Source of the DNA: Leucobacter luti
Lineage (GTDB): Bacteria; Actinomycetota; Actinomycetes; Actinomycetales; Microbacteriaceae
DNA: 64,000 bases
Assembly (NCBI RefSeq): GCF_019464495.1
Contig: NZ_CP080492.1
Location: 2,914,001-2,978,000, forward strand
Reading direction: 5' to 3'
The position numbers and the translations under genes were made by a program. Below, piece after piece: positions 1 through 64,000 of the stretch (position 1 is the first letter of the stretch; every line of letters begins with the position of its first letter). The notes under the pieces are model-generated. The model saw only the letters and a program-made list of their open reading frames with translations. It was not told the DNA's origin and made no database searches.

Positions 1-66
1 GCGGTGCGGAAGAAGCGTTTGGTCAACGAGCTCAATCGCTCCATCAACCCAGTCGATCGTGCGCAT
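1..66 (-). CDS. mtnA: S-methyl-5-thioribose-1-phosphate isomerase, N-terminal fragment (probable)
   Basis: Only the first 22 codons are inside the window; the gene runs off the left edge. The reading from ATG at 66 is MRTIDWVDGAIELVDQTLLP..., which matches the usual start of MtnA (R/K-T-I-x-W ... D-Q-T-x-L-P). MtnA isomerises methylthioribose-1-phosphate to methylthioribulose-1-phosphate in methionine salvage. A GAAGGAG ribosome site lies just upstream on the minus strand. The identification rests on a short N-terminal motif, so a related eIF2B-like isomerase cannot be excluded. Confidence 0.55.
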   Translation of the reverse strand, partial: MRTIDWVDGAIELVDQTLLPHR

Positions 67-387
67 GCGGTGCTCCTTCAAATCTCACCGAGGGCTGCGA
101 GCCGTCCCCCGAATGCGGTATCGCGTCCATCAGAATACCTGAATCTTGTCAGACCACGTTAGACGGCGTACAAGCTCGGCGCGAAGTGGGCACGGAACCC
201 ACCCGCCACCCGCCAGTCACAAAACGTTCACCACCGCTCTGCGCGTGTCTCTACAGTGAACATCATGATCCAGGCGTAGCGTGTGTGCCATCGGGCAGGG
301 TGCCCGATCGAGGCGGCCAGCCACCTCGATTGGAGTGGACGGTCGTCGCGCTGATCCGGGCTTCATCCCCGGGGCAGAGGAGCCATC
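67..387. other. divergent intergenic region mtnA / phoH
   Basis: This 321-bp spacer lies between the divergent mtnA and phoH starts and must hold both promoters. A small hairpin (CGGGCA...TGCCCG, about 294-309) lies upstream of phoH. I found no coding signal, no recognisable riboswitch and no confident promoter boxes. Confidence 0.5.
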
Positions 388-1776
388 GTGGCCGAGAAGA
401 ATCACCCCGCACTCCCCGCAGTTGACACTCTCGCAGCAGTTCCCACACCCACCGCCGGCGACGCCCACGAGCAGATCACGGGCATTAACCAGGGGTTGCG
501 GACCTACGTGCTCGACACGTCGGTCCTGCTGAGCGATCCCGGCGCGCTATTCCGGTTCGCCGAGCACTCGGTGGTCTTGCCGGTTGCCGTGGTGATCGAG
601 CTGGAAAAGAAGCGTCACGATCCCGAACTCGGGTATTTTGCGCGTCGCGCGCTCCGCATCCTCGATGAGCTGCGAGCCACACACCTGCGGCTCGACTTCC
701 CGGTGCCAGTCGGTGAGGCGGGCGGCACGCTCAGAGTTGAGCTGAACCACACGAGTATGGACACCCTGCCCTCCGGGATGCGGCTGGGCGACAACGACAC
801 GCGGATCCTCGCGGTAGCGCAAAACCTCGCGGGGGAGGGAGTAGACGTCACGGTCGTGTCGAAGGACCTGCCGATGCGGCTGAAGGCAGCGGCGCTCGGG
901 CTCGGCTCCGAAGAGTACCGCGCCGAACTCGCGAGCGATGACTCCTTCACCGGCACGGCCACGGTGCAGCTCGAAGAAGAAGAGATGCGAGTGCTCTGGG
1001 AAGCCGAGCGCATCGACGGAGTTGCCGCAGCAGAGGGCCTGCCGCTTGGCACAGGTCTGGTGCTCCACTCCCCGCGCGGCTCGGCGCTTGGACGCGTTGA
1101 CGGGCCGGGCGGACTCCACCTCGTACGCGGCGACCGTGAAGTGTTCGGAGTCTCCGGGCGCAGTGCGGAACAGCGGCTGGCGATTGACCTCCTGCTCGAC
1201 CCGAACGTCGGGATCGTGTCTCTCGGCGGAAACGCTGGCACAGGGAAATCGGCGCTCGCGCTCGCCGCAGGCCTCGAAGCGGTGCTGGAACGTAGGCAGC
1301 ACCGCAAAGTGATGGTGTTCCGCCCGCTCTACGCAGTGGGAGGGCAAGACCTCGGGTACCTGCCGGGCGATCACGCCGAGAAGATGAATCCGTGGGCGCA
1401 AGCCGTGTTCGACACGCTCGGCTCCATCGTCTCGCAGAACGTGCTTGATGAGGTCGTCGCGCGAGATCTCGTGGAAGTGCTGCCGCTGACCCACATCCGC
1501 GGGCGTTCGCTGCACGACGCCTTCGTGATTGTGGATGAGGCGCAGTCGCTTGAGCGGGGTGTACTACTGACGATGCTCAGCCGGATCGGGCAGAACTCGC
1601 GCGTCGTGCTCACCCACGATGTCGCGCAGCGCGACAACTTGCGCGTCGGCCGCTACGACGGCATCGCAGCGGTGATCGAGAAACTGAAGGGACACGCCCT
1701 GTTCGGTCACGTCACGCTCACGCGCTCGGAACGCAGCGACATCGCCGCTCTCGTGACCGAGCTGCTGGGCGACTAG
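388..1776 (+). CDS. PhoH family ATPase with N-terminal PIN domain
   Basis: A 462-aa cytoplasmic protein of the PIN-PhoH (PhoH2-like) type. Residues about 33-170 form a PIN ribonuclease fold ([12 protein letters not shown], then acidic residues in LGDNDTRIL and VVSKD). Residues about 250-460 form a PhoH P-loop NTPase with Walker A GNAGTGKS and Walker B FVIVDEAQ. Family members are proposed RNA helicase/RNases; PIN-PhoH2 proteins can act with a small upstream antitoxin, but I see no such ORF here. The start is GTG at 388, preceded by GAGGAG. The length is normal for actinobacterial PIN-PhoH proteins. It is monocistronic and is followed by a repeat island. Confidence 0.93.
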
Positions 1777-1818
1777 GCGCGGGTTGGTGGGTTGAGCGGG
1801 TTGGGGTGGCTGGCTGGC

Positions 1819-1923
1819 TTGGCGGGTTGGGTTGGCGGGCTAGCTTCTTGGCTTGACTGCTTGGCGGGTTGGGTTGGCGGGCTAGCTTCTTGGCTTGACT
1901 GCTTGGCGGGTTGAGTTGGTGGG
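1819..1923. repeat. 42-bp direct tandem repeat, 2.5 copies
   Basis: Two identical 42-bp units (1819-1860 and 1861-1902) begin TTGGCGGGTTGGGTTGGCGG and end TTGACTGC. A diverged half unit follows at 1903-1923. The units are T/G-rich on the plus strand and lie directly after phoH. There are no spacers as in CRISPR and no open frame conserved between units. Confidence 0.9.
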
Positions 1924-2084
1924 TTGGGAGGCTGCCTACTTGGCAAGCCCTCCCTCCCGCTCCTCGGCCCTCCTGCCCGCTCTTCGGCCCTCCTGCACTG
2001 CGGGACCCATCCTGCGTGATCCCTGCCCCTCCTTCGCTACCCCTCCTTGGCTCGCCGTGCCCCTCCTTCGCCGCCCCTCCTGTT

Positions 2085-2138
2085 CATGGGTCGATTTTCG
2101 GGCCTTCAGAAGCTTGAAGCCCCGAAAATCGACCCATG
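2085..2138. repeat. dispersed hairpin repeat, copy 1
   Basis: A 54-bp near-perfect inverted repeat with outer arms CATGGGTCGATTTTCGGG and CCCGAAAATCGACCCATG, inner arms CTTCA and TGAAG, and loop GAAGCT. It has no T-tract, so it is not a classical terminator by sequence alone. It belongs to a five-member family in this window. Confidence 0.9.
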
Positions 2139-2307
2139 AGCCTGAGCGGCCACTGCTCTCGCGCCCAACGTCTCGCCTTGTGGGAGTCTCCTCGCTGTCC
2201 GAGAGGCTGAGCTTCTCGAAGGGCTCAGGGATCCTCCCTGCCTGTGCCACCCCGCTCGTGCCCGTCCTGTCTCGTGCCCCTGCCACTCCTTCGCCATCCC
2301 TCGTGTT

Positions 2308-2361
2308 CATGGGTCGATATTTGGACCTTCAGGAGCTTGAAGCCCCGAGAATCGACCCATG
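2308..2361. repeat. dispersed hairpin repeat, copy 2
   Basis: The same architecture as the copy at 2085: CATGGGTCGAT outer arm, CTTCA/TGAAG inner arm, loop GGAGCT. The arms carry a few mismatches (ATATTTGG against CCGAGAAT), so this copy is less perfect than copy 1. Confidence 0.88.
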
Positions 2362-2613
2362 GGTCCTAGGGAGCCAGCGCCCTCGCGCCCAACGACTCGC
2401 CTTAAGAGAGTCTCCTCGCCGTCCGGGAGGTTTGTGGTCTTCGAAGGGCTCAGGGATCCTCCCTCCCTGTGCCACCCCGCTCTTGCCAGAACCCCGCTCG
2501 TGCTCGTGTCTCGAGTCTCGTGTCTCGTGTCTCGTGCTTCGTGCCCGTCCTGCCTCGTGCCTCCCAGCTCCTGTTTTCCCTGCCCCTGCCCCTCCTTCGC
2601 CACGCCTCCTGCT

Positions 2614-2667
2614 CATGGGTCGATTTTTGGGCCTTCAGGAGCTTGAAGCCCCGAGAATCGACCCATG
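2614..2667. repeat. dispersed hairpin repeat, copy 3
   Basis: Third copy in the island, closest to copy 2 (loop GGAGCT, right arm CCCCGAGAATCGACCCATG). It ends the array about 125 bp before the DUF559 gene. Confidence 0.88.
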
Positions 2668-2791
2668 AAACGGGTGTGCGAGGTGGGCACGACGCCACGC
2701 CACGCGCGCGAAACTTCGCTCACAGCTGGGGGTTATCCACAGATTCGAGGTGCGCGGCCCTCTGGCGTTCGCGAGTACCCACACTGGACTC

Positions 2792-3778
2792 ATGCCTTGG
2801 CCTCACACCCCAGTCCCCGCAGACCTTGCGGGCAGAGCGTTCCACGTTTCCGAAGGCGTTGCCGCCGGACTCACCCTAGATGCGCTGCGCCACCCACGCT
2901 TCGCTGCGCCGTTTCCCGGCGTGCGAACGGTGCGCACCAGCGCGAATGCGAACTCCGACTCCGCCCTCTTCCCCGCGCGCGCCGCACAAGCACTCGCGCT
3001 GCAGTTCGTGCCGCGGCTCAGGCCTGGTGAGGCCTTCAGCCACACCACCGCGCTTGCCCTGCTGGGGTGCCCGATTCGCGCGGCGCCCGACGTCCACACG
3101 ATCGTGCCGCGTCCGGCCAGCCGATCGAAAGTGCGCGGTGTCATCGGGCACACGTACTCCGGCGAATTCACCCACTGGATCGATCGGAGCACAGGCGCCC
3201 GCACAGTGCCGCCACTGCTCGCCTTCACCCTGGCAGCGGCGTTGCTCAGCGTTCGCGAGCTCGTGGTGGCCGCGGACCACCTGCTGCGTCCAAACATTCG
3301 AGCTCGTGCGGGCCCGCTGGCCACGCACGAGGAGCTGATAGCGGAGGCCCAGCGCGCACGAACGCCCGGTGTGCTGCGCGCCAGAGCGGCGCTCGAATTC
3401 GCGAGGTCAGGATCGGAGTCACGAATGGAAACACTGCTCAGGCTCGTGCTGATTGCCTACGGGATTGACGTATTCGAGTTGCAAATCGACGTACACGACC
3501 CATCTGGGCGCTGGATCGGCAGATTCGATATGGGAGACCTGGAGCGCAAGATTCTCGTGGAGTACGACGGGGAGCAACACCGCACCAACGATGAGCAGTA
3601 CGAGCGTGATGCCGAGCGACTTGCTGCTGCGCATGATGCCGGGTTTGTGGTGTTGCGGTTTCGGCGCCGCGATGTGCTCTATCGCCCACGGGCGACGGCG
3701 GGCAGGATCGCGGATGCGCTCGGGGTCCCGCTTCGTCCGCCCGATGGCGTATTCCAGGCGCTGCTCGCAGCACGCTGA
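2792..3778 (+). CDS. DUF559 / Vsr-like endonuclease-fold protein
   Basis: About 328 aa from ATG 2792 (an in-frame ATG at 2750 would add 14 residues). The C-terminal third (about residues 230-320) has the DUF559/Vsr-superfamily pattern: RFDMGDLERKILVEYDGEQH, then R-D-x-E-R and VVLRFRRRDVL. The acidic residues and E-Y-D-G-x-x-H resemble a PD-(D/E)xK nuclease core. The N-terminal part resembles the AbiEi-like/wHTH-plus-linker region common in Microbacteriaceae proteins of this class. The family function is not established. The last codons and the following bases repeat GCACGCTGAGCG twice (about 3769 and 3785), a small local duplication. Confidence 0.75.
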   Translation: MPWPHTPVPADLAGRAFHVSEGVAAGLTLDALRHPRFAAPFPGVRTVRTSANANSDSALFPARAAQALALQFVPRLRPGEAFSHTTALALLGCPIRAAPDVHTIVPRPASRSKVRGVIGHTYSGEFTHWIDRSTGARTVPPLLAFTLAAALLSVRELVVAADHLLRPNIRARAGPLATHEELIAEAQRARTPGVLRARAALEFARSGSESRMETLLRLVLIAYGIDVFELQIDVHDPSGRWIGRFDMGDLERKILVEYDGEQHRTNDEQYERDAERLAAAHDAGFVVLRFRRRDVLYRPRATAGRIADALGVPLRPPDGVFQALLAAR

Positions 3779-3947
3779 GCGAAGCACGCTGAGCGCAGGG
3801 TCCGAGGCGGGGGCGAGGCGGGGGCAGGGGCGCACGTGCTCCGCGCGAAGCCGGTAGCCGTCAGCGACCGGGCGAGCCGCTCCGTCTCCGGTACACGCGC
3901 ATCCAGAACGGCCTGCGGATCAGTTTCGACCTCGGGGGACCGAGGCC

Positions 3948-4619
3948 CTAGCGCGTCAGCGCCTCGTGCCACTCGACAGTTGCCGCGAGATTCGCTGCGG
4001 CGCTCGCCGCAGCCGCCTCTGGATCGCGGTGTGTGATCGCCGCAAGGACCTCGTCGTGGCCGCGCGGTTCGTTGCGGCAGAACCCCTCCTGGGACTGCGC
4101 CGCCCGCATCGATTCATGGAGGAGCGGCAGGAGGGCCGTGTAGATCTCGAACAGAATTGGATTGTGCGCCGCTCGTGCGACTGCTTCGTGCACCGCGACA
4201 TCGGCGTCGACCCACTCCTCATCTGACGCAGCAGCGCGAGTGGCAAGCGCCGCGGTGATCCGCGCAATGTCGTCCGCATTGGCGCGCTCCGCCGCGAAGC
4301 GGGCGAGCTGCGGCTCCAGCGTGTTCCGCGCCTCCAGGACATCAAGCAGGCTGCCTCCCGAGCGCGCCAGTGCACCGGGCACCTCGCTTGTCGCGCGCAC
4401 GAAGGTGCCGTCGCCCCTGCGAATCTCGAGCATGCCCGAATACTGCAGTGCGCGCAGCGCCTCGCGGAGCGTGCCTCGGGCGACTTCAAGTTCCGCCATC
4501 AACTCCGGTTCCGGCGGGATCCGTTCGCCGAGCTGCCACCGGCCCTCCACGATTTCGGCGCGGAGTCGCTCGACGACCTGATCGCTCAGTGAGCGCTGCT
4601 GTACCGGATCGAGTGTCAT
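3948..4619 (-). CDS. FadR/GntR-family transcriptional regulator
   Basis: 223 aa. Residues 10-75 form the GntR winged helix (LSDQVVERLRAEIVEGRWQLGERIPPEPELM...RGTLREALRALQYSGMLEIRRGDGTFV). Residues 90-215 form an all-helical FCD effector domain (D at DADVAVHEAV and the later H residues are the usual metal/ligand set). It is divergent from the CynX-type transporter at 4719, which it probably controls. The spacer contains a GACGT-GTA-ACGTC dyad. The effector is unknown. Confidence 0.9.
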   Translation of the reverse strand: MTLDPVQQRSLSDQVVERLRAEIVEGRWQLGERIPPEPELMAELEVARGTLREALRALQYSGMLEIRRGDGTFVRATSEVPGALARSGGSLLDVLEARNTLEPQLARFAAERANADDIARITAALATRAAASDEEWVDADVAVHEAVARAAHNPILFEIYTALLPLLHESMRAAQSQEGFCRNEPRGHDEVLAAITHRDPEAAAASAAANLAATVEWHEALTR

Positions 4620-4665
4620 GTATGCGATGATAGTCCCTTCATGATGGGTAGACGTTGGATGTTTG

Positions 4666-4678
4666 GACGTGTAACGTC
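4666..4678. promoter_or_regulatory. candidate operator between FadR-type regulator and MFS gene
   Basis: Perfect inverted repeat GACGT-N3-ACGTC, with an extra GACGT half-site at 4651. It lies about 40 bp upstream of the preferred transporter start and 47 bp upstream of the regulator start. FadR-type GntR proteins usually bind short dyads of this size. Assignment to this regulator is inference. Confidence 0.5.
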
Positions 4679-4718
4679 ACTGGGGTGGCGTGCGCGCCGG
4701 AAAGACAGGGGTGAAGTG

Positions 4719-5987
4719 GTGAACGCGAGGAATCGGTCGGGGCTGGCAGCACGGGAGCGGTCGGCGTTGGGACGCGCCGCGCCGCTCCTGGTCGCGCTCC
4801 TCCTGGTGGCCCTGAACCTGCGGCTCGGGATCACGAGCGCGAGTGCCTTGCTCACCGCGCTCACCGAGACCGGGGCGCTGTCCGCCTTCGCCGTGGTGCT
4901 GGTGCCAGCGATCCCGACCGCGGTGTTTGCGATTGCCGGGATCAGCACCGCGCGCCTTGCCCTCCGCTACGGCGCCGAGAAGGTCGTGCTCGGCGGCATG
5001 ATTGCGCTCACGGGAGGGCTTGCGGTTCGTGCAATCCCCGACCCCTGGGTCGTGGTGATTGGCACCATCGTCGCAACTGGCGGCCTCGCGATGGTCAACA
5101 TCCTGCTCCCTGCGGTCGTGCGTGCCCACTTTGGGCAGCGGATCGGACCGGTCACGACGGCGTATACGACCTTGATGTCTGTCGGTGCGGCGACCGCAGC
5201 GGCGGTGGCCGTGCCGCTCGCGAACTGGGCGGGCTCACCCTCTGTGGGCCTCGCCCTCTGGGCCATTCCCGCGCTCATCGCCGTCGTCGTCTGGGCGATC
5301 GCCATGCCCAAGGGCGGACCAAGCGCGGGCGCCGGTGAACCGGAGTTGACCGCGTCTGGCACGGTGATGCTGCCGGGAACCCGCCGCCCGCTGCCCGCAG
5401 GAACGGGGCTGCTCGCTGCCTACTTCGCACTGCAAGCACTGCTCAGCTACGTTGCGATGGGGTGGCTTCCGACGATCGCGTCCGACGCCGGGATCCCGCC
5501 AGAGCGTTCGGGGATGCTGCTTGGCATCACGATGGCTGTCGGCGTACCAGCCACCGTGCTCGTCGTCCCACTTGCGCGCGGTATTGGCCGGATGCGGATC
5601 GGCTTTACGCTCGTTGCCGCGGCAAGTGTCGCCGGACTCACCGGCCTGCTCGTGGCTCCCGCCGCGCTGCCGGAACTCTGGGCCGCCCTGATCGGCATCG
5701 GCATGTGCGCGTTCCCACTCGTGCTTGCGCTGATCGCTGGCTTTGGCGCGAACGCCGCGGAATCGGCGCGCGTGTCGACGCTGGTGCAGTCGCTCGGATA
5801 CTCGATTGCGACGCTGGGCCCGCTCGGAGCCGGCGCACTGCGGCAGGCAACTGATTCCTGGAGCGTGGTGCTCACCGTGCTCGTCGGATCCGTGATCCTG
5901 CAGGGCACGATTGGAGTGCTGCTGACTCAGGTCCTCAAACGGCGCCGGGCTGAGCAGCGCGAGGAGCGCTCTCCGCAGCAGCTCTGA
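4719..5987 (+). CDS. CynX/NimT-type MFS transporter
   Basis: About 422 aa with some 12 hydrophobic segments. The pattern LNLRLGITSASALLTAL in TM1 and the domain organisation fit the CynX/NimT cyanate/2-nitroimidazole branch of the major facilitator superfamily. The substrate cannot be read from sequence. An in-frame ATG exists at 4641, but GTG 4719 (or 4716) has a ribosome site (AGGGGTG) and leaves the candidate operator in the promoter. The 3' end overlaps the convergent TPR gene by 53 bp. Confidence 0.85.
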   Translation: MNARNRSGLAARERSALGRAAPLLVALLLVALNLRLGITSASALLTALTETGALSAFAVVLVPAIPTAVFAIAGISTARLALRYGAEKVVLGGMIALTGGLAVRAIPDPWVVVIGTIVATGGLAMVNILLPAVVRAHFGQRIGPVTTAYTTLMSVGAATAAAVAVPLANWAGSPSVGLALWAIPALIAVVVWAIAMPKGGPSAGAGEPELTASGTVMLPGTRRPLPAGTGLLAAYFALQALLSYVAMGWLPTIASDAGIPPERSGMLLGITMAVGVPATVLVVPLARGIGRMRIGFTLVAAASVAGLTGLLVAPAALPELWAALIGIGMCAFPLVLALIAGFGANAAESARVSTLVQSLGYSIATLGPLGAGALRQATDSWSVVLTVLVGSVILQGTIGVLLTQVLKRRRAEQREERSPQQL

Positions 5988-6453
5988 GTTCTGCAGCGTA
6001 TCCACGCAGGGACCGTTGGTAGCGGGGAAGCTGCGGGATCAGGGCATCGAGTGACACCGCAAGAGCCTCGTCGTACCGTCCTGCTGAGTGCAGCGCGAGC
6101 GCGAGGAAGGCCTCTGGCGCGGCTCCGAGCGCGGGATCCGGGTCGCTCGCGCGCAGCAGCGCGATCGCCTCGTCGTACCGACCGAGCACGCGGAGCGTCG
6201 AGGCGAGCTGCACGGTGAGTTCAGCGCGTGCGGTACCGGCCAGCCCCAGTTCAATCGCTCGCTCATAGTGCGCGACCGCGAGTTCCTCGTGGCCCGCGGA
6301 ATCGTGGGCGCCGCCGAGTTCGAAGGGACCACGCGGATCCGCGTCGTCGAGCTCTCCGACGAGCGCCTCGATGCGTGCGAGTACGACCTCAGGGCTTGCG
6401 GCGCTGTCTGCCCACACTGCGTCAACTCGTGCCTGCCAGCTTTCTGATGGCAT
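5935..6453 (-). CDS. tetratricopeptide-repeat protein
   Basis: 172 aa, soluble. Three TPR-like helix pairs are visible: HEELAVAHYERAIELG, LASTLRVLGRYDEAIALLR and LALALHSAGRYDEALAVSL. The protein resembles small single-copy actinobacterial TPR proteins of unknown partner. Its 3' end overlaps the MFS gene on the opposite strand. Confidence 0.8.
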   Translation of the reverse strand: MPSESWQARVDAVWADSAASPEVVLARIEALVGELDDADPRGPFELGGAHDSAGHEELAVAHYERAIELGLAGTARAELTVQLASTLRVLGRYDEAIALLRASDPDPALGAAPEAFLALALHSAGRYDEALAVSLDALIPQLPRYQRSLRGYAAELRAAAESAPRAAQPGAV

Positions 6454-6486
6454 TGCAGATCCCTTCTCCAGCTGCGGCCCTCAATG

Positions 6487-6531
6487 CACTGTGCCGCGGG
6501 CAGGATCACCGATCCGGCCCGCGGCACAGTG
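6487..6531. terminator. rho-independent-like hairpin after fumC
   Basis: Fifteen-base perfect arms (CACTGTGCCGCGGGC and its complement) around a 15-nt loop, 17 bp past the fumC stop on the minus strand. There is no strong T-run, as is common in actinobacteria. Confidence 0.75.
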
Positions 6532-6547
6532 CCGTGCGTGCTGCGAG

Positions 6548-7953
6548 CTACTTCGCGACGCCCGGGTGGGTCATCGAGAGCAGATCGAGTGCCTTGTCGA
6601 GGTCGGCCTCGGTGACTTCGCCGCGCTCGACGTAGCCGAGATCCACCACGGCCTCGCGCACCGTGATGCCCTTGGCAACGGAGTGCTTCGCGATCTTTGC
6701 TGCGGCTTCATAGCCGATAAGGCGATTCAGCGGGGTCACGGTCGAGGGGCTCATGCCTGCGAGAGTTTCCATGCGCTCGAAGTTGGCGGCGAGGCCAGCA
6801 ACGGTCTTATCGGCGAAGACGCGCGACACATTGGAAAGCAGGCGGATCGACTCGAGCAGCGCGGTGCCCATGACGGGGATCATCACGTTGAGCTCGAAGT
6901 TGCCACGCGCTCCGCCCCAGGCGATCGTGGCGTCGTTGCCGATGACCCGTGCGCAGACCATAAGGGTCGCCTCGGGGATTACGGGGTTGACCTTGCCAGG
7001 CATGATCGAGGAGCCGGGCTGCAGATCGGGGATGTGCAGCTCACCGAAACCGGTGTTGGGGCCGGATCCCATCCAGCGAACGTCCTCGGCGATCTTCGTG
7101 AGCGACACCGCGATCGTGCGGAGTGCGCCCGATGCCTCAACGAGGCCATCGCGGTTCGCCTGCGCCTCGAAGTGGTTACGCGCCTCGGTGATCGGCAGGC
7201 CGCTTGAAGCGGCGATCTCGGCGATGACCTTCTCGGGGAAGCCGAGCGGCGTGTTGATGCCGGTGCCGACGGCCGTGCCACCCTGGGGCACCTCGGCGAC
7301 GCGGGGAGTGCGGCGTCGATGCGCTCAATGCCGTAGCGGATCTGCGCTGCGTAGCCGCCGAACTCCTGGCCGAGCGTGACCGGGGTTGCATCCATAAGGT
7401 GCGTGCGGCCCGACTTCACTGCGGTCTTCCACAGCTCAGCCTTCTCCTCGAGCGCCTCTGCAAGGTGTGCGAGCGCGGGCTTGAGCTGTTCGATCAGCGC
7501 ACCGGTCACAGCCACGTGCACGGACGTGGGGAAGACATCGTTTGAGGACTGCGACGCATTCACGTGATCGTTCGGGTGGACGGGAGCGCCGAGGTGCTTT
7601 GTCGCGAGCGCAGCGAGCACCTCGTTCATGTTCATGTTCGACGACGTGCCAGAGCCCGTCTGGTAGGTGTCGACGGGGAACTGATCGTGGTGCGCGCCAG
7701 CAATGATCTCGTCGGCTGCGGCCTCGATTGCGCGGGCGATGTTGCCGTCAAGAATGCCGAGCTCAGCATTTGCGAGCGCTGCCGCGCGCTTGATGCGGGC
7801 GAGGGCCACAATCTGGGCCGATTCCAGACCCGAGCCTGAAATGGGGAAGTTTTCTACGGCGCGCTGCGTCTGCGCGGCGTAGAGCGCGTTCTTGGGAACG
7901 CGGACCTCACCCATCGTGTCGTGCTCGATGCGGTACTCGATCTCTTCAGTCAC
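6548..7953 (-). pseudogene. fumC: class II fumarate hydratase, single frameshift
   Basis: Fumarase C interconverts fumarate and malate in the TCA cycle. The 5' part (7953 to about 7306) reads [20 protein letters not shown] ... [12 protein letters not shown] ... IERIDAALP. The 3' part continues in another frame as [20 protein letters not shown] ... [15 protein letters not shown] (family signature) to TAG at 6548. Restoring one base in the GGGG run at 7303-7306 gives an intact protein of about 468 aa, the normal FumC length. Start is GTG 7953 with an AAGGACA site. Every other part looks conserved, so a sequencing error is at least as likely as real inactivation. Confidence 0.9.
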
Positions 7954-7992
7954 AACTGTCCTTTGTCTCAGGGATTGCGGGGTGATGCGGGA

Positions 7993-8670
7993 TTAGTCAA
8001 GGGGGGCGAGGTCGACCTCGACGGGGCCAACGACGGTATACGGCACGGCACGGCCTTCGGTCAGGCGGTACTGGCAGCCGACCACGGCGAGCGTGCCTGC
8101 GTCAACGGCGTCACTGATTGCGCGCGAGGTGCGCAGCAGTTCGTTGACAGTTGCGGCGAGGTGGATCCGGCCGACGGCGTTCGCGTCGATTTTTGCGGCG
8201 TCTGCGTACGGGGTGTCCGTGTTGTTGCGGAGCCAGAGCTGCTGCACGGCCGGCTGGATCGGAGCGAGTGTGTGGCGCACCGACGAGGTCGTGGTCGATG
8301 GCGTGCGGCTCGACTGGTCGATTGCGGCGGCGACGGCGCCACAGGAATCGTGGGCGAGCACGACGATCAGCGACGCTCCGAGCTCGGTCACGGCGTACTC
8401 CATCGACGCGGTGATCGACTCCGCAACGACGTGGCCCATATTGCGCGCGATGAACAGGTCGCCGAGGCCACAGTCGAAGATGATCTCGGCCGCGAGTCGG
8501 GAATCAGAGCAGCCGAACAGCGCGACGTCGGGGGTCTGCTGGTTGACGAGCTCGCTCCGGCGTTCAACGTTCTGGTTCGGATGCGCAGACGCGCCGTTGA
8601 CAAACCGTTCGTTGCCCGCCGCAAACTCGTCCCAAGCTTGCTGGGGGGTGACGCGGGGGGTCGTGCTCAT
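7993..8670 (-). CDS. beta-class carbonic anhydrase
   Basis: 225 aa. The zinc ligands C54, H107 and C110 (CSDSR and AHDSCGAV) and the D56-R58 catalytic dyad are all present. It hydrates CO2 to bicarbonate in the cytoplasm. It overlaps the upstream DUF4245 gene by 4 bp (ATGA), so the two are co-translated, and it is followed by fumC 39 bp later. The arrangement xseB-DUF4245-carbonic anhydrase-fumC is a usual actinobacterial neighbourhood. Confidence 0.95.
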   Translation of the reverse strand: MSTTPRVTPQQAWDEFAAGNERFVNGASAHPNQNVERRSELVNQQTPDVALFGCSDSRLAAEIIFDCGLGDLFIARNMGHVVAESITASMEYAVTELGASLIVVLAHDSCGAVAAAIDQSSRTPSTTTSSVRHTLAPIQPAVQQLWLRNNTDTPYADAAKIDANAVGRIHLAATVNELLRTSRAISDAVDAGTLAVVGCQYRLTEGRAVPYTVVGPVEVDLAPLD

Positions 8671-9350
8671 TCGATCTCCTTCGCAGTAACGGCATCTGGC
8701 TCGCCGAGCGACTCGGCCACCTGCGAGGCGAGCACCCGGATGGTCGCGGGGGTATCGGTGCCATAAACCAGGATCGTGTCATTGCCCCAGGTGCCCTGCA
8801 TCCCGAACAGCATGTTGGCCTCGCCGGGGTTGCGGTCGGTGTGGTCATACACGATCCACTCGATACCACCCAGTTGCTCGGTGCCCGTGGGGGCTTGCTG
8901 TTCGAGCTGCTGCGCGATCCACGTGTCGTTGACTGGGGCGCCGTCAGCGGTGAAAGCCTGGGTTACAGCGGCGTAGGCCTCGTCAGCGGTCGTGTAATTG
9001 AGCTGCCACGAGGTAATGCCGCTGCCGCCGCGCAGCTGTGCCTGTTTCGCCTTCCACCCATCGTCGACGGCGGGAGCCGCGAGCGTGCGTCCGGCGCTGG
9101 GGGCGGCCTCAACGGCGAGCTCGGCGACGTTGACGGACTGCTCCGCAAACGTATCGGTGCCGCGCGGCACGAGCAGGTACATGACCAGGACGAGCCCGAG
9201 CGTGACGAGCAGCGAGAACACGAGATTGTTGACCGTCTTGCGCTGGCGGTAGAGCCGGCTATCGCGAGCTTTGCGCGCGGCGGTTTCTGCCGTCGTTTCC
9301 GGGCGGCCGAGCTCGGCCACCACGACGGGCGGTTTGTTCTTCTTCGCCAT
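8667..9350 (-). CDS. DUF4245 domain-containing membrane protein
   Basis: 227 aa. A charged cytoplasmic N-terminus (1-45) precedes one TM helix (about 46-65, LVFSLLVTLGLVLVMYLLVP) and an extracytoplasmic DUF4245 domain (about 80-220, with WQLNYTTADEAYAAVTQAF and GTWGNDTILVYG). The function is unknown. It lies 2 bp after xseB and overlaps the carbonic anhydrase start, so it belongs to one operon. Confidence 0.88.
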   Translation of the reverse strand: MAKKNKPPVVVAELGRPETTAETAARKARDSRLYRQRKTVNNLVFSLLVTLGLVLVMYLLVPRGTDTFAEQSVNVAELAVEAAPSAGRTLAAPAVDDGWKAKQAQLRGGSGITSWQLNYTTADEAYAAVTQAFTADGAPVNDTWIAQQLEQQAPTGTEQLGGIEWIVYDHTDRNPGEANMLFGMQGTWGNDTILVYGTDTPATIRVLASQVAESLGEPDAVTAKEIE

Positions 9351-9352
9351 GA

Positions 9353-9607
9353 CTACGCGTCTGCCCCCTGGCCTGTAGCTGTTGTGTCAACCGCTCCCGA
9401 GCCCTGACGCGCGGATTCGAGCCGCTGCCGGGCGCCGATCAGCCACTCTTCACATCGGGCGGCGAGGACTTCGCCTCGCTCCCAGAGCTGCAACGACTCT
9501 TCGAGTGTCGTCCCCCCTTGTTCGAGGCGAGAGACGACCTGAATAAGCTCGTCACGGGCCTCCTCATAGCTGAGGGCAGCGGGATCCCGGGTCTCGGAAG
9601 CAGACAT
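9353..9607 (-). CDS. xseB: exodeoxyribonuclease VII small subunit
   Basis: 84 aa from ATG 9607 (longer upstream readings are non-coding). The XseB core is clear: [45 protein letters not shown]. It binds XseA to form exonuclease VII, which degrades single-stranded DNA. Unusually, xseA is not directly upstream but about 6 kb away at 15602-16855, separated by a transport module. Confidence 0.93.
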
Positions 9608-9670
9608 GGCTGCCAGTCTACTCACCGTGGATGGGAGCGCGCGCGGTGCTCGCGAGGACTGCAGACGAGT

Positions 9671-9710
9671 GAGCGCGCTGTGCGGTGGCTTCCCGCCGCA
9701 CAGCGCGCTC
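9671..9710. terminator. long hairpin between the ABC permease gene and xseB
   Basis: Perfect 15-bp stem (GAGCGCGCTGTGCGG and its complement) with a 10-nt loop. It lies after the permease stop (9753) and before xseB on the minus strand, so it is well placed to stop transcription of the inserted transport module before xseB. No T-tract. Confidence 0.75.
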
Positions 9711-9752
9711 GCAGAGATCCCGCAGTACTCCCGCTCGCTGAGTTCCCCGTCG

Positions 9753-10784
9753 CTACCGCGTGGCCGCGGCTGTTGGCGGCGGGGCCGACTCCGATTCCGG
9801 ATCGACCGCTTTCTTGCCGAGCTTTGCCCAGGAGCGCCGGATGATCCGTTGCACGGAGGTGTCCAGCGCAACGGCAATGATCAGCGTTGCACCGACCAGA
9901 ATCGTCTGCAGGAATGGCGACGCCTGCATGAAGACGAGCCCGGCTCGCAGCACGCGGAAGAAGAGCAAGCCAGCGACGACGCCGCTGATCCGACCGACGC
10001 CGCCCTCGAAGGCTACGCCACCCAGCAACACGACGGTGAGCACTTCGAGTTCCAGGCCCGAGCCGATATTCGGGTTTGCTGACTGCACTTTGGCCGACAA
10101 AAATAGCCCGGCGAGAGCCGCGAAGGCGCCAGTGGCTACGAACAAGAGAAACCGAGAACGCTGCACATTGACGCCCATGAGTCGTGCAGCCCGCTCGTTG
10201 CCACCGATGGCCTTCACTTCTTTGCCGAACTTCGTGTGATTGAGCACGTACCAGCCGAGCGCGATGACGAAGATGAGCGCGATGATCTGGATTGGCACAG
10301 GCCCGACCTTCAGCGTGCCGATCGCTCGGAATGCTTCGGGGAGCTCGGCACGCGGGACCGTGCGACCGTCGGAGATGAGGAGAGCGAACCCACCCCAGAC
10401 GCTGAGCGCACCCAGCGTGACCACGAAGGAGTTGAGGCCGAGATACGAGATGAGGAAGCCGTTGAGTGCGCCGGCAGCGACTCCGGTCATGATCGCAACG
10501 AGGAAACCGAGCAGCGTCGACCCGGTGCTGCTCATGGTGAGTCCGCCTGTGATCGCGGCAGCTGAGGCCACCGAACCGACGGACAGATCGATGCTTCCCG
10601 ACATGATGAGGAATGCAGCCGGAATGGCGATCAGGCCGAGCTCGGCTGCCTGCAACAGGATGCTCTGACCGTTGGCGAATGAGAAGAAGTTCGGGCGCAG
10701 GATCGAGAACACGGCGACGAGCACAACGAGGGCGAGGAAGATGCCATTTTTCGCGGCAAAAATCTTAAGGCGTTCGGAGTTCAT
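9753..10784 (-). CDS. RbsC-like ABC transporter permease
   Basis: About 343 aa from ATG 10784 ([16 protein letters not shown]). Some 8-10 hydrophobic segments are present, with the BPD_transp_2 pattern [20 protein letters not shown] and the cytoplasmic coupling region ([24 protein letters not shown]). It is the membrane channel of a ribose/galactose-type importer and lies 13 bp after the ATPase gene. The C-terminus is a charged tail rich in Pro/Ala. Which carbohydrate or nucleoside is imported cannot be told. Confidence 0.9.
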
Positions 10785-10797
10785 GGGCGGCTTTCGA

Positions 10798-12312
10798 TCA
10801 GGCCCGCGCCGGAGCGACACGGGTGAGGAGGGAGGCAAGGAGGTCTTCGTTGAACTTGGGGGAGCGCGGCACGTCCTGGTGGGTTGCACCATTCACGGTG
10901 ACAGCGCGATCACACATGCTCGCGATTTCGTCGGATTCGCTTGACGCGACGACGACGGCGGCTCCAGCGGCCGCCGCGGCGCGTACCGCCTCGACGATGT
11001 CGAGCTTCGCGCCAACGTCGACGCCTTGCGTTGGTTGCGCGAGCACGAGGAGCCGGGGCTGAGCCGGGTAGAGCCACCTGGCGAGGAGGTGCTTCTGCCG
11101 GTTGCCCCCGGAGAACTGCGAGATTTCAGCGTCTGCGCCGGGACCTCGGATATCGAGTGCGGTGCGTGCGTGCGTGTACACCTCGCGACCCGAGGCGCCG
11201 GAGACCCACCAGCCGCGCGCCCCGGATTGGCCAAACCAGGGGAGCATCACGTTGTCGATCGCGGTTTCAGATCCGACGAGTCCTTCGGTATCGCGATCCG
11301 GAGGTACGAAGAACACGCGGCGTTTGATTGCTTGCGCCGGGGAGGTGAATCGCACCGGTTCGCCATCGAGTTGAAACTGACGCGGTGTTCCTGCCCCGCC
11401 GAGACTGGCGGCGAGCGCGAATTGTGGCCCGCCTGCCATGCCGAAGAGACCAACCACTTCGCCGGAGCGAACCACGAGATCCTCGTGCAGCGGGTCATCG
11501 GATGGCAGCTCAACGACCGCCTGACCGGGCTCAGTGTGGGTGAAATCCAGTGAGCGGAGATCAGGTACGAGGGCCTCGGCGAGACGCGCCGGGGTGAAAT
11601 CGGTGGTGGGGCCGTCGACTACCAGGCGGCCACCCCGGAGCACGACGATTCTGGTGCACACTTCGAGGATGTCGGGAAGTCGATGCGAGACGTAGAGCAC
11701 GGTCACCCCCTGGGCGGCAAAGCTCCGGATCAACTCGTGCAGTGCTTCTGTTTCGGCCTTGCCGAGTGCAGCTGTCGGCTCGTCGAGCAGCAGCACTTTC
11801 ATCTCACCTGCGAGCAGCCCGCGTGCCAGGTCGACGAGCTGACGCTCTCCCAGGCCGAGCGCCGCAACGGGCATGTCGAGGGGGAGCTGAGCGCCGACTG
11901 TGGCGAGCGCTTCGGTCGCGAGCCGTCGCCGCTCGGCCATGCGCGGCGCAGGTCGGGCGAGGAAGAGATTCTCCAGCACTGACATGTTTGGCGCGAGGGC
12001 GGGTTCCTGGTGGATCACCGTGATGCCGAGCTGCGCGGCCTCACGCGGAGTGAGCTTGCGCGCGACCGCCACGCCGTCGACGGTAAATGCGCCTCCTGTG
12101 GCCTGGATCACTCCGGTCGTCACGTTGCACAGGGTGCTTTTGCCTGCGCCGTTGTGACCGAGGAGGCCAATGATCTCGCCTGGTGCTGCCGCAAAGCTGA
12201 CGTCTTCGAGCGCGCGCGTCGCACCGAAGTCGACGGTCACCCCCGAATACGCGAGTCGTGTTGGCAGCTGCGATCCAGGCAGTGGCTCGCGCTGTTGTGT
12301 GTCACGCGGCAT
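10798..12312 (-). CDS. RbsA/MglA-like ABC ATPase (two nucleotide-binding domains)
   Basis: 504 aa with two fused ABC domains. NBD1 (about 20-250) is intact: Walker A GHNGAGKST, signature-region ALGLGERQLVDLARGLL, Walker B VLLLDEPTAAL, switch SH. NBD2 (about 260-500) has a degenerate P-loop (GLFGMAGGPQFALAA), a normal SGGNRQK signature, and Walker B changed to LLVLAQPTQGVDVG. The usual D-E pair is A-Q, so NBD2 should not hydrolyse ATP. Degenerate NBD2 P-loops are usual in this family; loss of both Walker B acids is less so. RBS AAGGAGAG. Confidence 0.9.
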   Translation of the reverse strand: MPRDTQQREPLPGSQLPTRLAYSGVTVDFGATRALEDVSFAAAPGEIIGLLGHNGAGKSTLCNVTTGVIQATGGAFTVDGVAVARKLTPREAAQLGITVIHQEPALAPNMSVLENLFLARPAPRMAERRRLATEALATVGAQLPLDMPVAALGLGERQLVDLARGLLAGEMKVLLLDEPTAALGKAETEALHELIRSFAAQGVTVLYVSHRLPDILEVCTRIVVLRGGRLVVDGPTTDFTPARLAEALVPDLRSLDFTHTEPGQAVVELPSDDPLHEDLVVRSGEVVGLFGMAGGPQFALAASLGGAGTPRQFQLDGEPVRFTSPAQAIKRRVFFVPPDRDTEGLVGSETAIDNVMLPWFGQSGARGWWVSGASGREVYTHARTALDIRGPGADAEISQFSGGNRQKHLLARWLYPAQPRLLVLAQPTQGVDVGAKLDIVEAVRAAAAAGAAVVVASSESDEIASMCDRAVTVNGATHQDVPRSPKFNEDLLASLLTRVAPARA

Positions 12313-12365
12313 GGTGACTCTCCTTCCACCGGTTCCCCGGGTATGTGCGCCGGTGTGCCTGAAAA

Positions 12366-12395
12366 GCTGGGGCGCCGGGGAGTCGGCGCCCCAGC
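12366..12395. terminator. attenuator-like hairpin between binding-protein and ATPase genes
   Basis: Inverted repeat GCTGGGGCGCC / GGCGCCCCAGC directly after the binding-protein stop and before the ATPase on the minus strand. Such hairpins commonly keep binding-protein mRNA more abundant than that of the membrane components. Confidence 0.7.
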
Positions 12396-12402
12396 AAGGG
12401 TG

Positions 12403-13398
12403 CTACTGGTTGGCGAGCAGGTACTGGTCTGCGTTGTCCGCGGTCACCTCGACCGTCGGTACCGTCTCGTCGGTGACACTCTTTCCCTCAGCCGCGTCGA
12501 TGAGCATTTGCGCGTTCGCTTCGGCGAGTTCACGTGCCGGCGCGATGAATGCGTAGCGCCAGAATGACTGTGGCTCCGCGATGATCTCGAGCTCGGCATC
12601 CGTGGCGTCGAGATTGACGAGCAGCATGCTTTCGTCGGTGGGAGAGACGCCGGAATCCGTCAGCGCCTGGTACGCCCCGAGTGCGGGGTCATTTGCGATG
12701 GCGAGCCACACCTTTGTATTTGGCACTGCGTTCAGCTGGTTCTGTACTGCGGCGTAGCCGTCATCGAGGCTGAGTACTTTGTGCTCAGTGATATTCAGGT
12801 TGAGCTTCGCAGCGTCGAGTGCATCGAGCATGCCCTTGCCACGGAGGCGGCCGAGATCGGTGTCCGGCCACCCGAGGAATGCCACGTCGACCTGCTCGTC
12901 GCCGTACTTCTCCTTGATCCACTCTGCCGCACGGGTGCCTGCTTCGCGGCCGTCAGCTTCGTGATCGAGCACGACCGCTCCTGCGACGCCCTCCCAGGTG
13001 CTGCCATAGCCCAGTACGGGGATGCCAGCGTCGGTGGCTTGGCTGGTGACCGCCACCATGGCGTCCGACTGCACCGGGTAGCCCATGATCGCTTTGATGT
13101 CGCCGCGTACGATCCAGGATTCCCAATCCTGCACCTGCGTCTGCGCATTCCACTTCGGGTCGTCGGTGACGAACTCGTAGCCGGCATCGGTGACAGCGGT
13201 CTCCATGAACGGCAGCATGTCGTTCCAGATCTGGATATCGAGGCCGGCGAAGCTCATTGCGACAGCGCCCTTGTCGGCGCCGCCGGATCCTGCGCCAGAG
13301 CCTGCGTCAGAGCCGCCGCCCGAGGTGCAGCCTGCGAGTGCGAGTGCGGTGCTGGCGGTGAGCGCGACCACGGCCAGAGTGCGACGCATGCGTTTCAT
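12403..13398 (-). CDS. periplasmic-binding-protein-type-1 lipoprotein of an ABC importer
   Basis: 331 aa from ATG 13398, preceded by AAAGGAG. It has a lipoprotein signal peptide (MKRMRRTL...ALALAGC, lipobox LAGC), then a Gly/Ser linker and a RbsB-like two-lobed binding domain (GYPVQSDAMVAVTSQATDAGIPVLGYGS, then VLDHEADGREAGTRAAEWIKEKYG). It captures the solute for the ATPase and permease genes downstream. Similarity is to the ribose/xylose/autoinducer cluster; the ligand is unknown. The gene is divergent from a deacetylase gene. Confidence 0.88.
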   Translation of the reverse strand: MKRMRRTLAVVALTASTALALAGCTSGGGSDAGSGAGSGGADKGAVAMSFAGLDIQIWNDMLPFMETAVTDAGYEFVTDDPKWNAQTQVQDWESWIVRGDIKAIMGYPVQSDAMVAVTSQATDAGIPVLGYGSTWEGVAGAVVLDHEADGREAGTRAAEWIKEKYGDEQVDVAFLGWPDTDLGRLRGKGMLDALDAAKLNLNITEHKVLSLDDGYAAVQNQLNAVPNTKVWLAIANDPALGAYQALTDSGVSPTDESMLLVNLDATDAELEIIAEPQSFWRYAFIAPARELAEANAQMLIDAAEGKSVTDETVPTVEVTADNADQYLLANQ

Positions 13399-13502
13399 GT
13401 CTGTGACTCCTTTGTCGTTGGTCCGTACCTGTTCCGCGTGAATGCGGGGCACGGAGGTGCCGCGCGGCATTCGTTGCTCGCGGCGTGAACAATACGACCA
13501 CA

Positions 13503-13520
13503 TGACTACGCGAATAGTCA
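13503..13520. promoter_or_regulatory. candidate operator 1 in the transporter/deacetylase divergent region
   Basis: Perfect dyad TGACTA-N6-TAGTCA in an AT-rich stretch (about 13500-13600) within a GC-rich chromosome. On the minus strand TTGACT, a possible -35 box for the binding-protein gene, overlaps it. A further TAGTCA half-site occurs near 13545. Confidence 0.55.
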
Positions 13521-13552
13521 ATGAATTTTTAACTCTGTTGTTGTTTAGTCAC

Positions 13553-13573
13553 ACAAACTTAATAATCGTTTGT
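13553..13573. promoter_or_regulatory. candidate operator 2 in the transporter/deacetylase divergent region
   Basis: Dyad ACAAAC-N9-GTTTGT with an all-AT-like centre (TTAATAATC). The shape, short arms around an AT core, fits Lrp/AsnC-type binding, and an Lrp/AsnC gene lies in the same module at 14908-15432. The link is inference. Confidence 0.5.
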
Positions 13574-13661
13574 CATTTGTGAATTCTGCCCCTATCGTGG
13601 ATCGCGCCGGCCCCGGGCAGTGAAGCCAGCGGGCGGATGGGCAAGTCGAAAGGACACCGCA

Positions 13662-14789
13662 ATGACGCGCAAGACCGGATACGTGTGGCACGAGCGATAC
13701 GCATGGCACGACACAGGGACTCACGCCGGGTTGGTGCCGGCCGGGGGATATGTGCAGCCGTATCGCAACTTTGAGAGCCCGGATTCCAAAGCGCGATTCG
13801 CGGGGCTCGTTGAGGTATCTGGCTTGATCGACCAGCTCACCCGTGTGCGTGCGCAGGAAGTGTCCGACGAGGACCTGCTGCGCGTGCACACTCCGGCGCA
13901 CCTCGATCGCATCCGGAGTCAGTCCGACGCTGGCGGCGGCGATGCTGGGGATGGCTTCTCGCCCTTCGGCCGCGGTGGCTTCGAACTGGGGAAGCTCGCG
14001 GCGGGTGGCACCCTCGCTGCTGCACGGGCCGTGCTCGATGGGACCGCGGACAACGCCTATGCGCTCGTGCGCCCGCCTGGACACCACGCGGAGCCCGATC
14101 AGGGTCGGGGCTACTGCCTCTTCGCGAACGTCCCGATCGCGATCGAAGCGCTGCGTGCGGAGCGGCGAGTGCGCCGGGTTGCCATCTTCGACTATGACGT
14201 CCACCACGGCAACGGCGCGCAGAAAATCTACTGGAATGATCCCGATGTGTTGACGATTTCGGTGCACCAGGATCGGCTCTTCCCTGTCGACAGCGGCCTG
14301 GCCGAGGAACGCGGAGGCGACGCAGGTGCCGGTACAAATATCAACGTGCCACTTCCGGCCGGATCAGGTGACGGCGCATACTGGTCGGTCGTGGATCGTG
14401 TTGCGGGACCGGCCATCCGGGCGTTCGCCCCCGATCTCATCATCGTGTCGAGCGGCTTCGACCCGTCAGCTCTGGATCCCCTCGGGCGGATGAGTGTCAC
14501 CTCGAATGGGTTCCGCGGCATCGCGGAGCGGCTGCTGGCGATCGCGGATGATGCCTGCGACGGCAAGATCGTCTTCTCGCACGAGGGTGGCTACTCCGCC
14601 GTGCACGTGCCGTTTTGCGGGATCGCGGTGCTCGAAGTGCTGAGCGGAATCACGACAGGAGTCGAGGATCCGTTTAACGTTTCGATCGGCAGCTCGCCAA
14701 CTCGCGCCTTGACCGAGTGGCAAACCGACATCATTGACCGCTCTGCTGAATTTGCTCGGGCGCTCGGCCTCATCGTCGGTGAGCCGTGA
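13662..14789 (+). CDS. class II histone-deacetylase-like amidohydrolase
   Basis: 375 aa from ATG 13662 (AAAGGAC site). The HDAC/acetylpolyamine amidohydrolase fold is shown by RPPGHHAEPDQGRGYCLFAN (catalytic His pair near residue 141), FDYDVHHGNG (Zn ligands, about 175-183), SSGFDPSALDPLGR (third Zn Asp) and EGGYS (near the C-terminus). It probably removes an acetyl or acyl group from an amine. It is divergent from an ABC importer and followed by an Lrp regulator, so a plausible substrate is the imported compound or a product of it, such as an acylated amine. The substrate is not provable from sequence. Confidence 0.92.
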   Translation: MTRKTGYVWHERYAWHDTGTHAGLVPAGGYVQPYRNFESPDSKARFAGLVEVSGLIDQLTRVRAQEVSDEDLLRVHTPAHLDRIRSQSDAGGGDAGDGFSPFGRGGFELGKLAAGGTLAAARAVLDGTADNAYALVRPPGHHAEPDQGRGYCLFANVPIAIEALRAERRVRRVAIFDYDVHHGNGAQKIYWNDPDVLTISVHQDRLFPVDSGLAEERGGDAGAGTNINVPLPAGSGDGAYWSVVDRVAGPAIRAFAPDLIIVSSGFDPSALDPLGRMSVTSNGFRGIAERLLAIADDACDGKIVFSHEGGYSAVHVPFCGIAVLEVLSGITTGVEDPFNVSIGSSPTRALTEWQTDIIDRSAEFARALGLIVGEP

Positions 14790-14791
14790 CG

Positions 14792-14829
14792 CGGGCGGCA
14801 CGCGAGCGCTAGCGTCAGCGTGCCGCCCG
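14792..14829. terminator. hairpin between convergent deacetylase and Lrp genes
   Basis: Twelve-base arms CGGGCGGCACGC / GCGTGCCGCCCG around 14 nt, starting 3 bp after the deacetylase stop. It can serve both convergent genes. Confidence 0.8.
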
Positions 14830-14907
14830 TAGGGGCCGAGCCGAGGTCCGTGCTCGGGGGTGAGCGATGGGGCTGCTGCTATTCAGAGCACCGCCGCCCG
14901 CTCCCGG

Positions 14908-15432
14908 CTAGCGGCCGTTCGTCGTCGGAAAGACCGGACGATGCGTGTGCACGGCCTCATACAAAAAGGTCGAGATCCGGGAGACTCCGGCGACTTCGCG
15001 GATCTGACGGTTGATCAGCGAGAAGAGCTCGGATGAAGACTGCGCGTAGACCTCAGCGAGCAGGCTGAAATTGCCGGATCCGAGCACGAGGTAGCGCACG
15101 CCGGGAAACTGCGAGATTTCGTCCGCAACGCGATCGATATCGCCTTCGACTTCGATCTGCAGGCTCGCAATGCTTCGAAGCCCGACTGCGTGAGGGCTCG
15201 TGACACCGATGACGCGCACCACGCCGCGTTCCTGCAGCCGCTTCACGCGTGCACGGGCTCCGCCTGGGGTGAGACCCACTTCTGTGCCGAGTTCGGCGTA
15301 GCTCATGCGTCCATCGCGTTCGAGCAGCCCGATCAGCCGCTCGTCAACCTGATCGAGCATCCACGGCGGTTCGTCTGTTGCTTCAGTGACGAGACTCCCC
15401 GGCTCCGGTGTCTCCGCTCGCGCCTTTCCCAT
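14908..15432 (-). CDS. Lrp/AsnC-family transcriptional regulator
   Basis: 174 aa. There is an N-terminal HTH (about 25-75: LDQVDERLIGLLERDGRMSYAELGTEVGLTPGGARARVKRLQERGVVRVIGV) and a RAM/AsnC ligand-binding domain (about 85-165, with VRYLVLGSGNFSLLAEVYA). Such regulators usually sense amino acids or related small molecules. Its position beside the importer and deacetylase makes it the likely regulator of that module. Confidence 0.9.
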   Translation of the reverse strand: MGKARAETPEPGSLVTEATDEPPWMLDQVDERLIGLLERDGRMSYAELGTEVGLTPGGARARVKRLQERGVVRVIGVTSPHAVGLRSIASLQIEVEGDIDRVADEISQFPGVRYLVLGSGNFSLLAEVYAQSSSELFSLINRQIREVAGVSRISTFLYEAVHTHRPVFPTTNGR

Positions 15433-15521
15433 GCTGTGCAGTATTGCACGGCGGCGGTGGTGGCGCGCGGCGGCGGGCCGCGATGCTCGATTGCTTCGGC
15501 TCAGGGCGACGGCGACGCTGC

Positions 15522-15624
15522 GCGACTTCGGCGCCAGGCCTGTTGGAGCAGCGTGACTTCGGTGCTGGGCCTGTTCGACGCTGGGCCTGTTCGGGGCAGG
15601 GCTACTTCGGCGCCGGGCCCGCTG
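15522..15624. repeat. degenerate short direct repeats at the xseA 3' end
   Basis: Three or four imperfect copies of an element like (G/T)ACTTCGGCGCC(A/G)GGCC(T/C)G (15522, 15554, about 15575 partial, 15602). The last copy is the end of xseA itself. This marks the border between xseA and the inserted transport/deacetylase/Lrp module and may record local duplication at that junction. Confidence 0.65.
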
Positions 15625-16855
15625 ATCCCTCCGACACCGCGGCGAGCTTGCCCGCTGCGAGCGAGATTCTGATCGGTGTGCCAGCCGGTGCGTCTCCAGC
15701 GTCCCGCAACACTGCGCCGTGAGCGAGTTGCACGATGCCGTAGCCGCGTTCGAGCGTTGCTTGCGGTGACAGGGAAGTGAGGCGGGCCCGGAGATCTGTC
15801 AGCGAGCGGCTGCGATCCACGATCGCGCGATCAGCCAGCTCAGTGCCGCGGGCGATCCAGCGCACGAGCTCTTCGGCGCGCTCGTCCACGATGCGCTCCG
15901 GGGTGCGCAGCACCGGGCGACCACGCAGCTGCGAGATGCGATCCGTCTCGTATGAGAGCAGCTGACCGAGCCTGGAGCTCATGCGTGCGCGAGCCTGATC
16001 GATGCCCGCAAGTTCCTCGCCAACATCGGGGACAACGCGCTTCGCCGCGTCCGTGGGGGTCGAGGCACGCAGATCCGCCACCTCGTCGAGCAATGGTCGG
16101 TCGGCCTCGTGGCCGATTGCGCTCACCACCGGTGTCGTTGCCGCCGCTGCCGCTCGCACCACGCGCTCGTCACTGAACGGGAGCAGATTCTGGAAATCGC
16201 CGCCGCCGCGGGCCACAATGATCACGTCGACGGTCGGATCCTGATCCAGCGCCTCGATCCCGGCCGCAACTTCAGTGGCGGCGCGATCACCCTGCACCGC
16301 TGCGTAGTGGATCTTGAACTGCACACCTGGCCAGCGGAGTGTGGCATTGCGCACCACGTCTTTTTCAGCGTCGGAATCGCGGCCGGTCACGAGGCCGATC
16401 TTGCCAGGCAGGAACGGGAGCGTGCGCTTGCGCGCTGGATCGAACAGCCCCTCGCTCTGGAGTTGACGCCTGAGCCGCTCGAGCCGTTCCAACAGCTCGC
16501 CGAGACCCACGTGGGAGAGATCGAAGACCTGCACGGTGAGCGAGCCGCCCTTGACCCAGAAGTTGGGCTTGACGAGTGCGATCACGCGGTCGCCCTGCGC
16601 GAACTCGCTGCTCAGGCGTTGCGCCACCGAGCGCCACACGGTGAAGCTCACTGTGGCGTCCTGGCCGAGATCTTTGAGCTTGCCGTAGACGTGGCCGCCG
16701 CGGACCTGCCACTGGGTGACCTCGCCCTCGACCCAGACCTGGCCCAGCCGATCCACCCACGCCGCGATCTTCTCGCTCATGAGGCCAACCGGCCACGGGG
16801 ACTCCCGTGTCGCTGGGCTGCTTCCCGGGGCGGATCCCGATTCTGATTCGGCCAT
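15602..16855 (-). CDS. xseA: exodeoxyribonuclease VII large subunit
   Basis: 417 aa. There is an N-terminal OB-fold (about 20-115: GLMSEKIAAWVDRLGQVWVEGEVTQW...GHVYGKLKD) and a catalytic domain with VDVIIVARGGGDFQNLLPFSDERVVRA and SAIGHEADRPLLDEVAD, followed by a coiled-coil region that carries XseB subunits. With XseB it degrades single-stranded DNA. It is divergent from ispH (103 bp). The partner xseB is about 6 kb downstream rather than adjacent. Confidence 0.95.
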   Translation of the reverse strand: MAESESGSAPGSSPATRESPWPVGLMSEKIAAWVDRLGQVWVEGEVTQWQVRGGHVYGKLKDLGQDATVSFTVWRSVAQRLSSEFAQGDRVIALVKPNFWVKGGSLTVQVFDLSHVGLGELLERLERLRRQLQSEGLFDPARKRTLPFLPGKIGLVTGRDSDAEKDVVRNATLRWPGVQFKIHYAAVQGDRAATEVAAGIEALDQDPTVDVIIVARGGGDFQNLLPFSDERVVRAAAAATTPVVSAIGHEADRPLLDEVADLRASTPTDAAKRVVPDVGEELAGIDQARARMSSRLGQLLSYETDRISQLRGRPVLRTPERIVDERAEELVRWIARGTELADRAIVDRSRSLTDLRARLTSLSPQATLERGYGIVQLAHGAVLRDAGDAPAGTPIRISLAAGKLAAVSEGSAGPAPK

Positions 16856-16958
16856 GGCTCCACCCTAGCGGCGAGCTCTGACATCGGCGGCGGACGGCGG
16901 CGCGCGCGCCCCGCCGTACCCCGGGAGTATTGAGGGAAGGGGAGGTAGAATCGGTGCT

Positions 16959-18053
16959 ATGAATACCCCTGCCCCGTTGCCTGATCAGCGCACTATTGGC
17001 GCTCCGGTCGTGAGTCTCGCGATGCCCCGCATGCGGCGCCAGGCCGGCCGCCTGAAAGCCACGCAGGTTGACGGCGCCAAACAGGTGCTGCTCGCTGCCC
17101 CGCGCGGGTACTGCGCCGGTGTGGATCGCGCGGTCGTGGCGGTTGAAAAGGCGCTGGATCGCTTTGGTGCTCCGGTCTACGTGCGCAAGCAGATCGTGCA
17201 CAACGTCCACGTCGTGAAGACGCTGGAGAAGATGGGCGCGATTTTTGTTGAGGAGGTCGACGAAGTGCCGGAGGGCGCGAACGTCGTCTTCTCCGCGCAC
17301 GGAGTCTCTCCCGCGGTGGTGCAGGCAGCTGACGATCGTGGACTGCACGCCATTGACGCGACCTGCCCGCTCGTGACCAAAGTGCACCGCGAGGCCGTGC
17401 GCTTCGCGAAGCAGGACATGGAAATCCTGCTGATCGGGCACACCGGGCACGAAGAGGTCGAGGGTACTGCTGGCGAGGCACCGGATCACATCACGATCGT
17501 GAACTCGCCTGACGACGTCGACTCGCTTGAAGTGAAGGATCCCGAAAAGCTGATCTGGCTGTCGCAGACCACGCTCTCAGTTGACGAGACGATGGAGACG
17601 GTGCGGCGGCTGCGTGAGCGGTTCCCGAAGCTGCAGGATCCGCCCAGCGATGATATTTGCTACGCCACGCAGAACCGCCAGGTGGCGATTAAGAAGATCG
17701 CGCCAGAAGCCGATCTCGTGCTCGTGGTCGGGTCAACAAACTCCTCGAACTCGGTGCGCCTCGTTGAGGTGGCGCTCGAGTACGGTGCGAAGGCGGCCTA
17801 CCTTGTGGACTTTGCCGAAGAGGTGAAGCAGGAATGGCTTGAGGGAGTGCGCACTGTTGGCATCTCCAGCGGAGCTTCGGTGCCTGAGGTGCTCGTGCAG
17901 GAGCTGCTCGACGACCTGGGCGAGGCTGGCTACGGCGACGTGCGCGCCGTCGTCACCGCCGAAGAAGACCTGGTGTTCTCGCTGCCGAAGGAACTGCGCC
18001 AGGACGCCGAGGGCAAGCGCGACGCTCGCGCACTCGGCGGCCGCGTGCGCTAG
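16959..18053 (+). CDS. ispH: 4-hydroxy-3-methylbut-2-enyl diphosphate reductase
   Basis: 364 aa. IspH/LytB performs the last step of the MEP isoprenoid pathway, reducing HMBPP to IPP and DMAPP with a 4Fe-4S cluster. The three cluster cysteines lie in [20 protein letters not shown] and [11 protein letters not shown]; the proton-relay Glu and substrate His are in [10 protein letters not shown] and SAHGV. The N-terminal extension of about 40 residues is common in actinobacteria. It ends just before a long hairpin repeat and is convergent with a membrane-protein gene. Confidence 0.97.
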
Positions 18054-18084
18054 CGATCCGGGCCCGCGCCCGCACCCGCGTCAC

Positions 18085-18149
18085 ACACCGATGGGTCCCG
18101 GTTCGTTGCTTCATATGTGTTGAAGCGACCAACCGGGACCCATCGGTGT
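18085..18149. repeat. dispersed hairpin repeat, copy 4 (possible bidirectional terminator)
   Basis: Inverted repeat with 19-bp perfect outer arms (ACACCGATGGGTCCCGGTT and complement) and inner arms CTTCA/TGAAG. It shares ATGGGTC...CTTCA...TGAAG...GACCCAT with the copies at 2085, 2308, 2614 and 58712, while the middle of the stem differs. It lies between the convergent ispH and 18163-19002 genes. Confidence 0.88.
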
Positions 18150-18162
18150 TGGTGCGGCCTGA

Positions 18163-19002
18163 CTACGGCTGCTGGAGCTGCGTGAGGTAGTCCATCATCT
18201 TGTCGAGCGATCCGGTTGGATCGCTTTCAAGCTGCTGCATGATGTCAGGGGCACCGCTCATGGCGATCATCGGGACAATCATGAGGATGATGACCGCGAC
18301 GACGCCGGCGACCAAAGGCACCCAGAACGTGAGCTTGTTGGCGCGCATCCGCTGAATCGAGAAGATTAGCGTGAGAGCGAACAGTAAGAGTACGACGAGG
18401 CCGCTGATGATGCCGAGGGGGCCGACCCAGCTCGCAAGCTGCGGCGAATCCACACCGATCATGGTGCCGGTGAGGCGGATCTGCGCTTCGAGGTTGAAGA
18501 ACGACGACGCAATATTGAGTGCGCCAAACGCACCGAGCGCGAGCAGCAGGATCGTGACAACGCGGTCGCCGATGCGCGGGCCCTTGGGGCCGGGAACGCG
18601 GTACGCAGGTGGCAGCTGGCCGGAGCCCTGCGAGCCCAGGTTCTGCGGCTGTGCCGGGGTCTGCGGCTGCGCCGGTGCCTGTGGTGCTGCTGCGCGGTAC
18701 GGTGCGCCAGCAGCCTGTTGCTCCGCGGCGGGTCGAGCCGGTGCCCCGAGGTTGTGCGGCACGCCAGCCGGCGGTGCTGCGGCAGCGTGCGGTGCTGCGG
18801 GGGCCGTGCTCTGGCCCGTGGTCTGGTTCGATGCCGGATCGTCGGCTGCGCCCTCCGGCTTCCAACTCCATCCCTCAGGAGCGTACTCACCGTAGGCGGG
18901 CTGAGCGGGGCGCGGCGCTGGTTGCGCCGGGGAGCTCGACTGCGCAGAGGGCGCTGACGGTGCTGCACCCTCCTGCGTGGGATCTGTCGGCTGTTCTGCC
19001 AT
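18163..19002 (-). CDS. Pro/Ala/Gln-rich N-terminal, C-terminal multi-TM membrane protein (DUF6264-like)
   Basis: 279 aa. Residues 1-135 are low-complexity and disordered (Ala, Pro, Gln), with a YGEYAPEGW motif near residue 38. The C-terminal half has three likely TM helices (about 148-170, 195-220 and 230-252). Similar proteins occur widely in Microbacteriaceae without known function. The start ATG overlaps the fba stop by 1 bp (TAATG), so it is translationally coupled to fba. Confidence 0.75.
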   Translation of the reverse strand: MAEQPTDPTQEGAAPSAPSAQSSSPAQPAPRPAQPAYGEYAPEGWSWKPEGAADDPASNQTTGQSTAPAAPHAAAAPPAGVPHNLGAPARPAAEQQAAGAPYRAAAPQAPAQPQTPAQPQNLGSQGSGQLPPAYRVPGPKGPRIGDRVVTILLLALGAFGALNIASSFFNLEAQIRLTGTMIGVDSPQLASWVGPLGIISGLVVLLLFALTLIFSIQRMRANKLTFWVPLVAGVVAVIILMIVPMIAMSGAPDIMQQLESDPTGSLDKMMDYLTQLQQP

Positions 19003-20030
19003 TACTTACTCACTGACTTGCCGGCTGAGCCGAGCTGTTCTGCGGCGAGGGCGATGCGAGAAGCCATGCCGCTCTCTGCGACCCGGCCGTATGCGCGCGG
19101 GTCGTACATCTTCTTGTTGCCGACTTCGCCGTCGATCTTCAGCACACCCTCGTAGTTGGTGAGGATGAAGTCGGCGAGCGGGCGCGTAAACGCGTACTGC
19201 GTATCCGTATCAATGTTCATCTTGATGACACCGTTGCGCACCGCCTCGGCGATCTCCTCGGACGAGGAGCCGGATCCGCCATGGAACACGAGGTCGAGCG
19301 GCTTCGCGGCCGTGCCGTACTTTGCCTGCAGCCCGGACTGGATCTCAGCGAGGAGTTCGGGGCGAAGCTTCACGCCGCCCGGCTTGTACACGCCGTGCAC
19401 GTTGCCGAAGGTGAGTGCGGTGAGGTATCGGCCCTGCTCGCCGAGGCCGAGCGCCTCAACCGTTGCGACCGCGTCGTCCAAGGTGGTGTAGAGCTGGTCA
19501 TTGATCTCGTGTGTGATGCCGTCCTCTTCGCCGCCAACGACGCCGATCTCGACCTCAAGGATGACGTTGATCGCTGCGAGGCGGGGGAGGAGCTCGCGCG
19601 CGATGTCGAGGTTCTCCGCGAGCGGCACAGCCGAGCCATCCCACATATGCGACTGGAAATACGGCTGCCCGCCCTGCTTGACGCGCTCCTCGCTCGCGGC
19701 GACGAGCGGTAGCACGAAGTTTTCGAGGTGCTGCTTCGGGCAGTGGTCAGTGTGGAGCGCGACGGTGATGTCGTAGGCCTTTGCGACCTCTTCTGCGAAC
19801 TTCGCGAAGGCGATAGCGCCGCCCGCGCGGTTCTGCACGGTGTGGCCGGCGAAGTGATCTGCACCGCCGAAGCTGACCTGGAGAATGCCGTCGGAGCCTG
19901 CCTCGGCGAAGCCCTGCAGGGCTGCGTTGAGGGTCTGCGAGCTCGACACGTTGACGGCTGGGAATGCGAATCCCCCCGACTTGGCGGCGTCGAGCATTGC
20001 GGCGTACTGTTCCGGGCTAGCGACGGGCAT
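19002..20030 (-). CDS. fba: class II fructose-bisphosphate aldolase
   Basis: 342 aa. This Zn-dependent aldolase of glycolysis and gluconeogenesis shows ALHTDHCPK (Zn His and catalytic Asp region), VLEVEIGVVGGEEDG, DLVFHGGSGSS (Zn His, phosphate loop) and KMNIDTDTQYAFT. Length is normal for the long (FbaA-like) class II form. It is divergent from glpX, placing two enzymes of fructose-1,6-bisphosphate metabolism together. Confidence 0.97.
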   Translation of the reverse strand: MPVASPEQYAAMLDAAKSGGFAFPAVNVSSSQTLNAALQGFAEAGSDGILQVSFGGADHFAGHTVQNRAGGAIAFAKFAEEVAKAYDITVALHTDHCPKQHLENFVLPLVAASEERVKQGGQPYFQSHMWDGSAVPLAENLDIARELLPRLAAINVILEVEIGVVGGEEDGITHEINDQLYTTLDDAVATVEALGLGEQGRYLTALTFGNVHGVYKPGGVKLRPELLAEIQSGLQAKYGTAAKPLDLVFHGGSGSSSEEIAEAVRNGVIKMNIDTDTQYAFTRPLADFILTNYEGVLKIDGEVGNKKMYDPRAYGRVAESGMASRIALAAEQLGSAGKSVSK

Positions 20031-20209
20031 ATGTGCTCCTCGTGATTCGTGGCGGTGAGATTCTGAGATTCATAGCGGCGAATTCGAGCGGTGAATTTGG
20101 CCGGCAGTTTCGTTGTGGTGGGCACACACTTCATTCGTGCCCCCACTTCGCTTCCTCAGTCTACGCGTTCGGGCCGAGTATCGGGGGTGAACGCGGTAGG
20201 CTGGACGTC

Positions 20210-21193
20210 ATGACTGAACCTGTATCGCTTGGCGAATGGCAGCCCGACCGTAACCTCGCGATGGAGCTCGTTCGAGCAACCGAGGCCGCAGCAATGCGCG
20301 CGACGCCATGGATCGGCCGTGGCGACAAGAACGCCGCTGACGGCGCGGCAGTTGACGCAATGCGTCGCTTCCTCTCCACGGTGAACATGACGGGCACTGT
20401 CGTGATCGGCGAGGGCGAGAAGGATGACGCTCCGTGGCTGTACAACGGTGAGGTCGTGGGCAATGGCGAGGGCGCTGAGTGCGACGTTGCCGTTGACCCG
20501 ATCGACGGCACGCGCCTCACGGCCGAGGGCCGCCCCGGTGCGCTCTCCGTGATCGCAGTGGCTGATCGCGGCAGCATGTATGACCCCTCCGCGGTGTTCT
20601 ACATGGACAAGCTCGTGTGCGGCCCCGAAGGTGTTGGCGTGGTCGACATTAACCGGCCCATCGGCGAGAACATCCGCGCGCTGGCCCGTGCCAAGAAGGT
20701 TGACGTTTCTGACATCCGCGTTGCGGTGCTGGATCGTCCCCGCCACGAGCAGCTCATCACCGATATTCGCGAGGCCGGTGCAGGCACCCGACTCCTGATG
20801 GACGGCGACGTTGCCGGTGGCGTGAACGCTGCGCGCTGGGATTCTCGCATCGACATGTGCGTCGGCATCGGCGGCACCCCCGAGGGCATCATCACCGCCT
20901 GTGCGGTGAAGGCGCTCGGAGGTGTGATCCAGGGCAAGCTGTGGCCGAAGGATGACGAGGAGCGCGAGCGCGCCCTCGCCGCCGGGCACGATCTCGATCG
21001 CGTGCTCGAGGCGAATGACCTCGTTGCGAGCGACAACTGCTATTTCGTGGCGACCGGCATCACCGATGCCGAGTTCATCGACGGCGTACAGCGCCGCGGA
21101 CCGTTCGTGCGCGCTGAGAGCATCGTGATGCGCTCGCACTCCGGCACGATCCGCCACATCATTAGCGACATGGACCCGAGCCGCTGGGACTAA
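20210..21193 (+). CDS. glpX: class II fructose-1,6-bisphosphatase
   Basis: 327 aa from ATG 20210; an upstream extension to 20033 would read through the divergent promoter and is rejected. It hydrolyses fructose-1,6-bisphosphate to fructose-6-phosphate in gluconeogenesis. The lithium-sensitive phosphatase metal motif is VAVDPIDGTRLTAEGRPGAL, with IGEGEKDDAPWLYNGE earlier and GGTPEGIITACAVKALGG later. It is followed by a strong terminator. Confidence 0.96.
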   Translation: MTEPVSLGEWQPDRNLAMELVRATEAAAMRATPWIGRGDKNAADGAAVDAMRRFLSTVNMTGTVVIGEGEKDDAPWLYNGEVVGNGEGAECDVAVDPIDGTRLTAEGRPGALSVIAVADRGSMYDPSAVFYMDKLVCGPEGVGVVDINRPIGENIRALARAKKVDVSDIRVAVLDRPRHEQLITDIREAGAGTRLLMDGDVAGGVNAARWDSRIDMCVGIGGTPEGIITACAVKALGGVIQGKLWPKDDEERERALAAGHDLDRVLEANDLVASDNCYFVATGITDAEFIDGVQRRGPFVRAESIVMRSHSGTIRHIISDMDPSRWD

Positions 21194-21210
21194 TCTCTTC
21201 GCGCGTTGAA

Positions 21211-21250
21211 CACGAAAACCCCCGGGCCTTCCAGCCCGGGGGTTTTCGTG
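21211..21250. terminator. strong bidirectional terminator after glpX
   Basis: Perfect inverted repeat with 17-bp arms CACGAAAACCCCCGGGC / GCCCGGGGGTTTTCGTG and a 6-nt loop (CTTCCA). The right arm is followed by T-rich sequence. It separates convergent glpX and the secreted-protein gene and gives a T-run in both orientations. Confidence 0.92.
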
Positions 21251-21310
21251 TTTCTGCTGATGTCAACGAAGAGGATCCGGGCAACACCGGGAAGTACTTA
21301 ACCGGGTACG

Positions 21311-21886
21311 TTATCCCCGAGTGAGGTAGGTGATCGTCACGGGAGAGTTGAACCGAATGCGTACGGTCGGTGCGATGACATGAACTGTGGTGGCGGTGGT
21401 GACGGAGGTCGTGGAACTCCCCGAAGCCGCCGACGTAGAGTTCTTCAGGTTCACTGAGAGTTTTCCGGTGCCGACATACCCAAAATTCTTGCCACCGCTC
21501 ACAATGCAGGCGCTCACATCGCGTCCTGAGGTGCCACATCCGGGAGAAAGCCAGCTGATCGCCCGTGGGCTCAAGCCACTGGTTGAATGATGTACGGCTG
21601 AGAGCTGTTCACCTGTCACACTATCAACCAACACTGTCGTATTGCCCTTTGTAACGAGCGCATCGATTTCTTCGTCAGACTGGGTGCCGCTGAGCTCTTC
21701 GAGAAGATCGTCGATCGTTTGCTCAATACTGGTGCTCATTTCTTCGGGCGGCAAAGCACTGATGGACTCTGCGAGCCCATCAGTGGCGTGGGCTGTCGTA
21801 GGAGCAAAAGAGAGAGCGACGATTGCCAATGTCGCGAGAAGAGATTTTCGCAGCACAGCGCCGTTTCTCAAGAGTACTTTCGTCAT
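21311..21886 (-). CDS. secreted protein of unknown function
   Basis: 191 aa from ATG 21886 with an AGGAAAGG site. The Sec signal peptide is clear (MTKVLLRNGAVLRKSLLATLA..., cleavage after AHA near residue 34). The mature protein starts with an acidic helical segment (SMSTSIEQTIDDLLEEL region) and ends in a Ser/Thr-rich beta domain with two cysteines (PGCGTSGRDVSACIV) that could form one disulfide. I recognise no family. Base composition is visibly less GC-rich than the neighbours, which may indicate transfer. Confidence 0.75.
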   Translation of the reverse strand: MTKVLLRNGAVLRKSLLATLAIVALSFAPTTAHATDGLAESISALPPEEMSTSIEQTIDDLLEELSGTQSDEEIDALVTKGNTTVLVDSVTGEQLSAVHHSTSGLSPRAISWLSPGCGTSGRDVSACIVSGGKNFGYVGTGKLSVNLKNSTSAASGSSTTSVTTATTVHVIAPTVRIRFNSPVTITYLTRG

Positions 21887-22334
21887 GGCTTGCCTTTCCT
21901 GATCTGGCCTCGAAGCGAAGCACCCGAATCGCCAATGGGGCTTGGAGAACGAGGGTTACACAGAAGTTATTCCCCATGTCAGATCTGAGTACTTCGGGGA
22001 TGATCCTGGGTGCTTGCTGGACGTATCTGGTGTAAGAATCGACCATGACTGAGCGTGTTGCGCCGTGAATCACGGCGTATCGCATTTGATGTCGGGTAGA
22101 GATTCCCGGGATGAACCTCCCCGTCCTCCTCAAGTTGTTCAGCGCTGAGGCTCGCCCGTCCGCGCTGCCCTCGTCCCAGACGTTAAGGCTGGGTGGGGGC
22201 GCGGGCGCCGAGGATTGCGGCGATTTGGGGGCGGGCGCAAAGAAGCGGCGCGCGAGGTGCCCCAGTCGGCTGTTTCAGTGCGGAAAGAGCCACCTAGGAC
22301 CCCACGCGAAGTGCGTGGCGAGATGCCTGGTGCG
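21887..22334. other. 448-bp spacer between secreted-protein gene and rmuC
   Basis: It holds the promoter of the minus-strand secreted-protein gene, an AT-richer part (21900-22110), a 17-bp palindrome at 22061-22077, and GC-rich sequence downstream of rmuC. Short open frames here lack start signals and coding bias. Confidence 0.55.
22061..22077. promoter_or_regulatory. 17-bp perfect palindrome, candidate operator
   Basis: CGCCGTGA-A-TCACGGCG, 8-bp arms around one base. It lies about 175 bp upstream of the secreted-protein start. It is a good size for a dimeric repressor, but no regulator gene is adjacent. Confidence 0.5.
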
Positions 22335-23672
22335 CTACTTGGCGTCGTCCGGGTCTTGGTCGCTGGCGGGGCGGAGCTCCGGGGCGATGAGCGGGCGCAC
22401 CGCGACGTCGAGCTGCACGGGGTCTGGCCCGATCTGCTCGCCGTTGAGCGCACTGATCTTGCGCGCGGTGGGCAGCACGTGACGCTCGAAGGAGCCGACG
22501 TAGGCGTTGTAATCTTGCACTCCGCGCGACAGTGTGCGGCCGAGCTTGTCAAGATGCGTCGCACTGCGGCCGATCCGGCTGTGCAGCTCACGGCTGAGGT
22601 CGAACAGCGTGCGGGCCTCTGCGGTGAGCGAATCCTGGCGCCAGCTGTGTGCCACGGACTTCAGGATCGCCCACAGGCTGACGGGTGAGGCGAGCGCGAC
22701 GCGACGCTCGAATGCGTACTCGAGCAAGAGCGGGTCAGTGTCGAGCGCGCTCGACAGCAGCGACTCGCTCGGGAGGAATGCGATCACGAACTCGGGGGAG
22801 TCCGGGAGCGCACTCGCGTAGTCGCGTTTGCTGAGCGCCACGATGTGCTCCCGTAGTGCGCGGGAGTGCTGGGCGAGGAGCGCCGTGCGGCGTGCCTCGC
22901 CAGCGGCGGAGTTGGGGTCAGCCGCGTCGCCCTCCCCACCCGAGCCGCGGCCCGCTGCGAGATGCTGTGCTTCGAGGTAGGCATCAAACGGCACCTTCGC
23001 ATCAATCGCGATGGCCTTGCCGCCGGGGAGGTGAATGACGACATCCGGGCGCAGCACGCCGCGATCGCTCGTGAGCTGCTGCTGCACCTCGAAATCGACG
23101 TGCTCGATCATCCCGGCCGCCTCGATGATGCGGCGCAGCTGTGTCTCGCCCCAGAGCCCGCGCGTGTTGTTCGAGCGCAGCGCTGCCGCCAAGCTCTCTG
23201 CCGTGCCGCGGAGTTTGTCTTCAGCGAGCGCTGCCTGCCGCAATTGCTGCGTGAGCTCGCCATGTTGGGTGGCGCGTTGCTGTTCCAATGCCGCCACGGT
23301 CTGCTCGAGCTTGCCGAGGCTGTCGCGCAGCGGCGCGAGCTGCTGCAACACACGCTGTTCTTCTCGGTCGAGGTCCGAGCGTTCGCGCGCGTTGAGATGC
23401 GCATCGCGGAGCCGTTCCTCAAGCCCCATCGCTCGCGTCTCAGCAGCGGCGAGCTCTTCGCGCAGCAGCCGTGCCCCGGCCTCCGCATCAAGCCTCGCGC
23501 GCTGAGTGGCGAGTGCGAAGTCGCGCTCGCGATCCGCAGCGTACTCCTCAGCCGTCGCGGCGAGTGTGCGGGCAGCGGAGCGACCGCGCAGTGTCGCACC
23601 GAGTGTCGCGCCAACGCCACCGGCGAGCACCGCGACGAGAATGAGCAGCAACGCGAGAGTGATCGTGGTCAT
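22335..23672 (-). CDS. rmuC: DNA recombination protein RmuC
   Basis: 445 aa. An N-terminal TM/hydrophobic segment (1-25) and a long coiled coil (about 30-180) precede the RmuC nuclease-like domain (about 185-400) with NNTRGLWGETQLRRIIEAAGM, RPDVVIHLPGGKAIAIDAKVPFDAY and FVIAFLPSESLLSSAL. RmuC proteins limit recombination at inverted repeats, and the D-A-K core resembles PD-(D/E)xK nucleases. A Ser/Gly/Asp insert (about 240-258) is species-specific. Confidence 0.93.
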   Translation of the reverse strand: MTTITLALLLILVAVLAGGVGATLGATLRGRSAARTLAATAEEYAADRERDFALATQRARLDAEAGARLLREELAAAETRAMGLEERLRDAHLNARERSDLDREEQRVLQQLAPLRDSLGKLEQTVAALEQQRATQHGELTQQLRQAALAEDKLRGTAESLAAALRSNNTRGLWGETQLRRIIEAAGMIEHVDFEVQQQLTSDRGVLRPDVVIHLPGGKAIAIDAKVPFDAYLEAQHLAAGRGSGGEGDAADPNSAAGEARRTALLAQHSRALREHIVALSKRDYASALPDSPEFVIAFLPSESLLSSALDTDPLLLEYAFERRVALASPVSLWAILKSVAHSWRQDSLTAEARTLFDLSRELHSRIGRSATHLDKLGRTLSRGVQDYNAYVGSFERHVLPTARKISALNGEQIGPDPVQLDVAVRPLIAPELRPASDQDPDDAK

Positions 23673-23806
23673 AAAGACAGACTGTCAGTGACCTCTGACA
23701 TTGGCGGGACGCGCGCGTGATTTCGCTGGCAAAGACGCCGCCGAGCGCGTCCCCGCGACGCGCCCTGTCACGATGGCGGTGCTCGTCGCGGGAATTTGGG
23801 CCCCGG

Positions 23807-24391
23807 CTACAGCTTGAGCGGGATCGCCTTCAGCTGCTGGATTCGCAGGCCGGTGGCCCGCACCAGCTGTGCCACATCGCCCGCCTCGTGCCGTCGCGCG
23901 GCGTCAGTGATGATGGCCGCGCAAGCCTGGGCATCGGCGAGGGCATCATGATGGGCGAAAGCTCCGAAGCCCGCTGCGGCCGCGGCGAGCGGAAGGCGGT
24001 GCGACGGGATCTCGTAGGTCTTCCGCGAGACCTGCACGCTGCACAGGTACTTCAACCGTGGCGTCGGCGTGACCGACTCGGCGCAGGCAGCGCGAATCAC
24101 GCCCATATCGAAGCTCGCATTGTGCGCGACCGTGACATCGTCCCCGATGAACTCGCGCAGTTCGTCGAGCTGCCCGGACCAGTCTCGCGCCGTCTCGACC
24201 ATCGCCGGAGTGATGCCGTGAATCTTGATGTTGAACGGCAGGAACTGTGGATGAGCCACAGGCGGTCGGATCAGCCAGTACGCCTGTTCTACGACTTTGC
24301 CATCGCGGATCCGCACCATGCCAACGGAGCACGCCGAAGAAGGATGGTTGTTCGCGGTCTCGAAATCGATCGCGGTGAAGTCTACGGACAC
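23807..24391 (-). CDS. DnaQ-like 3'-5' exonuclease domain protein
   Basis: About 194 aa from GTG 24391 (VSVDFTAIDFETAN). The upstream ATG at 24487 would add 32 residues of poor, Pro/Arg-rich sequence. DEDDh exonuclease motifs are DFTAIDFETAN (Exo I, D-x-E), TVAHNASFDMGVI (Exo II) and HHDALADAQACAAI (Exo III, H-x4-D). It resembles the stand-alone epsilon-like exonucleases of actinobacteria. The spacing between the GTG and the AAGAGG upstream is short, so the exact start is uncertain. Confidence 0.85.
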   Translation of the reverse strand: MSVDFTAIDFETANNHPSSACSVGMVRIRDGKVVEQAYWLIRPPVAHPQFLPFNIKIHGITPAMVETARDWSGQLDELREFIGDDVTVAHNASFDMGVIRAACAESVTPTPRLKYLCSVQVSRKTYEIPSHRLPLAAAAAGFGAFAHHDALADAQACAAIITDAARRHEAGDVAQLVRATGLRIQQLKAIPLKL

Positions 24392-24565
24392 CCTCTTAGC
24401 CTGACATATCCCACTGACATCACGCGGTGAGTGGGCGGGTGGGGCACGCGGTGAGTGGGTGGCGCCGGTGGTGAACGGGAGGGGCACGTGGCAGATAAGC
24501 CCCGCGGTGGGAGAATAGGGGCACCGCCGGCATCAGCTCGACGGACTGAGCATGGAGGCTCCACC

Positions 24566-24994
24566 ATGATTCCCGAGATTAACTACTGGGCAGTGCTCGT
24601 CGCGACCATCTCAACGATGGTGGTCGGGTCAATTTGGTACACACCGAAGGTTTTCGGAACGATCTGGATGAAGCTCGCGAAGGTCACGCCGAGCGGCAAC
24701 GCGAAAGATGCGGCTGGCCCGATCATTGCCACGCTGATCGTCAGTTTCATCACCGCGTGGGTGCTTGCGGGCGCCACTTGGATCGCTTTCGAGTTCACCG
24801 GTGGATCGTTCCTTGCTGTGGCCGTGGTCACCGGTCTCGTGCTCTGGCTGGGGTTCACCGCAGCGCGCTTCGTCACGCATGACGCGTTCGAGGGGAGACC
24901 AGTGAAACTGACCCTCCTGAACATCGTGCATGAGCTCGTGACCGTCTTGGTCATGTCGGTGATCCTCGGCCTCTGGCCACCCGCGATCGGCTAG
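24566..24994 (+). CDS. DUF1761 family membrane protein
   Basis: 142 aa from ATG 24566 with GGAGG 9-13 bp upstream. Four TM helices are predicted by eye. The family pattern INYWAVLVATISTMVVGSIWYTPKVFGTIWMKL is typical of DUF1761, and LTLLNIVHELVTVLVMSVILGLW closes the protein. Function is unknown. It lies 40 bp before ychF in the same orientation. Confidence 0.85.
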   Translation: MIPEINYWAVLVATISTMVVGSIWYTPKVFGTIWMKLAKVTPSGNAKDAAGPIIATLIVSFITAWVLAGATWIAFEFTGGSFLAVAVVTGLVLWLGFTAARFVTHDAFEGRPVKLTLLNIVHELVTVLVMSVILGLWPPAIG

Positions 24995-25034
24995 CGCGGG
25001 ACGGGGCAGTTCCGGCCCGGTAGACTGAACCCTT

Positions 25035-26108
25035 GTGGCCCTAACTATCGGAATCGTGGGACTGCCGAATGTCGGCAAGTCGACCCTGTTCAACGCTCTT
25101 ACGCACAACGACGCTCTCGCGGCGAACTACCCGTTCGCAACGATCGAACCGAACGTTGGCGTTGTCAACCTGCCAGATCCTCGGCTCGATACACTCGCCG
25201 AGATCTTCGGCTCTGAGCGCATTCTGCCCGCGCCGGTGTCATTCGTTGACATTGCGGGTATTGTGCGTGGCGCAAGCGAAGGGGAGGGGTTGGGCAATCA
25301 ATTCCTCGCGAACATTCGTGAGGCGGACGCCATCGCACAGGTGGTGCGTGGCTTCTCGGATCCCGATGTGATTCACGTTGATGGTGGGGTGAACCCGGCC
25401 AGCGACATGGAAACGATCAACACCGAGCTGATCCTCGCGGATCTGCAGACTGTCGAAAAGGCACTGCCGCGCTACGAAAAAGAGTTGAAGTCGAAGAAGA
25501 TTGACCCGGCAGTCGTCTCTACCGCGAACGCCGCCATCGAGGCGCTGAACGCCGGCACACTCCTCTCCCTGAGCGGCATTGATATCGAGCCGATCCGCGA
25601 GCTGGGGCTGCTCACCGCGAAACCGTTCCTCTACGTGTTCAACGTGGACGAGGGGGTGCTGCAGGATCAGGCAAAGCTTGCAGAACTCGCCGAGCTGGTG
25701 GCTCCTGCGAAGGCGATCTTCCTCGACGCCAAACTTGAGAGCGAGCTCATCGAACTCGACGACGACGATGCGGCCGAGTTGCTTGCCTCGATCGGCCAGG
25801 AGGAGAGTGGGCTGGATCAGCTCGCCCGCGTCGGCTTCGATACGCTCGGCCTGCAGACCTATCTCACGGCTGGGCCGAAAGAAGCTCGCGCCTGGACAAT
25901 CCGCAAGGGCGCGACCGCACCTCAGGCAGCAGGCGTGATCCACGGTGATTTCGAAAAGGGCTTCATCAAGGGCGAGATCATTTCCTTTGCTGACCTCGTC
26001 GAGACCGGATCCGTCGCGGAGGCCCGGGCGAAGGGCAAGGCGCGCATGGAGGGCAAGGAATACGTGATGCAGGACGGCGATGTCTGCGAGTGGCGTTTTA
26101 ACGTCTAG
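25035..26108 (+). CDS. ychF: redox-regulated ribosome-associated ATPase YchF (Obg family)
   Basis: 357 aa, start GTG 25035. The G1 loop is GLPNVGKST and switch/G3 is FVDIAGIVRGASEGEGLGNQFLANIREADAI. The G4 position reads NVDE, the altered motif that gives YchF its ATP preference. The C-terminal TGS domain (about 275-357) contains TSLGLQTYLTAGPKEARAWTI-type sequence. It acts on ribosomes and the stress response. The product is complete and of normal length. Confidence 0.96.
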   Translation: MALTIGIVGLPNVGKSTLFNALTHNDALAANYPFATIEPNVGVVNLPDPRLDTLAEIFGSERILPAPVSFVDIAGIVRGASEGEGLGNQFLANIREADAIAQVVRGFSDPDVIHVDGGVNPASDMETINTELILADLQTVEKALPRYEKELKSKKIDPAVVSTANAAIEALNAGTLLSLSGIDIEPIRELGLLTAKPFLYVFNVDEGVLQDQAKLAELAELVAPAKAIFLDAKLESELIELDDDDAAELLASIGQEESGLDQLARVGFDTLGLQTYLTAGPKEARAWTIRKGATAPQAAGVIHGDFEKGFIKGEIISFADLVETGSVAEARAKGKARMEGKEYVMQDGDVCEWRFNV

Positions 26109-26116
26109 GTACACCT

Positions 26117-26195
26117 CCGGGACTCGTCCCGGGCGACGCTGATGCGTCGGATCAGTTCTGCGTGAACACGGCCACAACGGGCTGATCCGCGCATC
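26117..26195. other. paired inverted repeats after ychF, leader of the giant gene
   Basis: Two hairpins lie in the 297-bp gap between ychF and the giant gene. The first is CCGGGAC-TC-GTCCCGG at 26117-26132. The second has 14-15-base arms at 26141-26155 and 26182-26195 (GATGCGTCGGATCAG against CTGATCCGCGCATC) with one bulged base. A GCGCG-TGCA-CGCGC palindrome follows at 26306-26319. The first two may terminate ychF. No promoter boxes are clear in the rest. Confidence 0.6.
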
Positions 26196-26405
26196 GCCGC
26201 GTCACCTCTCTCGGTCACCGGGCGGCGTGCGTTCGCGCACACGTGTTGGTGAGCAAGGGAAAGCTGGTCCTCGGGGGAGAGGATCAGTGCGCATGGAGTC
26301 GCGGGGCGCGTGCACGCGCACCCCAGCAGTTGGTTCCGCTGCGCGTTCATCGACCTGCACAGGTCACAAGGGGACAGGGGCCTTCGTGGCTTCGGGAGTT
26401 ATGCG

Positions 26406-29400
26406 TTGAAGAAGATCTTCTCAGGGGTAGCATCGGCGACCCTCATTCTCATGCTCGCACTCGCAGATGTCGCGGGAGGAATGAGTGCGGTCCCGGCGGC
26501 GCTCGCTGCTGAGACGCCGAGTATCACGCTGAACGGCACCGTCACGGAGGGTGACCCCGGGTACCTCAACTCGAAGTCGATTGTGCTCTCGACGGGTTCC
26601 GAGACAAAGATCAACTACCGCCTCGTCCCCGGCTACGCTTCGGGCGCCGCGACCGGGGTCACAGTTGCGGTGTACCTCCCCTCGCTCGAGTACGTGGGTG
26701 ATGGGTATCGAGTCGTTGGGCGGGATCGCGCCCCGAGCCCGCTCGGCGTCCAAGGCCGCGTGAGCGCGGGCGGCGGCTGGAACGTGCTCTCTGACACGAC
26801 CGTGCAGGGCGGCCCGATCGTGATGGAGTACGACGGCGACCTGCGGGCGGGCGTGAACCCCGCGTTCGACATCTTCCTCACGACGTACAACGACGGCACA
26901 GATGGTCCCTACGGCGGTGTGCCCGAGGGGACGCGCTTCGAGATCAACGGCTCCGTCTCGTATGAGATGTTCAACCGCGTCGAGGGCTCCTCCTGGACCA
27001 CCCCGAACGAGCTGGACGACGAGTCCCGTGTTTCTGTGATCTCCTCGGACCTGCGCTGGGAGACGCAGATCGAGTCGTATGTGCCGGGCGGCGGCCCGGA
27101 CCTCGTTCCCATCTGGGATCGCTACCAGTACGTCGACTACCTCTACTCCCTCTCGAACACCTCGGACAACGTCGCCGCCAACATCGACGGTTACTCGGTC
27201 ACCTTCGACATCGATTCGACCGACAGCGATGTGAACGGCATCATCCCGTTCGACATCAACCGCTGGCGGTACGAGGAGGGCGGTCCGGCGACCCCGAACG
27301 AGGACCGCAACGACACCTCGGGGCAGTTCGTCGGCGTGCCGGGCGAGGGCGGCGTGCTCATCTACGACGTCACCGACTGGGACGGCACGAGCGAGCTCAC
27401 CGACGAGATCCCGTACACGTATTCCGGAACGGGTATGCTCACGATTGATCGCGAGCACGGCGCGAACAAGCAGGCTCTCACCCCCGAGGGGGCGGCGGGC
27501 GCGTCCGAGCGCAAGTTCCTCATCTCCCTGCCGCTCAGCCGGCAGGGGTTCCCGAACCCGCCCACCACGTTCCGGGTGACGGCCATCACGAACATCCTCT
27601 TCGCAAAGACGGCGAACTGGTCGAAGACCCGCATCGCCGAGCGCGAGATCGTCGTGCCCGAGTACGCCTTCACCTTCTCGCACACCGCTCAGCAGCGCGA
27701 GGTGGTCTACGGTTACGAGACCTTCACGGAGATCGCGGAGCTGCGCAGCGCGTCGAACGCGCCCACCTTTGACCCCACCGTCCGCTACGAGCTCGATCCA
27801 GACGTCGTGCCCGATCGCGTGAGCTACGAGATCCCCGAGGCCGAGCTCGAGCGCTTTGCGGACGCGCGGGTGAACTATCGCTTCGAGGACGAACAGACGG
27901 GGGAGACGGTCACCGAGTCGCTCACGCCGACGGCCTCGGATCCGGATCCCGCGACGGGACTCGTCACCCTCACCTTCGATCTCGCGGAGCTGCAAGACCT
28001 CGCGTGGGACCGGACGCTCGTCTTCGGGCTCGTCGACCGGGTGGAGGCCGGCGAATTGCTCCCCGTCACTATCAAGGTGTTCGGCGCGCCCTTCCGCGTC
28101 GGCGACGTGACGGCGACCGCGACGGCCGTCTTCATCGAGAAAATCGCGAGCAACGACGACTTCGGGGGCAACACCACCTACACCGAGGTGCCGCACGAGA
28201 CGCCGATTGACGCGGGCTACACCGTGATCTACCCGAAGGAGGTCGTGCCGAACATCGCGGTGCGCATCGACGGCACGGCGGACCGGGCCACAGTGGACTA
28301 CGGCGCGAGGACCGCGATCGACTTCCTCTTCGGCGTGAACGGCACCGCGGCCGCAAACTCGACGACGACGCTCGCGGTGAATCCGAAAGTCGAGCGGCTC
28401 CGCGATGCGGAGCTTACCCTCCGGGCCGCGCTGTTCGAACAGGCGGATCACGTGCGGGTGAGCGTCGAGACGCTCGACGGCACCGTCACTGAGCTGGATC
28501 TCGGGAGCCCCGAGGCGAACGGCGACGTGGTCCTCGCCCTGCCCGAACACGTGGCGAAGGTCGTGATCGATACCGATGCGCTCACGACCGATGGTGCCGT
28601 GCACTTCGCCACGATCACGGCGAAGGTCGGCGCGAAGCTCGACACACAGCACGTGATCAATGCGAAGATTCGCACCTACCAGCCGAAGCCCTATGACCGG
28701 GATGCTACCCGCGAGGCCATGGGCACGATTGACATTCGGCTCCCCAATGAGCTCGCGCCCGCCGTTGACGTCGTCGGCATTTACGGCTCGCAGCGCACGC
28801 AGAAGACCACGAACGTCGGCTACGAGTCGACCTTCGCCGCCGAATACCAGGTGGATACGAAGGGCGTGAACTCGCCCGCGTCAAGCTACACCATTGACAT
28901 GCTGGCGCCTACGAAGTCAGGAGCGCTCGAGTTCTCGAAGATCGCACTGCAGCAACCGTTCCTTGACGGCATCACAGATCCCGTGATCACCTTTGTGAAC
29001 GCCGCAGGAAAAGAACAGAAGTTCACGGTCTCCGAGCGTGCTGCCGCGGAAGTATCCGCCGCCGACGTGACACTCAGTGACATCGCGAAGATTGTCATCT
29101 CGGGGAAAGACCTGCGCATCCAGGGGCTCAGTGCGGTGGCGCTCGTTGAGTACCGGGCGAACATTGAGATCGGCTCATCGCAGACGCTGCGCGCCACCTT
29201 CACCGGGACGCAGGAAGCCCCGTACGAGGAATCGAAGACCGCGCGCCAGCAGAACCAGGTGGACGTGCGCGAGACCCAGACAGACGTGAAAGTCGAGGGC
29301 GTCAACCAGGTGACGCAGCCACTCGGCGCAGGGAACGCATACTCGGTCGATATCTATCGCTGGTGGAACCGGGGCTCCACCTACAACACGCAGGATTACA

Positions 29401-32400
29401 CCCTCGATCAGGGCTACAAGTCGCTCGGCGGGTTTACGACCACACTCACCCGTCCGACCGCGGCGTCCGAGAACAACGACCAGCGCGTCAGCGTCGATGT
29501 CGCGTTGCCGCACACCCAGTTCGACCTCTACTACCTGAAAATCCGCGAGGACATGCGACCGTACCTCGAGTCGGTCGACCTGTTCCGTATGGTCGATGGC
29601 ACAGAGGTGCTCTGGAAGACCGTACCCGGCGACGCCTGGGTGGAGAACTCCCAAGAGGGTGCCGGTTTCTGGCGCATTGCGACCGCGCGGCCGGGCAGCC
29701 CCGACAGCGAGCTGTTCACCACGTACGACTCTGTTGCGGGAGTCAGTGAGCACCCGTACTACAAGGAGGCCTGGGACGCAGATGTGCAGCCCGAGTCGCC
29801 GATCTCGCGTGTCTCGGTGCACCTCGAGTTCTCGCGCGAGAGCAACGACGCTGTTCCGCAGATGGCTGGCACGCAGAACGACGTGATCGAGTACATGGGC
29901 CGCTTCCACTCGTCGTCCGTGAAGGGCAAGCAGGCGACGAAGCTGACCGCGACCGACACGTTCGGGCACGGCCGTGAGCTCACGCGCACGGCGAGCACCT
30001 CGATCAATTCGCTCGTCGCGTACCCGTTCGCGCAGTCAAAGACTGGCGCGAACGACAGCACCGCGCTCGCCAACAAGGTGATTCCGATGGGCAGCACGGG
30101 GGAGTACCTCGCGAGCATCTGGAATGTGAACACCGCGAGCTGGTCGTACTACTCCGGACACGGGCCAGACGTGTACTCACCCGCCGCGACCGAGTACGAC
30201 GAGTGGCTCGGAATGTACGATCCGGCGTCGTTCCACGACGAGCTTGTGTACGAGTTCGTGTACCCTGCGAGCCCGCACGATGATGCCGTCTACAACCTTG
30301 ACGCAAGTCATGTCACGATCGCCGACACGAGCACACTCACATACCTCACCGGGGTGCGGGTGACCGGTGCGCGCGGCGACATCCTCTCCGCAGACTTCGC
30401 AGCCCCCCTCACGCAGGCCCCCCGCTTTGACTACGACAATTCTCGCGAGCGCGGGATCCATGACGACGGCGACGGGACGTTTACCGTCTCGTTCGGTCAG
30501 GAAGGCTCCTACCCGAAGCGCTTCGAAGCGATCTTTGAAGAGGTCGCCGGCTTCGGCGAGCGCACCGCAGAGCTCGACGGCGTCGCCCCCGACACCCTCG
30601 GCACCTCGCTCGCCGAGGTGGACGTGCGCGTGGGTGGCGTGGTGAACGGCAACCGCGCGCTTCAGGGCACGACGAACCTGTACCGCATACCGAGCGACAC
30701 CGGGATCAAAGCCCTCATGCACTCGTCGAGCGCCACGCTGACCGGCTACACGCCGAAGCTCGGCGCGAAGCTCGACATGAGCTTCGACAGCGTCAAGGTA
30801 TACGACTACCAGGCCGACGGCATCACTCCGAGTACGACGCAGGTGGCCGTGGGGATCGAGAACTCCTCCGAGGCGGACATCAAAGACGCCGTGATGACCT
30901 TCACGCCCGACGCCGCGTACCGCTCGCAGCTTGTGGCGATCCCGGAGGACATCTTCGACGGGGACTGGTCGGTAGACCGGGTCACGGTAACGCAGGGCGG
31001 CACCACGGTCGAGATCGCCCGCGATCGCTTCACCTCGAACCCGGAGACGGGCATGCGCGAGTTTGACCTGCGCACGCTGTTCGCGGACGGCACGCTGCGC
31101 TCGCAGCCGTTTGACGTGACGCTGGGTGGTCACGCGACCCTGCTCAAAGAACACATCGACAGCATTTCCGTGGCGTTCGCGCCGCGTGACGGCACGGTCG
31201 GCCTGTGGGGCTCGATCACTCGCGCCAACTCGAGCGAGCCGCTCCCTACCCGGATGCGTGACGGGGGAGATGTGTTCGTCACAGGTGTCTGGGTCGACGA
31301 GGCCGCGGACGGGCCTGGCTGGAGCTCGAAGCCGACGTTCGTGACGGAGCGCAGCAAGGGCAGCACGGAGCAGATCATGCTGCACAGCGCCTTCTCCGCG
31401 AGCGCGGTGGTGACCTCCTACAATCCGATCTTCGTTTCTGCTGGGGGTGGCAATACCGGTGAGAAACCGACGTTGCGGCTTGCGAGTACCGCGAACAGCG
31501 ATGCCGCGCCGCGGGTCTTCACCCGTGTGGCGCGGATGCAGTCGCTTGCGATTCACCTGCAAGAGGACTTTTCGCGGGCCGACGCGACGGGCCTGTTTTA
31601 CGACGCGGACACGGGCACTCAGATCGACTACACGAACATCGCGGTGGGCGACACGACCCGTGTGCTCTACGAACTGCGGAACGTCGGCACGACGGCGAGC
31701 GACGACGCCGGTCCCGGCTCGCTTCCCATCTTCAATCCGGTGGCGCACATTGAGGCGCCCGCGTATTTGGAGGTGTCGGATGTCCAGGCGGCCTCTGCCT
31801 ATTTGCTTGCCGATGAGAACCGCGCAGGGCTGATCGCGGAAAGCGTCAACACAGCGGTGACCGTGCCAGAAGAGAGTGTGCAGATCACACGCCTCAATGC
31901 CAAGCGCTCCGATGTTGCATTCGACCTGACGCTCAACGACGGCGAGTCCGTGTTCTTCGTCGTAGAGTTCACGGCGACAAGTGATCAGTCCGCGAACCTG
32001 AATGTCACCCAGGGCAAGACCCTGCAGTGGAACGTGTATGCGCGCCCCGCCTACACGCACCACTTCATGAGCTACAACAGCGACGGAGCGAATGGGAACC
32101 GGGTCACCGGATCCACTGCTGCCGTAAACTTCGACGGCGATGCGTTTGCCGAGCAGCTCGGGAGACTGAGCAACACGGCGTATCGCTACGCCGATCCGAA
32201 GCAGCTCGTCATCGAGAGCCGCTTCGACCGGGAGAACGTGTCCGGCGAGGACATGACACTCACCGTGAAGAACATCGGGAACGAGATCCGGCACGACAAC
32301 ACTGCCCTCGACCTCTTCGTCACGCTCGACACCGGTGGCCTGCTCGGCTTCGAGCTGACCGAGTTCCCGAGCGTCCCCGCGCTGAACGTGCCCGAAGGAG

Positions 32401-35400
32401 CGGCCGCCGCCGCGCAGCCGACGGTCCTCTTCCAGGACGGGGACGGGAAGTGGGTCGACGCGGCCGACTTTGACCCGTCGCAGCACGCGATGCGCGAGAT
32501 CGGAAAACTCTGGATCCGCTACGGCACCGTGCACGCGGGCGCCGGGCCGTCGAGCTTCGAGATTTCGGGGATTGGGCACTGGCGTACGCCGGGCGCCCAG
32601 GGCACGAAATCGTACCGTCTCACCTCGCAGGCGCAGACGCGCCTCACCCACCAGGATGAGACTGGCGCGGGCATCGCCGAGTACAGCTACCGTACCGAGG
32701 CCTCGCAGACCGTGTACAAGGCCATCCCGACGGTCGAGTTCAACATCCAGTCTTTCGACACTCACGCCGAGGCGACGGCGCGCTATGACGGCGCGCAGCC
32801 GGGGAAGACCGGCTACGTGGCTGGCGACGACGTGCACTACCGGCTCACAGCGAAGAACCACAGCACAGATCAGGGCACGAGCACGAACACGCCCTACGGC
32901 AAGGCTCCGCTGCGCCACCCCGTGATCGTCGACAAGATCCCCGAGTACCTCAGCACCGAGTTGAGCCGCTTTGTGCACGCCGGAGAGCTCGACGTCGCAG
33001 GCGCCATCGCCGCGGGCGTGCTCGAGATCCGCATGCTCGACGCCGCGGGCGCTCCGCGCGACTTCGCACTGCCCGAGGTCACCGTGCGCTCGGTGACCGG
33101 GCTCGACGTCGCGGGCGCCCAGACCTTCGCGAACGACCGGCACAACGACGGCTGGGGCAGGCTTTCTTCCGCCGAGCCCGTCAACACGACCCTGAACCCG
33201 GCCGACACCATTGACTTCGACGTGTTCAGCTACGCGTTCGGGGACGAGGATCTCGGCCGCGGCGAGCAGCTCGAGATCGTCTACATGGCCACCGCGCGGG
33301 AGCACGATCTGCCCCGGGCTGAGTACACCGACGGCACGGCGGTGTTCGCGCCGCTCTTCGGCTGGTATGGCAGCAATGTGCCAGTCGCGAACTCTGCAAA
33401 GCAGACCTCGATGGACCTTGCTGCGCTGCTCCACGATGCCGGAATTACGGGCGACCGGGGCCACGAGATGACCGCCTCCGAGTTCCTGTCGAACTCATAC
33501 TCCTGGCTCCCCGGCTCCACCGACCGGCGCCGCGACGCGAGCAACTCGCCGGGATCGTACCTCCAAGCGACCTACTATGACGCCTCGGCGAACGTCGAGA
33601 AGTCGCACACTGCGCACCTCCGTGAAACTGCCGCGAGCGAGCTGTACACGAGCTTTTCGTCGACCGCGCTCGACGAGAACTTTGCCTACGCGACGAAGGC
33701 CCGCGTCGCCGACGGTGCGGTGACCACCCCCGAGCGGATCCTCTGGGCGCAGGACGGCATGCAACTGAACCGCGCCTGGCTGTCGGGCGCGAGCGAGATG
33801 GTGCCCGATGTGGAGCGCGCCGCGTGGGGCGCCGATGCGGCGAACTTTGTCGAGCACGACGGTTCACTCAACTCATACGAGCGGCATCGGCTCGGCTACA
33901 CGCCGTACGTCGAGGACGACTACAGCTACGCCGTGCAACTGCACGAGGAGTTCACCGTGCGCCTCCACGCTGCGAACCTCGGCGACCGCGCGATCGGCAG
34001 CGGCCTCGAATACACGGAGATCCTCCCGCTCGGGATCAGCCCATACGACGAATCGGGCCAGCTCCTCGGCGTGACGGCGCTGAGCGGGGGCAATGCCGAG
34101 TTGGCGAGCGAGGTCGAGATCCTCCAAAGCCCAGACAACGACCAGGGCTACCGGGCTCCCGCCCAGTCCCAGGAAGCCGGCACCTACGCTGAGACGACCC
34201 GCGACGACGGGATCCCCTACGTGCTCCGGGTGCGGGTCGCGGGCGAGGTGCCCGGGCTCTTCGGCTCAGCTGCCGCCGAGCAGAGTTTGCAGTCGCAACG
34301 CGTCGAGATCCGGGTTCGCGTCGCGGGCGAGGTGCCGGCGAACGCGAACGGCCTTTCGCTCTGGCACGATCAATTCACACTCAGCACGATCGCGCCAGAG
34401 GAGTACCTTGAGATCTATGGCGCCGAGTACGGCGGCTTCAGCCGACCACTCAGCGTGTACAACACGGCCCGCTTCCCGAACGACGGCATGGCGCAGGGCC
34501 TGAACGTCAACGATCTCGCCTATGACTTTGGTTCCTACACCTCGTACTTCGCGGTGGAGCCGTGGGGCCGGTATGTGCGCGGCCTGAACGCGCAGGGCAC
34601 CGCGACCTCCGTTGACAGCGGCCGCCCCGCCATCGTCACGGGGGACGAGCTCGCCATGCGCCGCCCCACGCTCCGCGTATGGAGCAGCGCGAGCAAGGAT
34701 ACGTATCCCGCCGGGATCGATTCGACGATCGAGGACTTCAGCGTCGACCTGTACGAGGAGTTCTCGATCCGTTCGACCGTCGAGAACCAGCAGCTCGAGG
34801 TGCTCGGCGAGTACAACCGGGTGAACAGCGGCTACAACCGCTACTCGGGGGAGAACTTCAACGACGATATCTGGAAGAACGCCCCCCAGACCATCGGCGG
34901 CGCACGCGGCACCTGGTTCGAGCCCACTGTGACGATCGCGCTGCCCTACGGCATCGCGCCCGTCCTTGAGGACGGCTCGCTCGCCCGGTACGACGGTGAG
35001 ATCGCGCAGCAGCAGGGCGTCGAGTTCTCGGCCTCCGCGCAGACACTTGGGCTCGGCACCTCGGTGCCCGCGCGAGATCTGAGCGAGCTCTTCGACGTGA
35101 GTGTTGAGCTGCTCGAAGACAAGCTCGGCGAACGCTTCCTGCTGCACTTCACGGCCCGCGCCGACCGATCTACCGAGATCGCGGCCGGCGAGTCGCTCGA
35201 GATCACACCCCGTGTGGCCACGATCGATACGCCGCTCTACGGGGCCGATACCGATGACAGCCGCTACCAGCACCTGCTCGCGCTCGCGGGCACGCAGCGG
35301 CCGGTCTTCGCCCCTGTCGTCTCGGAGCGCTACACGACCGGGGCACCCCCGTCGCTCACCGCGCGCGACCAGGGCGTCTCGGCCGCTCCCAATAACGTGA

Positions 35401-38400
35401 AGTCCTCGAACGGCCTCGCCATCACGGCGAACGACCGGATCCGCCGCGACGCGACGAGCACGTGGAGCAGCAACATGGGTGCGCTGAAGATCACCGAACG
35501 CCTCATCGCTGCCACGGAGCCCTATGGTGCAGACACCGAGCTCACCCTCAACACGGGTACGGGCTGGATCGAGCGCGCTCGCGCTCTGACGCAGGCCGGA
35601 CCGACCGGCGGCGCAGGCGCCACGGGCGGAGCCACCGCGTACGCCACGACTGGCGCATATGGCAGCAGCGATCTGAACCTGAAGAAGCCGTCGATCACGA
35701 ACACGACGAAGGCGGCCACCTTCGCAGACGGCGCGCTCGCCGAGCTGATCCAGGTCGACGCGGCGGGGAAGTACTGGCTCGCGACCGAGGTGTCGAACGC
35801 GCCGGAGGATGAAACGAATCCCTATGAGCGTGTGAAGACCGCGGGCGACGTCCACAATTCCCGCTTCGTCGTCACCCAGTTCGTCACCAACTTCGCCGCG
35901 GCGACGGACGAGGTACGCATCGCAGTTGGCGACGAGGTGCTCGATCGCGCCGCGTTCGAGGCGCTCGGCTACACGGTCGAGCGGATGACGCCCGCCGAGC
36001 CCACAGTTGATGCGACGCGCAATCGGATCCAGTGGGTCGTCACGCCGCCCGCGGGGGAGCGCGGCACGCGTGGCGAGCTGAAATCGGGCGAGCGATTCAC
36101 ACTGCTCACCGAACTGCAGCTCATCGATGGCTACGAGGACAACGTCGTCTCCGACGACATCGTCTGGACGGCCGACGAGCTCGTCATGGATACCTACGTC
36201 TCACTGATCACGGATGACACAACGCTGATCCCTCGAGAGGTCGCCGGGGCACAACGACCGGCTGACTTCATCGTGCAGTCGCTCGCGTCGATGAAGTATC
36301 ACACGCACGTGAGCGATCGGGGCGTCGGGATCGACATCGACAGCAATGGAGATTTGGCGGGCCGCTACGCCGCCGACGCTGCCGAGATCGAGATCCTGAA
36401 GCCGCGCGCCGAGGTACGCGTCAACACGACCCGGCCTCGCATCGCCTACTCGAATGGGCTCTCGGGCGACACGTACTTCAACTCCTCGGACACGATCGAG
36501 TACCTCATCACCCACGCCGAGAACACTGGCTCCGGGCTGACCGAGCTCGTGATCGAGAACATCCTGCCCACGGACACGACGAACGAGAGCACCGTCTCGG
36601 TCAGCAACCAGCCGATCACGACGAACACGCGGTACGTCACTTCCGGCACGTGGGAGCTGCCGCAGCGCACGGTGGACCGGCTCGCCGACGCGGGCACCGG
36701 GATCGATGACGCCTTCAAGACCTTCGTCTACGTCTCCGACGAGCTCGCCGAGGACGGCTACGAGGCCGGGACATGGTCGCTGCTGAATCCTGGCGGTACC
36801 TCGATCCTGCGCAACGAGCGGTTCGAGATCCCGGCGGCGACACAGGCAGGCCTGCAGAAGATCCGGATCGTGGTGCGCGCTCTTGACCCCGAGACGAACC
36901 TGGTGCCGCAAGGCACCCGCCTCGCGATCGACGCGGACCCTGAGACGCCCGGAACGCAGTCGGTGCTCGACACTGATCCAACGAACCAGAGCACGAAGCC
37001 CTACCCGGCCTCGGTCACAGACCACGCGATCTCACTGGGCGTGCGGATTGGGTCCAACGCGAAGTCGACGCTCTTCGTTTATGACACCGCACAATTCTGG
37101 GGCAATTACGTGTCCACGCGGGTGTCGAAGCTTGCGCAGAGCGAGACCCGCTCCTATCTCACCCCGTCGCGCCCCGTGGTCAACGTGAAGTACGACTCGC
37201 TCTACTACCGCAGCGACTCCACGAAGCCCGCCGATCAGCGCTTCGGCTGGTCCGACATTACGGCGATCGCTCCGAAGTCGTCCCCGCACCTGAAATTCAG
37301 CGGCGAGTTCATCAACGCCGACCGCTCGATGTGGTCGCGCGAGGAGGACAACACGTACGCCGAGGACACCCTGGTGAACCCCTTCGTCACGTTCCAGCTC
37401 CCCACGGTGATGGAGTCCGGCGGGGCGTTCACCTACGTACCACAGGCAGACATCATCGCTGATCACCCGCTCGACAGTGCGCACCGCTCGCGCTACTCGC
37501 TCACCGCGGACGATACGAACCTGTGGACGTGGAAGCTCGTCCGCGCCGACGGCACTGTGGCGGACCCTGAATCGCACCTGAAGCACACGCGGATCGCGAC
37601 TGGCCCCTGGCCCGGCTTCGACCGGAACGTGGTGTCGGTGTGGTTCGAGGGCAGCGTCATGCCCGGAGACAAGATCGTCGTCGAGTTCATCGGCGCGGTC
37701 GACGCCTACTCGCCCGGTGCCGACGCGGAGGATCTGAAATCCCGTGCCATGGTGACGAACAACACCGGCCTGCTTCACCCGCTGAACTCGCAGCAGAACG
37801 CCGCGAACCGCCTCGGCTACTCGACCGACGGCAACGACTTCAACGACAACAAACTGATGAACGACCGCCTGGTCTTCTCGGAGAAGTCGCTGTTCCAGTA
37901 CGAGACCTACGATAACTTCGGGAAGCGAAAGGTCGCGTATTCCGATCTCAACCGGGCGGGCAGCGTTGCGCCCGAGCAGACGCCTGTGCGTCAGGGCGGC
38001 GACTTCACCTTTGAGGTGTCCGTTGACAACTCGAAGGAAGCTGGAGACCGGCCCTACCCGTACCCGATCATGTATGACGTGCTGCCCGCGGCGGGCGACA
38101 CCTCGATCACCAACCCGACCATCTCGCGCGGATCGCAATACTCGGCATGGCTCCGACCGGAGAGCGTGAAGCTGGAGCGTGAGGGCGCCGATAAGAAGAC
38201 GTACCGGGCGAACGAATACACCGTATTCGTCGGACCGTTCACGAAGCAGGCCGGCGAGATCGTGGAGACCACCATGGTGCCCCACGCCGAGGCGGCGAGC
38301 GAGTCGTTCTACGACGCGCTTGGGCTGCCAGGGGCTCCCTCCGCGGTGCGCGACCAGCACTTCGTGCCGCTCGCTGAGCTCGCGGACCGCCCAGAGCTGC

Positions 38401-41400
38401 TGCACCGTGCGCAGTCGATTCTCGTGCTCTTCAACAACGCCGCGGAGCAGCTGCCTGGGCAGAACAAGCTGAAGCTCAGCTACACGATGCAGTCGCCGCT
38501 CAACGCGCCGGTCTATCTGGAGCAATTCGACGGTGCCGAACGCAAGGCCGAAGCGTCACTGTGGAACTCGTTCATGGCGACGCAGCGGGTCAGCCGCTTC
38601 ATCCCGCAAGAGTCAAACAACGCCGGCGTCTACGCGACGGAGAAGCGAGACGGCGTCTACCTCGGGAACTACGTCTGGAACGACGTGAACTACAACGGCG
38701 AGCAGGACGAGGGCGACGCGGTGCGCGACGGCAACGGCCGCACGCATCTGCAGCCGACGCGCGATCTCGACTTCGATGGCGAGATCGACGACCCCGGCAT
38801 CAACGGTGTGCGCGTGACCCTGCTGACGCCCGCGGGATACAACATTGACGCGCTCGGCAACCCGATCCACGAGGTTTCGGGTGCGTGGGAGGTCGTCGAC
38901 GAAGCCACCGGAATGTCGGTGCTCGATGAGGTGTTCCAGCGCCCCATCCCCTCCGAGGGTCCGCTCGTGACCGTCACAGAATCGGACATCGCGGGCAACG
39001 CGGGGTACTACACCTTTTCGAATATCCGTCCGGGCGACTACCGAGTCCTGTTCGAGTTCCCGCGCGAGTACGACGCGTTCTCGGCCACCACACGCACCGT
39101 GTTCGAGCGGGCCGGCGTCGAGAGCTTCGCGCCGGGTGAGGCGCTCGACATCCCCGCGCAGGTGGACGACGCCGCGCTCGTGGCCATCACCGAGGCGGCC
39201 ACCGTCGACTCAGCCACGAACGACGCGCAGCGCATGAGCTTCGACCTCGGCGTCGCGCAGATGATCGAGTTCGGCGGCACGGTGTTCGCCGAGGACATTG
39301 ACACGCTCGACGGCTACCAGTCGGGACCGAACGAGCCGGGTATCCCGGGCTACCATGTCACGCTGAAACGCATGAGTGGCGAGACCGTGCGTGACGCCCA
39401 CGGCAAGCCGATGGTTGCCGTGACCGACGCGCAGGGCGCATACCGCTTCACCCTGCTCCCAGTTGACCGCCAGTACTACCTGGAGATTACCGACGAGAAC
39501 GGCGAGTTCAACTCGGAGCGGCTTGTCTCCCCGTTCCTGCACCACAGCGACCCGTTTGCCGAGGCGAACGATAACGACGGGCTCAACGAGAAGGGCACGC
39601 GGATCGTGAAGACGAACCCGCTGAACTTCGACCTGGAGGGCCTCTTCACTTCCGGCTTCGCCCCGCGTGAGAGCGTGAGTATCGGCTTCTACGACAAGAC
39701 GACGTACGGCGTGATCGGCAACCGAGTGTGGGACGACCGCAACCGGAACGGCCTCCAGGACGCGGGGGAGCCGGGAATCGCCGGGCAGCAGCTCGAGCTC
39801 GAGCAGTACGTCGAGATCGACGGCGCCTGGACGCGCACCGAGTACACCCAAAGCACAGTGTCGAACGACGACGGCTTCTACTACTTCACAAAGGTGCCGA
39901 GCGTCCGCTACGACGGCGCGGAGGCACTGCCGACGAAGTACCAGGTCGTCGTCAATGACCTCGTCACCGGGTACACCTTTGCACCGACACACGCCCGTGG
40001 CCCCTCGCCGACAGGCTCGACAGAGCTGGATTCCGACTTCTTCCCGAACGGGACGATGCACGAGTCGGGCGCTCCCCTCAGCGAGCACCTGATCAGCGTC
40101 GTGGAGATCGACGACGCGACGGGCGTCGTGTTCGGCATCACCGACAACACGATCGACCTCGGGCTCGTGGAGCACGCGCGCTCGGTGCTGTCGGGTGAGG
40201 TGTTCCTCGACGCCGATGCGAGCGGAACGAAGACCGCGGCCGAAGTCGCCGCGGCAGAGGACCGCTACACAGCAACCCTCGAAGTGCGCACGGCCGCCGG
40301 GTGGATCACCGCGCGGCAGGACGGCGCGGGGCGCATGATCGAACCAGCATCGGCGCGCGAGAGTGACGCGCCGATCCAGCAGGCGGGCGTTTCGGCGTAT
40401 CGCTTCGAGGAGCTGCACATTATCGACAGCGTGCGGCTCGTGCCCTACGAGTACCGCGTGCGGATCACCGAGGTGCCACTCTGGCAGGGCCTCACGGTGC
40501 TCGGCGCGGGAGACGATCCGGCGATTGACAGTGACTTCACCCAGGCGGATCGAGGCGCGACGCTCACAGCGGTCTCTGAGACCCGAGTGCTCGGCGCGCT
40601 CCAGAACGAACTGCTGCCCATCGAGACCCGCGTGGGGACCCCTGCGGAGGACGTCGATCTGGGGCTCGTGCCGCTCAAGCGTGAGGCGCTGATCGGCGAC
40701 TTCATTTGGGACGATCGCGACCGCGACGGGCTCCAGGGCGCCGCCGAGCCCGGCCTGGGAGGGATCCGCGTGGTGCTCAACCGAGTGATCGACGGCGAAC
40801 TCGTGCCCGTCGCTGAGACGGAGACGGACGGCGACGGAGCATACGCGTTCACCGCCGCGGTGGCCGAGGAGGATCCCGCGAGCGCGCGCGTTGACCAGCC
40901 GCACCGCTACGTCGTGGAATTCGCCCTCAGTTCGCGCCAGACGGTCTCCCCGTTCAAGACTGGCAGTGACGACGCGAAGAACTCCAAGTTCGCTGAGCTG
41001 ATTGCCGGGGGCGCCGCGCGCTACGGCCACGCGATCGCCGATCCTGCGCACACGGTGATCTCCGAGGAGTTTTCGCTCGTCTCGGCCGATGGGAACGGCC
41101 TCGCCGAGTACACGACGGTGACCGGCACCGAGCGCATCGACGGCGGCGTGATCACGCACGACTCGATCCGCATCCTCGGCGACACGGTCTACCACGACCG
41201 CAACGCCGACGGCGTGCAGGATCCCGAGGAGCCGGGTATCCCCGGGATTGAGGCGGCCGTCTACGCTCTGAACCGAGACACCGGACTCTGGGAACCGTAC
41301 ACGGACGGAGACGGCAAGAGCACAGCCGTGACCGATGCTGACGGTCACTACTCGTTCGCGGTCGAGGTCGCCGATCTCGACAAGGGCTCGCCGCACTACC

Positions 41401-42866
41401 GCACCCCTGCGGAGTATCGCGTGCTCATCAAGGCGCCGGCAAACCTCAAGCTGGTCGAGCAGAACAACGTGTTCTTCCCGCAGCAGGGAGGTGACGTTGC
41501 CGGGATTCCGATCGCGAAGCCCTATAGCTTCGTGCTGACCGAGCCGATCGCGCTCATCGAGGCGGGGGACGCAGGCTCTGCGAATTCCGCGGCGCCCGTG
41601 CTCGATCTCGAAACTGCCCATGACGTCCTCACCGCCGACGCTGGCTTTGCCGTGTTCGACACCGCCGTGACGATCGGCGGGCGGATGTGGGAGGACGCCA
41701 ACCACGACGGAATCCAGGACGCCGATGAGGCGGGGATTGCCGGCCGCATGGTCGCCCTGTGGGAGCGCATCGACGGCACCTGGACACGCGTCGACGGGCT
41801 CGACGGTGTGGGCGAGACGATGACCGATGCACTGGGCAGCTACCGCTTCGAGGTCGCGCCCACGCACTACGAGGAGGGAGCGGACGGCTTCCTCGCGCCG
41901 CGGGAATACCGCGTCACCGCAGAGCGCGCGGGCTACCAGCTCTGGTCGCCGCTCAATGTGGGTGACGACCGCGCGCTCGACAGCGATATCAGCACGCTGA
42001 ACGAAGTGACTCAGGCCCCGGAGTTGCCTCAGCCCGTCTCGCACACGGGGGCGACAGCGGTCTTCTCCATTGCTGATCACTCGGACGGAGTGGTCGACCT
42101 CGCCTCTGCCCGCGATGACGTACAGATGGACATCGGCGTGAAGACACACCCGCACCTCACCACGATCGGGGGCACGGTGTGGGACGACGCCAATGAGGAC
42201 GGCACGCAGCAGCCTGGCGAAGCGCCGTTTGCCGATCGCGAAGTAACCCTGTGGGAGCGCATTGACGGCGAGTGGCGGATCGCGACTGACGCGAACGGTG
42301 ATTCGACGCAGCGCACCGACGCGGAGGGCCGCTACGGCTTCGCAGTGTTCCCCACGGAGTACGACGCCGCGGCCACCGGCTACCTTTTGCCACGCGCGTA
42401 CCGCACCACCGTTGAGGTGCCGCGCGACTTCGCCCTGAGTGCCGGCAGCCTGACCGCTGCGATCGAGGGGGAGCGGGCTGCCTCGATCCAAGCGCGCATC
42501 GTGGATCTGGCACCCGAGACGCCTGTGACGCCCGAGCCGCCAGTGGAGCCTGAAGCTCCTGTGGATCCTGAGGTGCCCGTGGACTCTGAAGCGGGCGAGG
42601 GCGTTGCTGTGGCTGGCGCGGGTGGATCATCCGACGCAGGCGGCCGGATCGATCTGGCGAGTGTGCGCGAAGACCACTCACTCGGCTTCCCGTTTGCGCG
42701 GGTGCCTGTCCCGGCCACTCCGATCCCCGGCCTTCCCGTGATCGGCGATCTCGCGATCACCGGCACCGGCCTTGGCCTCGGCATGGCGGGAGTCGCGGTG
42801 CTGTTGCTCGGGGCTGGCGCGGTGCTGATCGGCGTGCGCCGGCAGCGTGCGAAGCAGGAGCGATAG
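26406..42866 (+). CDS. giant LAxTG-anchored surface protein with SdrD_B-like repeats
   Basis: About 5,486 aa from TTG 26406, preceded by GGGAG. This start gives a classical signal peptide (MKKIFSGVASATLILMLALA..., ending near LAAE, residue 34). The in-frame ATG 26310 would put 32 non-signal-like residues in front. The body (about 35-4080) is beta-rich with recurring DUF11/adhesin-like strands, for example near 1744 (VGDTTRVLYELRNVG), 2140 (GDDVHYRLTAKNHS), 3358 (SSDTIEYLITHAENTGSG) and 3862 (RQGGDFTFEVSVDN). Eight SdrD_B-like modules begin near 4082, 4288, 4436, 4593, 4761, 4922, 5088 and 5253. A Pro/Glu spacer (about 5370-5396) precedes LAITG (5449-5453), a TM helix and RRQRAKQER. I found no cysteine in the mature chain. 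It should be exported, sortase-anchored (class E prefers LAxTG) and act as an adhesin or stalk; the ligand is unknown. Confidence 0.92.
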   Translation: MKKIFSGVASATLILMLALADVAGGMSAVPAALAAETPSITLNGTVTEGDPGYLNSKSIVLSTGSETKINYRLVPGYASGAATGVTVAVYLPSLEYVGDGYRVVGRDRAPSPLGVQGRVSAGGGWNVLSDTTVQGGPIVMEYDGDLRAGVNPAFDIFLTTYNDGTDGPYGGVPEGTRFEINGSVSYEMFNRVEGSSWTTPNELDDESRVSVISSDLRWETQIESYVPGGGPDLVPIWDRYQYVDYLYSLSNTSDNVAANIDGYSVTFDIDSTDSDVNGIIPFDINRWRYEEGGPATPNEDRNDTSGQFVGVPGEGGVLIYDVTDWDGTSELTDEIPYTYSGTGMLTIDREHGANKQALTPEGAAGASERKFLISLPLSRQGFPNPPTTFRVTAITNILFAKTANWSKTRIAEREIVVPEYAFTFSHTAQQREVVYGYETFTEIAELRSASNAPTFDPTVRYELDPDVVPDRVSYEIPEAELERFADARVNYRFEDEQTGETVTESLTPTASDPDPATGLVTLTFDLAELQDLAWDRTLVFGLVDRVEAGELLPVTIKVFGAPFRVGDVTATATAVFIEKIASNDDFGGNTTYTEVPHETPIDAGYTVIYPKEVVPNIAVRIDGTADRATVDYGARTAIDFLFGVNGTAAANSTTTLAVNPKVERLRDAELTLRAALFEQADHVRVSVETLDGTVTELDLGSPEANGDVVLALPEHVAKVVIDTDALTTDGAVHFATITAKVGAKLDTQHVINAKIRTYQPKPYDRDATREAMGTIDIRLPNELAPAVDVVGIYGSQRTQKTTNVGYESTFAAEYQVDTKGVNSPASSYTIDMLAPTKSGALEFSKIALQQPFLDGITDPVITFVNAAGKEQKFTVSERAAAEVSAADVTLSDIAKIVISGKDLRIQGLSAVALVEYRANIEIGSSQTLRATFTGTQEAPYEESKTARQQNQVDVRETQTDVKVEGVNQVTQPLGAGNAYSVDIYRWWNRGSTYNTQDYTLDQGYKSLGGFTTTLTRPTAASENNDQRVSVDVALPHTQFDLYYLKIREDMRPYLESVDLFRMVDGTEVLWKTVPGDAWVENSQEGAGFWRIATARPGSPDSELFTTYDSVAGVSEHPYYKEAWDADVQPESPISRVSVHLEFSRESNDAVPQMAGTQNDVIEYMGRFHSSSVKGKQATKLTATDTFGHGRELTRTASTSINSLVAYPFAQSKTGANDSTALANKVIPMGSTGEYLASIWNVNTASWSYYSGHGPDVYSPAATEYDEWLGMYDPASFHDELVYEFVYPASPHDDAVYNLDASHVTIADTSTLTYLTGVRVTGARGDILSADFAAPLTQAPRFDYDNSRERGIHDDGDGTFTVSFGQEGSYPKRFEAIFEEVAGFGERTAELDGVAPDTLGTSLAEVDVRVGGVVNGNRALQGTTNLYRIPSDTGIKALMHSSSATLTGYTPKLGAKLDMSFDSVKVYDYQADGITPSTTQVAVGIENSSEADIKDAVMTFTPDAAYRSQLVAIPEDIFDGDWSVDRVTVTQGGTTVEIARDRFTSNPETGMREFDLRTLFADGTLRSQPFDVTLGGHATLLKEHIDSISVAFAPRDGTVGLWGSITRANSSEPLPTRMRDGGDVFVTGVWVDEAADGPGWSSKPTFVTERSKGSTEQIMLHSAFSASAVVTSYNPIFVSAGGGNTGEKPTLRLASTANSDAAPRVFTRVARMQSLAIHLQEDFSRADATGLFYDADTGTQIDYTNIAVGDTTRVLYELRNVGTTASDDAGPGSLPIFNPVAHIEAPAYLEVSDVQAASAYLLADENRAGLIAESVNTAVTVPEESVQITRLNAKRSDVAFDLTLNDGESVFFVVEFTATSDQSANLNVTQGKTLQWNVYARPAYTHHFMSYNSDGANGNRVTGSTAAVNFDGDAFAEQLGRLSNTAYRYADPKQLVIESRFDRENVSGEDMTLTVKNIGNEIRHDNTALDLFVTLDTGGLLGFELTEFPSVPALNVPEGAAAAAQPTVLFQDGDGKWVDAADFDPSQHAMREIGKLWIRYGTVHAGAGPSSFEISGIGHWRTPGAQGTKSYRLTSQAQTRLTHQDETGAGIAEYSYRTEASQTVYKAIPTVEFNIQSFDTHAEATARYDGAQPGKTGYVAGDDVHYRLTAKNHSTDQGTSTNTPYGKAPLRHPVIVDKIPEYLSTELSRFVHAGELDVAGAIAAGVLEIRMLDAAGAPRDFALPEVTVRSVTGLDVAGAQTFANDRHNDGWGRLSSAEPVNTTLNPADTIDFDVFSYAFGDEDLGRGEQLEIVYMATAREHDLPRAEYTDGTAVFAPLFGWYGSNVPVANSAKQTSMDLAALLHDAGITGDRGHEMTASEFLSNSYSWLPGSTDRRRDASNSPGSYLQATYYDASANVEKSHTAHLRETAASELYTSFSSTALDENFAYATKARVADGAVTTPERILWAQDGMQLNRAWLSGASEMVPDVERAAWGADAANFVEHDGSLNSYERHRLGYTPYVEDDYSYAVQLHEEFTVRLHAANLGDRAIGSGLEYTEILPLGISPYDESGQLLGVTALSGGNAELASEVEILQSPDNDQGYRAPAQSQEAGTYAETTRDDGIPYVLRVRVAGEVPGLFGSAAAEQSLQSQRVEIRVRVAGEVPANANGLSLWHDQFTLSTIAPEEYLEIYGAEYGGFSRPLSVYNTARFPNDGMAQGLNVNDLAYDFGSYTSYFAVEPWGRYVRGLNAQGTATSVDSGRPAIVTGDELAMRRPTLRVWSSASKDTYPAGIDSTIEDFSVDLYEEFSIRSTVENQQLEVLGEYNRVNSGYNRYSGENFNDDIWKNAPQTIGGARGTWFEPTVTIALPYGIAPVLEDGSLARYDGEIAQQQGVEFSASAQTLGLGTSVPARDLSELFDVSVELLEDKLGERFLLHFTARADRSTEIAAGESLEITPRVATIDTPLYGADTDDSRYQHLLALAGTQRPVFAPVVSERYTTGAPPSLTARDQGVSAAPNNVKSSNGLAITANDRIRRDATSTWSSNMGALKITERLIAATEPYGADTELTLNTGTGWIERARALTQAGPTGGAGATGGATAYATTGAYGSSDLNLKKPSITNTTKAATFADGALAELIQVDAAGKYWLATEVSNAPEDETNPYERVKTAGDVHNSRFVVTQFVTNFAAATDEVRIAVGDEVLDRAAFEALGYTVERMTPAEPTVDATRNRIQWVVTPPAGERGTRGELKSGERFTLLTELQLIDGYEDNVVSDDIVWTADELVMDTYVSLITDDTTLIPREVAGAQRPADFIVQSLASMKYHTHVSDRGVGIDIDSNGDLAGRYAADAAEIEILKPRAEVRVNTTRPRIAYSNGLSGDTYFNSSDTIEYLITHAENTGSGLTELVIENILPTDTTNESTVSVSNQPITTNTRYVTSGTWELPQRTVDRLADAGTGIDDAFKTFVYVSDELAEDGYEAGTWSLLNPGGTSILRNERFEIPAATQAGLQKIRIVVRALDPETNLVPQGTRLAIDADPETPGTQSVLDTDPTNQSTKPYPASVTDHAISLGVRIGSNAKSTLFVYDTAQFWGNYVSTRVSKLAQSETRSYLTPSRPVVNVKYDSLYYRSDSTKPADQRFGWSDITAIAPKSSPHLKFSGEFINADRSMWSREEDNTYAEDTLVNPFVTFQLPTVMESGGAFTYVPQADIIADHPLDSAHRSRYSLTADDTNLWTWKLVRADGTVADPESHLKHTRIATGPWPGFDRNVVSVWFEGSVMPGDKIVVEFIGAVDAYSPGADAEDLKSRAMVTNNTGLLHPLNSQQNAANRLGYSTDGNDFNDNKLMNDRLVFSEKSLFQYETYDNFGKRKVAYSDLNRAGSVAPEQTPVRQGGDFTFEVSVDNSKEAGDRPYPYPIMYDVLPAAGDTSITNPTISRGSQYSAWLRPESVKLEREGADKKTYRANEYTVFVGPFTKQAGEIVETTMVPHAEAASESFYDALGLPGAPSAVRDQHFVPLAELADRPELLHRAQSILVLFNNAAEQLPGQNKLKLSYTMQSPLNAPVYLEQFDGAERKAEASLWNSFMATQRVSRFIPQESNNAGVYATEKRDGVYLGNYVWNDVNYNGEQDEGDAVRDGNGRTHLQPTRDLDFDGEIDDPGINGVRVTLLTPAGYNIDALGNPIHEVSGAWEVVDEATGMSVLDEVFQRPIPSEGPLVTVTESDIAGNAGYYTFSNIRPGDYRVLFEFPREYDAFSATTRTVFERAGVESFAPGEALDIPAQVDDAALVAITEAATVDSATNDAQRMSFDLGVAQMIEFGGTVFAEDIDTLDGYQSGPNEPGIPGYHVTLKRMSGETVRDAHGKPMVAVTDAQGAYRFTLLPVDRQYYLEITDENGEFNSERLVSPFLHHSDPFAEANDNDGLNEKGTRIVKTNPLNFDLEGLFTSGFAPRESVSIGFYDKTTYGVIGNRVWDDRNRNGLQDAGEPGIAGQQLELEQYVEIDGAWTRTEYTQSTVSNDDGFYYFTKVPSVRYDGAEALPTKYQVVVNDLVTGYTFAPTHARGPSPTGSTELDSDFFPNGTMHESGAPLSEHLISVVEIDDATGVVFGITDNTIDLGLVEHARSVLSGEVFLDADASGTKTAAEVAAAEDRYTATLEVRTAAGWITARQDGAGRMIEPASARESDAPIQQAGVSAYRFEELHIIDSVRLVPYEYRVRITEVPLWQGLTVLGAGDDPAIDSDFTQADRGATLTAVSETRVLGALQNELLPIETRVGTPAEDVDLGLVPLKREALIGDFIWDDRDRDGLQGAAEPGLGGIRVVLNRVIDGELVPVAETETDGDGAYAFTAAVAEEDPASARVDQPHRYVVEFALSSRQTVSPFKTGSDDAKNSKFAELIAGGAARYGHAIADPAHTVISEEFSLVSADGNGLAEYTTVTGTERIDGGVITHDSIRILGDTVYHDRNADGVQDPEEPGIPGIEAAVYALNRDTGLWEPYTDGDGKSTAVTDADGHYSFAVEVADLDKGSPHYRTPAEYRVLIKAPANLKLVEQNNVFFPQQGGDVAGIPIAKPYSFVLTEPIALIEAGDAGSANSAAPVLDLETAHDVLTADAGFAVFDTAVTIGGRMWEDANHDGIQDADEAGIAGRMVALWERIDGTWTRVDGLDGVGETMTDALGSYRFEVAPTHYEEGADGFLAPREYRVTAERAGYQLWSPLNVGDDRALDSDISTLNEVTQAPELPQPVSHTGATAVFSIADHSDGVVDLASARDDVQMDIGVKTHPHLTTIGGTVWDDANEDGTQQPGEAPFADREVTLWERIDGEWRIATDANGDSTQRTDAEGRYGFAVFPTEYDAAATGYLLPRAYRTTVEVPRDFALSAGSLTAAIEGERAASIQARIVDLAPETPVTPEPPVEPEAPVDPEVPVDSEAGEGVAVAGAGGSSDAGGRIDLASVREDHSLGFPFARVPVPATPIPGLPVIGDLAITGTGLGLGMAGVAVLLLGAGAVLIGVRRQRAKQER
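38649..42510 (+). repeat. array of eight SdrD_B/CNA-B-like modules within the giant protein
   Basis: Each module of about 150-205 residues opens with a (I/L)-G-x-x-(V/I/M)-(W/Y/F)-x-D motif. It continues with an EF-hand-like loop and an E-P-G-I-x-G turn. Six loops look competent for Ca: DVNYNGEQDEGD, DRNRNGLQDAGE, DRDRDGLQGAAE, DRNADGVQDPEE, DANHDGIQDADE and DANEDGTQQPGE. Modules 2 (DIDTLDGYQSG) and 4 (DADASGTKTAAE) are degenerate. Sequence between modules is well diverged, so the array is old rather than a recent tandem expansion. Confidence 0.85.
42750..42863 (+). other. cell-wall sorting signal of the giant protein
   Basis: LAITG at 42750-42764, then a hydrophobic helix of about 22 residues (GLGLGMAGVAVLLLGAG...) and a positively charged tail RRQRAKQER to the stop. 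LAxTG rather than LPxTG is the motif used by actinobacterial class E sortases. No sortase gene lies in this window. Confidence 0.85.
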
Positions 42867-42888
42867 GAATGGCGATGGGGAGGCCCGA

Positions 42889-43398
42889 GTGGCGAAGCAC
42901 GGCGTACCCAAGCCGGAAGAAATGGCGGAGTCGGCCGAGGCTCTGGCCGTTGAGGCTGAGGCGGCGCCTACGCCCAACCCAGCTGTCCCGCTTGCTGCCG
43001 AGCCGGTTTCCAGGTCGGTGGCGGATCCTGCTGCCGAGCCTGCACGCCGGGGCAAGCCACGGCGTCGGGCGCTCTGGCTGGGTGCCGGCGCTGTCGCCGC
43101 CCTCGCGATCGGCGTGGCAGCCTGGTCGCTGTGGCCCGCATCCGATGTGCACTCCGTCACCGTGCTCGGAGTGGAGTACTCCACGAACCTGCAGATCGAG
43201 GAGCACGACGGCTACGCCTACGTCACCGTGCCCGTGAACACGGAAGCCGGATCGACTGTGCTCGAGGTGACCGACGCCGACGATACCCGCACGATACGCG
43301 AGTTCCTCGCCGGCCTCGACACGCTCGTGCCAGGCGAGCACGTGCTCACCCTGCGTACGGCAAATCTGCACATCATTGTCGACGGCATGGTGGAGTAG
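42889..43398 (+). CDS. single-pass membrane protein next to the giant surface protein
   Basis: 169 aa from GTG 42889 with GGGGAGG upstream, only 22 bp after the giant gene, so probably co-transcribed. Residues 1-60 are an Ala/Pro/Glu-rich cytoplasmic tail ending in RRGKPRRR. One TM helix (61-83) is followed by an 86-residue extracytoplasmic domain with regular beta-like pattern (SVTVLGVEYSTNLQIEEHDGYAYVTV...). I recognise no family. Synteny suggests a role in secretion, tethering or regulation of the giant protein, which is inference. Confidence 0.8.
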   Translation: MAKHGVPKPEEMAESAEALAVEAEAAPTPNPAVPLAAEPVSRSVADPAAEPARRGKPRRRALWLGAGAVAALAIGVAAWSLWPASDVHSVTVLGVEYSTNLQIEEHDGYAYVTVPVNTEAGSTVLEVTDADDTRTIREFLAGLDTLVPGEHVLTLRTANLHIIVDGMVE

Positions 43399-43451
43399 CG
43401 CAGGTGCGTTGGCTGCCACCTTGCTCCCAACCCGCTCCCCAGCCGCCCGGC

Positions 43452-43482
43452 TTGACCCTCCCGTAGGAGGAGACCCCATGCT
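43452..43482 (+). promoter_or_regulatory. MerR-type promoter with 19-bp spacer and internal dyad
   Basis: The -35 TTGACC (43452-43457) and -10-like CATGCT (43477-43482) are separated by 19 bp, the long spacer typical of MerR-regulated promoters. Inside it is the dyad CCTCC-CGTA-GGAGG (43457-43470). Transcription would start about at 43489, the ATG of the merR gene, so the mRNA may be leaderless and self-regulated. Confidence 0.6.
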
Positions 43483-43488
43483 TGCATC

Positions 43489-44318
43489 ATGCTGAACATC
43501 GGAGACTTTGCCGGAATCACCGGGCTGAGCGTGAAGGCGCTCCGCCACTACGACGAAAAAGGGCTGCTCGTCCCAGACTCGGTCGATGAGCGCTCGGGAT
43601 ACCGGCGCTACGGCGAGGGGCAAGTGCGCGCTGGCGCCACAGTGCGGGCGCTCCGGGCCGCGGGGTTGTCCCTGCCGGAGATCGCAGAGGCGGCGGCACA
43701 GGACTCGGCGGTGTCGGCCGTGCGAGCCCACCGGGATCGGGTGCTCGTGGAGCGCGAGCGCGAGGATCGCGCCTTCGCTGCCGCCGAACAGGAGCTGCGT
43801 GCGCTCCGTGTTCCCGTGAGTATCGAGCTGCGGCATGCGCCCGAGCAGCACTTCGTTGGCCGCCCGCTGCACGCGCCCAGCGAGGATCCTGATGCACTCA
43901 CCGATGACGACGCGAACGCCACATTCGCCGAGCTATACGGGCAGCTCGTGGGCGCGGGGATCCCGCTGAGCGGTGAATTCTGGACTGCGCTGCGCTCGGG
44001 GAGCGCGGGGACCTCGAGCTCGTGGGGTGCTGGGCGGTGCCCGGCCCGCTCGACTCGGAGTGGGCGCACCCCGGCGACCACGTTGGCATCCTCCCAGCGC
44101 GCACCGAACTCGTCGCCCAGTGGCGGCCGGAGCACGGTGAGGAACTGCCTGATGGGGCGACGCATCCCGCGATCATCGCACTCTTCGACGCGCTCGACGA
44201 GCGCGGCATCGAGCTGCGTCTCAACCGCATGGAGGTGCGGCAGACCGTGCTTGGACAGGATCCCGACGATTGTACGGTGGAGGTCTCGGTTCGCATCCAC
44301 GAGCGCACGGCAGGCTAG
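43489..44318 (+). pseudogene. MerR-family regulator with GyrI-like effector domain, single frameshift
   Basis: The N-terminal MerR HTH is intact (MLNIGDFAGITGLSVKALRHYDEKGLLVPDSVDERSGYRRY), followed by the coiled-coil linker. The C-terminal GyrI-like small-molecule-binding domain starts in frame 1 (IELRHAPEQHFVGRPLH). It continues in another frame from about 44003 (GDLELVGCWAVPGPLDSEW...VSVRIHERTAG, stop at 44318). Adding one G to the GGGG at 43998-44001 restores a protein of about 276 aa. Left uncorrected, frame 1 runs into low-quality Ser/Arg-rich sequence to 44568. Confidence 0.85.
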
Positions 44319-44429
44319 TGCCGGTGGGCGACGACCACGGCGGAGGCCGATATCGGCGGTGTCGGGCATACCATCAACGGAGGGACGCCGCGGTGCGTCC
44401 CCGACCGACGACGCACACGGAGGAGCGCC

Positions 44430-44798
44430 ATGGGAAAACGGAAGACCCCGGAGGAGCGTGCCGCTGAGGAAGCACGCTACATCCTCGCGCAGGGCGCCTG
44501 CACAGATGATGAGTTCGAACCATTCTTCACGGACTCACACCAGGCGATCCGCAATACCGCCGCGATGAATCCGGACGCGAGCCCGGCCGTGCTTGCGCGC
44601 TTCGCGCAGGATCGCTTCTGGAGTGTGCGCGTGGCCGTCGCCGAGCATCCGAGCACGAGCCGGGAAACCGTGCTCGGACTGCTCGAGGAGTCGCCGGCCC
44701 GTCGCGGGGTGGTGCACCATGCGGCACGCGAGCGACTCGAACGAGAGGGCGTGAAATTCGGCGAGGATGGTATGCCTGAGGCAGCGGAGGGGCAGTGA
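44430..44798 (+). CDS. small HEAT/LRV-like repeat protein
   Basis: 122 aa with AGGAG upstream. The centre has two helical repeat-like units (IRNTAAMNPDASPAVLARFAQD and VRVAVAEHPSTSRETVLGLLEE) of the leucine-rich-variant/HEAT style. Such repeats bind other proteins or nucleic acid, but no function is known for this one. Confidence 0.7.
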   Translation: MGKRKTPEERAAEEARYILAQGACTDDEFEPFFTDSHQAIRNTAAMNPDASPAVLARFAQDRFWSVRVAVAEHPSTSRETVLGLLEESPARRGVVHHAARERLEREGVKFGEDGMPEAAEGQ

Positions 44799-44913
44799 GC
44801 GGGACGTGCGCGCAGCGCAGAGCCGGGGGGCAATGACTGAGCAGGTCGCTACACTCAAAACACTGCCCAGATCGATCGGCTGCGGCATACCGAACACACG
44901 AAAGGTGACGCAC

Positions 44914-45324
44914 ATGGGAGCATGGGGCAGCGCACCCTGGGACACGGACGGTGCTGCGGATTGGTTCGCTGAATTCTTCGAGGGGATTGACGCAGACGCG
45001 CGCATCTCCGAAGCGTTCGAGGCGGACGACGACTACGACCGCATTCGTGCAGCTGGGTACCTCCTCGCTGTGCTCGGCCGCGGCTACATCTGGCCAGGCG
45101 ATCTTGAGCGACTCGACGCGCTGTTCAAGCGTGGGATCGAGCTGCTCTCCGAGATGCTCGAGCCCGACTCTGAATTCCGCGAGCTCTGGGAAGACGATCC
45201 CGAGGTTCTTGCCGCAGTTCGCGCAGAGCTCACTGTGCTCGAAACGCGACTCAACGGCGATCCTGGCGAGAGCGAGAGCGAGAGCGAAGAGGATGACGAG
45301 GCAGAAGCGCCAGCCGAATCATAG
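44914..45324 (+). CDS. DUF4259-like protein
   Basis: 136 aa from ATG 44914 (AAAGGTG site). It opens with MGAWGSAPWDTDGAADWFAEFF, the characteristic DUF4259 start, and continues as a helical domain (RIRAAGYLLAVLGRGYIWPGDLERLDALFKRGIELL). It ends in an acidic Glu/Ser tail. Function is unknown. It overlaps the following small gene by 32 bp. Confidence 0.85.
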   Translation: MGAWGSAPWDTDGAADWFAEFFEGIDADARISEAFEADDDYDRIRAAGYLLAVLGRGYIWPGDLERLDALFKRGIELLSEMLEPDSEFRELWEDDPEVLAAVRAELTVLETRLNGDPGESESESEEDDEAEAPAES

Positions 45325-45547
45325 CTCGGGGCTGCCGCCGGGTCTTGCGAACGACCCGTTCAGCTTCCGCGTCACCGCGAGCGGGGAGCTCCACGTGTTG
45401 CGCGGCGGCCGCACTGTGACGGTGCTGCGTGGCAGCAGCGCTGAACGAACCCGTGCGCGTCTGGGGCGCGACCTCGAACACGATCAGCAGGTGCTGGCGC
45501 GAGCCACTGGGAATTACAAGCGCGGTACAGAACGAGGTAGGGTCTGA
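45293..45547 (+). CDS. small conserved actinobacterial protein
   Basis: 84 aa from ATG 45293, overlapping the DUF4259 gene end. The pattern LPPGLANDPFSFRVTASGELHVLRGGRTVTVLRG ... LARATGNYKRGTER matches a small protein family I recall as widespread in Actinobacteria, usually ending ATGNFKRGNER. Function is unknown. No good ribosome site is visible, so translation may be coupled to the upstream gene. Confidence 0.75.
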   Translation: MTRQKRQPNHSSGLPPGLANDPFSFRVTASGELHVLRGGRTVTVLRGSSAERTRARLGRDLEHDQQVLARATGNYKRGTERGRV

Positions 45548-45607
45548 AGCTGGTCCACTGCCCTGCCGAGCAGGTGAGGGCCAGTATCCCATCTGAGAAA
45601 GGCCCCC

Positions 45608-46000
45608 ATGACCGACGAGACGCCTGAGACCACGCAGCTTCCCCCGTGCCCCGAGTGCGCGAGCGAGTACGCGTACGAAATGGGAGCGCTGCTCGTCTGC
45701 CCGATGTGCGCACATGAGTGGGCCCCAGCCGGGGCAGGCGAAGACTCGGAGGACCCCAGTGACGAGGGCGACGGCCGCATCCGCGATGCGGTCGGCAACG
45801 TGCTCGCCGACGGAGACACCGTAGCGCTTGTCAAAAGCGTCAAGATTTCGGGCGGCGGCGGTGGCACGATCAAAGTGGGCACGAAAGTGCGCGGAATTCG
45901 ACTGACCGAAGACACGGGCAACGGACACGACATCGACGCGCGGATCCCGGATTTTGGTCGTTTGCAGCTCAAATCCAGCGTGGTGAAGAAAGTCTCCTAG
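45608..46000 (+). CDS. yjdM: YjdM/PhnA-family zinc-ribbon protein
   Basis: 130 aa. An N-terminal zinc ribbon (LPPCPECASEY...LVCPMCAHEW, four Cys) is followed by the conserved PhnA domain (DAVGNVLADGDTVALVKSVKISGGGGGTIKVGTKVRGIRL). The linker (about 45-60) is acidic. The name PhnA is historical; the family is not phosphonoacetate hydrolase, and its role is unclear. Confidence 0.93.
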   Translation: MTDETPETTQLPPCPECASEYAYEMGALLVCPMCAHEWAPAGAGEDSEDPSDEGDGRIRDAVGNVLADGDTVALVKSVKISGGGGGTIKVGTKVRGIRLTEDTGNGHDIDARIPDFGRLQLKSSVVKKVS

Positions 46001-46046
46001 CGCGGAGCCACGCCACGCGCCCCACGCGCCCGGTGAGCCGTCTAGC

Positions 46047-47660
46047 ATGAGGCATATGTGGACGGTGAACAAGACTCGGAATTCTCGTGCGGGGCGAGCG
46101 ATGCTCGGGGTGCTTGCCCTCACGCTCGCGCTCTCCGGCTGCGCACATCTCACCCCTGGGCTTCCCGACGGTTCCAGCGCGCGCTCCGGAGAGCTCACCG
46201 CCTCGGAAAGTGTGCCCCCGTCAGAGGCTGCAGCACGCCAAGCGAGCGATTTTCCAGAAGTGTACGAACAGCAGATCAGCTGGCGAGCGTGTTCCGCCAG
46301 CGACGGCCTCGACCGGGTGCTCGCACAAGCGCTCGAGGACGCTGACGTGGACGTCAGCGAGATCCGCTGCGGCACCGTGCTCGCACCATTCGACTGGACG
46401 GACCCGGACGACACAGACCAGATCACGCTTGCGATCGTGCACATTCCGGCAACGGGTGACGCACCGATCGGCACACTGCTCGGCAATCCGGGCGGGCCAG
46501 GCGCCACCGGCGTCGATTTCATGCTCGGAATGCCGCTCTCGCCCGGCTTTGAGCCGGTCCTTGAGCAGTACGATCTCCTCGGCTTCGATCCGCGCGGGAT
46601 CGGGAACAGCACGCCGCTCGACTGTGACGGGGGCGGATCAGAGATTCTTGCGATCCAGATCGGTTCCTGCGTCGCAACGAACCCGATAGCGCACACCATG
46701 GGCACCTCGCAGGTCGCGCGCGACATGGAACTGTTGCGTGCACTCATCGATGCTGAGAAGCTCGATTTCTTCGGATACTCCTACGGCACGATGCTGGGCG
46801 CAAGCTACGCCACCCTGTTCCCCAACCGCGTGGGCCGGATGGTGCTTGACAGTGCAGAAAACGCACAGTGGGCAAGCCCAATCCATCGCTTCGACCAGTC
46901 GGTGGCGATCGCCAACGCCACGGTGTCACTCGCCACGTCGTGTCGCACGGAGTTCCGCGACGAGGTCGAGGTCTGTCCGTTTGTCGATGAGGATTCGCTG
47001 CTGCGTGTGCTCAGCGAACTGAACGAGACACCGCTCGTGGCGAGCGACGGCACAGAGCTGAGCGGTGATCTGCTGCAGGCATATCTCACTGAGACGCTGT
47101 ACCAGAGCCACTACGAGCGCGGCCGCGCACTCGATCAGATTGCACTCGCCCTGCTGGGGGACCAGGACGCGATCGACGGGGTCGCTGCGATCTTCGCGAG
47201 CAACGAGGGGAGCGTCGACCTCGCCATGGAGATCGTCACCTGCCACTCCTTCCCGATCGAGCCCGATATTCCCGGCCTCCTCGCGCACATCCGGGAGACA
47301 GGAATGCCCCGTCTGCTCGGTGGCCCCGAGATCACCGACGACACCCTCGCGCCGTTCGTTGATCTCTCCTGCTACGCACTGCCCGAGAGTGGTCTCGACA
47401 TCACAGAGCGCTTTGATGCGAGCGAAGCGGATCCGATTCTCGTGATTGGGATCACCGGAGATCACGCCACCCCCTACCAGTATGCGAAAGAGCTCGTCGA
47501 AGAATTGGGCAACGCCACGCTGCTGACGCTGGATGGCCAAGGGCATGCCGCCTCCTACAGCGGTCGGTCTACGTGCATCGACTCCGCAGTCACGAGCTAC
47601 CTGCTCAGCGGTGACCTCCCGAAGCCTGACACCGTGTGCCGCGACGACGACCGCAGTTGA
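46047..47660 (+). CDS. lipoprotein alpha/beta hydrolase, TAP-like peptidase family
   Basis: 537 aa. The signal peptide has lipobox LALSGC, so the enzyme is membrane-anchored outside. The alpha/beta-hydrolase fold has the oxyanion HG-type loop NPGGPGATG, nucleophile elbow GYSYGTMLG, acid region near ITGDHATPYQYA and catalytic His in GQGHAASY. This is the pattern of Streptomyces tripeptidyl aminopeptidases (TAP-like C-terminal domain). The start is uncertain between ATG 46047, ATG 46056 and GTG 46065; all keep the signal peptide. Confidence 0.9.
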   Translation: MRHMWTVNKTRNSRAGRAMLGVLALTLALSGCAHLTPGLPDGSSARSGELTASESVPPSEAAARQASDFPEVYEQQISWRACSASDGLDRVLAQALEDADVDVSEIRCGTVLAPFDWTDPDDTDQITLAIVHIPATGDAPIGTLLGNPGGPGATGVDFMLGMPLSPGFEPVLEQYDLLGFDPRGIGNSTPLDCDGGGSEILAIQIGSCVATNPIAHTMGTSQVARDMELLRALIDAEKLDFFGYSYGTMLGASYATLFPNRVGRMVLDSAENAQWASPIHRFDQSVAIANATVSLATSCRTEFRDEVEVCPFVDEDSLLRVLSELNETPLVASDGTELSGDLLQAYLTETLYQSHYERGRALDQIALALLGDQDAIDGVAAIFASNEGSVDLAMEIVTCHSFPIEPDIPGLLAHIRETGMPRLLGGPEITDDTLAPFVDLSCYALPESGLDITERFDASEADPILVIGITGDHATPYQYAKELVEELGNATLLTLDGQGHAASYSGRSTCIDSAVTSYLLSGDLPKPDTVCRDDDRS

Positions 47661-47723
47661 GGCGATCTGGCTGGCACTCGGCATAGAATCCTTGCCACAC
47701 CACAATTCCCACCAGGAGGCAGC

Positions 47724-47933
47724 ATGTCTGAACAGGTGAAAGGCCCGAAGTCCTACTTCCCGTCGATCGAGTCGAAGTACGGCAAGACGGTCGAGGAGTG
47801 GTTCGCTGAGCTGCGTCCGCTCGCGGGGCAGAAGCACATGGACCAGGTCGCGTTCCTGAAGGAGCAGGGCATGGGCCACGGGCATGCGAACGCGCTGGTG
47901 CACGTCTTCCGCGCCGAACACGGCGGCGCGTAG
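47724..47933 (+). CDS. DUF4287 domain protein
   Basis: 69 aa with AGGAGG 6-11 bp before ATG. The sequence SYFPSIESKYGKTVEEWFAELRP...HANALVHVFRAEH is the typical DUF4287 pattern. It is a small soluble protein of unknown function, complete. Confidence 0.92.
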   Translation: MSEQVKGPKSYFPSIESKYGKTVEEWFAELRPLAGQKHMDQVAFLKEQGMGHGHANALVHVFRAEHGGA

Positions 47934-48002
47934 TCGGTGCGCCGACACCGCGCGCTCCGCTGAATGATGCGCCGCGCACGGCTCCAGGCATACCATCGGC
48001 AT

Positions 48003-48659
48003 ATGAGGCTACGTTCCGTTCGTGCGCAATTGCGACTGCGCTGGGCGGTCGCGCTCGCGGTCGGACTCATCGCAGGGGTGCTCGCTACGCCTGCGCTGGG
48101 CCCAGCCGCGGGTGTGCTGGTGGGGTGGGGCGTGCTCGCGTTGGTCAGCACCACTTGGGTGCTCCTGCAGATCTGGCCCATGGACCCGGCGGCTACGCGC
48201 GCACACGCCACGGCTGAGGATCCCGGACATCGCATCGCCAGGATCGTCGCCATCCTCGGCAGCGTGATCAGTCTTGGCGCGGTCGGCGTCGTCATTGTTG
48301 AGGCCCGCAGCGCTGCAGACGGGGAAGCCGTGGCCCTCGCCGGCATAGCGGTGCTGAGCGTGGTGTCCTCGTGGGCATTGATCCAGACGAACTACCTGCT
48401 CCACTACGCGCGGGTCTATTACGAGCCGGGAACGCGGGACGGGCTAGCCAGGGGGATCGACTTCAATCAGGACGACGACCCGTGCTACACCGATTTCGCG
48501 TATTTCTCGGTGGGACTGGGCATGACCTACCAGGTCGCTGACACCGATGTGACACGGGCGGAGATCCGCAGGATCGTCATCGCGCAGACCCTGCTCGCGT
48601 ACTTGTTCGGGGCCGGGATCCTGGCCGTCGTCATCAACCTGATTGCCGGACTCGGCTGA
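48003..48659 (+). CDS. DUF1345 family membrane protein
   Basis: About 218 aa from ATG 48003 (ATG 47964 is a possible longer start). Five or six TM helices are likely. The family motifs WALIQTNYLLHYARVYY and DFAYFSVGLGMTYQVADTDVTRAEIRRIVIAQTLLAYLFG are strong matches to DUF1345. Function is unknown. Confidence 0.88.
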   Translation: MRLRSVRAQLRLRWAVALAVGLIAGVLATPALGPAAGVLVGWGVLALVSTTWVLLQIWPMDPAATRAHATAEDPGHRIARIVAILGSVISLGAVGVVIVEARSAADGEAVALAGIAVLSVVSSWALIQTNYLLHYARVYYEPGTRDGLARGIDFNQDDDPCYTDFAYFSVGLGMTYQVADTDVTRAEIRRIVIAQTLLAYLFGAGILAVVINLIAGLG

Positions 48660-48702
48660 TCCAGCACCAGCACCAGCACGCCACGGCGGTAACGTCTCGC
48701 CC

Positions 48703-48750
48703 GCTTTGCGTCCGGCTTTGCGTCGGGCTTTGCGTCGGGCTTCGCGTCCC
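48703..48750. repeat. four 12-bp tandem repeats
   Basis: GCTTTGCGTCCG, GCTTTGCGTCGG twice, and GCTTCGCGTCCC, 46 bp before the alarmone synthetase start. Copy number is a natural source of promoter variation. A preceding CCAGCA-type microrepeat lies at about 48661-48678. Confidence 0.85.
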
Positions 48751-48795
48751 GCGAAATCACAGCCCGTTCTGAAGCGCCGGCGATACGCTGCTGAC

Positions 48796-49602
48796 ATGAG
48801 CACTCCTGCACCGGACGCGTTCGCCGCTACCCAGGAGGAGGTCGACGTTGACGACGAGATCACGATCTCGGCAAGCGCCCTCCGCACGCTGGGCGATCAG
48901 ATGCAGCGGTTCCTCCTCGAGTATCGCTTTGCGATGCAGGAGGTTGAAACGAAACTTGCCATCCTGCGCGAGGAGTTCCTCCACATGCACGAGTACAACC
49001 CGATTGAGCATGTCTCAAGTCGGGTGAAATCGGTCGACAGCCTCGTCTCAAAGCTGGAGCGGCGGGGGATCAGTAGCGAATTTGAGGTCATCCGCACCGA
49101 GATTCAAGACATCGCAGGCGTCCGTGTCACCTGCGCCTTCATCCACGATGTGTACCGGCTCTTCGACCTCCTGACTCAGCAAGACGACATCACGGTGCTC
49201 GAAGTCGAGGACTATATCGAGACTCCGAAAGACAACGGCTACCAGAGCCTGCACACGATCCTCTCGATCCCCGTCTATCTCTCGACCGGCCGCGTCGACG
49301 TGCCGGTTGAAGTCCAGTTCCGCACCATCGCGATGGACTTCTGGGCCAGCCTCGAACACAAGATCTACTACAAATACGCACGCCAGGTGCCGGACACTCT
49401 CACGCGCGAGCTCAAGCACGCCGCCGATACCGCAGCAGAACTCGACACCCGCATGGAACGGCTGCACGCTCAGCTGCACGGCGCGCCGCCCCCGCACACC
49501 GGCCCGATTAACCTGCAGCGGGTACAAGAGGCAACCAGGCAGCAGCGGATCGCGCGTATGCAGGAGCCTGAACCACAACGGCGCACCGTTCGCCCGGTGT
49601 AG
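48796..49602 (+). CDS. small alarmone synthetase (RelQ/RelP-like)
   Basis: 268 aa from ATG 48796. It makes (p)ppGpp from ATP and GDP/GTP. The synthetase motifs are NPIEHVSSRVKSVDSLVSKLERR, DIAGVRVTCAF, ETPKDNGYQSLHTIL and VPVEVQFRTIAMDFWASLEHKIYYK. There is no HD hydrolase, TGS or ACT domain, so it is a stand-alone synthetase rather than RelA/SpoT. The C-terminus is a Pro/Arg/Gln tail. The next gene (kinase-like) starts 12 bp later and may share its transcript. Confidence 0.93.
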   Translation: MSTPAPDAFAATQEEVDVDDEITISASALRTLGDQMQRFLLEYRFAMQEVETKLAILREEFLHMHEYNPIEHVSSRVKSVDSLVSKLERRGISSEFEVIRTEIQDIAGVRVTCAFIHDVYRLFDLLTQQDDITVLEVEDYIETPKDNGYQSLHTILSIPVYLSTGRVDVPVEVQFRTIAMDFWASLEHKIYYKYARQVPDTLTRELKHAADTAAELDTRMERLHAQLHGAPPPHTGPINLQRVQEATRQQRIARMQEPEPQRRTVRPV

Positions 49603-49614
49603 TCTGCGGCGCCC

Positions 49615-50406
49615 GTGCGCTACGGTCGAAGCGTGGAGAGCGAACACCTGCCGGGAGGATCGGGCGGCGTCTGGCGCATGCGGAGCGCAGACGGTGAGAC
49701 GCGCGTCCATCGGCCGACTGGCCCCTGGACCCCCGCCGTGCATCACCTGCTGGCGTTTCTGAACGAGCGTGGACTCGACGGGATCCCTGCGGTGCATGGG
49801 ATCGACGCGGAACATCGCGAGGTGCTCGACTACCTCCCGGGAGCGACACTTGATCCTGAGACCGAGGAAGTCGACGACGCCGCGCTCGCTGCAGCCGCGG
49901 CCTGGCTCCGACGCTTTCACGATACAGTGCGCGAGTTCCGGCCGGGCGCACTCGAATGGCGCCAAGGCGTCCAGGAGCTCGCCTCAGACGAGGTGATCTG
50001 TCACAACGATCCCGGGCTCTACAACTGGGTCGTGGTGGACGGTGAATTCGCCGGCATGATCGACTGGGATCGCGCGGGGCCGGGCCGGCCGATCGACGAT
50101 CTCGCCTTCCTGTGCTGGTCAGGGGTGCCGCTGCTGCGTGAACTTCCCGTTGCGGACGCCGCTCGCCGTGTCGCGCTTGCCGCTGCATCCTACGGTGACA
50201 TCGATCCGAGTGAACTCCTCGACGCGGTGGACGCCCGCATGGGCCTGATCGCTGCTCGCTGGCGCGCAGGGATCGAGCGCGGAGATCCTGGCACGATCGC
50301 TCTGCGCGACGCCGGAGTGATGGACCGACATCTTGCCCGCGTTGCGGGTTTCGACGCGCGCCGGGAGCTGATCCGGGCCGCACTGGGCACGATTGCGAAC
50401 CACTGA
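49615..50406 (+). CDS. APH-type phosphotransferase family protein
   Basis: About 263 aa from GTG 49615 (GTG 49633 possible). The kinase core is shown by CHNDPGLYNWVVVDGEFAGMIDWDRAGPGRPIDDLAFL (Brenner HxDxxxxN and DxD metal site) and the helical C-lobe. Substrate is unknown: the family includes aminoglycoside, choline and homoserine kinases, and a resistance role is not implied. Confidence 0.9.
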   Translation: MRYGRSVESEHLPGGSGGVWRMRSADGETRVHRPTGPWTPAVHHLLAFLNERGLDGIPAVHGIDAEHREVLDYLPGATLDPETEEVDDAALAAAAAWLRRFHDTVREFRPGALEWRQGVQELASDEVICHNDPGLYNWVVVDGEFAGMIDWDRAGPGRPIDDLAFLCWSGVPLLRELPVADAARRVALAAASYGDIDPSELLDAVDARMGLIAARWRAGIERGDPGTIALRDAGVMDRHLARVAGFDARRELIRAALGTIANH

Positions 50407-50417
50407 GGGAGCGAAAC

Positions 50418-51341
50418 ATGACTGTGCACGATGACCGGGCCGCCGCAAACCGAGCGTCCACGTTGACCCTGACCGATGGGGGCATCGAAACTGCCCTCGT
50501 GGATCGGCTCGGCCAGGAACTGCCAGAGTTCGCCGCATTCGTGCTGCTGCAGAGCGTTGACGGGCGCGCCGCGCTCCGCGAATACTATCGGCCATTCGTT
50601 GAGTTGGCTGCCGAGCGCGGGCTTCCGCTCGTGCTCGACACCCCGACGTGGCGCGCAAACCCAGATTGGGGTGCCCGGGTGGGGGCCGACACCGCTGCGC
50701 TCGCTCAGGCCAACGGCGATGCCGTCGCGCTCGTGCGCGAGGCGAGCGAGGATCGCGGCGATGAAGTGCCGCTCGACGTCATCATCAATGGGTGTGTCGG
50801 CCCGCGATTTGACGAGTTCGTCCCGGCGGAGCGAATGACAGCCGAGGAAGCTGAACGCTATCACTCCCAGCAGGTCGTAGCACTCGCAGAAGCGGGGGCC
50901 GATCGGGTCACTGCCGTCACGATGCTCGATGCGGCAGAAGGAATCGGCGTGATCCGAGCAGCACAGGCGGCGAGGATTCCCGTCGCGGTTTCATTTGCCG
51001 TTGGCGCTGACGGATTGCTCGGCGACGGCAGCACCGTTGCCGAGGCGATCGCCGCGGCCGATGCCGCCACAGACGCCGCAGCCATTGGGTTTCTCGTGAA
51101 CTGTGCGCACCCGAGCGAGGTGACCCTCGGCCTCTCGGCGAGCGCTAGTGCTCCCGAACTGGAACGGATCATTGGCTTCCGGCTGAACGCCGCTGAGCAG
51201 GGCGACGAAGGTGCAGGGGATCCGCCGGCCACCTTTGCTGCCGGCGTCCACGCGCTGCGATCGCTCGCGCCAAACGCCGTGGCACTCGGCGGCTGCTGCG
51301 GCACCGATGTTCCGCATATCAGGGCGCTCGCTGAGGTGTAA
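50418..51341 (+). CDS. homocysteine S-methyltransferase family protein
   Basis: 307 aa, 11 bp after the kinase-like gene, with GAGGGAGCG site. The Zn-thiol motifs VNCAHPSE (near residue 230) and GGCCGTD (near 294) are both present, as are LTDGGIETAL and NGCVGPRFDEF. It resembles MmuM-type enzymes that methylate homocysteine from S-methylmethionine or SAM. The window also begins with a probable mtnA, but the two are 50 kb apart. Confidence 0.9.
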   Translation: MTVHDDRAAANRASTLTLTDGGIETALVDRLGQELPEFAAFVLLQSVDGRAALREYYRPFVELAAERGLPLVLDTPTWRANPDWGARVGADTAALAQANGDAVALVREASEDRGDEVPLDVIINGCVGPRFDEFVPAERMTAEEAERYHSQQVVALAEAGADRVTAVTMLDAAEGIGVIRAAQAARIPVAVSFAVGADGLLGDGSTVAEAIAAADAATDAAAIGFLVNCAHPSEVTLGLSASASAPELERIIGFRLNAAEQGDEGAGDPPATFAAGVHALRSLAPNAVALGGCCGTDVPHIRALAEV

Positions 51342-51413
51342 TTCGCGGTGCAAAGTATGGCCTACTGGGCATACTGACACGGAATACGTGATTCGAATGG
51401 TTAGGGTGGGGGT

Positions 51414-52115
51414 GTGAATAAGGACCCACTGGAGGAACTCTTCGGCACGCCCGATGAGACGCCCGAGCCTGTCCCTGCCCGTGAACGCCTCGCGTATGAG
51501 CAGGCGGATCGGGTGCGCACTGCACAGTTCCCCGCCGAACGAGGCGCAGTCGGACGTGCCCAGAGCGAGGCACCCAGCTCGCGCGCGCAGGCAGCGAAGC
51601 CATGGATTATCGTCGGTGTCGTTGCCGTGCTCGCCATCATCGGCGCAATCGTGGTGCTGAATATGGCCCGTGGTCAGGAGGCGCCGGCTCCGACCGCGAG
51701 CACCACCACCACCCCCACAACGTCACAGCAGACGACACCTCCCACAACGCCGAGCACACAGCCGACTGAGAAGCCGGAGACGGAAAAACCGGACGACGAG
51801 GTGCCGTCAGTTGAGGTGGGGGACACCATCGTGTTCCCCATTGGCCCGTGGAATGCGACATCGCAGTGGCCACAGCGGCTCGGCGGCGCGAGCTTCGAGA
51901 TCCCGACACAGACAGATTTGCGTCTCAGCGGCGAACTGTTCAATTCATTCCCCGCGGAGTGTGAGGCAATGCGCACGCAATGGGGCGCAACGAAACTCGC
52001 CGACGGCAGCTTTGAAGTTGCGAAGCCCGCCACGAAGTGTGCGGCTGCACCGGAGCTGTACGACGAGGTCTGGGGGCTGCTCGACGCCTGGGTGAAGACA
52101 ATCAAGGTCGGCTAA
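51414..52115 (+). CDS. single-TM protein with Thr/Pro stalk and extracytoplasmic domain
   Basis: 233 aa from GTG 51414. The N-terminal cytoplasmic part (1-60) is followed by one TM helix (about 63-85: WIIVGVVAVLAIIGAIVVLNMA). A Thr/Pro/Gln/Glu stalk (about 90-130, disordered) leads to a small domain with two cysteines (ECEAMRTQWG...CAAAPELYDEVW) that likely form a disulfide. I recognise no family. Its stop overlaps the convergent CPBP gene. Confidence 0.75.
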   Translation: MNKDPLEELFGTPDETPEPVPARERLAYEQADRVRTAQFPAERGAVGRAQSEAPSSRAQAAKPWIIVGVVAVLAIIGAIVVLNMARGQEAPAPTASTTTTPTTSQQTTPPTTPSTQPTEKPETEKPDDEVPSVEVGDTIVFPIGPWNATSQWPQRLGGASFEIPTQTDLRLSGELFNSFPAECEAMRTQWGATKLADGSFEVAKPATKCAAAPELYDEVWGLLDAWVKTIKVG

Positions 52116-52909
52116 GGAGCACCGAACAAGCTGGGCCAGAGGGCGAGCGCGAGCGGATACCCGGCGAAGCTGACGATGTCGAGGATCCAGTGCGCCACAA
52201 TCAGGGGCAGGATCCTGCCGAAGCGGTGGTACGCCCAACCGAACACGATGCCCATGACGACATTGCCGAGAAAGCCGCCGAACCCCTGGTAGAGGTGGTA
52301 GCTGCCACGCAGCACCGCGCTCGTCAGGATGATCGCGATCGTGCCGAGACCGAGTCGCCGCAGCCGGTCAAACAGATACGCCACGACAATGAGCTCTTCG
52401 CTCAGCGCCGCGCGCAATGCCTGAAGCACGAGCACCGGCACAGTCCACCAGAACGCGTCGAGGCTGGTCGGCACCACTGTGAGGTTGATTCCGATTGCCT
52501 TGGAAACCAGGTAGAAGGCGATTCCCGGGATCCCGATCAGCGCTGCGAGCCCGACACCCCAGCCGGTCTCGCCCAGCCACCAACGGCGGCTGGCGCCGGT
52601 TGAAACGTTGACCGGGGCACCGAAGCCGAGCCGGCCGAGTCGCGGGGCGGCTGAGCGCCACAGGAGGAACACCACAAGCGCGGTTGGTGCGAGCCCGAAG
52701 CCGAACGCGAGGAGCTGATAGACCAGATCAAACACTGGGCGTTCAGCGAGCGAGCGATTGATCGTTGTCGATTGCTCGGCAAGCGTGGTGTCGCGTGTGA
52801 GACGCTCGGTGATGGCGACGATGGCGTACACGGCAGAAGCGCCGAACGACAGGGCGAGCACGATGCCAATTTCCCAGCGCAGCCGGGCTCGAGATGCTGA
52901 GACATTCAC
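52112..52909 (-). CDS. CPBP family intramembrane protease
   Basis: 265 aa, about eight TM helices. The CPBP (Rce1/Abi) motifs are RAALSEELIVVAYLF (motif 1, paired Glu), SAVLRGSYHLYQGFGG (motif 2, His) and LIVAHWILDIVSF (motif 3, His). The usual Arg after EExxx is not evident, as in other actinobacterial members. Substrates are unknown. Neighbouring genes do not suggest a bacteriocin immunity role. Confidence 0.87.
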   Translation of the reverse strand: MNVSASRARLRWEIGIVLALSFGASAVYAIVAITERLTRDTTLAEQSTTINRSLAERPVFDLVYQLLAFGFGLAPTALVVFLLWRSAAPRLGRLGFGAPVNVSTGASRRWWLGETGWGVGLAALIGIPGIAFYLVSKAIGINLTVVPTSLDAFWWTVPVLVLQALRAALSEELIVVAYLFDRLRRLGLGTIAIILTSAVLRGSYHLYQGFGGFLGNVVMGIVFGWAYHRFGRILPLIVAHWILDIVSFAGYPLALALWPSLFGAP

Positions 52910-53167
52910 GGGTTCAGGCTATCGCTGGAGCGGTGCAGAGTTCCCGGGAGATTCTGGTGGGTTCGTACAGACTTCTGCCCCGACTCCCGCGTGGAGTTTG
53001 CGGACATCTACAGTACTGGGTCACGAAGTCGTTACGTGGACCGTTTTCGAAAATGCGGTGGAAATCTGTCGATAGTCTGGTGGAGTACACATCTCAATCC
53101 CGCGGGGGATGGGCTTCACTTTGTTGTGACGTGCCCGGCTCCGCGGGCATGTTCAAGGAGGACACCA

Positions 53168-54778
53168 GTGAAGCGATCACGGATGGGCTTAGGGTTCATT
53201 GCTCTGGCCACCGCCGGCGCGTTCGCCCTTTCAGGGTGCACGTCGGGTGACGGATCGACCGGCAATGCAGCCGGAAGTGGCGAAGGCATCATCACTGTCA
53301 ACGCTACCGAGCCTCAAAAGGGCCTGATCCCTGCTGATACGACTGAAGTGGGTGGCGGCAAGGTCGTCGACGCACTGTGGGAAGGCCTCGTCTACTACGA
53401 TGCCGAAGGCGCTACCCAGATGGGTGTCGCTGAGTCGATCGAATCAGATAACGGAACAACCTGGACGGTGAAGCTCCGCGACGACGCGGTGTTCTCCGAC
53501 GGGACACCGGTGCTCGCGAAGAACTTCGTTGATGCGTGGAACTACGCAGCAAACGTCGACAACGCTCTCGGCAACCAGTACTTCTTCAGCGCTATCGCTG
53601 GTTTCAGCGAGACCGAGCCCGTGGAGGAGCTATCCGGTCTGAAGGTGATCGACGATCACACCTTCACCATCGAAGCGACACCGGATTTCCCGGACCGTCT
53701 CGGATACTCGGCGTACTACCCGCTCCCTGATGTCGCGTTCGAAGACATGGAGGCCTTCGGCCAGTCGCCGATCGGCAACGGCCTCTACAAGTTTGCGAGC
53801 GACGACGCCTGGAAGCACGATGTCGAGATCAAGCTGGTGAAGAACGACACCTATGTCGGACCCCGTGAAGTTGCCAACGGTGGCATTGACTTCAAGGTCT
53901 ACGCTTCCCTCGACGCCGCATACACGGACCTGCTGGCGAACAACCTCGACGTGCTCGATCAGATCCCGGATACGTCGTTCGCTGTGTTCCAGGATGAGCT
54001 CGGAGATCGCGCGATCAACCAGGCCGGCGCTCTGATGACGACGCTGACGATCTCAGAGAACCTTGAGCACTTCTCCGGCGAAGAAGGCAAGCTGCGCCGC
54101 CAGGCGCTGTCAATGGCAGTTGACCGCGAAGAGATCATCGATGTGATCTTTGAGGGCACGAACATCCCGGCGAAGGACTTCACTTCCCCGATTGTTGACG
54201 GCTACACCGAGGACCTGACGGGTGTCGAGAACCTCGACTTTAACCTGGAAAAGGCCAAGGAACTGTGGGCAGAGGCCGACAAGATGAGCCCCTACGAAGG
54301 AACGCTCGAAGTAGCGACGAACTCCGACGGACCGCACCAGGTGTGGATTGAGGCAGTCGCGAACCAGTGGGCCAACAACCTCGGCGTGACGGCTGCTCCG
54401 AAGCTGTACCCGACTTTCCAGGCTTTCCTGGATGATCGCGAAGCGGACACCGTTGGCGGCCCGTTCCGGTCCGGCTGGCAGGCTGACTACCCGGGTGCTT
54501 ACAACTACCTCCAGCCCCTGTACTACACGGGCGCAAGCTCCAACCACGGCTTCTACAGCAACAAGAAGTTTGACACGCTGCTTGACGAGGCTGTGCAGGA
54601 AGCAGACCACGACAAGTCGGTTGCGAAGCTGCAGGAAGCACAGGAGATCCTGCTCGACGAAATGCCGTCGATCCCGCTGTGGTACCAGGGGACCACCGGT
54701 GGACACGGCGAAAACGTCGACAACGTCGCTTTCGGGTGGAATTCCGTTCCCATCTTCAACGAGATCACCAAGAAGTAA
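53168..54778 (+). CDS. peptide ABC transporter substrate-binding lipoprotein (first operon)
   Basis: 536 aa from GTG 53168 with AAGGAGGA 6-13 bp upstream; longer readings from 52991 are unsupported. Signal peptide with lipobox ALSGC, then a family-5 extracellular solute-binding domain (DGLVYYDAEG-type opening, VKLRDDAVFSDGTPVLAKNFVDAWNYA, ends GWQADYPGAYNYLQPLYYTG). It captures di/oligopeptides for the permease and ATPase genes at 54963-58586. A hairpin follows the stop. Confidence 0.94.
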   Translation: MKRSRMGLGFIALATAGAFALSGCTSGDGSTGNAAGSGEGIITVNATEPQKGLIPADTTEVGGGKVVDALWEGLVYYDAEGATQMGVAESIESDNGTTWTVKLRDDAVFSDGTPVLAKNFVDAWNYAANVDNALGNQYFFSAIAGFSETEPVEELSGLKVIDDHTFTIEATPDFPDRLGYSAYYPLPDVAFEDMEAFGQSPIGNGLYKFASDDAWKHDVEIKLVKNDTYVGPREVANGGIDFKVYASLDAAYTDLLANNLDVLDQIPDTSFAVFQDELGDRAINQAGALMTTLTISENLEHFSGEEGKLRRQALSMAVDREEIIDVIFEGTNIPAKDFTSPIVDGYTEDLTGVENLDFNLEKAKELWAEADKMSPYEGTLEVATNSDGPHQVWIEAVANQWANNLGVTAAPKLYPTFQAFLDDREADTVGGPFRSGWQADYPGAYNYLQPLYYTGASSNHGFYSNKKFDTLLDEAVQEADHDKSVAKLQEAQEILLDEMPSIPLWYQGTTGGHGENVDNVAFGWNSVPIFNEITKK

Positions 54779-54787
54779 CACATAGAG

Positions 54788-54817
54788 GCAGGCCCCGGAG
54801 AATCCTCCGGGGCCTGC
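54788..54817. terminator. attenuator hairpin between binding-protein and permease genes
   Basis: Perfect 13-bp stem GCAGGCCCCGGAG / CTCCGGGGCCTGC with a 4-nt loop, 9 bp after the binding-protein stop. Partial termination here would give more binding protein than permease and ATPase, which is common in peptide importers. Confidence 0.8.
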
Positions 54818-54962
54818 TGCCGTGTCGCACCACCATCCGAGGTGCGGCGCACGCAACCGCTTCCCAAATCGACGGACACCGAAGTCCGCTGGTTTGTTAC
54901 GCATCACAACTGCGAGAGAATACAGACATGCATAGTTCCATCGGACGGGAGAGGAGCAGCGA

Positions 54963-55889
54963 ATGCTGAGATACATCCTCTTTCGAATCCTTCAAGTGAT
55001 TCCAGTACTCCTGGGCACCACGTTCTTGATCTACTTCATGGTGTTTGCCATGCCCGGCGACCCTGTCGCCGCGATGTTTGGCGAGAAGGTGCCAAGTGAA
55101 GCGATCTTGGATCGTCTTCGAGAGCAGTACAACCTTGATCAGCCGTTCTTTATCCAGTATCTGCTGTACCTGAAGGGCATCCTGGTCGGTGACTTTGGTA
55201 TGAGCTTCTCGGGTGAACCGGTCTCTGAGATTCTCGCTCGGGCGTTCCCGGTCACCATCAAGCTGGCGGCGATGGCGATTGTACTTTCCCTCGTGCTCGC
55301 GATTGTCATCGGACTCTTCTCGGGCCTGCGCAAGGGCAAACTGTTCGACAACATCAACCTGATCGTCGGACTCGTATTCATGAGCATCCCGATCTTCGTG
55401 ATTGCATTCATCGCGCAGTACGGACTTGGACTCAAACTCGGGTGGTTTAGCCCGACCGTCGGCGCGGGGGCTCCGACGAAAGACCTTCTCCTTCCGGCAA
55501 TCGTGCTGGGTGTGAGCCTGTACGCCACAAGCATGCGCCTCACACGGTCCTCGGTGATCGACACGCTGAACCAGGACTTCGTACGAACCGCGTATGCGAA
55601 AGGTTTGAGCCGCGGGCGTGTCATTCCCGTCCACGTACTCCGCAACTCGCTGATCCCTACAATCACGAATACGGCGACAGACTTCGGCATCTTGATGGTC
55701 GGGGCCACGGTCACGGAGGGCATATTTAATGTTCCCGGCGTCGGTAATGTCCTATTCAAGGCGATCCTCAAGGGCGAGAATGCGACCGTCGTGTCGTTCG
55801 TTACCGTCATGGTGCTGATCTATCTCGGCGTGAACCTCGTCGTTGACCTTCTGTACGCCGTTCTCGATCCGAGGATTCGCTATGCCTGA
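54963..55889 (+). CDS. peptide ABC transporter permease 1 (first operon)
   Basis: 308 aa. A DppB-type permease: MLRYILFRILQVIPVLLGTTFLIYFMVFAMPGDPVAAMF, six TM helices, and the EAA-like loop FVRTAYAKGLSRGRVIPVHVLRNSLIP that contacts the ATPase. It forms the pore with the next gene, which overlaps it by 8 bp. Confidence 0.95.
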   Translation: MLRYILFRILQVIPVLLGTTFLIYFMVFAMPGDPVAAMFGEKVPSEAILDRLREQYNLDQPFFIQYLLYLKGILVGDFGMSFSGEPVSEILARAFPVTIKLAAMAIVLSLVLAIVIGLFSGLRKGKLFDNINLIVGLVFMSIPIFVIAFIAQYGLGLKLGWFSPTVGAGAPTKDLLLPAIVLGVSLYATSMRLTRSSVIDTLNQDFVRTAYAKGLSRGRVIPVHVLRNSLIPTITNTATDFGILMVGATVTEGIFNVPGVGNVLFKAILKGENATVVSFVTVMVLIYLGVNLVVDLLYAVLDPRIRYA

Positions 55890-56865
55890 GCCCATGAAGC
55901 CTGAACGCCGCAACCTCGATGGCGTACGCCCCGTCGCCGAGCACTTCGTTGCCCCGGTGACAGAAACCCCGGTCGCGGCAGTCGACGCCGTTCGGATCGG
56001 CGAAAAGAAGTCCTCGCTGTGGCGCGATGCCTGGCGTGACATGCGACGCCGCCCGATGTTCTGGATATCGGCAGCGATCTTGTTGGTTGTTGCACTCGTG
56101 TCGCTCCTCCCATGGATCTTCACGCAGGCTGACCCGCGTGCCTGCTCGCTGCAGTTCTCCAATGGTGGGCCCACCGCCGGACACCCGCTTGGATTCAACA
56201 AGCAGGGTTGCGATGTCTACTCGCGCATCATCTACGGCACGAATACCTCGGTTTCCGTTGGACTCATCGTCATCGCGCTCACATTTGTGGTGGGCACGAT
56301 CATGGGCTCCATCGCCGGCTTCTTTGGCGGAGCACTTGATGCGGTGCTCTCCCGCATTGGCGATATCTTCTTCTCGATTCCGTACATCCTTGCTGCGGTC
56401 GTCGTGATGAGTGTCATGTCGCAGTACCGCAATCCACTCGTGATTGCACTTGCCATTGGTGGGTTCTCTTGGCCCATTACCGCGCGAATCGTGCGAAGCG
56501 AAATTCTCCGTGTGAAGAACGCGGACTTTGTCATGGCAGCCGAATCACTGGGGCTGTCGCGCATGGGCACGATGCTGAAACACGTGATCCCGAATGCGAT
56601 TGCGCCAGCGATCGTGGTCACAACGATCTCGCTCTCTTCTGCGATCGTTGCAGAGTCGGTGCTGTCGTTCCTCGGTGTCGGTCTTCCCAGCGGGGAGTTC
56701 ATTAGCTGGGGCAACGACATTAGTGCAGCTCAGCTATCTCTCCGTACCGATCCCATGCCGCTTATTTACCCCTCGCTCGCACTCACTGTTACGGTGCTCG
56801 GCTTCATCCTGCTGGGTGAGGTCGTTCGCGATGCGCTCGATCCGAAGGCGAGGGCACGGCGATGA
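55882..56865 (+). CDS. peptide ABC transporter permease 2 (first operon)
   Basis: 327 aa from ATG 55882 (overlap with the upstream stop). An N-terminal tail of about 60 residues precedes the DppC-type membrane domain. It carries the EAA loop ADFVMAAESLGLSRMGTMLKHVIPNAIAP and the C-terminal LLGEVVRDALDPKAR. It pairs with the DppB-like protein. The fused ATPase gene starts 4 bp before its stop. Confidence 0.95.
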   Translation: MPEPMKPERRNLDGVRPVAEHFVAPVTETPVAAVDAVRIGEKKSSLWRDAWRDMRRRPMFWISAAILLVVALVSLLPWIFTQADPRACSLQFSNGGPTAGHPLGFNKQGCDVYSRIIYGTNTSVSVGLIVIALTFVVGTIMGSIAGFFGGALDAVLSRIGDIFFSIPYILAAVVVMSVMSQYRNPLVIALAIGGFSWPITARIVRSEILRVKNADFVMAAESLGLSRMGTMLKHVIPNAIAPAIVVTTISLSSAIVAESVLSFLGVGLPSGEFISWGNDISAAQLSLRTDPMPLIYPSLALTVTVLGFILLGEVVRDALDPKARARR

Positions 56866-58586
56866 ACGCACCCCACTTAGAAGAAACGGCGTCGCCGATG
56901 GAACCCGTCCTGAGCGTGCGCGATCTCGCGGTCGCGTTCAAAGTTGACAAGCAACTCAAAGAAGTCGTGCATGGCATCAGTTTTGATGTCTACCCAGGGG
57001 AGACGGTCGCGATCGTTGGCGAGTCCGGATCGGGCAAGTCCACGACAATGCACGCTGTGATGAACCTGCTTCCTGGCACGGGCACCATCACTGGTGGCTC
57101 CGTGAACTGGCGTGGTCGCGAACTCGTCGGTATCGGCCGGCGCGAGATGGAGACGATCCGAGGGCGCGAGATCGGTCTTGTGCCTCAGGATCCCATGTCG
57201 AACCTCAACCCGGTGTGGTCGATTGGCTTCCAAGTTGAGGAAGCGATCCGGGCCAATGGCCTCGCACAGGGGCGCAAAGAGGTGAAGGCCCGCGCCGTTG
57301 AGGTGCTCGAACAGGCGGGGCTGCAGAACGCTGAACAGCGAATGAAGCAGTACCCTCACCAGTTCTCTGGCGGAATGAAGCAGCGCGCGCTCATCGGGAT
57401 TGGTCTGTCGGCTGAACCTGAACTCCTGATTGCTGATGAGCCCACTTCGGCACTCGATGTGACGGTCCAGCGAGTCGTGCTCGATCATTTGGGGAAGCTC
57501 ACGTCGGAGCTGGGGACCGCCGTGGTCTTCATCACACACGATCTTGGTCTCGCAGCTGAGCGCGCGGAGAAGCTCATCGTGATGTATCAGGGCAACATTG
57601 TTGAATCGGGCCCCAGCCGAGAAATCCTGCAGAATCCGCAGCACCCATACACGAAGCGTCTCGTCTCGGCAGCTCCGAGCCTGGCTTCCCGCCGAATTGG
57701 CTCCGACTCGACTCTGCCGGCCGCTCCTACCGAGACGTTCGACGTTGCGGCTCTCGCAGACAGCTCGAATCGTGCGGTTAAGCACGGTGAGCCGATGATC
57801 GAAGTCAATGACCTCGGGAAGATTTACAAGCTTCGCAAGGGCAACTTCGGCACCGAGGACTTCCACGCGGTCTCTGGTGCCACCTTCACCGTGAAGCGCG
57901 GCGAGACGATGGCGCTGGTGGGCGAGTCGGGTTCCGGCAAATCCACGATTGCGAAGATGGTGCTCCAACTCGAGCCGTCGAGCTCGGGTACGATCCGCAT
58001 TGGCGGCAGGGAGACTGCCGGAATGAAACGGTCGGAGCTCTTCGATCTGAGGCGCACGCTCCAGCCGGTGTTCCAGGATCCGTACGGATCGCTCGACCCG
58101 CTGCACAACATCGGGAACACCATTATGGAGCCGCTGAAGATCCACAACGTGGGGGATGCAGCAAGCCGTAAGGCTCGAGTGCTCGAGCTGCTCGATCAGG
58201 TTGCCCTGCCGCGTGAGCTCGCAACGCGCTACCCGAACGAACTCTCCGGTGGCCAGCGTCAGCGTGTGGCTGTGGCTCGAGGGCTCGCGCTGAAGCCAGA
58301 CATCCTCGTGCTCGACGAGGCCGTCTCCGCGCTCGACGTGCTCGTGCAGGCGCAGATCCTCGACCTGCTCGCTGAGCTGCAGCGGGAGCTCGGTCTCACC
58401 TACCTGTTCATCACCCACGATCTGGCGGTCGTGCGGTTGATCGCTGACCGCGTCTGCGTGATGCAGCAGGGCAAGATCGTGGAGCAGGCATCCACTGACG
58501 AGGTGTTTGAGAACCCGCAGGAGGAGTACACGAAGAACCTGCTCGCTGCGATCCCCGGTGCGGGGATTGAGCTTGGGGTGAACTAA
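56862..58586 (+). CDS. fused DppD-DppF peptide ABC transporter ATPase (first operon)
   Basis: 574 aa with two complete NBDs. NBD1: Walker A GESGSGKST, Q-loop VPQDPMSNLNP, signature FSGGMKQRALIG, Walker B LLIADEPTSALD, switch THD. NBD2: GESGSGKST, VFQDPYGSLDP, LSGGQRQRVAVARGL, ILVLDEAVSALD, THD. Both halves look active. It powers the importer whose other parts precede it. Fusion of the two halves is usual in actinobacteria. Confidence 0.95.
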   Translation: MNAPHLEETASPMEPVLSVRDLAVAFKVDKQLKEVVHGISFDVYPGETVAIVGESGSGKSTTMHAVMNLLPGTGTITGGSVNWRGRELVGIGRREMETIRGREIGLVPQDPMSNLNPVWSIGFQVEEAIRANGLAQGRKEVKARAVEVLEQAGLQNAEQRMKQYPHQFSGGMKQRALIGIGLSAEPELLIADEPTSALDVTVQRVVLDHLGKLTSELGTAVVFITHDLGLAAERAEKLIVMYQGNIVESGPSREILQNPQHPYTKRLVSAAPSLASRRIGSDSTLPAAPTETFDVAALADSSNRAVKHGEPMIEVNDLGKIYKLRKGNFGTEDFHAVSGATFTVKRGETMALVGESGSGKSTIAKMVLQLEPSSSGTIRIGGRETAGMKRSELFDLRRTLQPVFQDPYGSLDPLHNIGNTIMEPLKIHNVGDAASRKARVLELLDQVALPRELATRYPNELSGGQRQRVAVARGLALKPDILVLDEAVSALDVLVQAQILDLLAELQRELGLTYLFITHDLAVVRLIADRVCVMQQGKIVEQASTDEVFENPQEEYTKNLLAAIPGAGIELGVN

Positions 58587-58614
58587 CTCTTCATCTGAGT
58601 CCTCAGCACATCAG

Positions 58615-58655
58615 CACTTCAGCCCTCGGCCCGTTTCGGACCGGGGGCTGAAGTG
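58615..58655. terminator. terminator hairpin after the first peptide-transport operon
   Basis: CACTTCAGCC(C/T)... pairs with ...GGGGGCTGAAGTG across 41 bp (arms about 17 bp with one mismatch), 28 bp after the ATPase stop. It separates the two operons. Confidence 0.82.
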
Positions 58656-58711
58656 TGGGTGGAGCCGTTGAAGCCAGGTGCCGGTGGAGTTCCATACGGC
58701 TCTGCCCGTCG

Positions 58712-58765
58712 ATGGGTCCCAAATGGGGGGCTTCAGCACCCGTGAAGCGCCCAATTGGGACCCAT
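58712..58765. repeat. dispersed hairpin repeat, copy 5
   Basis: Outer arms ATGGGTCCCAA / TTGGGACCCAT, inner arms CTTCA/TGAAG, loop GCACCCG, with a mismatch in the middle of the stem. It shares architecture with the copies at 2085, 2308, 2614 and 18085, but its stem middle differs from all of them. Confidence 0.85.
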
Positions 58766-58797
58766 GAATCGATTCACAGGCCCGCACGGCGCGTGGC

Positions 58798-58847
58798 GGG
58801 GGCTGGGGCGGGGCTGGGGCTGGGGCTGGGTGGGGGCTGCGGTGGGG
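58798..58847 (+). other. G-rich tract, candidate G-quadruplex
   Basis: Eight or nine runs of three to five G separated by one to five bases (pattern GGGGCTGGGGCGGGGCTGGG and similar) within 50 bp on the plus strand. It lies upstream of the second operon. The composition readily fits a four-run quadruplex motif. Confidence 0.6.
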
Positions 58848-59092
58848 AGCGCGGTTCCTCGGGCACACACGCAAACTTGACACGCGTTGCGCGCGGTTCT
58901 GCGTGCGCCGCGAGTGCGATACCCGTTGCGTTGTGCCCATTGAATGTCATTTTGCGAGTATTTCGAGCTGGATTGAGCAGCTTGTTACAAATTGGTCCCA
59001 GAGGAAGCAGTGCGGGCCTGAGAGTGACTAGGCTCAGGATGTTGATAGATACGCGCATTGATGCTCGTATTCCTGCTCACTGGAGGAAGCTC

Positions 59093-60712
59093 TTGAAGAA
59101 GACAATGATGTCTGCGGCCGCGCTACTCGGCACTGCAGTTCTGCTCACGGCGTGCGCGAGCGGTGGCTCTGGCGGCAGCGGCGGTTCGGGAGGATCAGGC
59201 GGCGAAGCGATCACCGTCGGCACCACCGACGTCGTAACCGCCCTCGATCCGGCTGGTTCGTATGACAACGGCTCGTTCGCCGTCATGACCAACGTGTACC
59301 CGTTCCTGCTCAACCATGAGATCGGATCGAGCGAGGTTGCGCCAGATATCGCCGAGTCAGCGGAGTTCACCGCGCCGACGGAGTACACGGTCAAACTCAA
59401 GAGCGGACTGAAGTTCGCCAACGGACACGATCTGACGAGCTCAGATGTGAAGCACAGCTTCGATCGACAGGTCGCCATCGCTGACCCAAGCGGGCCGTCG
59501 AGCCTGCTCGGCAACTTGGAGAGCGTCGAGGCCGTTGACGAGACGACGGTGGTGTTCACGCTCAAGGAGGCAAACGACCAGACCTTCCCGCAGGTGCTCT
59601 CAACGCCGGTGGCGCCGATTGTCGACGAGGAAGTCTTCCCGGCTGACAAGCTCGCAACTGACGACGAGATCGTGAAGGGGAAGGCATTCGCCGGCCAGTA
59701 CACGCTCGAGAACTTCAAGAAGAACGACCTCGCGTCATACCAGGCGTATGACGGCTACGACGGCCTATGGGGGCCGGCGAAGACCGCCAGCGTCAACGTG
59801 AAGTACTTCGCTGACGAGACGAACCTCAGCCAGGCAATGGAGACGAAGGCGATCGATGTCGCATTCCGCAGCCTCTCGGCAACTGACACCGAGAAGCTCG
59901 GGAAGACCGATGGGCTGAAGCTCGTTGACGGCCCCGGTGGTGCTATTCGCTACATCGTATTCAACTTCGACACGCAGCCCTTCGGTGCGAAGACACCGGA
60001 AGCTGATCCTGCAAAGGCTCTCGCCGTGCGGCAGGCCGCCGCTGACCTCATCGATCGACAGAAGATCGCGACGCAGGTCTACAAGGACACCTTCACCCCG
60101 CTCTTCAGCCCGGTGGCGCAGGGCTTTACCGGCGCGACGGACGCGTTCAAGGAACTGTACGGTGACGCGAAGGGTGGCGCAGACGCGGGCGCTGCGAAGG
60201 CGCGCCTTGAGGCAGCAGGCGTGACCACGCCGGTGACGCTGCAGCTGCAGTACAACCCGGATCACTACGGCGATGCCTCCGCTGAGGAGTACGCGCTGAT
60301 CAAGCAGCAGCTCGAGGCCGATGGCCTGTTCACCGTTGATCTGCAGTCCACGGAGTGGGGCCAGTACTCAAAGGACTTCCCGGCCGACGCCTATCCCATG
60401 TACCAGCTGGGATGGTTCCCTGACTTCTCGGACGCCGACAACTTCCTCACGCCGTTCTTCGTTGACGGTGGCTTCTTCAACAACCACTACGCCTCGCCGA
60501 AGACGAACGAGCTCATTGCGCAGGAACGCGTGGCCGTTGATCCGGCGGAGCGGACTTCTCTCATTGAAGAGGCGCAGGCCGAGGTTGCGAAGGACGTGCC
60601 GATGATCCCGCTGCTCCAGGGCACGCAGGTTGCGATCACCACCGACGCAATCGACGGGGTTGTGCTCGACGGTTCCTTCAAGTTCCGCCTCGGAACGATC
60701 ACCAAGCAGTAA
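59093..60712 (+). CDS. peptide ABC transporter substrate-binding lipoprotein (second operon)
   Basis: 539 aa from TTG 59093 (GGAGGAA site 6-7 bp upstream). The signal peptide MKKTMMSAAALLGTAVLLTACA with lipobox LTAC is followed by a Gly-Ser-Ser linker of GGS repeats and the solute-binding family-5 domain (YTVKLKSGLKFANGHDLTSSDVKHSFDRQ). It is paralogous to the protein at 53168-54778 but well diverged, so ligands probably differ. Confidence 0.93.
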   Translation: MKKTMMSAAALLGTAVLLTACASGGSGGSGGSGGSGGEAITVGTTDVVTALDPAGSYDNGSFAVMTNVYPFLLNHEIGSSEVAPDIAESAEFTAPTEYTVKLKSGLKFANGHDLTSSDVKHSFDRQVAIADPSGPSSLLGNLESVEAVDETTVVFTLKEANDQTFPQVLSTPVAPIVDEEVFPADKLATDDEIVKGKAFAGQYTLENFKKNDLASYQAYDGYDGLWGPAKTASVNVKYFADETNLSQAMETKAIDVAFRSLSATDTEKLGKTDGLKLVDGPGGAIRYIVFNFDTQPFGAKTPEADPAKALAVRQAAADLIDRQKIATQVYKDTFTPLFSPVAQGFTGATDAFKELYGDAKGGADAGAAKARLEAAGVTTPVTLQLQYNPDHYGDASAEEYALIKQQLEADGLFTVDLQSTEWGQYSKDFPADAYPMYQLGWFPDFSDADNFLTPFFVDGGFFNNHYASPKTNELIAQERVAVDPAERTSLIEEAQAEVAKDVPMIPLLQGTQVAITTDAIDGVVLDGSFKFRLGTITKQ

Positions 60713-60770
60713 CGGTTGATTTCGGCGTGGGGTGGGGCATCGAGCCTCACCCCATTCCGGGACACGCGCT

Positions 60771-61853
60771 ATGACTATTCTTGACGCCTCGGCTGTGTCT
60801 TCGCCAACGAAGATGCCCGCTCGCCGCACCCGCGGTGGCCTGCTGCGCTACATTCTGTGGCGCGCGGTACTCATCATCCCCACCGTGTTCATCCTGGTCA
60901 CGATGGTGTTCCTCCTCATGCGGAGCATTGGTGATCCGATCACTGCCGCCGTGGGTGGAAAGCTCCCGCCAGACGAACTCGCGCGGCGCATCCACGATGC
61001 CGGCTATGACCGGCCGATCCTCACCCAGTACTTCGAATACCTCGGACAGGTGTTCACTGGCAATTTCGGCACGACGATCAGTGACAATCGGCCCGTCACC
61101 GAGGTGCTCGTCACCTTTGGCTCGGCCACGCTCGAACTCGCGTTCTTCACGCTGATCGTTGCATTCGTCGTCGGCATTCCGCTCGGCATGCTCGCGGCCT
61201 ACTATCGGGACCGCGGCCCCGATGCTGCGCTGCGCATCTTCGCGATCTTCACCTACGCGACGCCCGTATTCTTCTCTGGCCTCCTCATGAAGCTCATTTT
61301 CGGAGTGTGGCTCGGCTGGTTCCCCCTCTCAGGGCGCGCTTCGATCGGCACCGAACTGCAGTTGCAGATGCTCGACGGGCCATCGGGGTTCTATCTGATC
61401 GACGCGATCCGCACCGGCAACCTCGCCAACGTGGGAGATGTGCTGGCCCACGCCGTGCTCCCAGCGTTGACGCTCGGCATGATGACCGCTGGCATTTTCT
61501 TGCGCCTCGTACGCACCAATATGATCGGCACGCTCGGACGGGAATACATCGATTCGGCACGCTCGCGCGGCGTGCGGGAATTCCGTCTCGTCACCAAGCA
61601 CGCGTATCGCCCCGCGCTGATCCCCATCATTACGGTGATTGGCCTGCAGATCGCAATGCTGCTCGGCGGTGCGGTGCTGACCGAGACCACCTTTGAGTGG
61701 AAGGGCTTGGGCTTCCAGCTCGCTCACTATCTCAGCGCCCGCGACTTTGTTGCGGTGCAGGGGATCGTCGCGCTGCTCGCCGTGATCGTCGCGCTGAGCA
61801 ACTTTGTGGTCGACGTCGTGGCCGCGCTGATCGACCCGAGAGTGAGGTACTGA
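60771..61853 (+). CDS. peptide ABC transporter permease 1 (second operon)
   Basis: 360 aa from ATG 60771. An N-terminal tail of about 30 residues precedes the DppB-type domain (LRYILWRAVLIIPTVFILVTMVFLLMRSIGDPI). The ATPase-coupling loop is EYIDSARSRGVREFRLVTKHAYRPALIP. An insertion before it (about residues 185-225) contains ELQLQMLDGPSGFYLIDAIRTGN, as in the Opp/Dpp subset. It lies 1 bp before the next permease. Confidence 0.95.
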   Translation: MTILDASAVSSPTKMPARRTRGGLLRYILWRAVLIIPTVFILVTMVFLLMRSIGDPITAAVGGKLPPDELARRIHDAGYDRPILTQYFEYLGQVFTGNFGTTISDNRPVTEVLVTFGSATLELAFFTLIVAFVVGIPLGMLAAYYRDRGPDAALRIFAIFTYATPVFFSGLLMKLIFGVWLGWFPLSGRASIGTELQLQMLDGPSGFYLIDAIRTGNLANVGDVLAHAVLPALTLGMMTAGIFLRLVRTNMIGTLGREYIDSARSRGVREFRLVTKHAYRPALIPIITVIGLQIAMLLGGAVLTETTFEWKGLGFQLAHYLSARDFVAVQGIVALLAVIVALSNFVVDVVAALIDPRVRY

Positions 61854-61854
61854 G

Positions 61855-62877
61855 ATGTCGGCTCCAACGGAAACCGAAGCGATCCTCACCGCAGACCGTC
61901 CTGAGCGCGGCTGGCACTCCTGGCCGCTGATCAAGCAGCTGCGGCAGAGCGTTGGCCTGCAGCGTGGCATGCTGGTCGCTGGGCTCGTGCTCATGGGAGT
62001 GTTCATCGTGCTCGCGGCGTTCGCTCCGCTGATCGCGCCCTACGATTTCAACGCGCTCTCGGGGCCTGACGGGGACTTCGGATCTCGCACGCCCCCATCA
62101 GCTGCGCACCCGTTCGGCACCACGATCGCAGGATATGACGTGCTCTCGCGAGTGATCTGGGGCTCGCGTACCGCGCTGCTCGTGATTGTGATCGCAGTGC
62201 TCGCCTCGATCTTCGCTGGCACGCTGCTCGGACTCGTCTCCGGGTATCTTGGCGGTGCTCTTGATCGCGTACTCGTGATGCTCACCGACGCGATCTACGC
62301 GTTCCCCTCGCTGCTGCTCGCGATTGTGATGTCTATTGTCATCTCCGGAGGCCAGTCGAGTCTCTGGGGTGGGATCTGGTCGGCGGCGCTGTCGATCACG
62401 GTCGTATTCATCCCGCAGTATTTCCGGGTCGTGCGCTCTGAAGTGGTGCGCGTGAAATCCGAGGTGTTCGTCGAGTCCGCACGCGTGATCGGCGCGAGCC
62501 GGAGCCGGATCATGTTCCGGCATGTGCTGCGCAACTCGACGCGGTCGCTGCCGCTCGTCTTTACTTTGAACGCTTCCGAAGCGATTCTGACCCTCGCTGG
62601 CCTCGGGTTTCTCGGCTTTGGTATCGAGCCGAACTCGGCGGCGGAGTGGGGCTATGACCTGAACAAGGCGATCGCCGATGTCACGAATGGGATTTGGTGG
62701 ACCAGCCTGTGGCCCGGCCTTGCAATCGTGCTCGTGGTCACTGGTCTGACGCTGACTGGGGAGAGCCTGAACGACCTCGCGGATCCGCGCCTGCGCAGTC
62801 GCAGACGCGTCAAAGCGGGCAGCGGCACGGTCGAAGAAACCTCGATCGCTGCGCGCCAGGAAGGAACGACGCTATGA
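61855..62877 (+). CDS. peptide ABC transporter permease 2 (second operon)
   Basis: 340 aa, DppC-type, with the coupling loop EVFVESARVIGASRSRIMFRHVLRNSTRSLPL and about six TM helices. It forms the membrane pore with the preceding protein. The ATPase gene starts 4 bp before its stop (ATGA). Confidence 0.95.
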   Translation: MSAPTETEAILTADRPERGWHSWPLIKQLRQSVGLQRGMLVAGLVLMGVFIVLAAFAPLIAPYDFNALSGPDGDFGSRTPPSAAHPFGTTIAGYDVLSRVIWGSRTALLVIVIAVLASIFAGTLLGLVSGYLGGALDRVLVMLTDAIYAFPSLLLAIVMSIVISGGQSSLWGGIWSAALSITVVFIPQYFRVVRSEVVRVKSEVFVESARVIGASRSRIMFRHVLRNSTRSLPLVFTLNASEAILTLAGLGFLGFGIEPNSAAEWGYDLNKAIADVTNGIWWTSLWPGLAIVLVVTGLTLTGESLNDLADPRLRSRRRVKAGSGTVEETSIAARQEGTTL

Positions 62878-64000
62878 GTCAGCAGACGAATCCGATGCGG
62901 ACTGAGCGTGTGCTCGATATCCGCGATCTTGAAGTGACCTTTGCCACTGATCAGGGCGCTGTGCGTGCGGTGAACGGAGTGTCGCTCGCCGTGGAGCCCG
63001 GTCGGGTACTCGCGGTGGTGGGCGAGTCAGGATCCGGCAAGACGGTCTCCGCGCGCACCGTGCTGGGGTTGCTGCCTGAGACCGCAATCGCGTCCGGTTC
63101 GGTGATCCTATCGTCTCGCGACGGCAGCGAGACGAACGACGTGCTCCACCTCACGGGAGAAGAGCTGAGACGTGTGCGCGGCAGAGACGTCGCGATGGTG
63201 TTCCAAGAGCCGTCCACCGCGCTCAACCCCGTCTACACGGTGGGGTGGCAGATCGCTGAGGGGCTGCGTGCGCACGCCAAACTCTCCAAACGAGAGGCAC
63301 GCGAACAGGCGATTGCGATGTTGGAGCGGGTGGGGATCCCGGATCCGCGCGAGCGCGTTGATTCGTACCCACACCAGCTTTCTGGCGGCCAGAAGCAGCG
63401 CGTGATGATCGCCATGGCGCTCGCGCTGCGGCCGGGACTCATCGTCGCTGACGAGCCGACCACGGCGCTCGACGTCACGGTGCAGGCGGAGATCCTGGAC
63501 CTGTTGCGCACACTGCAGGCTGATCTCGGCACGGCGATCCTGCTCATCACGCACAACATGGGTGTCGTTGCGGACCTTGCAGACGACGTCGCCGTGATGT
63601 ACCAGGGTGAGGTGATCGAGCGTGCGCCGGTGGCTGAGCTGTTTGCGCACCCGCGCGAGGACTATACGAAGCAGTTGCTGCAGGCGGTGTTGAAGCTCGG
63701 CGACGGCAGGATCCGAGTGGCGGATCGCGCCGAGGCGCCAGCGCCCGGGTCAGCAACGGCCGACACGGGCGAACCCCAGTCGCGTCCTGCTCCGCTCGTG
63801 AGCGCCCGCGGTCTCGAGATTCGGTATCCCGGCAGGCTCGGGAAGCCAGGCTTCCAAGCGGTGCGCGGAGTGGACTTCGAGATTTCCGCAGGCGAAGTGT
63901 ACGGGCTGGTGGGGGAGTCCGGATCGGGCAAGTCCACGATCGGGCGCGCGATTGCCGGCCTGACTCCCGCGACGGGCGGTTCACTCCGCGTGCTGGGGCA
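62874..64000 (+). CDS. fused DppD-DppF peptide ABC transporter ATPase (second operon), 3' end outside window
   Basis: At least 375 residues are visible. NBD1 is complete: Walker A GESGSGKT, Q-loop VFQEPSTALNP, signature LSGGQKQRVMIAMALAL, Walker B LIVADEPTTALD, switch ITHN. NBD2 begins near residue 305 and shows its Walker A GESGSGKST before the window ends. It is the ATPase for the permeases at 60771-62877. Confidence 0.93.
   Translation, partial: MSQQTNPMRTERVLDIRDLEVTFATDQGAVRAVNGVSLAVEPGRVLAVVGESGSGKTVSARTVLGLLPETAIASGSVILSSRDGSETNDVLHLTGEELRRVRGRDVAMVFQEPSTALNPVYTVGWQIAEGLRAHAKLSKREAREQAIAMLERVGIPDPRERVDSYPHQLSGGQKQRVMIAMALALRPGLIVADEPTTALDVTVQAEILDLLRTLQADLGTAILLITHNMGVVADLADDVAVMYQGEVIERAPVAELFAHPREDYTKQLLQAVLKLGDGRIRVADRAEAPAPGSATADTGEPQSRPAPLVSARGLEIRYPGRLGKPGFQAVRGVDFEISAGEVYGLVGESGSGKSTIGRAIAGLTPATGGSLRVLG

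Follow-up and report, generated by a model that had tools for sequence, protein, structure and literature searches.

A giant LAxTG-type protein of Leucobacter luti as a candidate wall-anchored surface fibre

The gene and its surroundings

The window, i.e. the whole 64,000-nucleotide stretch of Leucobacter luti DNA analysed here, contains a 16.5-kb gene for a predicted giant surface protein downstream of ychF. The locus is made up of the following features:

25035..26108, plus strand: ychF (Pfam PF06071), the upstream neighbour, no part of the giant protein
26406..42866, plus strand: the giant gene for the surface protein, 5,486 codons and a stop, with TTG as start
26406..26510, plus strand: putative signal peptide, residues 1-35, cleavage at about AALAA/E as judged by eye
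26511..38654, plus strand: body, residues 36 to about 4083, predicted Ig-like beta-sandwich in two modelled stretches
28176..29153, plus strand: sole clear duplication in the body, pairing residues about 591-740 with about 757-916 (probability 98 and E 2.8e-14 by hhalign)
38664..42512, plus strand: eight-module SdrD_B stalk, residues about 4087-5369 (Pfam PF17210; outer limit putative)
42513..42593, plus strand: Pro/Glu spacer from residue 5370, with 18-bp tandem units at 42538-42593
42750..42764, plus strand: sorting motif LAITG, residues 5449-5453
42765..42863, plus strand: hydrophobic stretch and basic tail with the end RRQRAKQER

The interval 26406..42866 translates into 5,486 residues with zero internal stops, and the remaining five frames carry between 17 and 194 stops over the same length. 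A mechanical reading of the ORF begins at GTG 26310, ahead of TTG 26406; the latter is preferred as start because the homologues P0002-P0005 open with MKK, followed by I or F and FSG. The product is free of cysteine and has a calculated mass of 593 kDa and a pI of 4.5. The single uninterrupted frame and the cysteine-free chain of about 5,486 residues, both named in the original prediction, are thus confirmed by the translation. Absence of cysteine is no family-wide trait: 14 of the 29 proteins counted have none and the remainder have two to four.

When the gene was compared with seven Leucobacter loci in ten bins each, pN was lower than pS in all 70 bins (pN 0.02-0.38, pS 0.16-0.66, with distant pairs near synonymous saturation). 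Given this and the 32 database homologues described below, the giant frame is a real, old gene. The idea that an assembly or frame artefact explains its length can be set aside almost entirely. Nothing speaks in its favour, the assembly is a single contig of 99.82% completeness, the P0002 copy is 99% identical and is accompanied by many further long copies, and frames of 4,903-5,571 aa are open in eight further genomes of the genus. Codon usage correlates with that of 12 neighbours at 0.974, and GC3 is 0.862 in the giant gene versus 0.767 in the neighbours. A search of the same genome with residues 1-2865 matched a single place and hence returned no second copy. On the minus strand the giant gene contains long ORFs, the largest of 1,095 aa (window 26421-42491); antisense ORFs of this kind are frequent in GC-rich coding DNA.

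The location next to ychF is common to most of the carriers examined. Among the eleven other carriers with an upstream flank, nine have the giant gene approximately 0.2-3.4 kb downstream of ychF (G006, G007, G008, G020, G022, G029, G036, G037 and G742); in G026 and G494 it is placed elsewhere, and in Arthrobacter citreus ychF is found on a different contig. The region downstream of ychF was also inspected in 11 genomes free of the giant gene and in G026, whose giant gene lies elsewhere. relA was present in five of these 12 stretches, at distances of 2.0 (G024), 5.4, 5.9, 7.8 and 10.3 kb from ychF, and absent from the fetched 12-13 kb in the other seven. This variation indicates that the giant gene occupies a variable slot. 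The ychF-relA interval (26108-48643 in the window; L042-L053) is occupied by the giant gene in many carriers. It measures about 2 kb in G024 and 5-10 kb in G014, G013, G003 and G026, where the giant gene is missing from it. The N-terminal 500 residues share 94% identity with their counterpart in G007, where YchF reaches 95%, GlpX 92% and two uncharacterised neighbours 48 and 51%; in G036 the same 500 residues are 59% and YchF 89% identical.

Positions 46047-47660 of the window encode a TAP-like alpha/beta-hydrolase that is predicted to be secreted and begins like a lipoprotein. Besides the window, G007, G008, G020, G026 and G494 have such a gene in the neighbourhood of the giant one. As a specific partner it was rejected: 13 of the 21 genus genomes that have it (E ≤ 1e-60, among 54) are without the giant gene, the carriers G036 and G037 do not possess it, and the copies of G006 and G022 reside on another contig or more than 600 kb away. 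In G029 the hydrolase gene is also on another contig, but there the contig of the giant gene ends close by. Among the neighbours tested, none travels with the giant gene. A role as mobile-element cargo was likewise rejected, as 72,556 plasmid records contained nothing that matched residues 1-2998, a 301-residue profile found no match in viral contigs and codon usage is close to that of the neighbours, and nothing in the analysis connects the giant gene to the nematode (worm-star) association of Leucobacter.

Modules and predicted folds of the chain

By eye, the N-terminus consists of MKK, a hydrophobic stretch and AALAA followed by E, a putative export signal. At the other end of the chain, Pfam SdrD_B (PF17210) matches eight stretches with 264.3 bits, above the cut-off of 29.7. 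Seven modules start by motif at residues 4087, 4438, 4597, 4764, 4925, 5091 and 5255, and the less regular eighth was set by eye at residue 4290. CarboxypepD_reg also exceeds its Pfam cut-off in the C-terminal half, and three more families remain below theirs. NCBIfam yielded SdrD/SdrC-type stretches, two weak matches and the LAVTG anchor model NF058582, the latter at 24.2 and thus short of its cut-off of 27. The eight SdrD_B-like modules that had been predicted were therefore recovered by Pfam, the Pro/Glu spacer is found from residue 5370 onward, and the expected LAITG-TM-RRxR anchor takes the form of LAITG, a hydrophobic stretch and RRQR. Of the 25 sequences in the actinobacterial group, 21 contain an LAxTG motif, and none of the seven low-GC sequences does; the TG pair is present in all 32 aligned proteins.

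LAXTG has been described as the signal of class E sortases (PMC5148588). The genome encodes three sortases according to NCBIfam, one of class E (NF033747, above cut-off) and two of class C. All three lie outside the window, and none of the 28 window ORFs scanned is a sortase, so the giant gene has no sortase at its side. A predicted wall-sorting signal and an apparently matching class E sortase are both present in the genome. Elsewhere in the genome (L013, 1333-3345) a class C sortase is encoded next to a protein ending in LTGG-TM-RRRK, likely a pilus locus distinct from the giant gene.

The body was far less accessible to profile searches. Pfam and NCBIfam returned nothing at E ≤ 1 over residues 1-2750, and no PDB chain was related by sequence to residues 1-4098 at the same threshold. 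Pfam detected no known adhesive domain, and the modelled parts give Ig-like folds only. AlphaFold2 models were built for residues 30-1200 and 2897-4092 (1,171 and 1,196 residues) from 23-24 sequences. Mean pLDDT was 81.4 for the first and 75.0 for the second, whose weak parts are mainly model residues 22-183, 938-967, 1003-1015 and 1137-1196. Because pTM amounts to 0.43 and 0.51, respectively, the arrangement of the domains relative to one another is unsettled. Both models are all-beta save for short helices. In VIA-align, single domains superimpose on pilins with an rmsd of 2.6-3.2 Å over 131-143 residues in the best rows, and in VIA-align and Foldseek tandem stretches resemble antigen I/II C-domains, PrgB and integrin legs at an rmsd of about 8-38 Å. 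The Foldseek comparison with the PDB covers residues 2897-4092, the VIA list is available for residues 30-1200, and families missing from these structure-match lists are not thereby excluded. Overall, the models support a string of Ig-like domains in the two modelled stretches. The Ig-like and integrin matches reflect a common fold and are no sign of function. Structure prediction hence agrees with the beta-rich body proposed originally, two stretches being all-beta with matches to Ig-like sandwiches. The DUF11-like signatures proposed along with it were not found: neither DUF11 nor TIGR01451 matched the window protein at E ≤ 1 in Pfam or NCBIfam, and the search was also empty at E ≤ 10 in P0019 and P0022, although HMMER filters discard most weak matches.

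When 240-residue slices of the body were compared as profiles, a single one of the 528 pairs was strong, the duplication listed above, the first copy of which is missing from six homologues (P0018-P0023). A weaker likeness extends over 47 columns between residues around 2508 and 2778 (probability 61). At the sequence level the body is thus no repeat array. The models suggest that alike folds may follow one another along the body without sequence similarity.

Family, conservation and distribution

At least 32 homologues of 3,245-7,231 aa are present in the database (P0002-P0029 and P0031-P0034). A search with residues 1-4050 recovered 28 proteins, the low-GC member P0028 as query found 31, four of them new, and P0026 added none. 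As only the best 1,069, 1,267 and 836 candidates, respectively, were scored and the P0026 search missed P0017 and P0028, the family size is a lower bound. Sources include Leucobacter, Microbacterium caowuchunii, Salinibacterium sp. ZJ70, Arthrobacter and, from the Bacillota, Erysipelothrix sp. HDW6C. P0017, P0026, P0028, P0031, P0032 and P0034 appear Bacillota-like by composition and tree only. The family thus reaches beyond Microbacteriaceae and spans Actinomycetota and Bacillota. Database labels read 'SdrD B-like domain-containing' or, for Erysipelothrix, 'hypothetical', and no description of the family was found in the open-access literature searched.

The alignment comprises 32 rows, the window protein and 31 homologues; P0029 (3,245 aa, N-terminal part absent) and the unrelated neighbour P0030 were left out. 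Invariant residues occupy 486 of 5,486 columns, with P0028, which is without its first approximately 800 residues, excluded from columns 1-820. The seven low-GC members share 37.7-49.9% body identity with the window protein. Per 200-residue bin their identity is 17-62% in the body, the missing part of P0028 aside, and 0-48% past residue 4600, a part that takes in the later modules of the stalk together with the anchor. Conservation is thus uneven, yet runs along the whole length of the body. What is unusual is a nearly non-repetitive body of about 4,000 residues that is collinear across two phyla.

In the IQ-TREE phylogeny (3,143 body columns), 25 proteins form one group with full bootstrap support, and P0017 is their sister at 100. 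Ten of the 25, including the window protein, belong by name or placement to Leucobacter, Microbacterium, Salinibacterium or Arthrobacter. FastTree, run on the same columns, places P0017 at the root instead, and in an earlier tree of 28 proteins three low-GC members grouped with the Leucobacter clade. As the trees disagree and their roots are midpoints, the direction of transfer is left unsettled. The unclassified Leucobacter protein P0023 clusters, together with P0018, with Microbacterium and Arthrobacter and apart from other Leucobacter in IQ-TREE, so either movement between genera or differential loss of the gene has taken place.

Using residues 3200-4050 as query, the gene was detected in 10 of 54 genomes of the genus, the own genome and one broken copy included. 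Across the family it occurred in 5 of 398 genomes, own included, and in 3 of 85 genera; in the order and the phylum (396 genomes each) the own genome was the one match. Above the genus, the genome sets are samples, with scoring confined to the top two first-look candidates of each genome. The distribution is patchy. The claim that proteins of this kind are rare in Microbacteriaceae thus holds for the giant family. A contig scan with two peptide patterns found nine loci, eight in Leucobacter and one in Arthrobacter citreus; it returned no members from Microbacterium, Salinibacterium or Erysipelothrix, which the two patterns may not fit. The broken copy lies beside ychF in G022 (L035, 2449-11998), with residues 1-171 and 172-1096 in different frames, followed by residues 3762-5485. 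In G494, which belongs to another genus, a copy 79% identical over residues 3200-4050 is located away from ychF (L031, L032) and hints at possible movement between genera.

A possible surface fibre and its known counterparts

On balance, we regard it as fairly probable that the product is a surface fibre encoded by one gene, anchored by sortase and predicted to serve in adhesion or contact between cells. The chain would be exported through Sec and joined to the wall by the class E sortase. The SdrD_B modules and the spacer could then raise the body clear of the wall, so that the Ig-like chain would extend from the cell and might bind a surface, another cell or itself. Its length can be estimated at 17-20 domains and about 100 nm, if a domain takes up approximately 200-240 residues, as in the two models, and measures the 4-5 nm typical of an Ig-like domain. 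The N-terminal 380 residues, with one of the best-conserved stretches (residues 201-400), would be at the greatest distance from the wall and are the most probable site of binding. In adhesins, the part that binds often evolves quickly. Conservation over the full length is odd for surface adhesins, and conservation of the whole body speaks against a plain stalk with a single adhesive tip. The sub-threshold anchor score and the empty Pfam search for known adhesive domains also count against the fibre.

This conservation also speaks for a homotypic cell-cell zipper or envelope scaffold, in which identical chains, either on adjacent cells or next to each other on the same cell, would interlock over their full length and every domain would be under selection. 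The invariant columns are spread along a near non-repetitive body with one clear internal duplication only, and low-GC identity persists, if unevenly, in every 200-residue bin of the body. However, large proteins may be conserved for folding or export alone, and six homologues without one body domain show that not every domain is indispensable, which leaves this reading rather unlikely. Slightly less credible still is a new class of giant proteins, with the entire Ig-like chain of about 4,000 residues as the working part, e.g. an end-to-end homotypic zipper or ruler, which Actinomycetota and Bacillota would share as a unit of a single gene.

A further alternative is a stalk-displayed adhesin of the strict MSCRAMM type, in which a peptide ligand would be held by dock-lock-latch between two Ig-like domains. 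We consider this improbable, as the structure-match rows have an rmsd of 17-19 Å, the nine-residue latch motif is matched at no more than four of nine positions, which 20 shuffles equal or exceed (4 or 5), and the translation contains no Ser-Asp repeat region. Very long secreted proteins can carry toxins, and length is what might recommend contact-dependent killing or another effector function. The C-terminus is a wall anchor, though, and no variable toxin end; no catalytic domain rose above cut-off in Pfam or NCBIfam, in P0019 and P0022 as well, and no immunity-type family was seen among the scanned window neighbours. An effector is thus very improbable.

The preferred reading as a surface fibre retains much of the original prediction of an undescribed wall-anchored fibre or adhesin, since the putative signal peptide, all-beta models, SdrD_B modules, the LAxTG signal and the class E sortase fit such a fibre. 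'Undescribed system' is too strong, as the recognisable module types are known and no partner gene was found among the neighbours tested. The cross-phylum range of the family and the conservation of the entire body were no part of the original prediction. The protein looks like a giant of adhesion type lacking study, rather than a new kind of machine. Its interest lies in a protein family of giants with wall anchors, for which database labels of the named members reflect the stalk only, and in a patchy occurrence combined with length-wide conservation across two phyla, which raises the testable question why so many different domains are kept in order.

Several known surface proteins share parts of this design. 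PrgB of Enterococcus faecalis is a surface adhesin encoded on the conjugative plasmid pCF10 (PMC10588982). It is the top Foldseek match of residues 2897-4092 (PDB 8beg, E 1.4e-14, TM 0.16-0.25, rmsd 22.2), and the tandem Ig-like domains predicted there may be common to both. In contrast to plasmid-encoded PrgB, residues 1-2998 of the giant have no match in plasmids, and no PDB chain matches residues 1-4098 by sequence at E ≤ 1. The C-domains of antigen I/II proteins (AspA, BspA, SspB, SpaP) resemble tandem stretches of the models at large rmsd, without a sequence match over the same residues. SdrD_B modules link the giant to staphylococcal SdrC and SdrD, both by Pfam and by a sequence match to solved SdrD. 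SdrD carries a sortase anchor, and MSCRAMMs possess a nine-residue latch motif and a Ser-Asp repeat region. The giant differs from SdrC/SdrD in having neither an MSCRAMM motif nor a Ser-Asp repeat and in its body of about 4,050 residues.

Comparable in size are Giant1-5 of Apilactobacillus kunkeei, extracellular surface proteins of 3,000-8,000 residues (PMC12863079). They contain long internal repeats, are encoded by five consecutive genes, and four of the five have an N-terminal beta-solenoid, whereas the window giant has a body almost free of repeats and is encoded by a gene that stands alone. Among fibrillar adhesins, more than 90% of predictions with known stalk domains have no known adhesive domain (PMC9210967); the main text of that paper does not contain the name Leucobacter. 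Measured against that description, the giant is likewise long, predicted to be wall-anchored and equipped with an SdrD_B stalk and no known adhesive domain, and it differs from fibrillar adhesins in its size and in a body that is conserved across two phyla.
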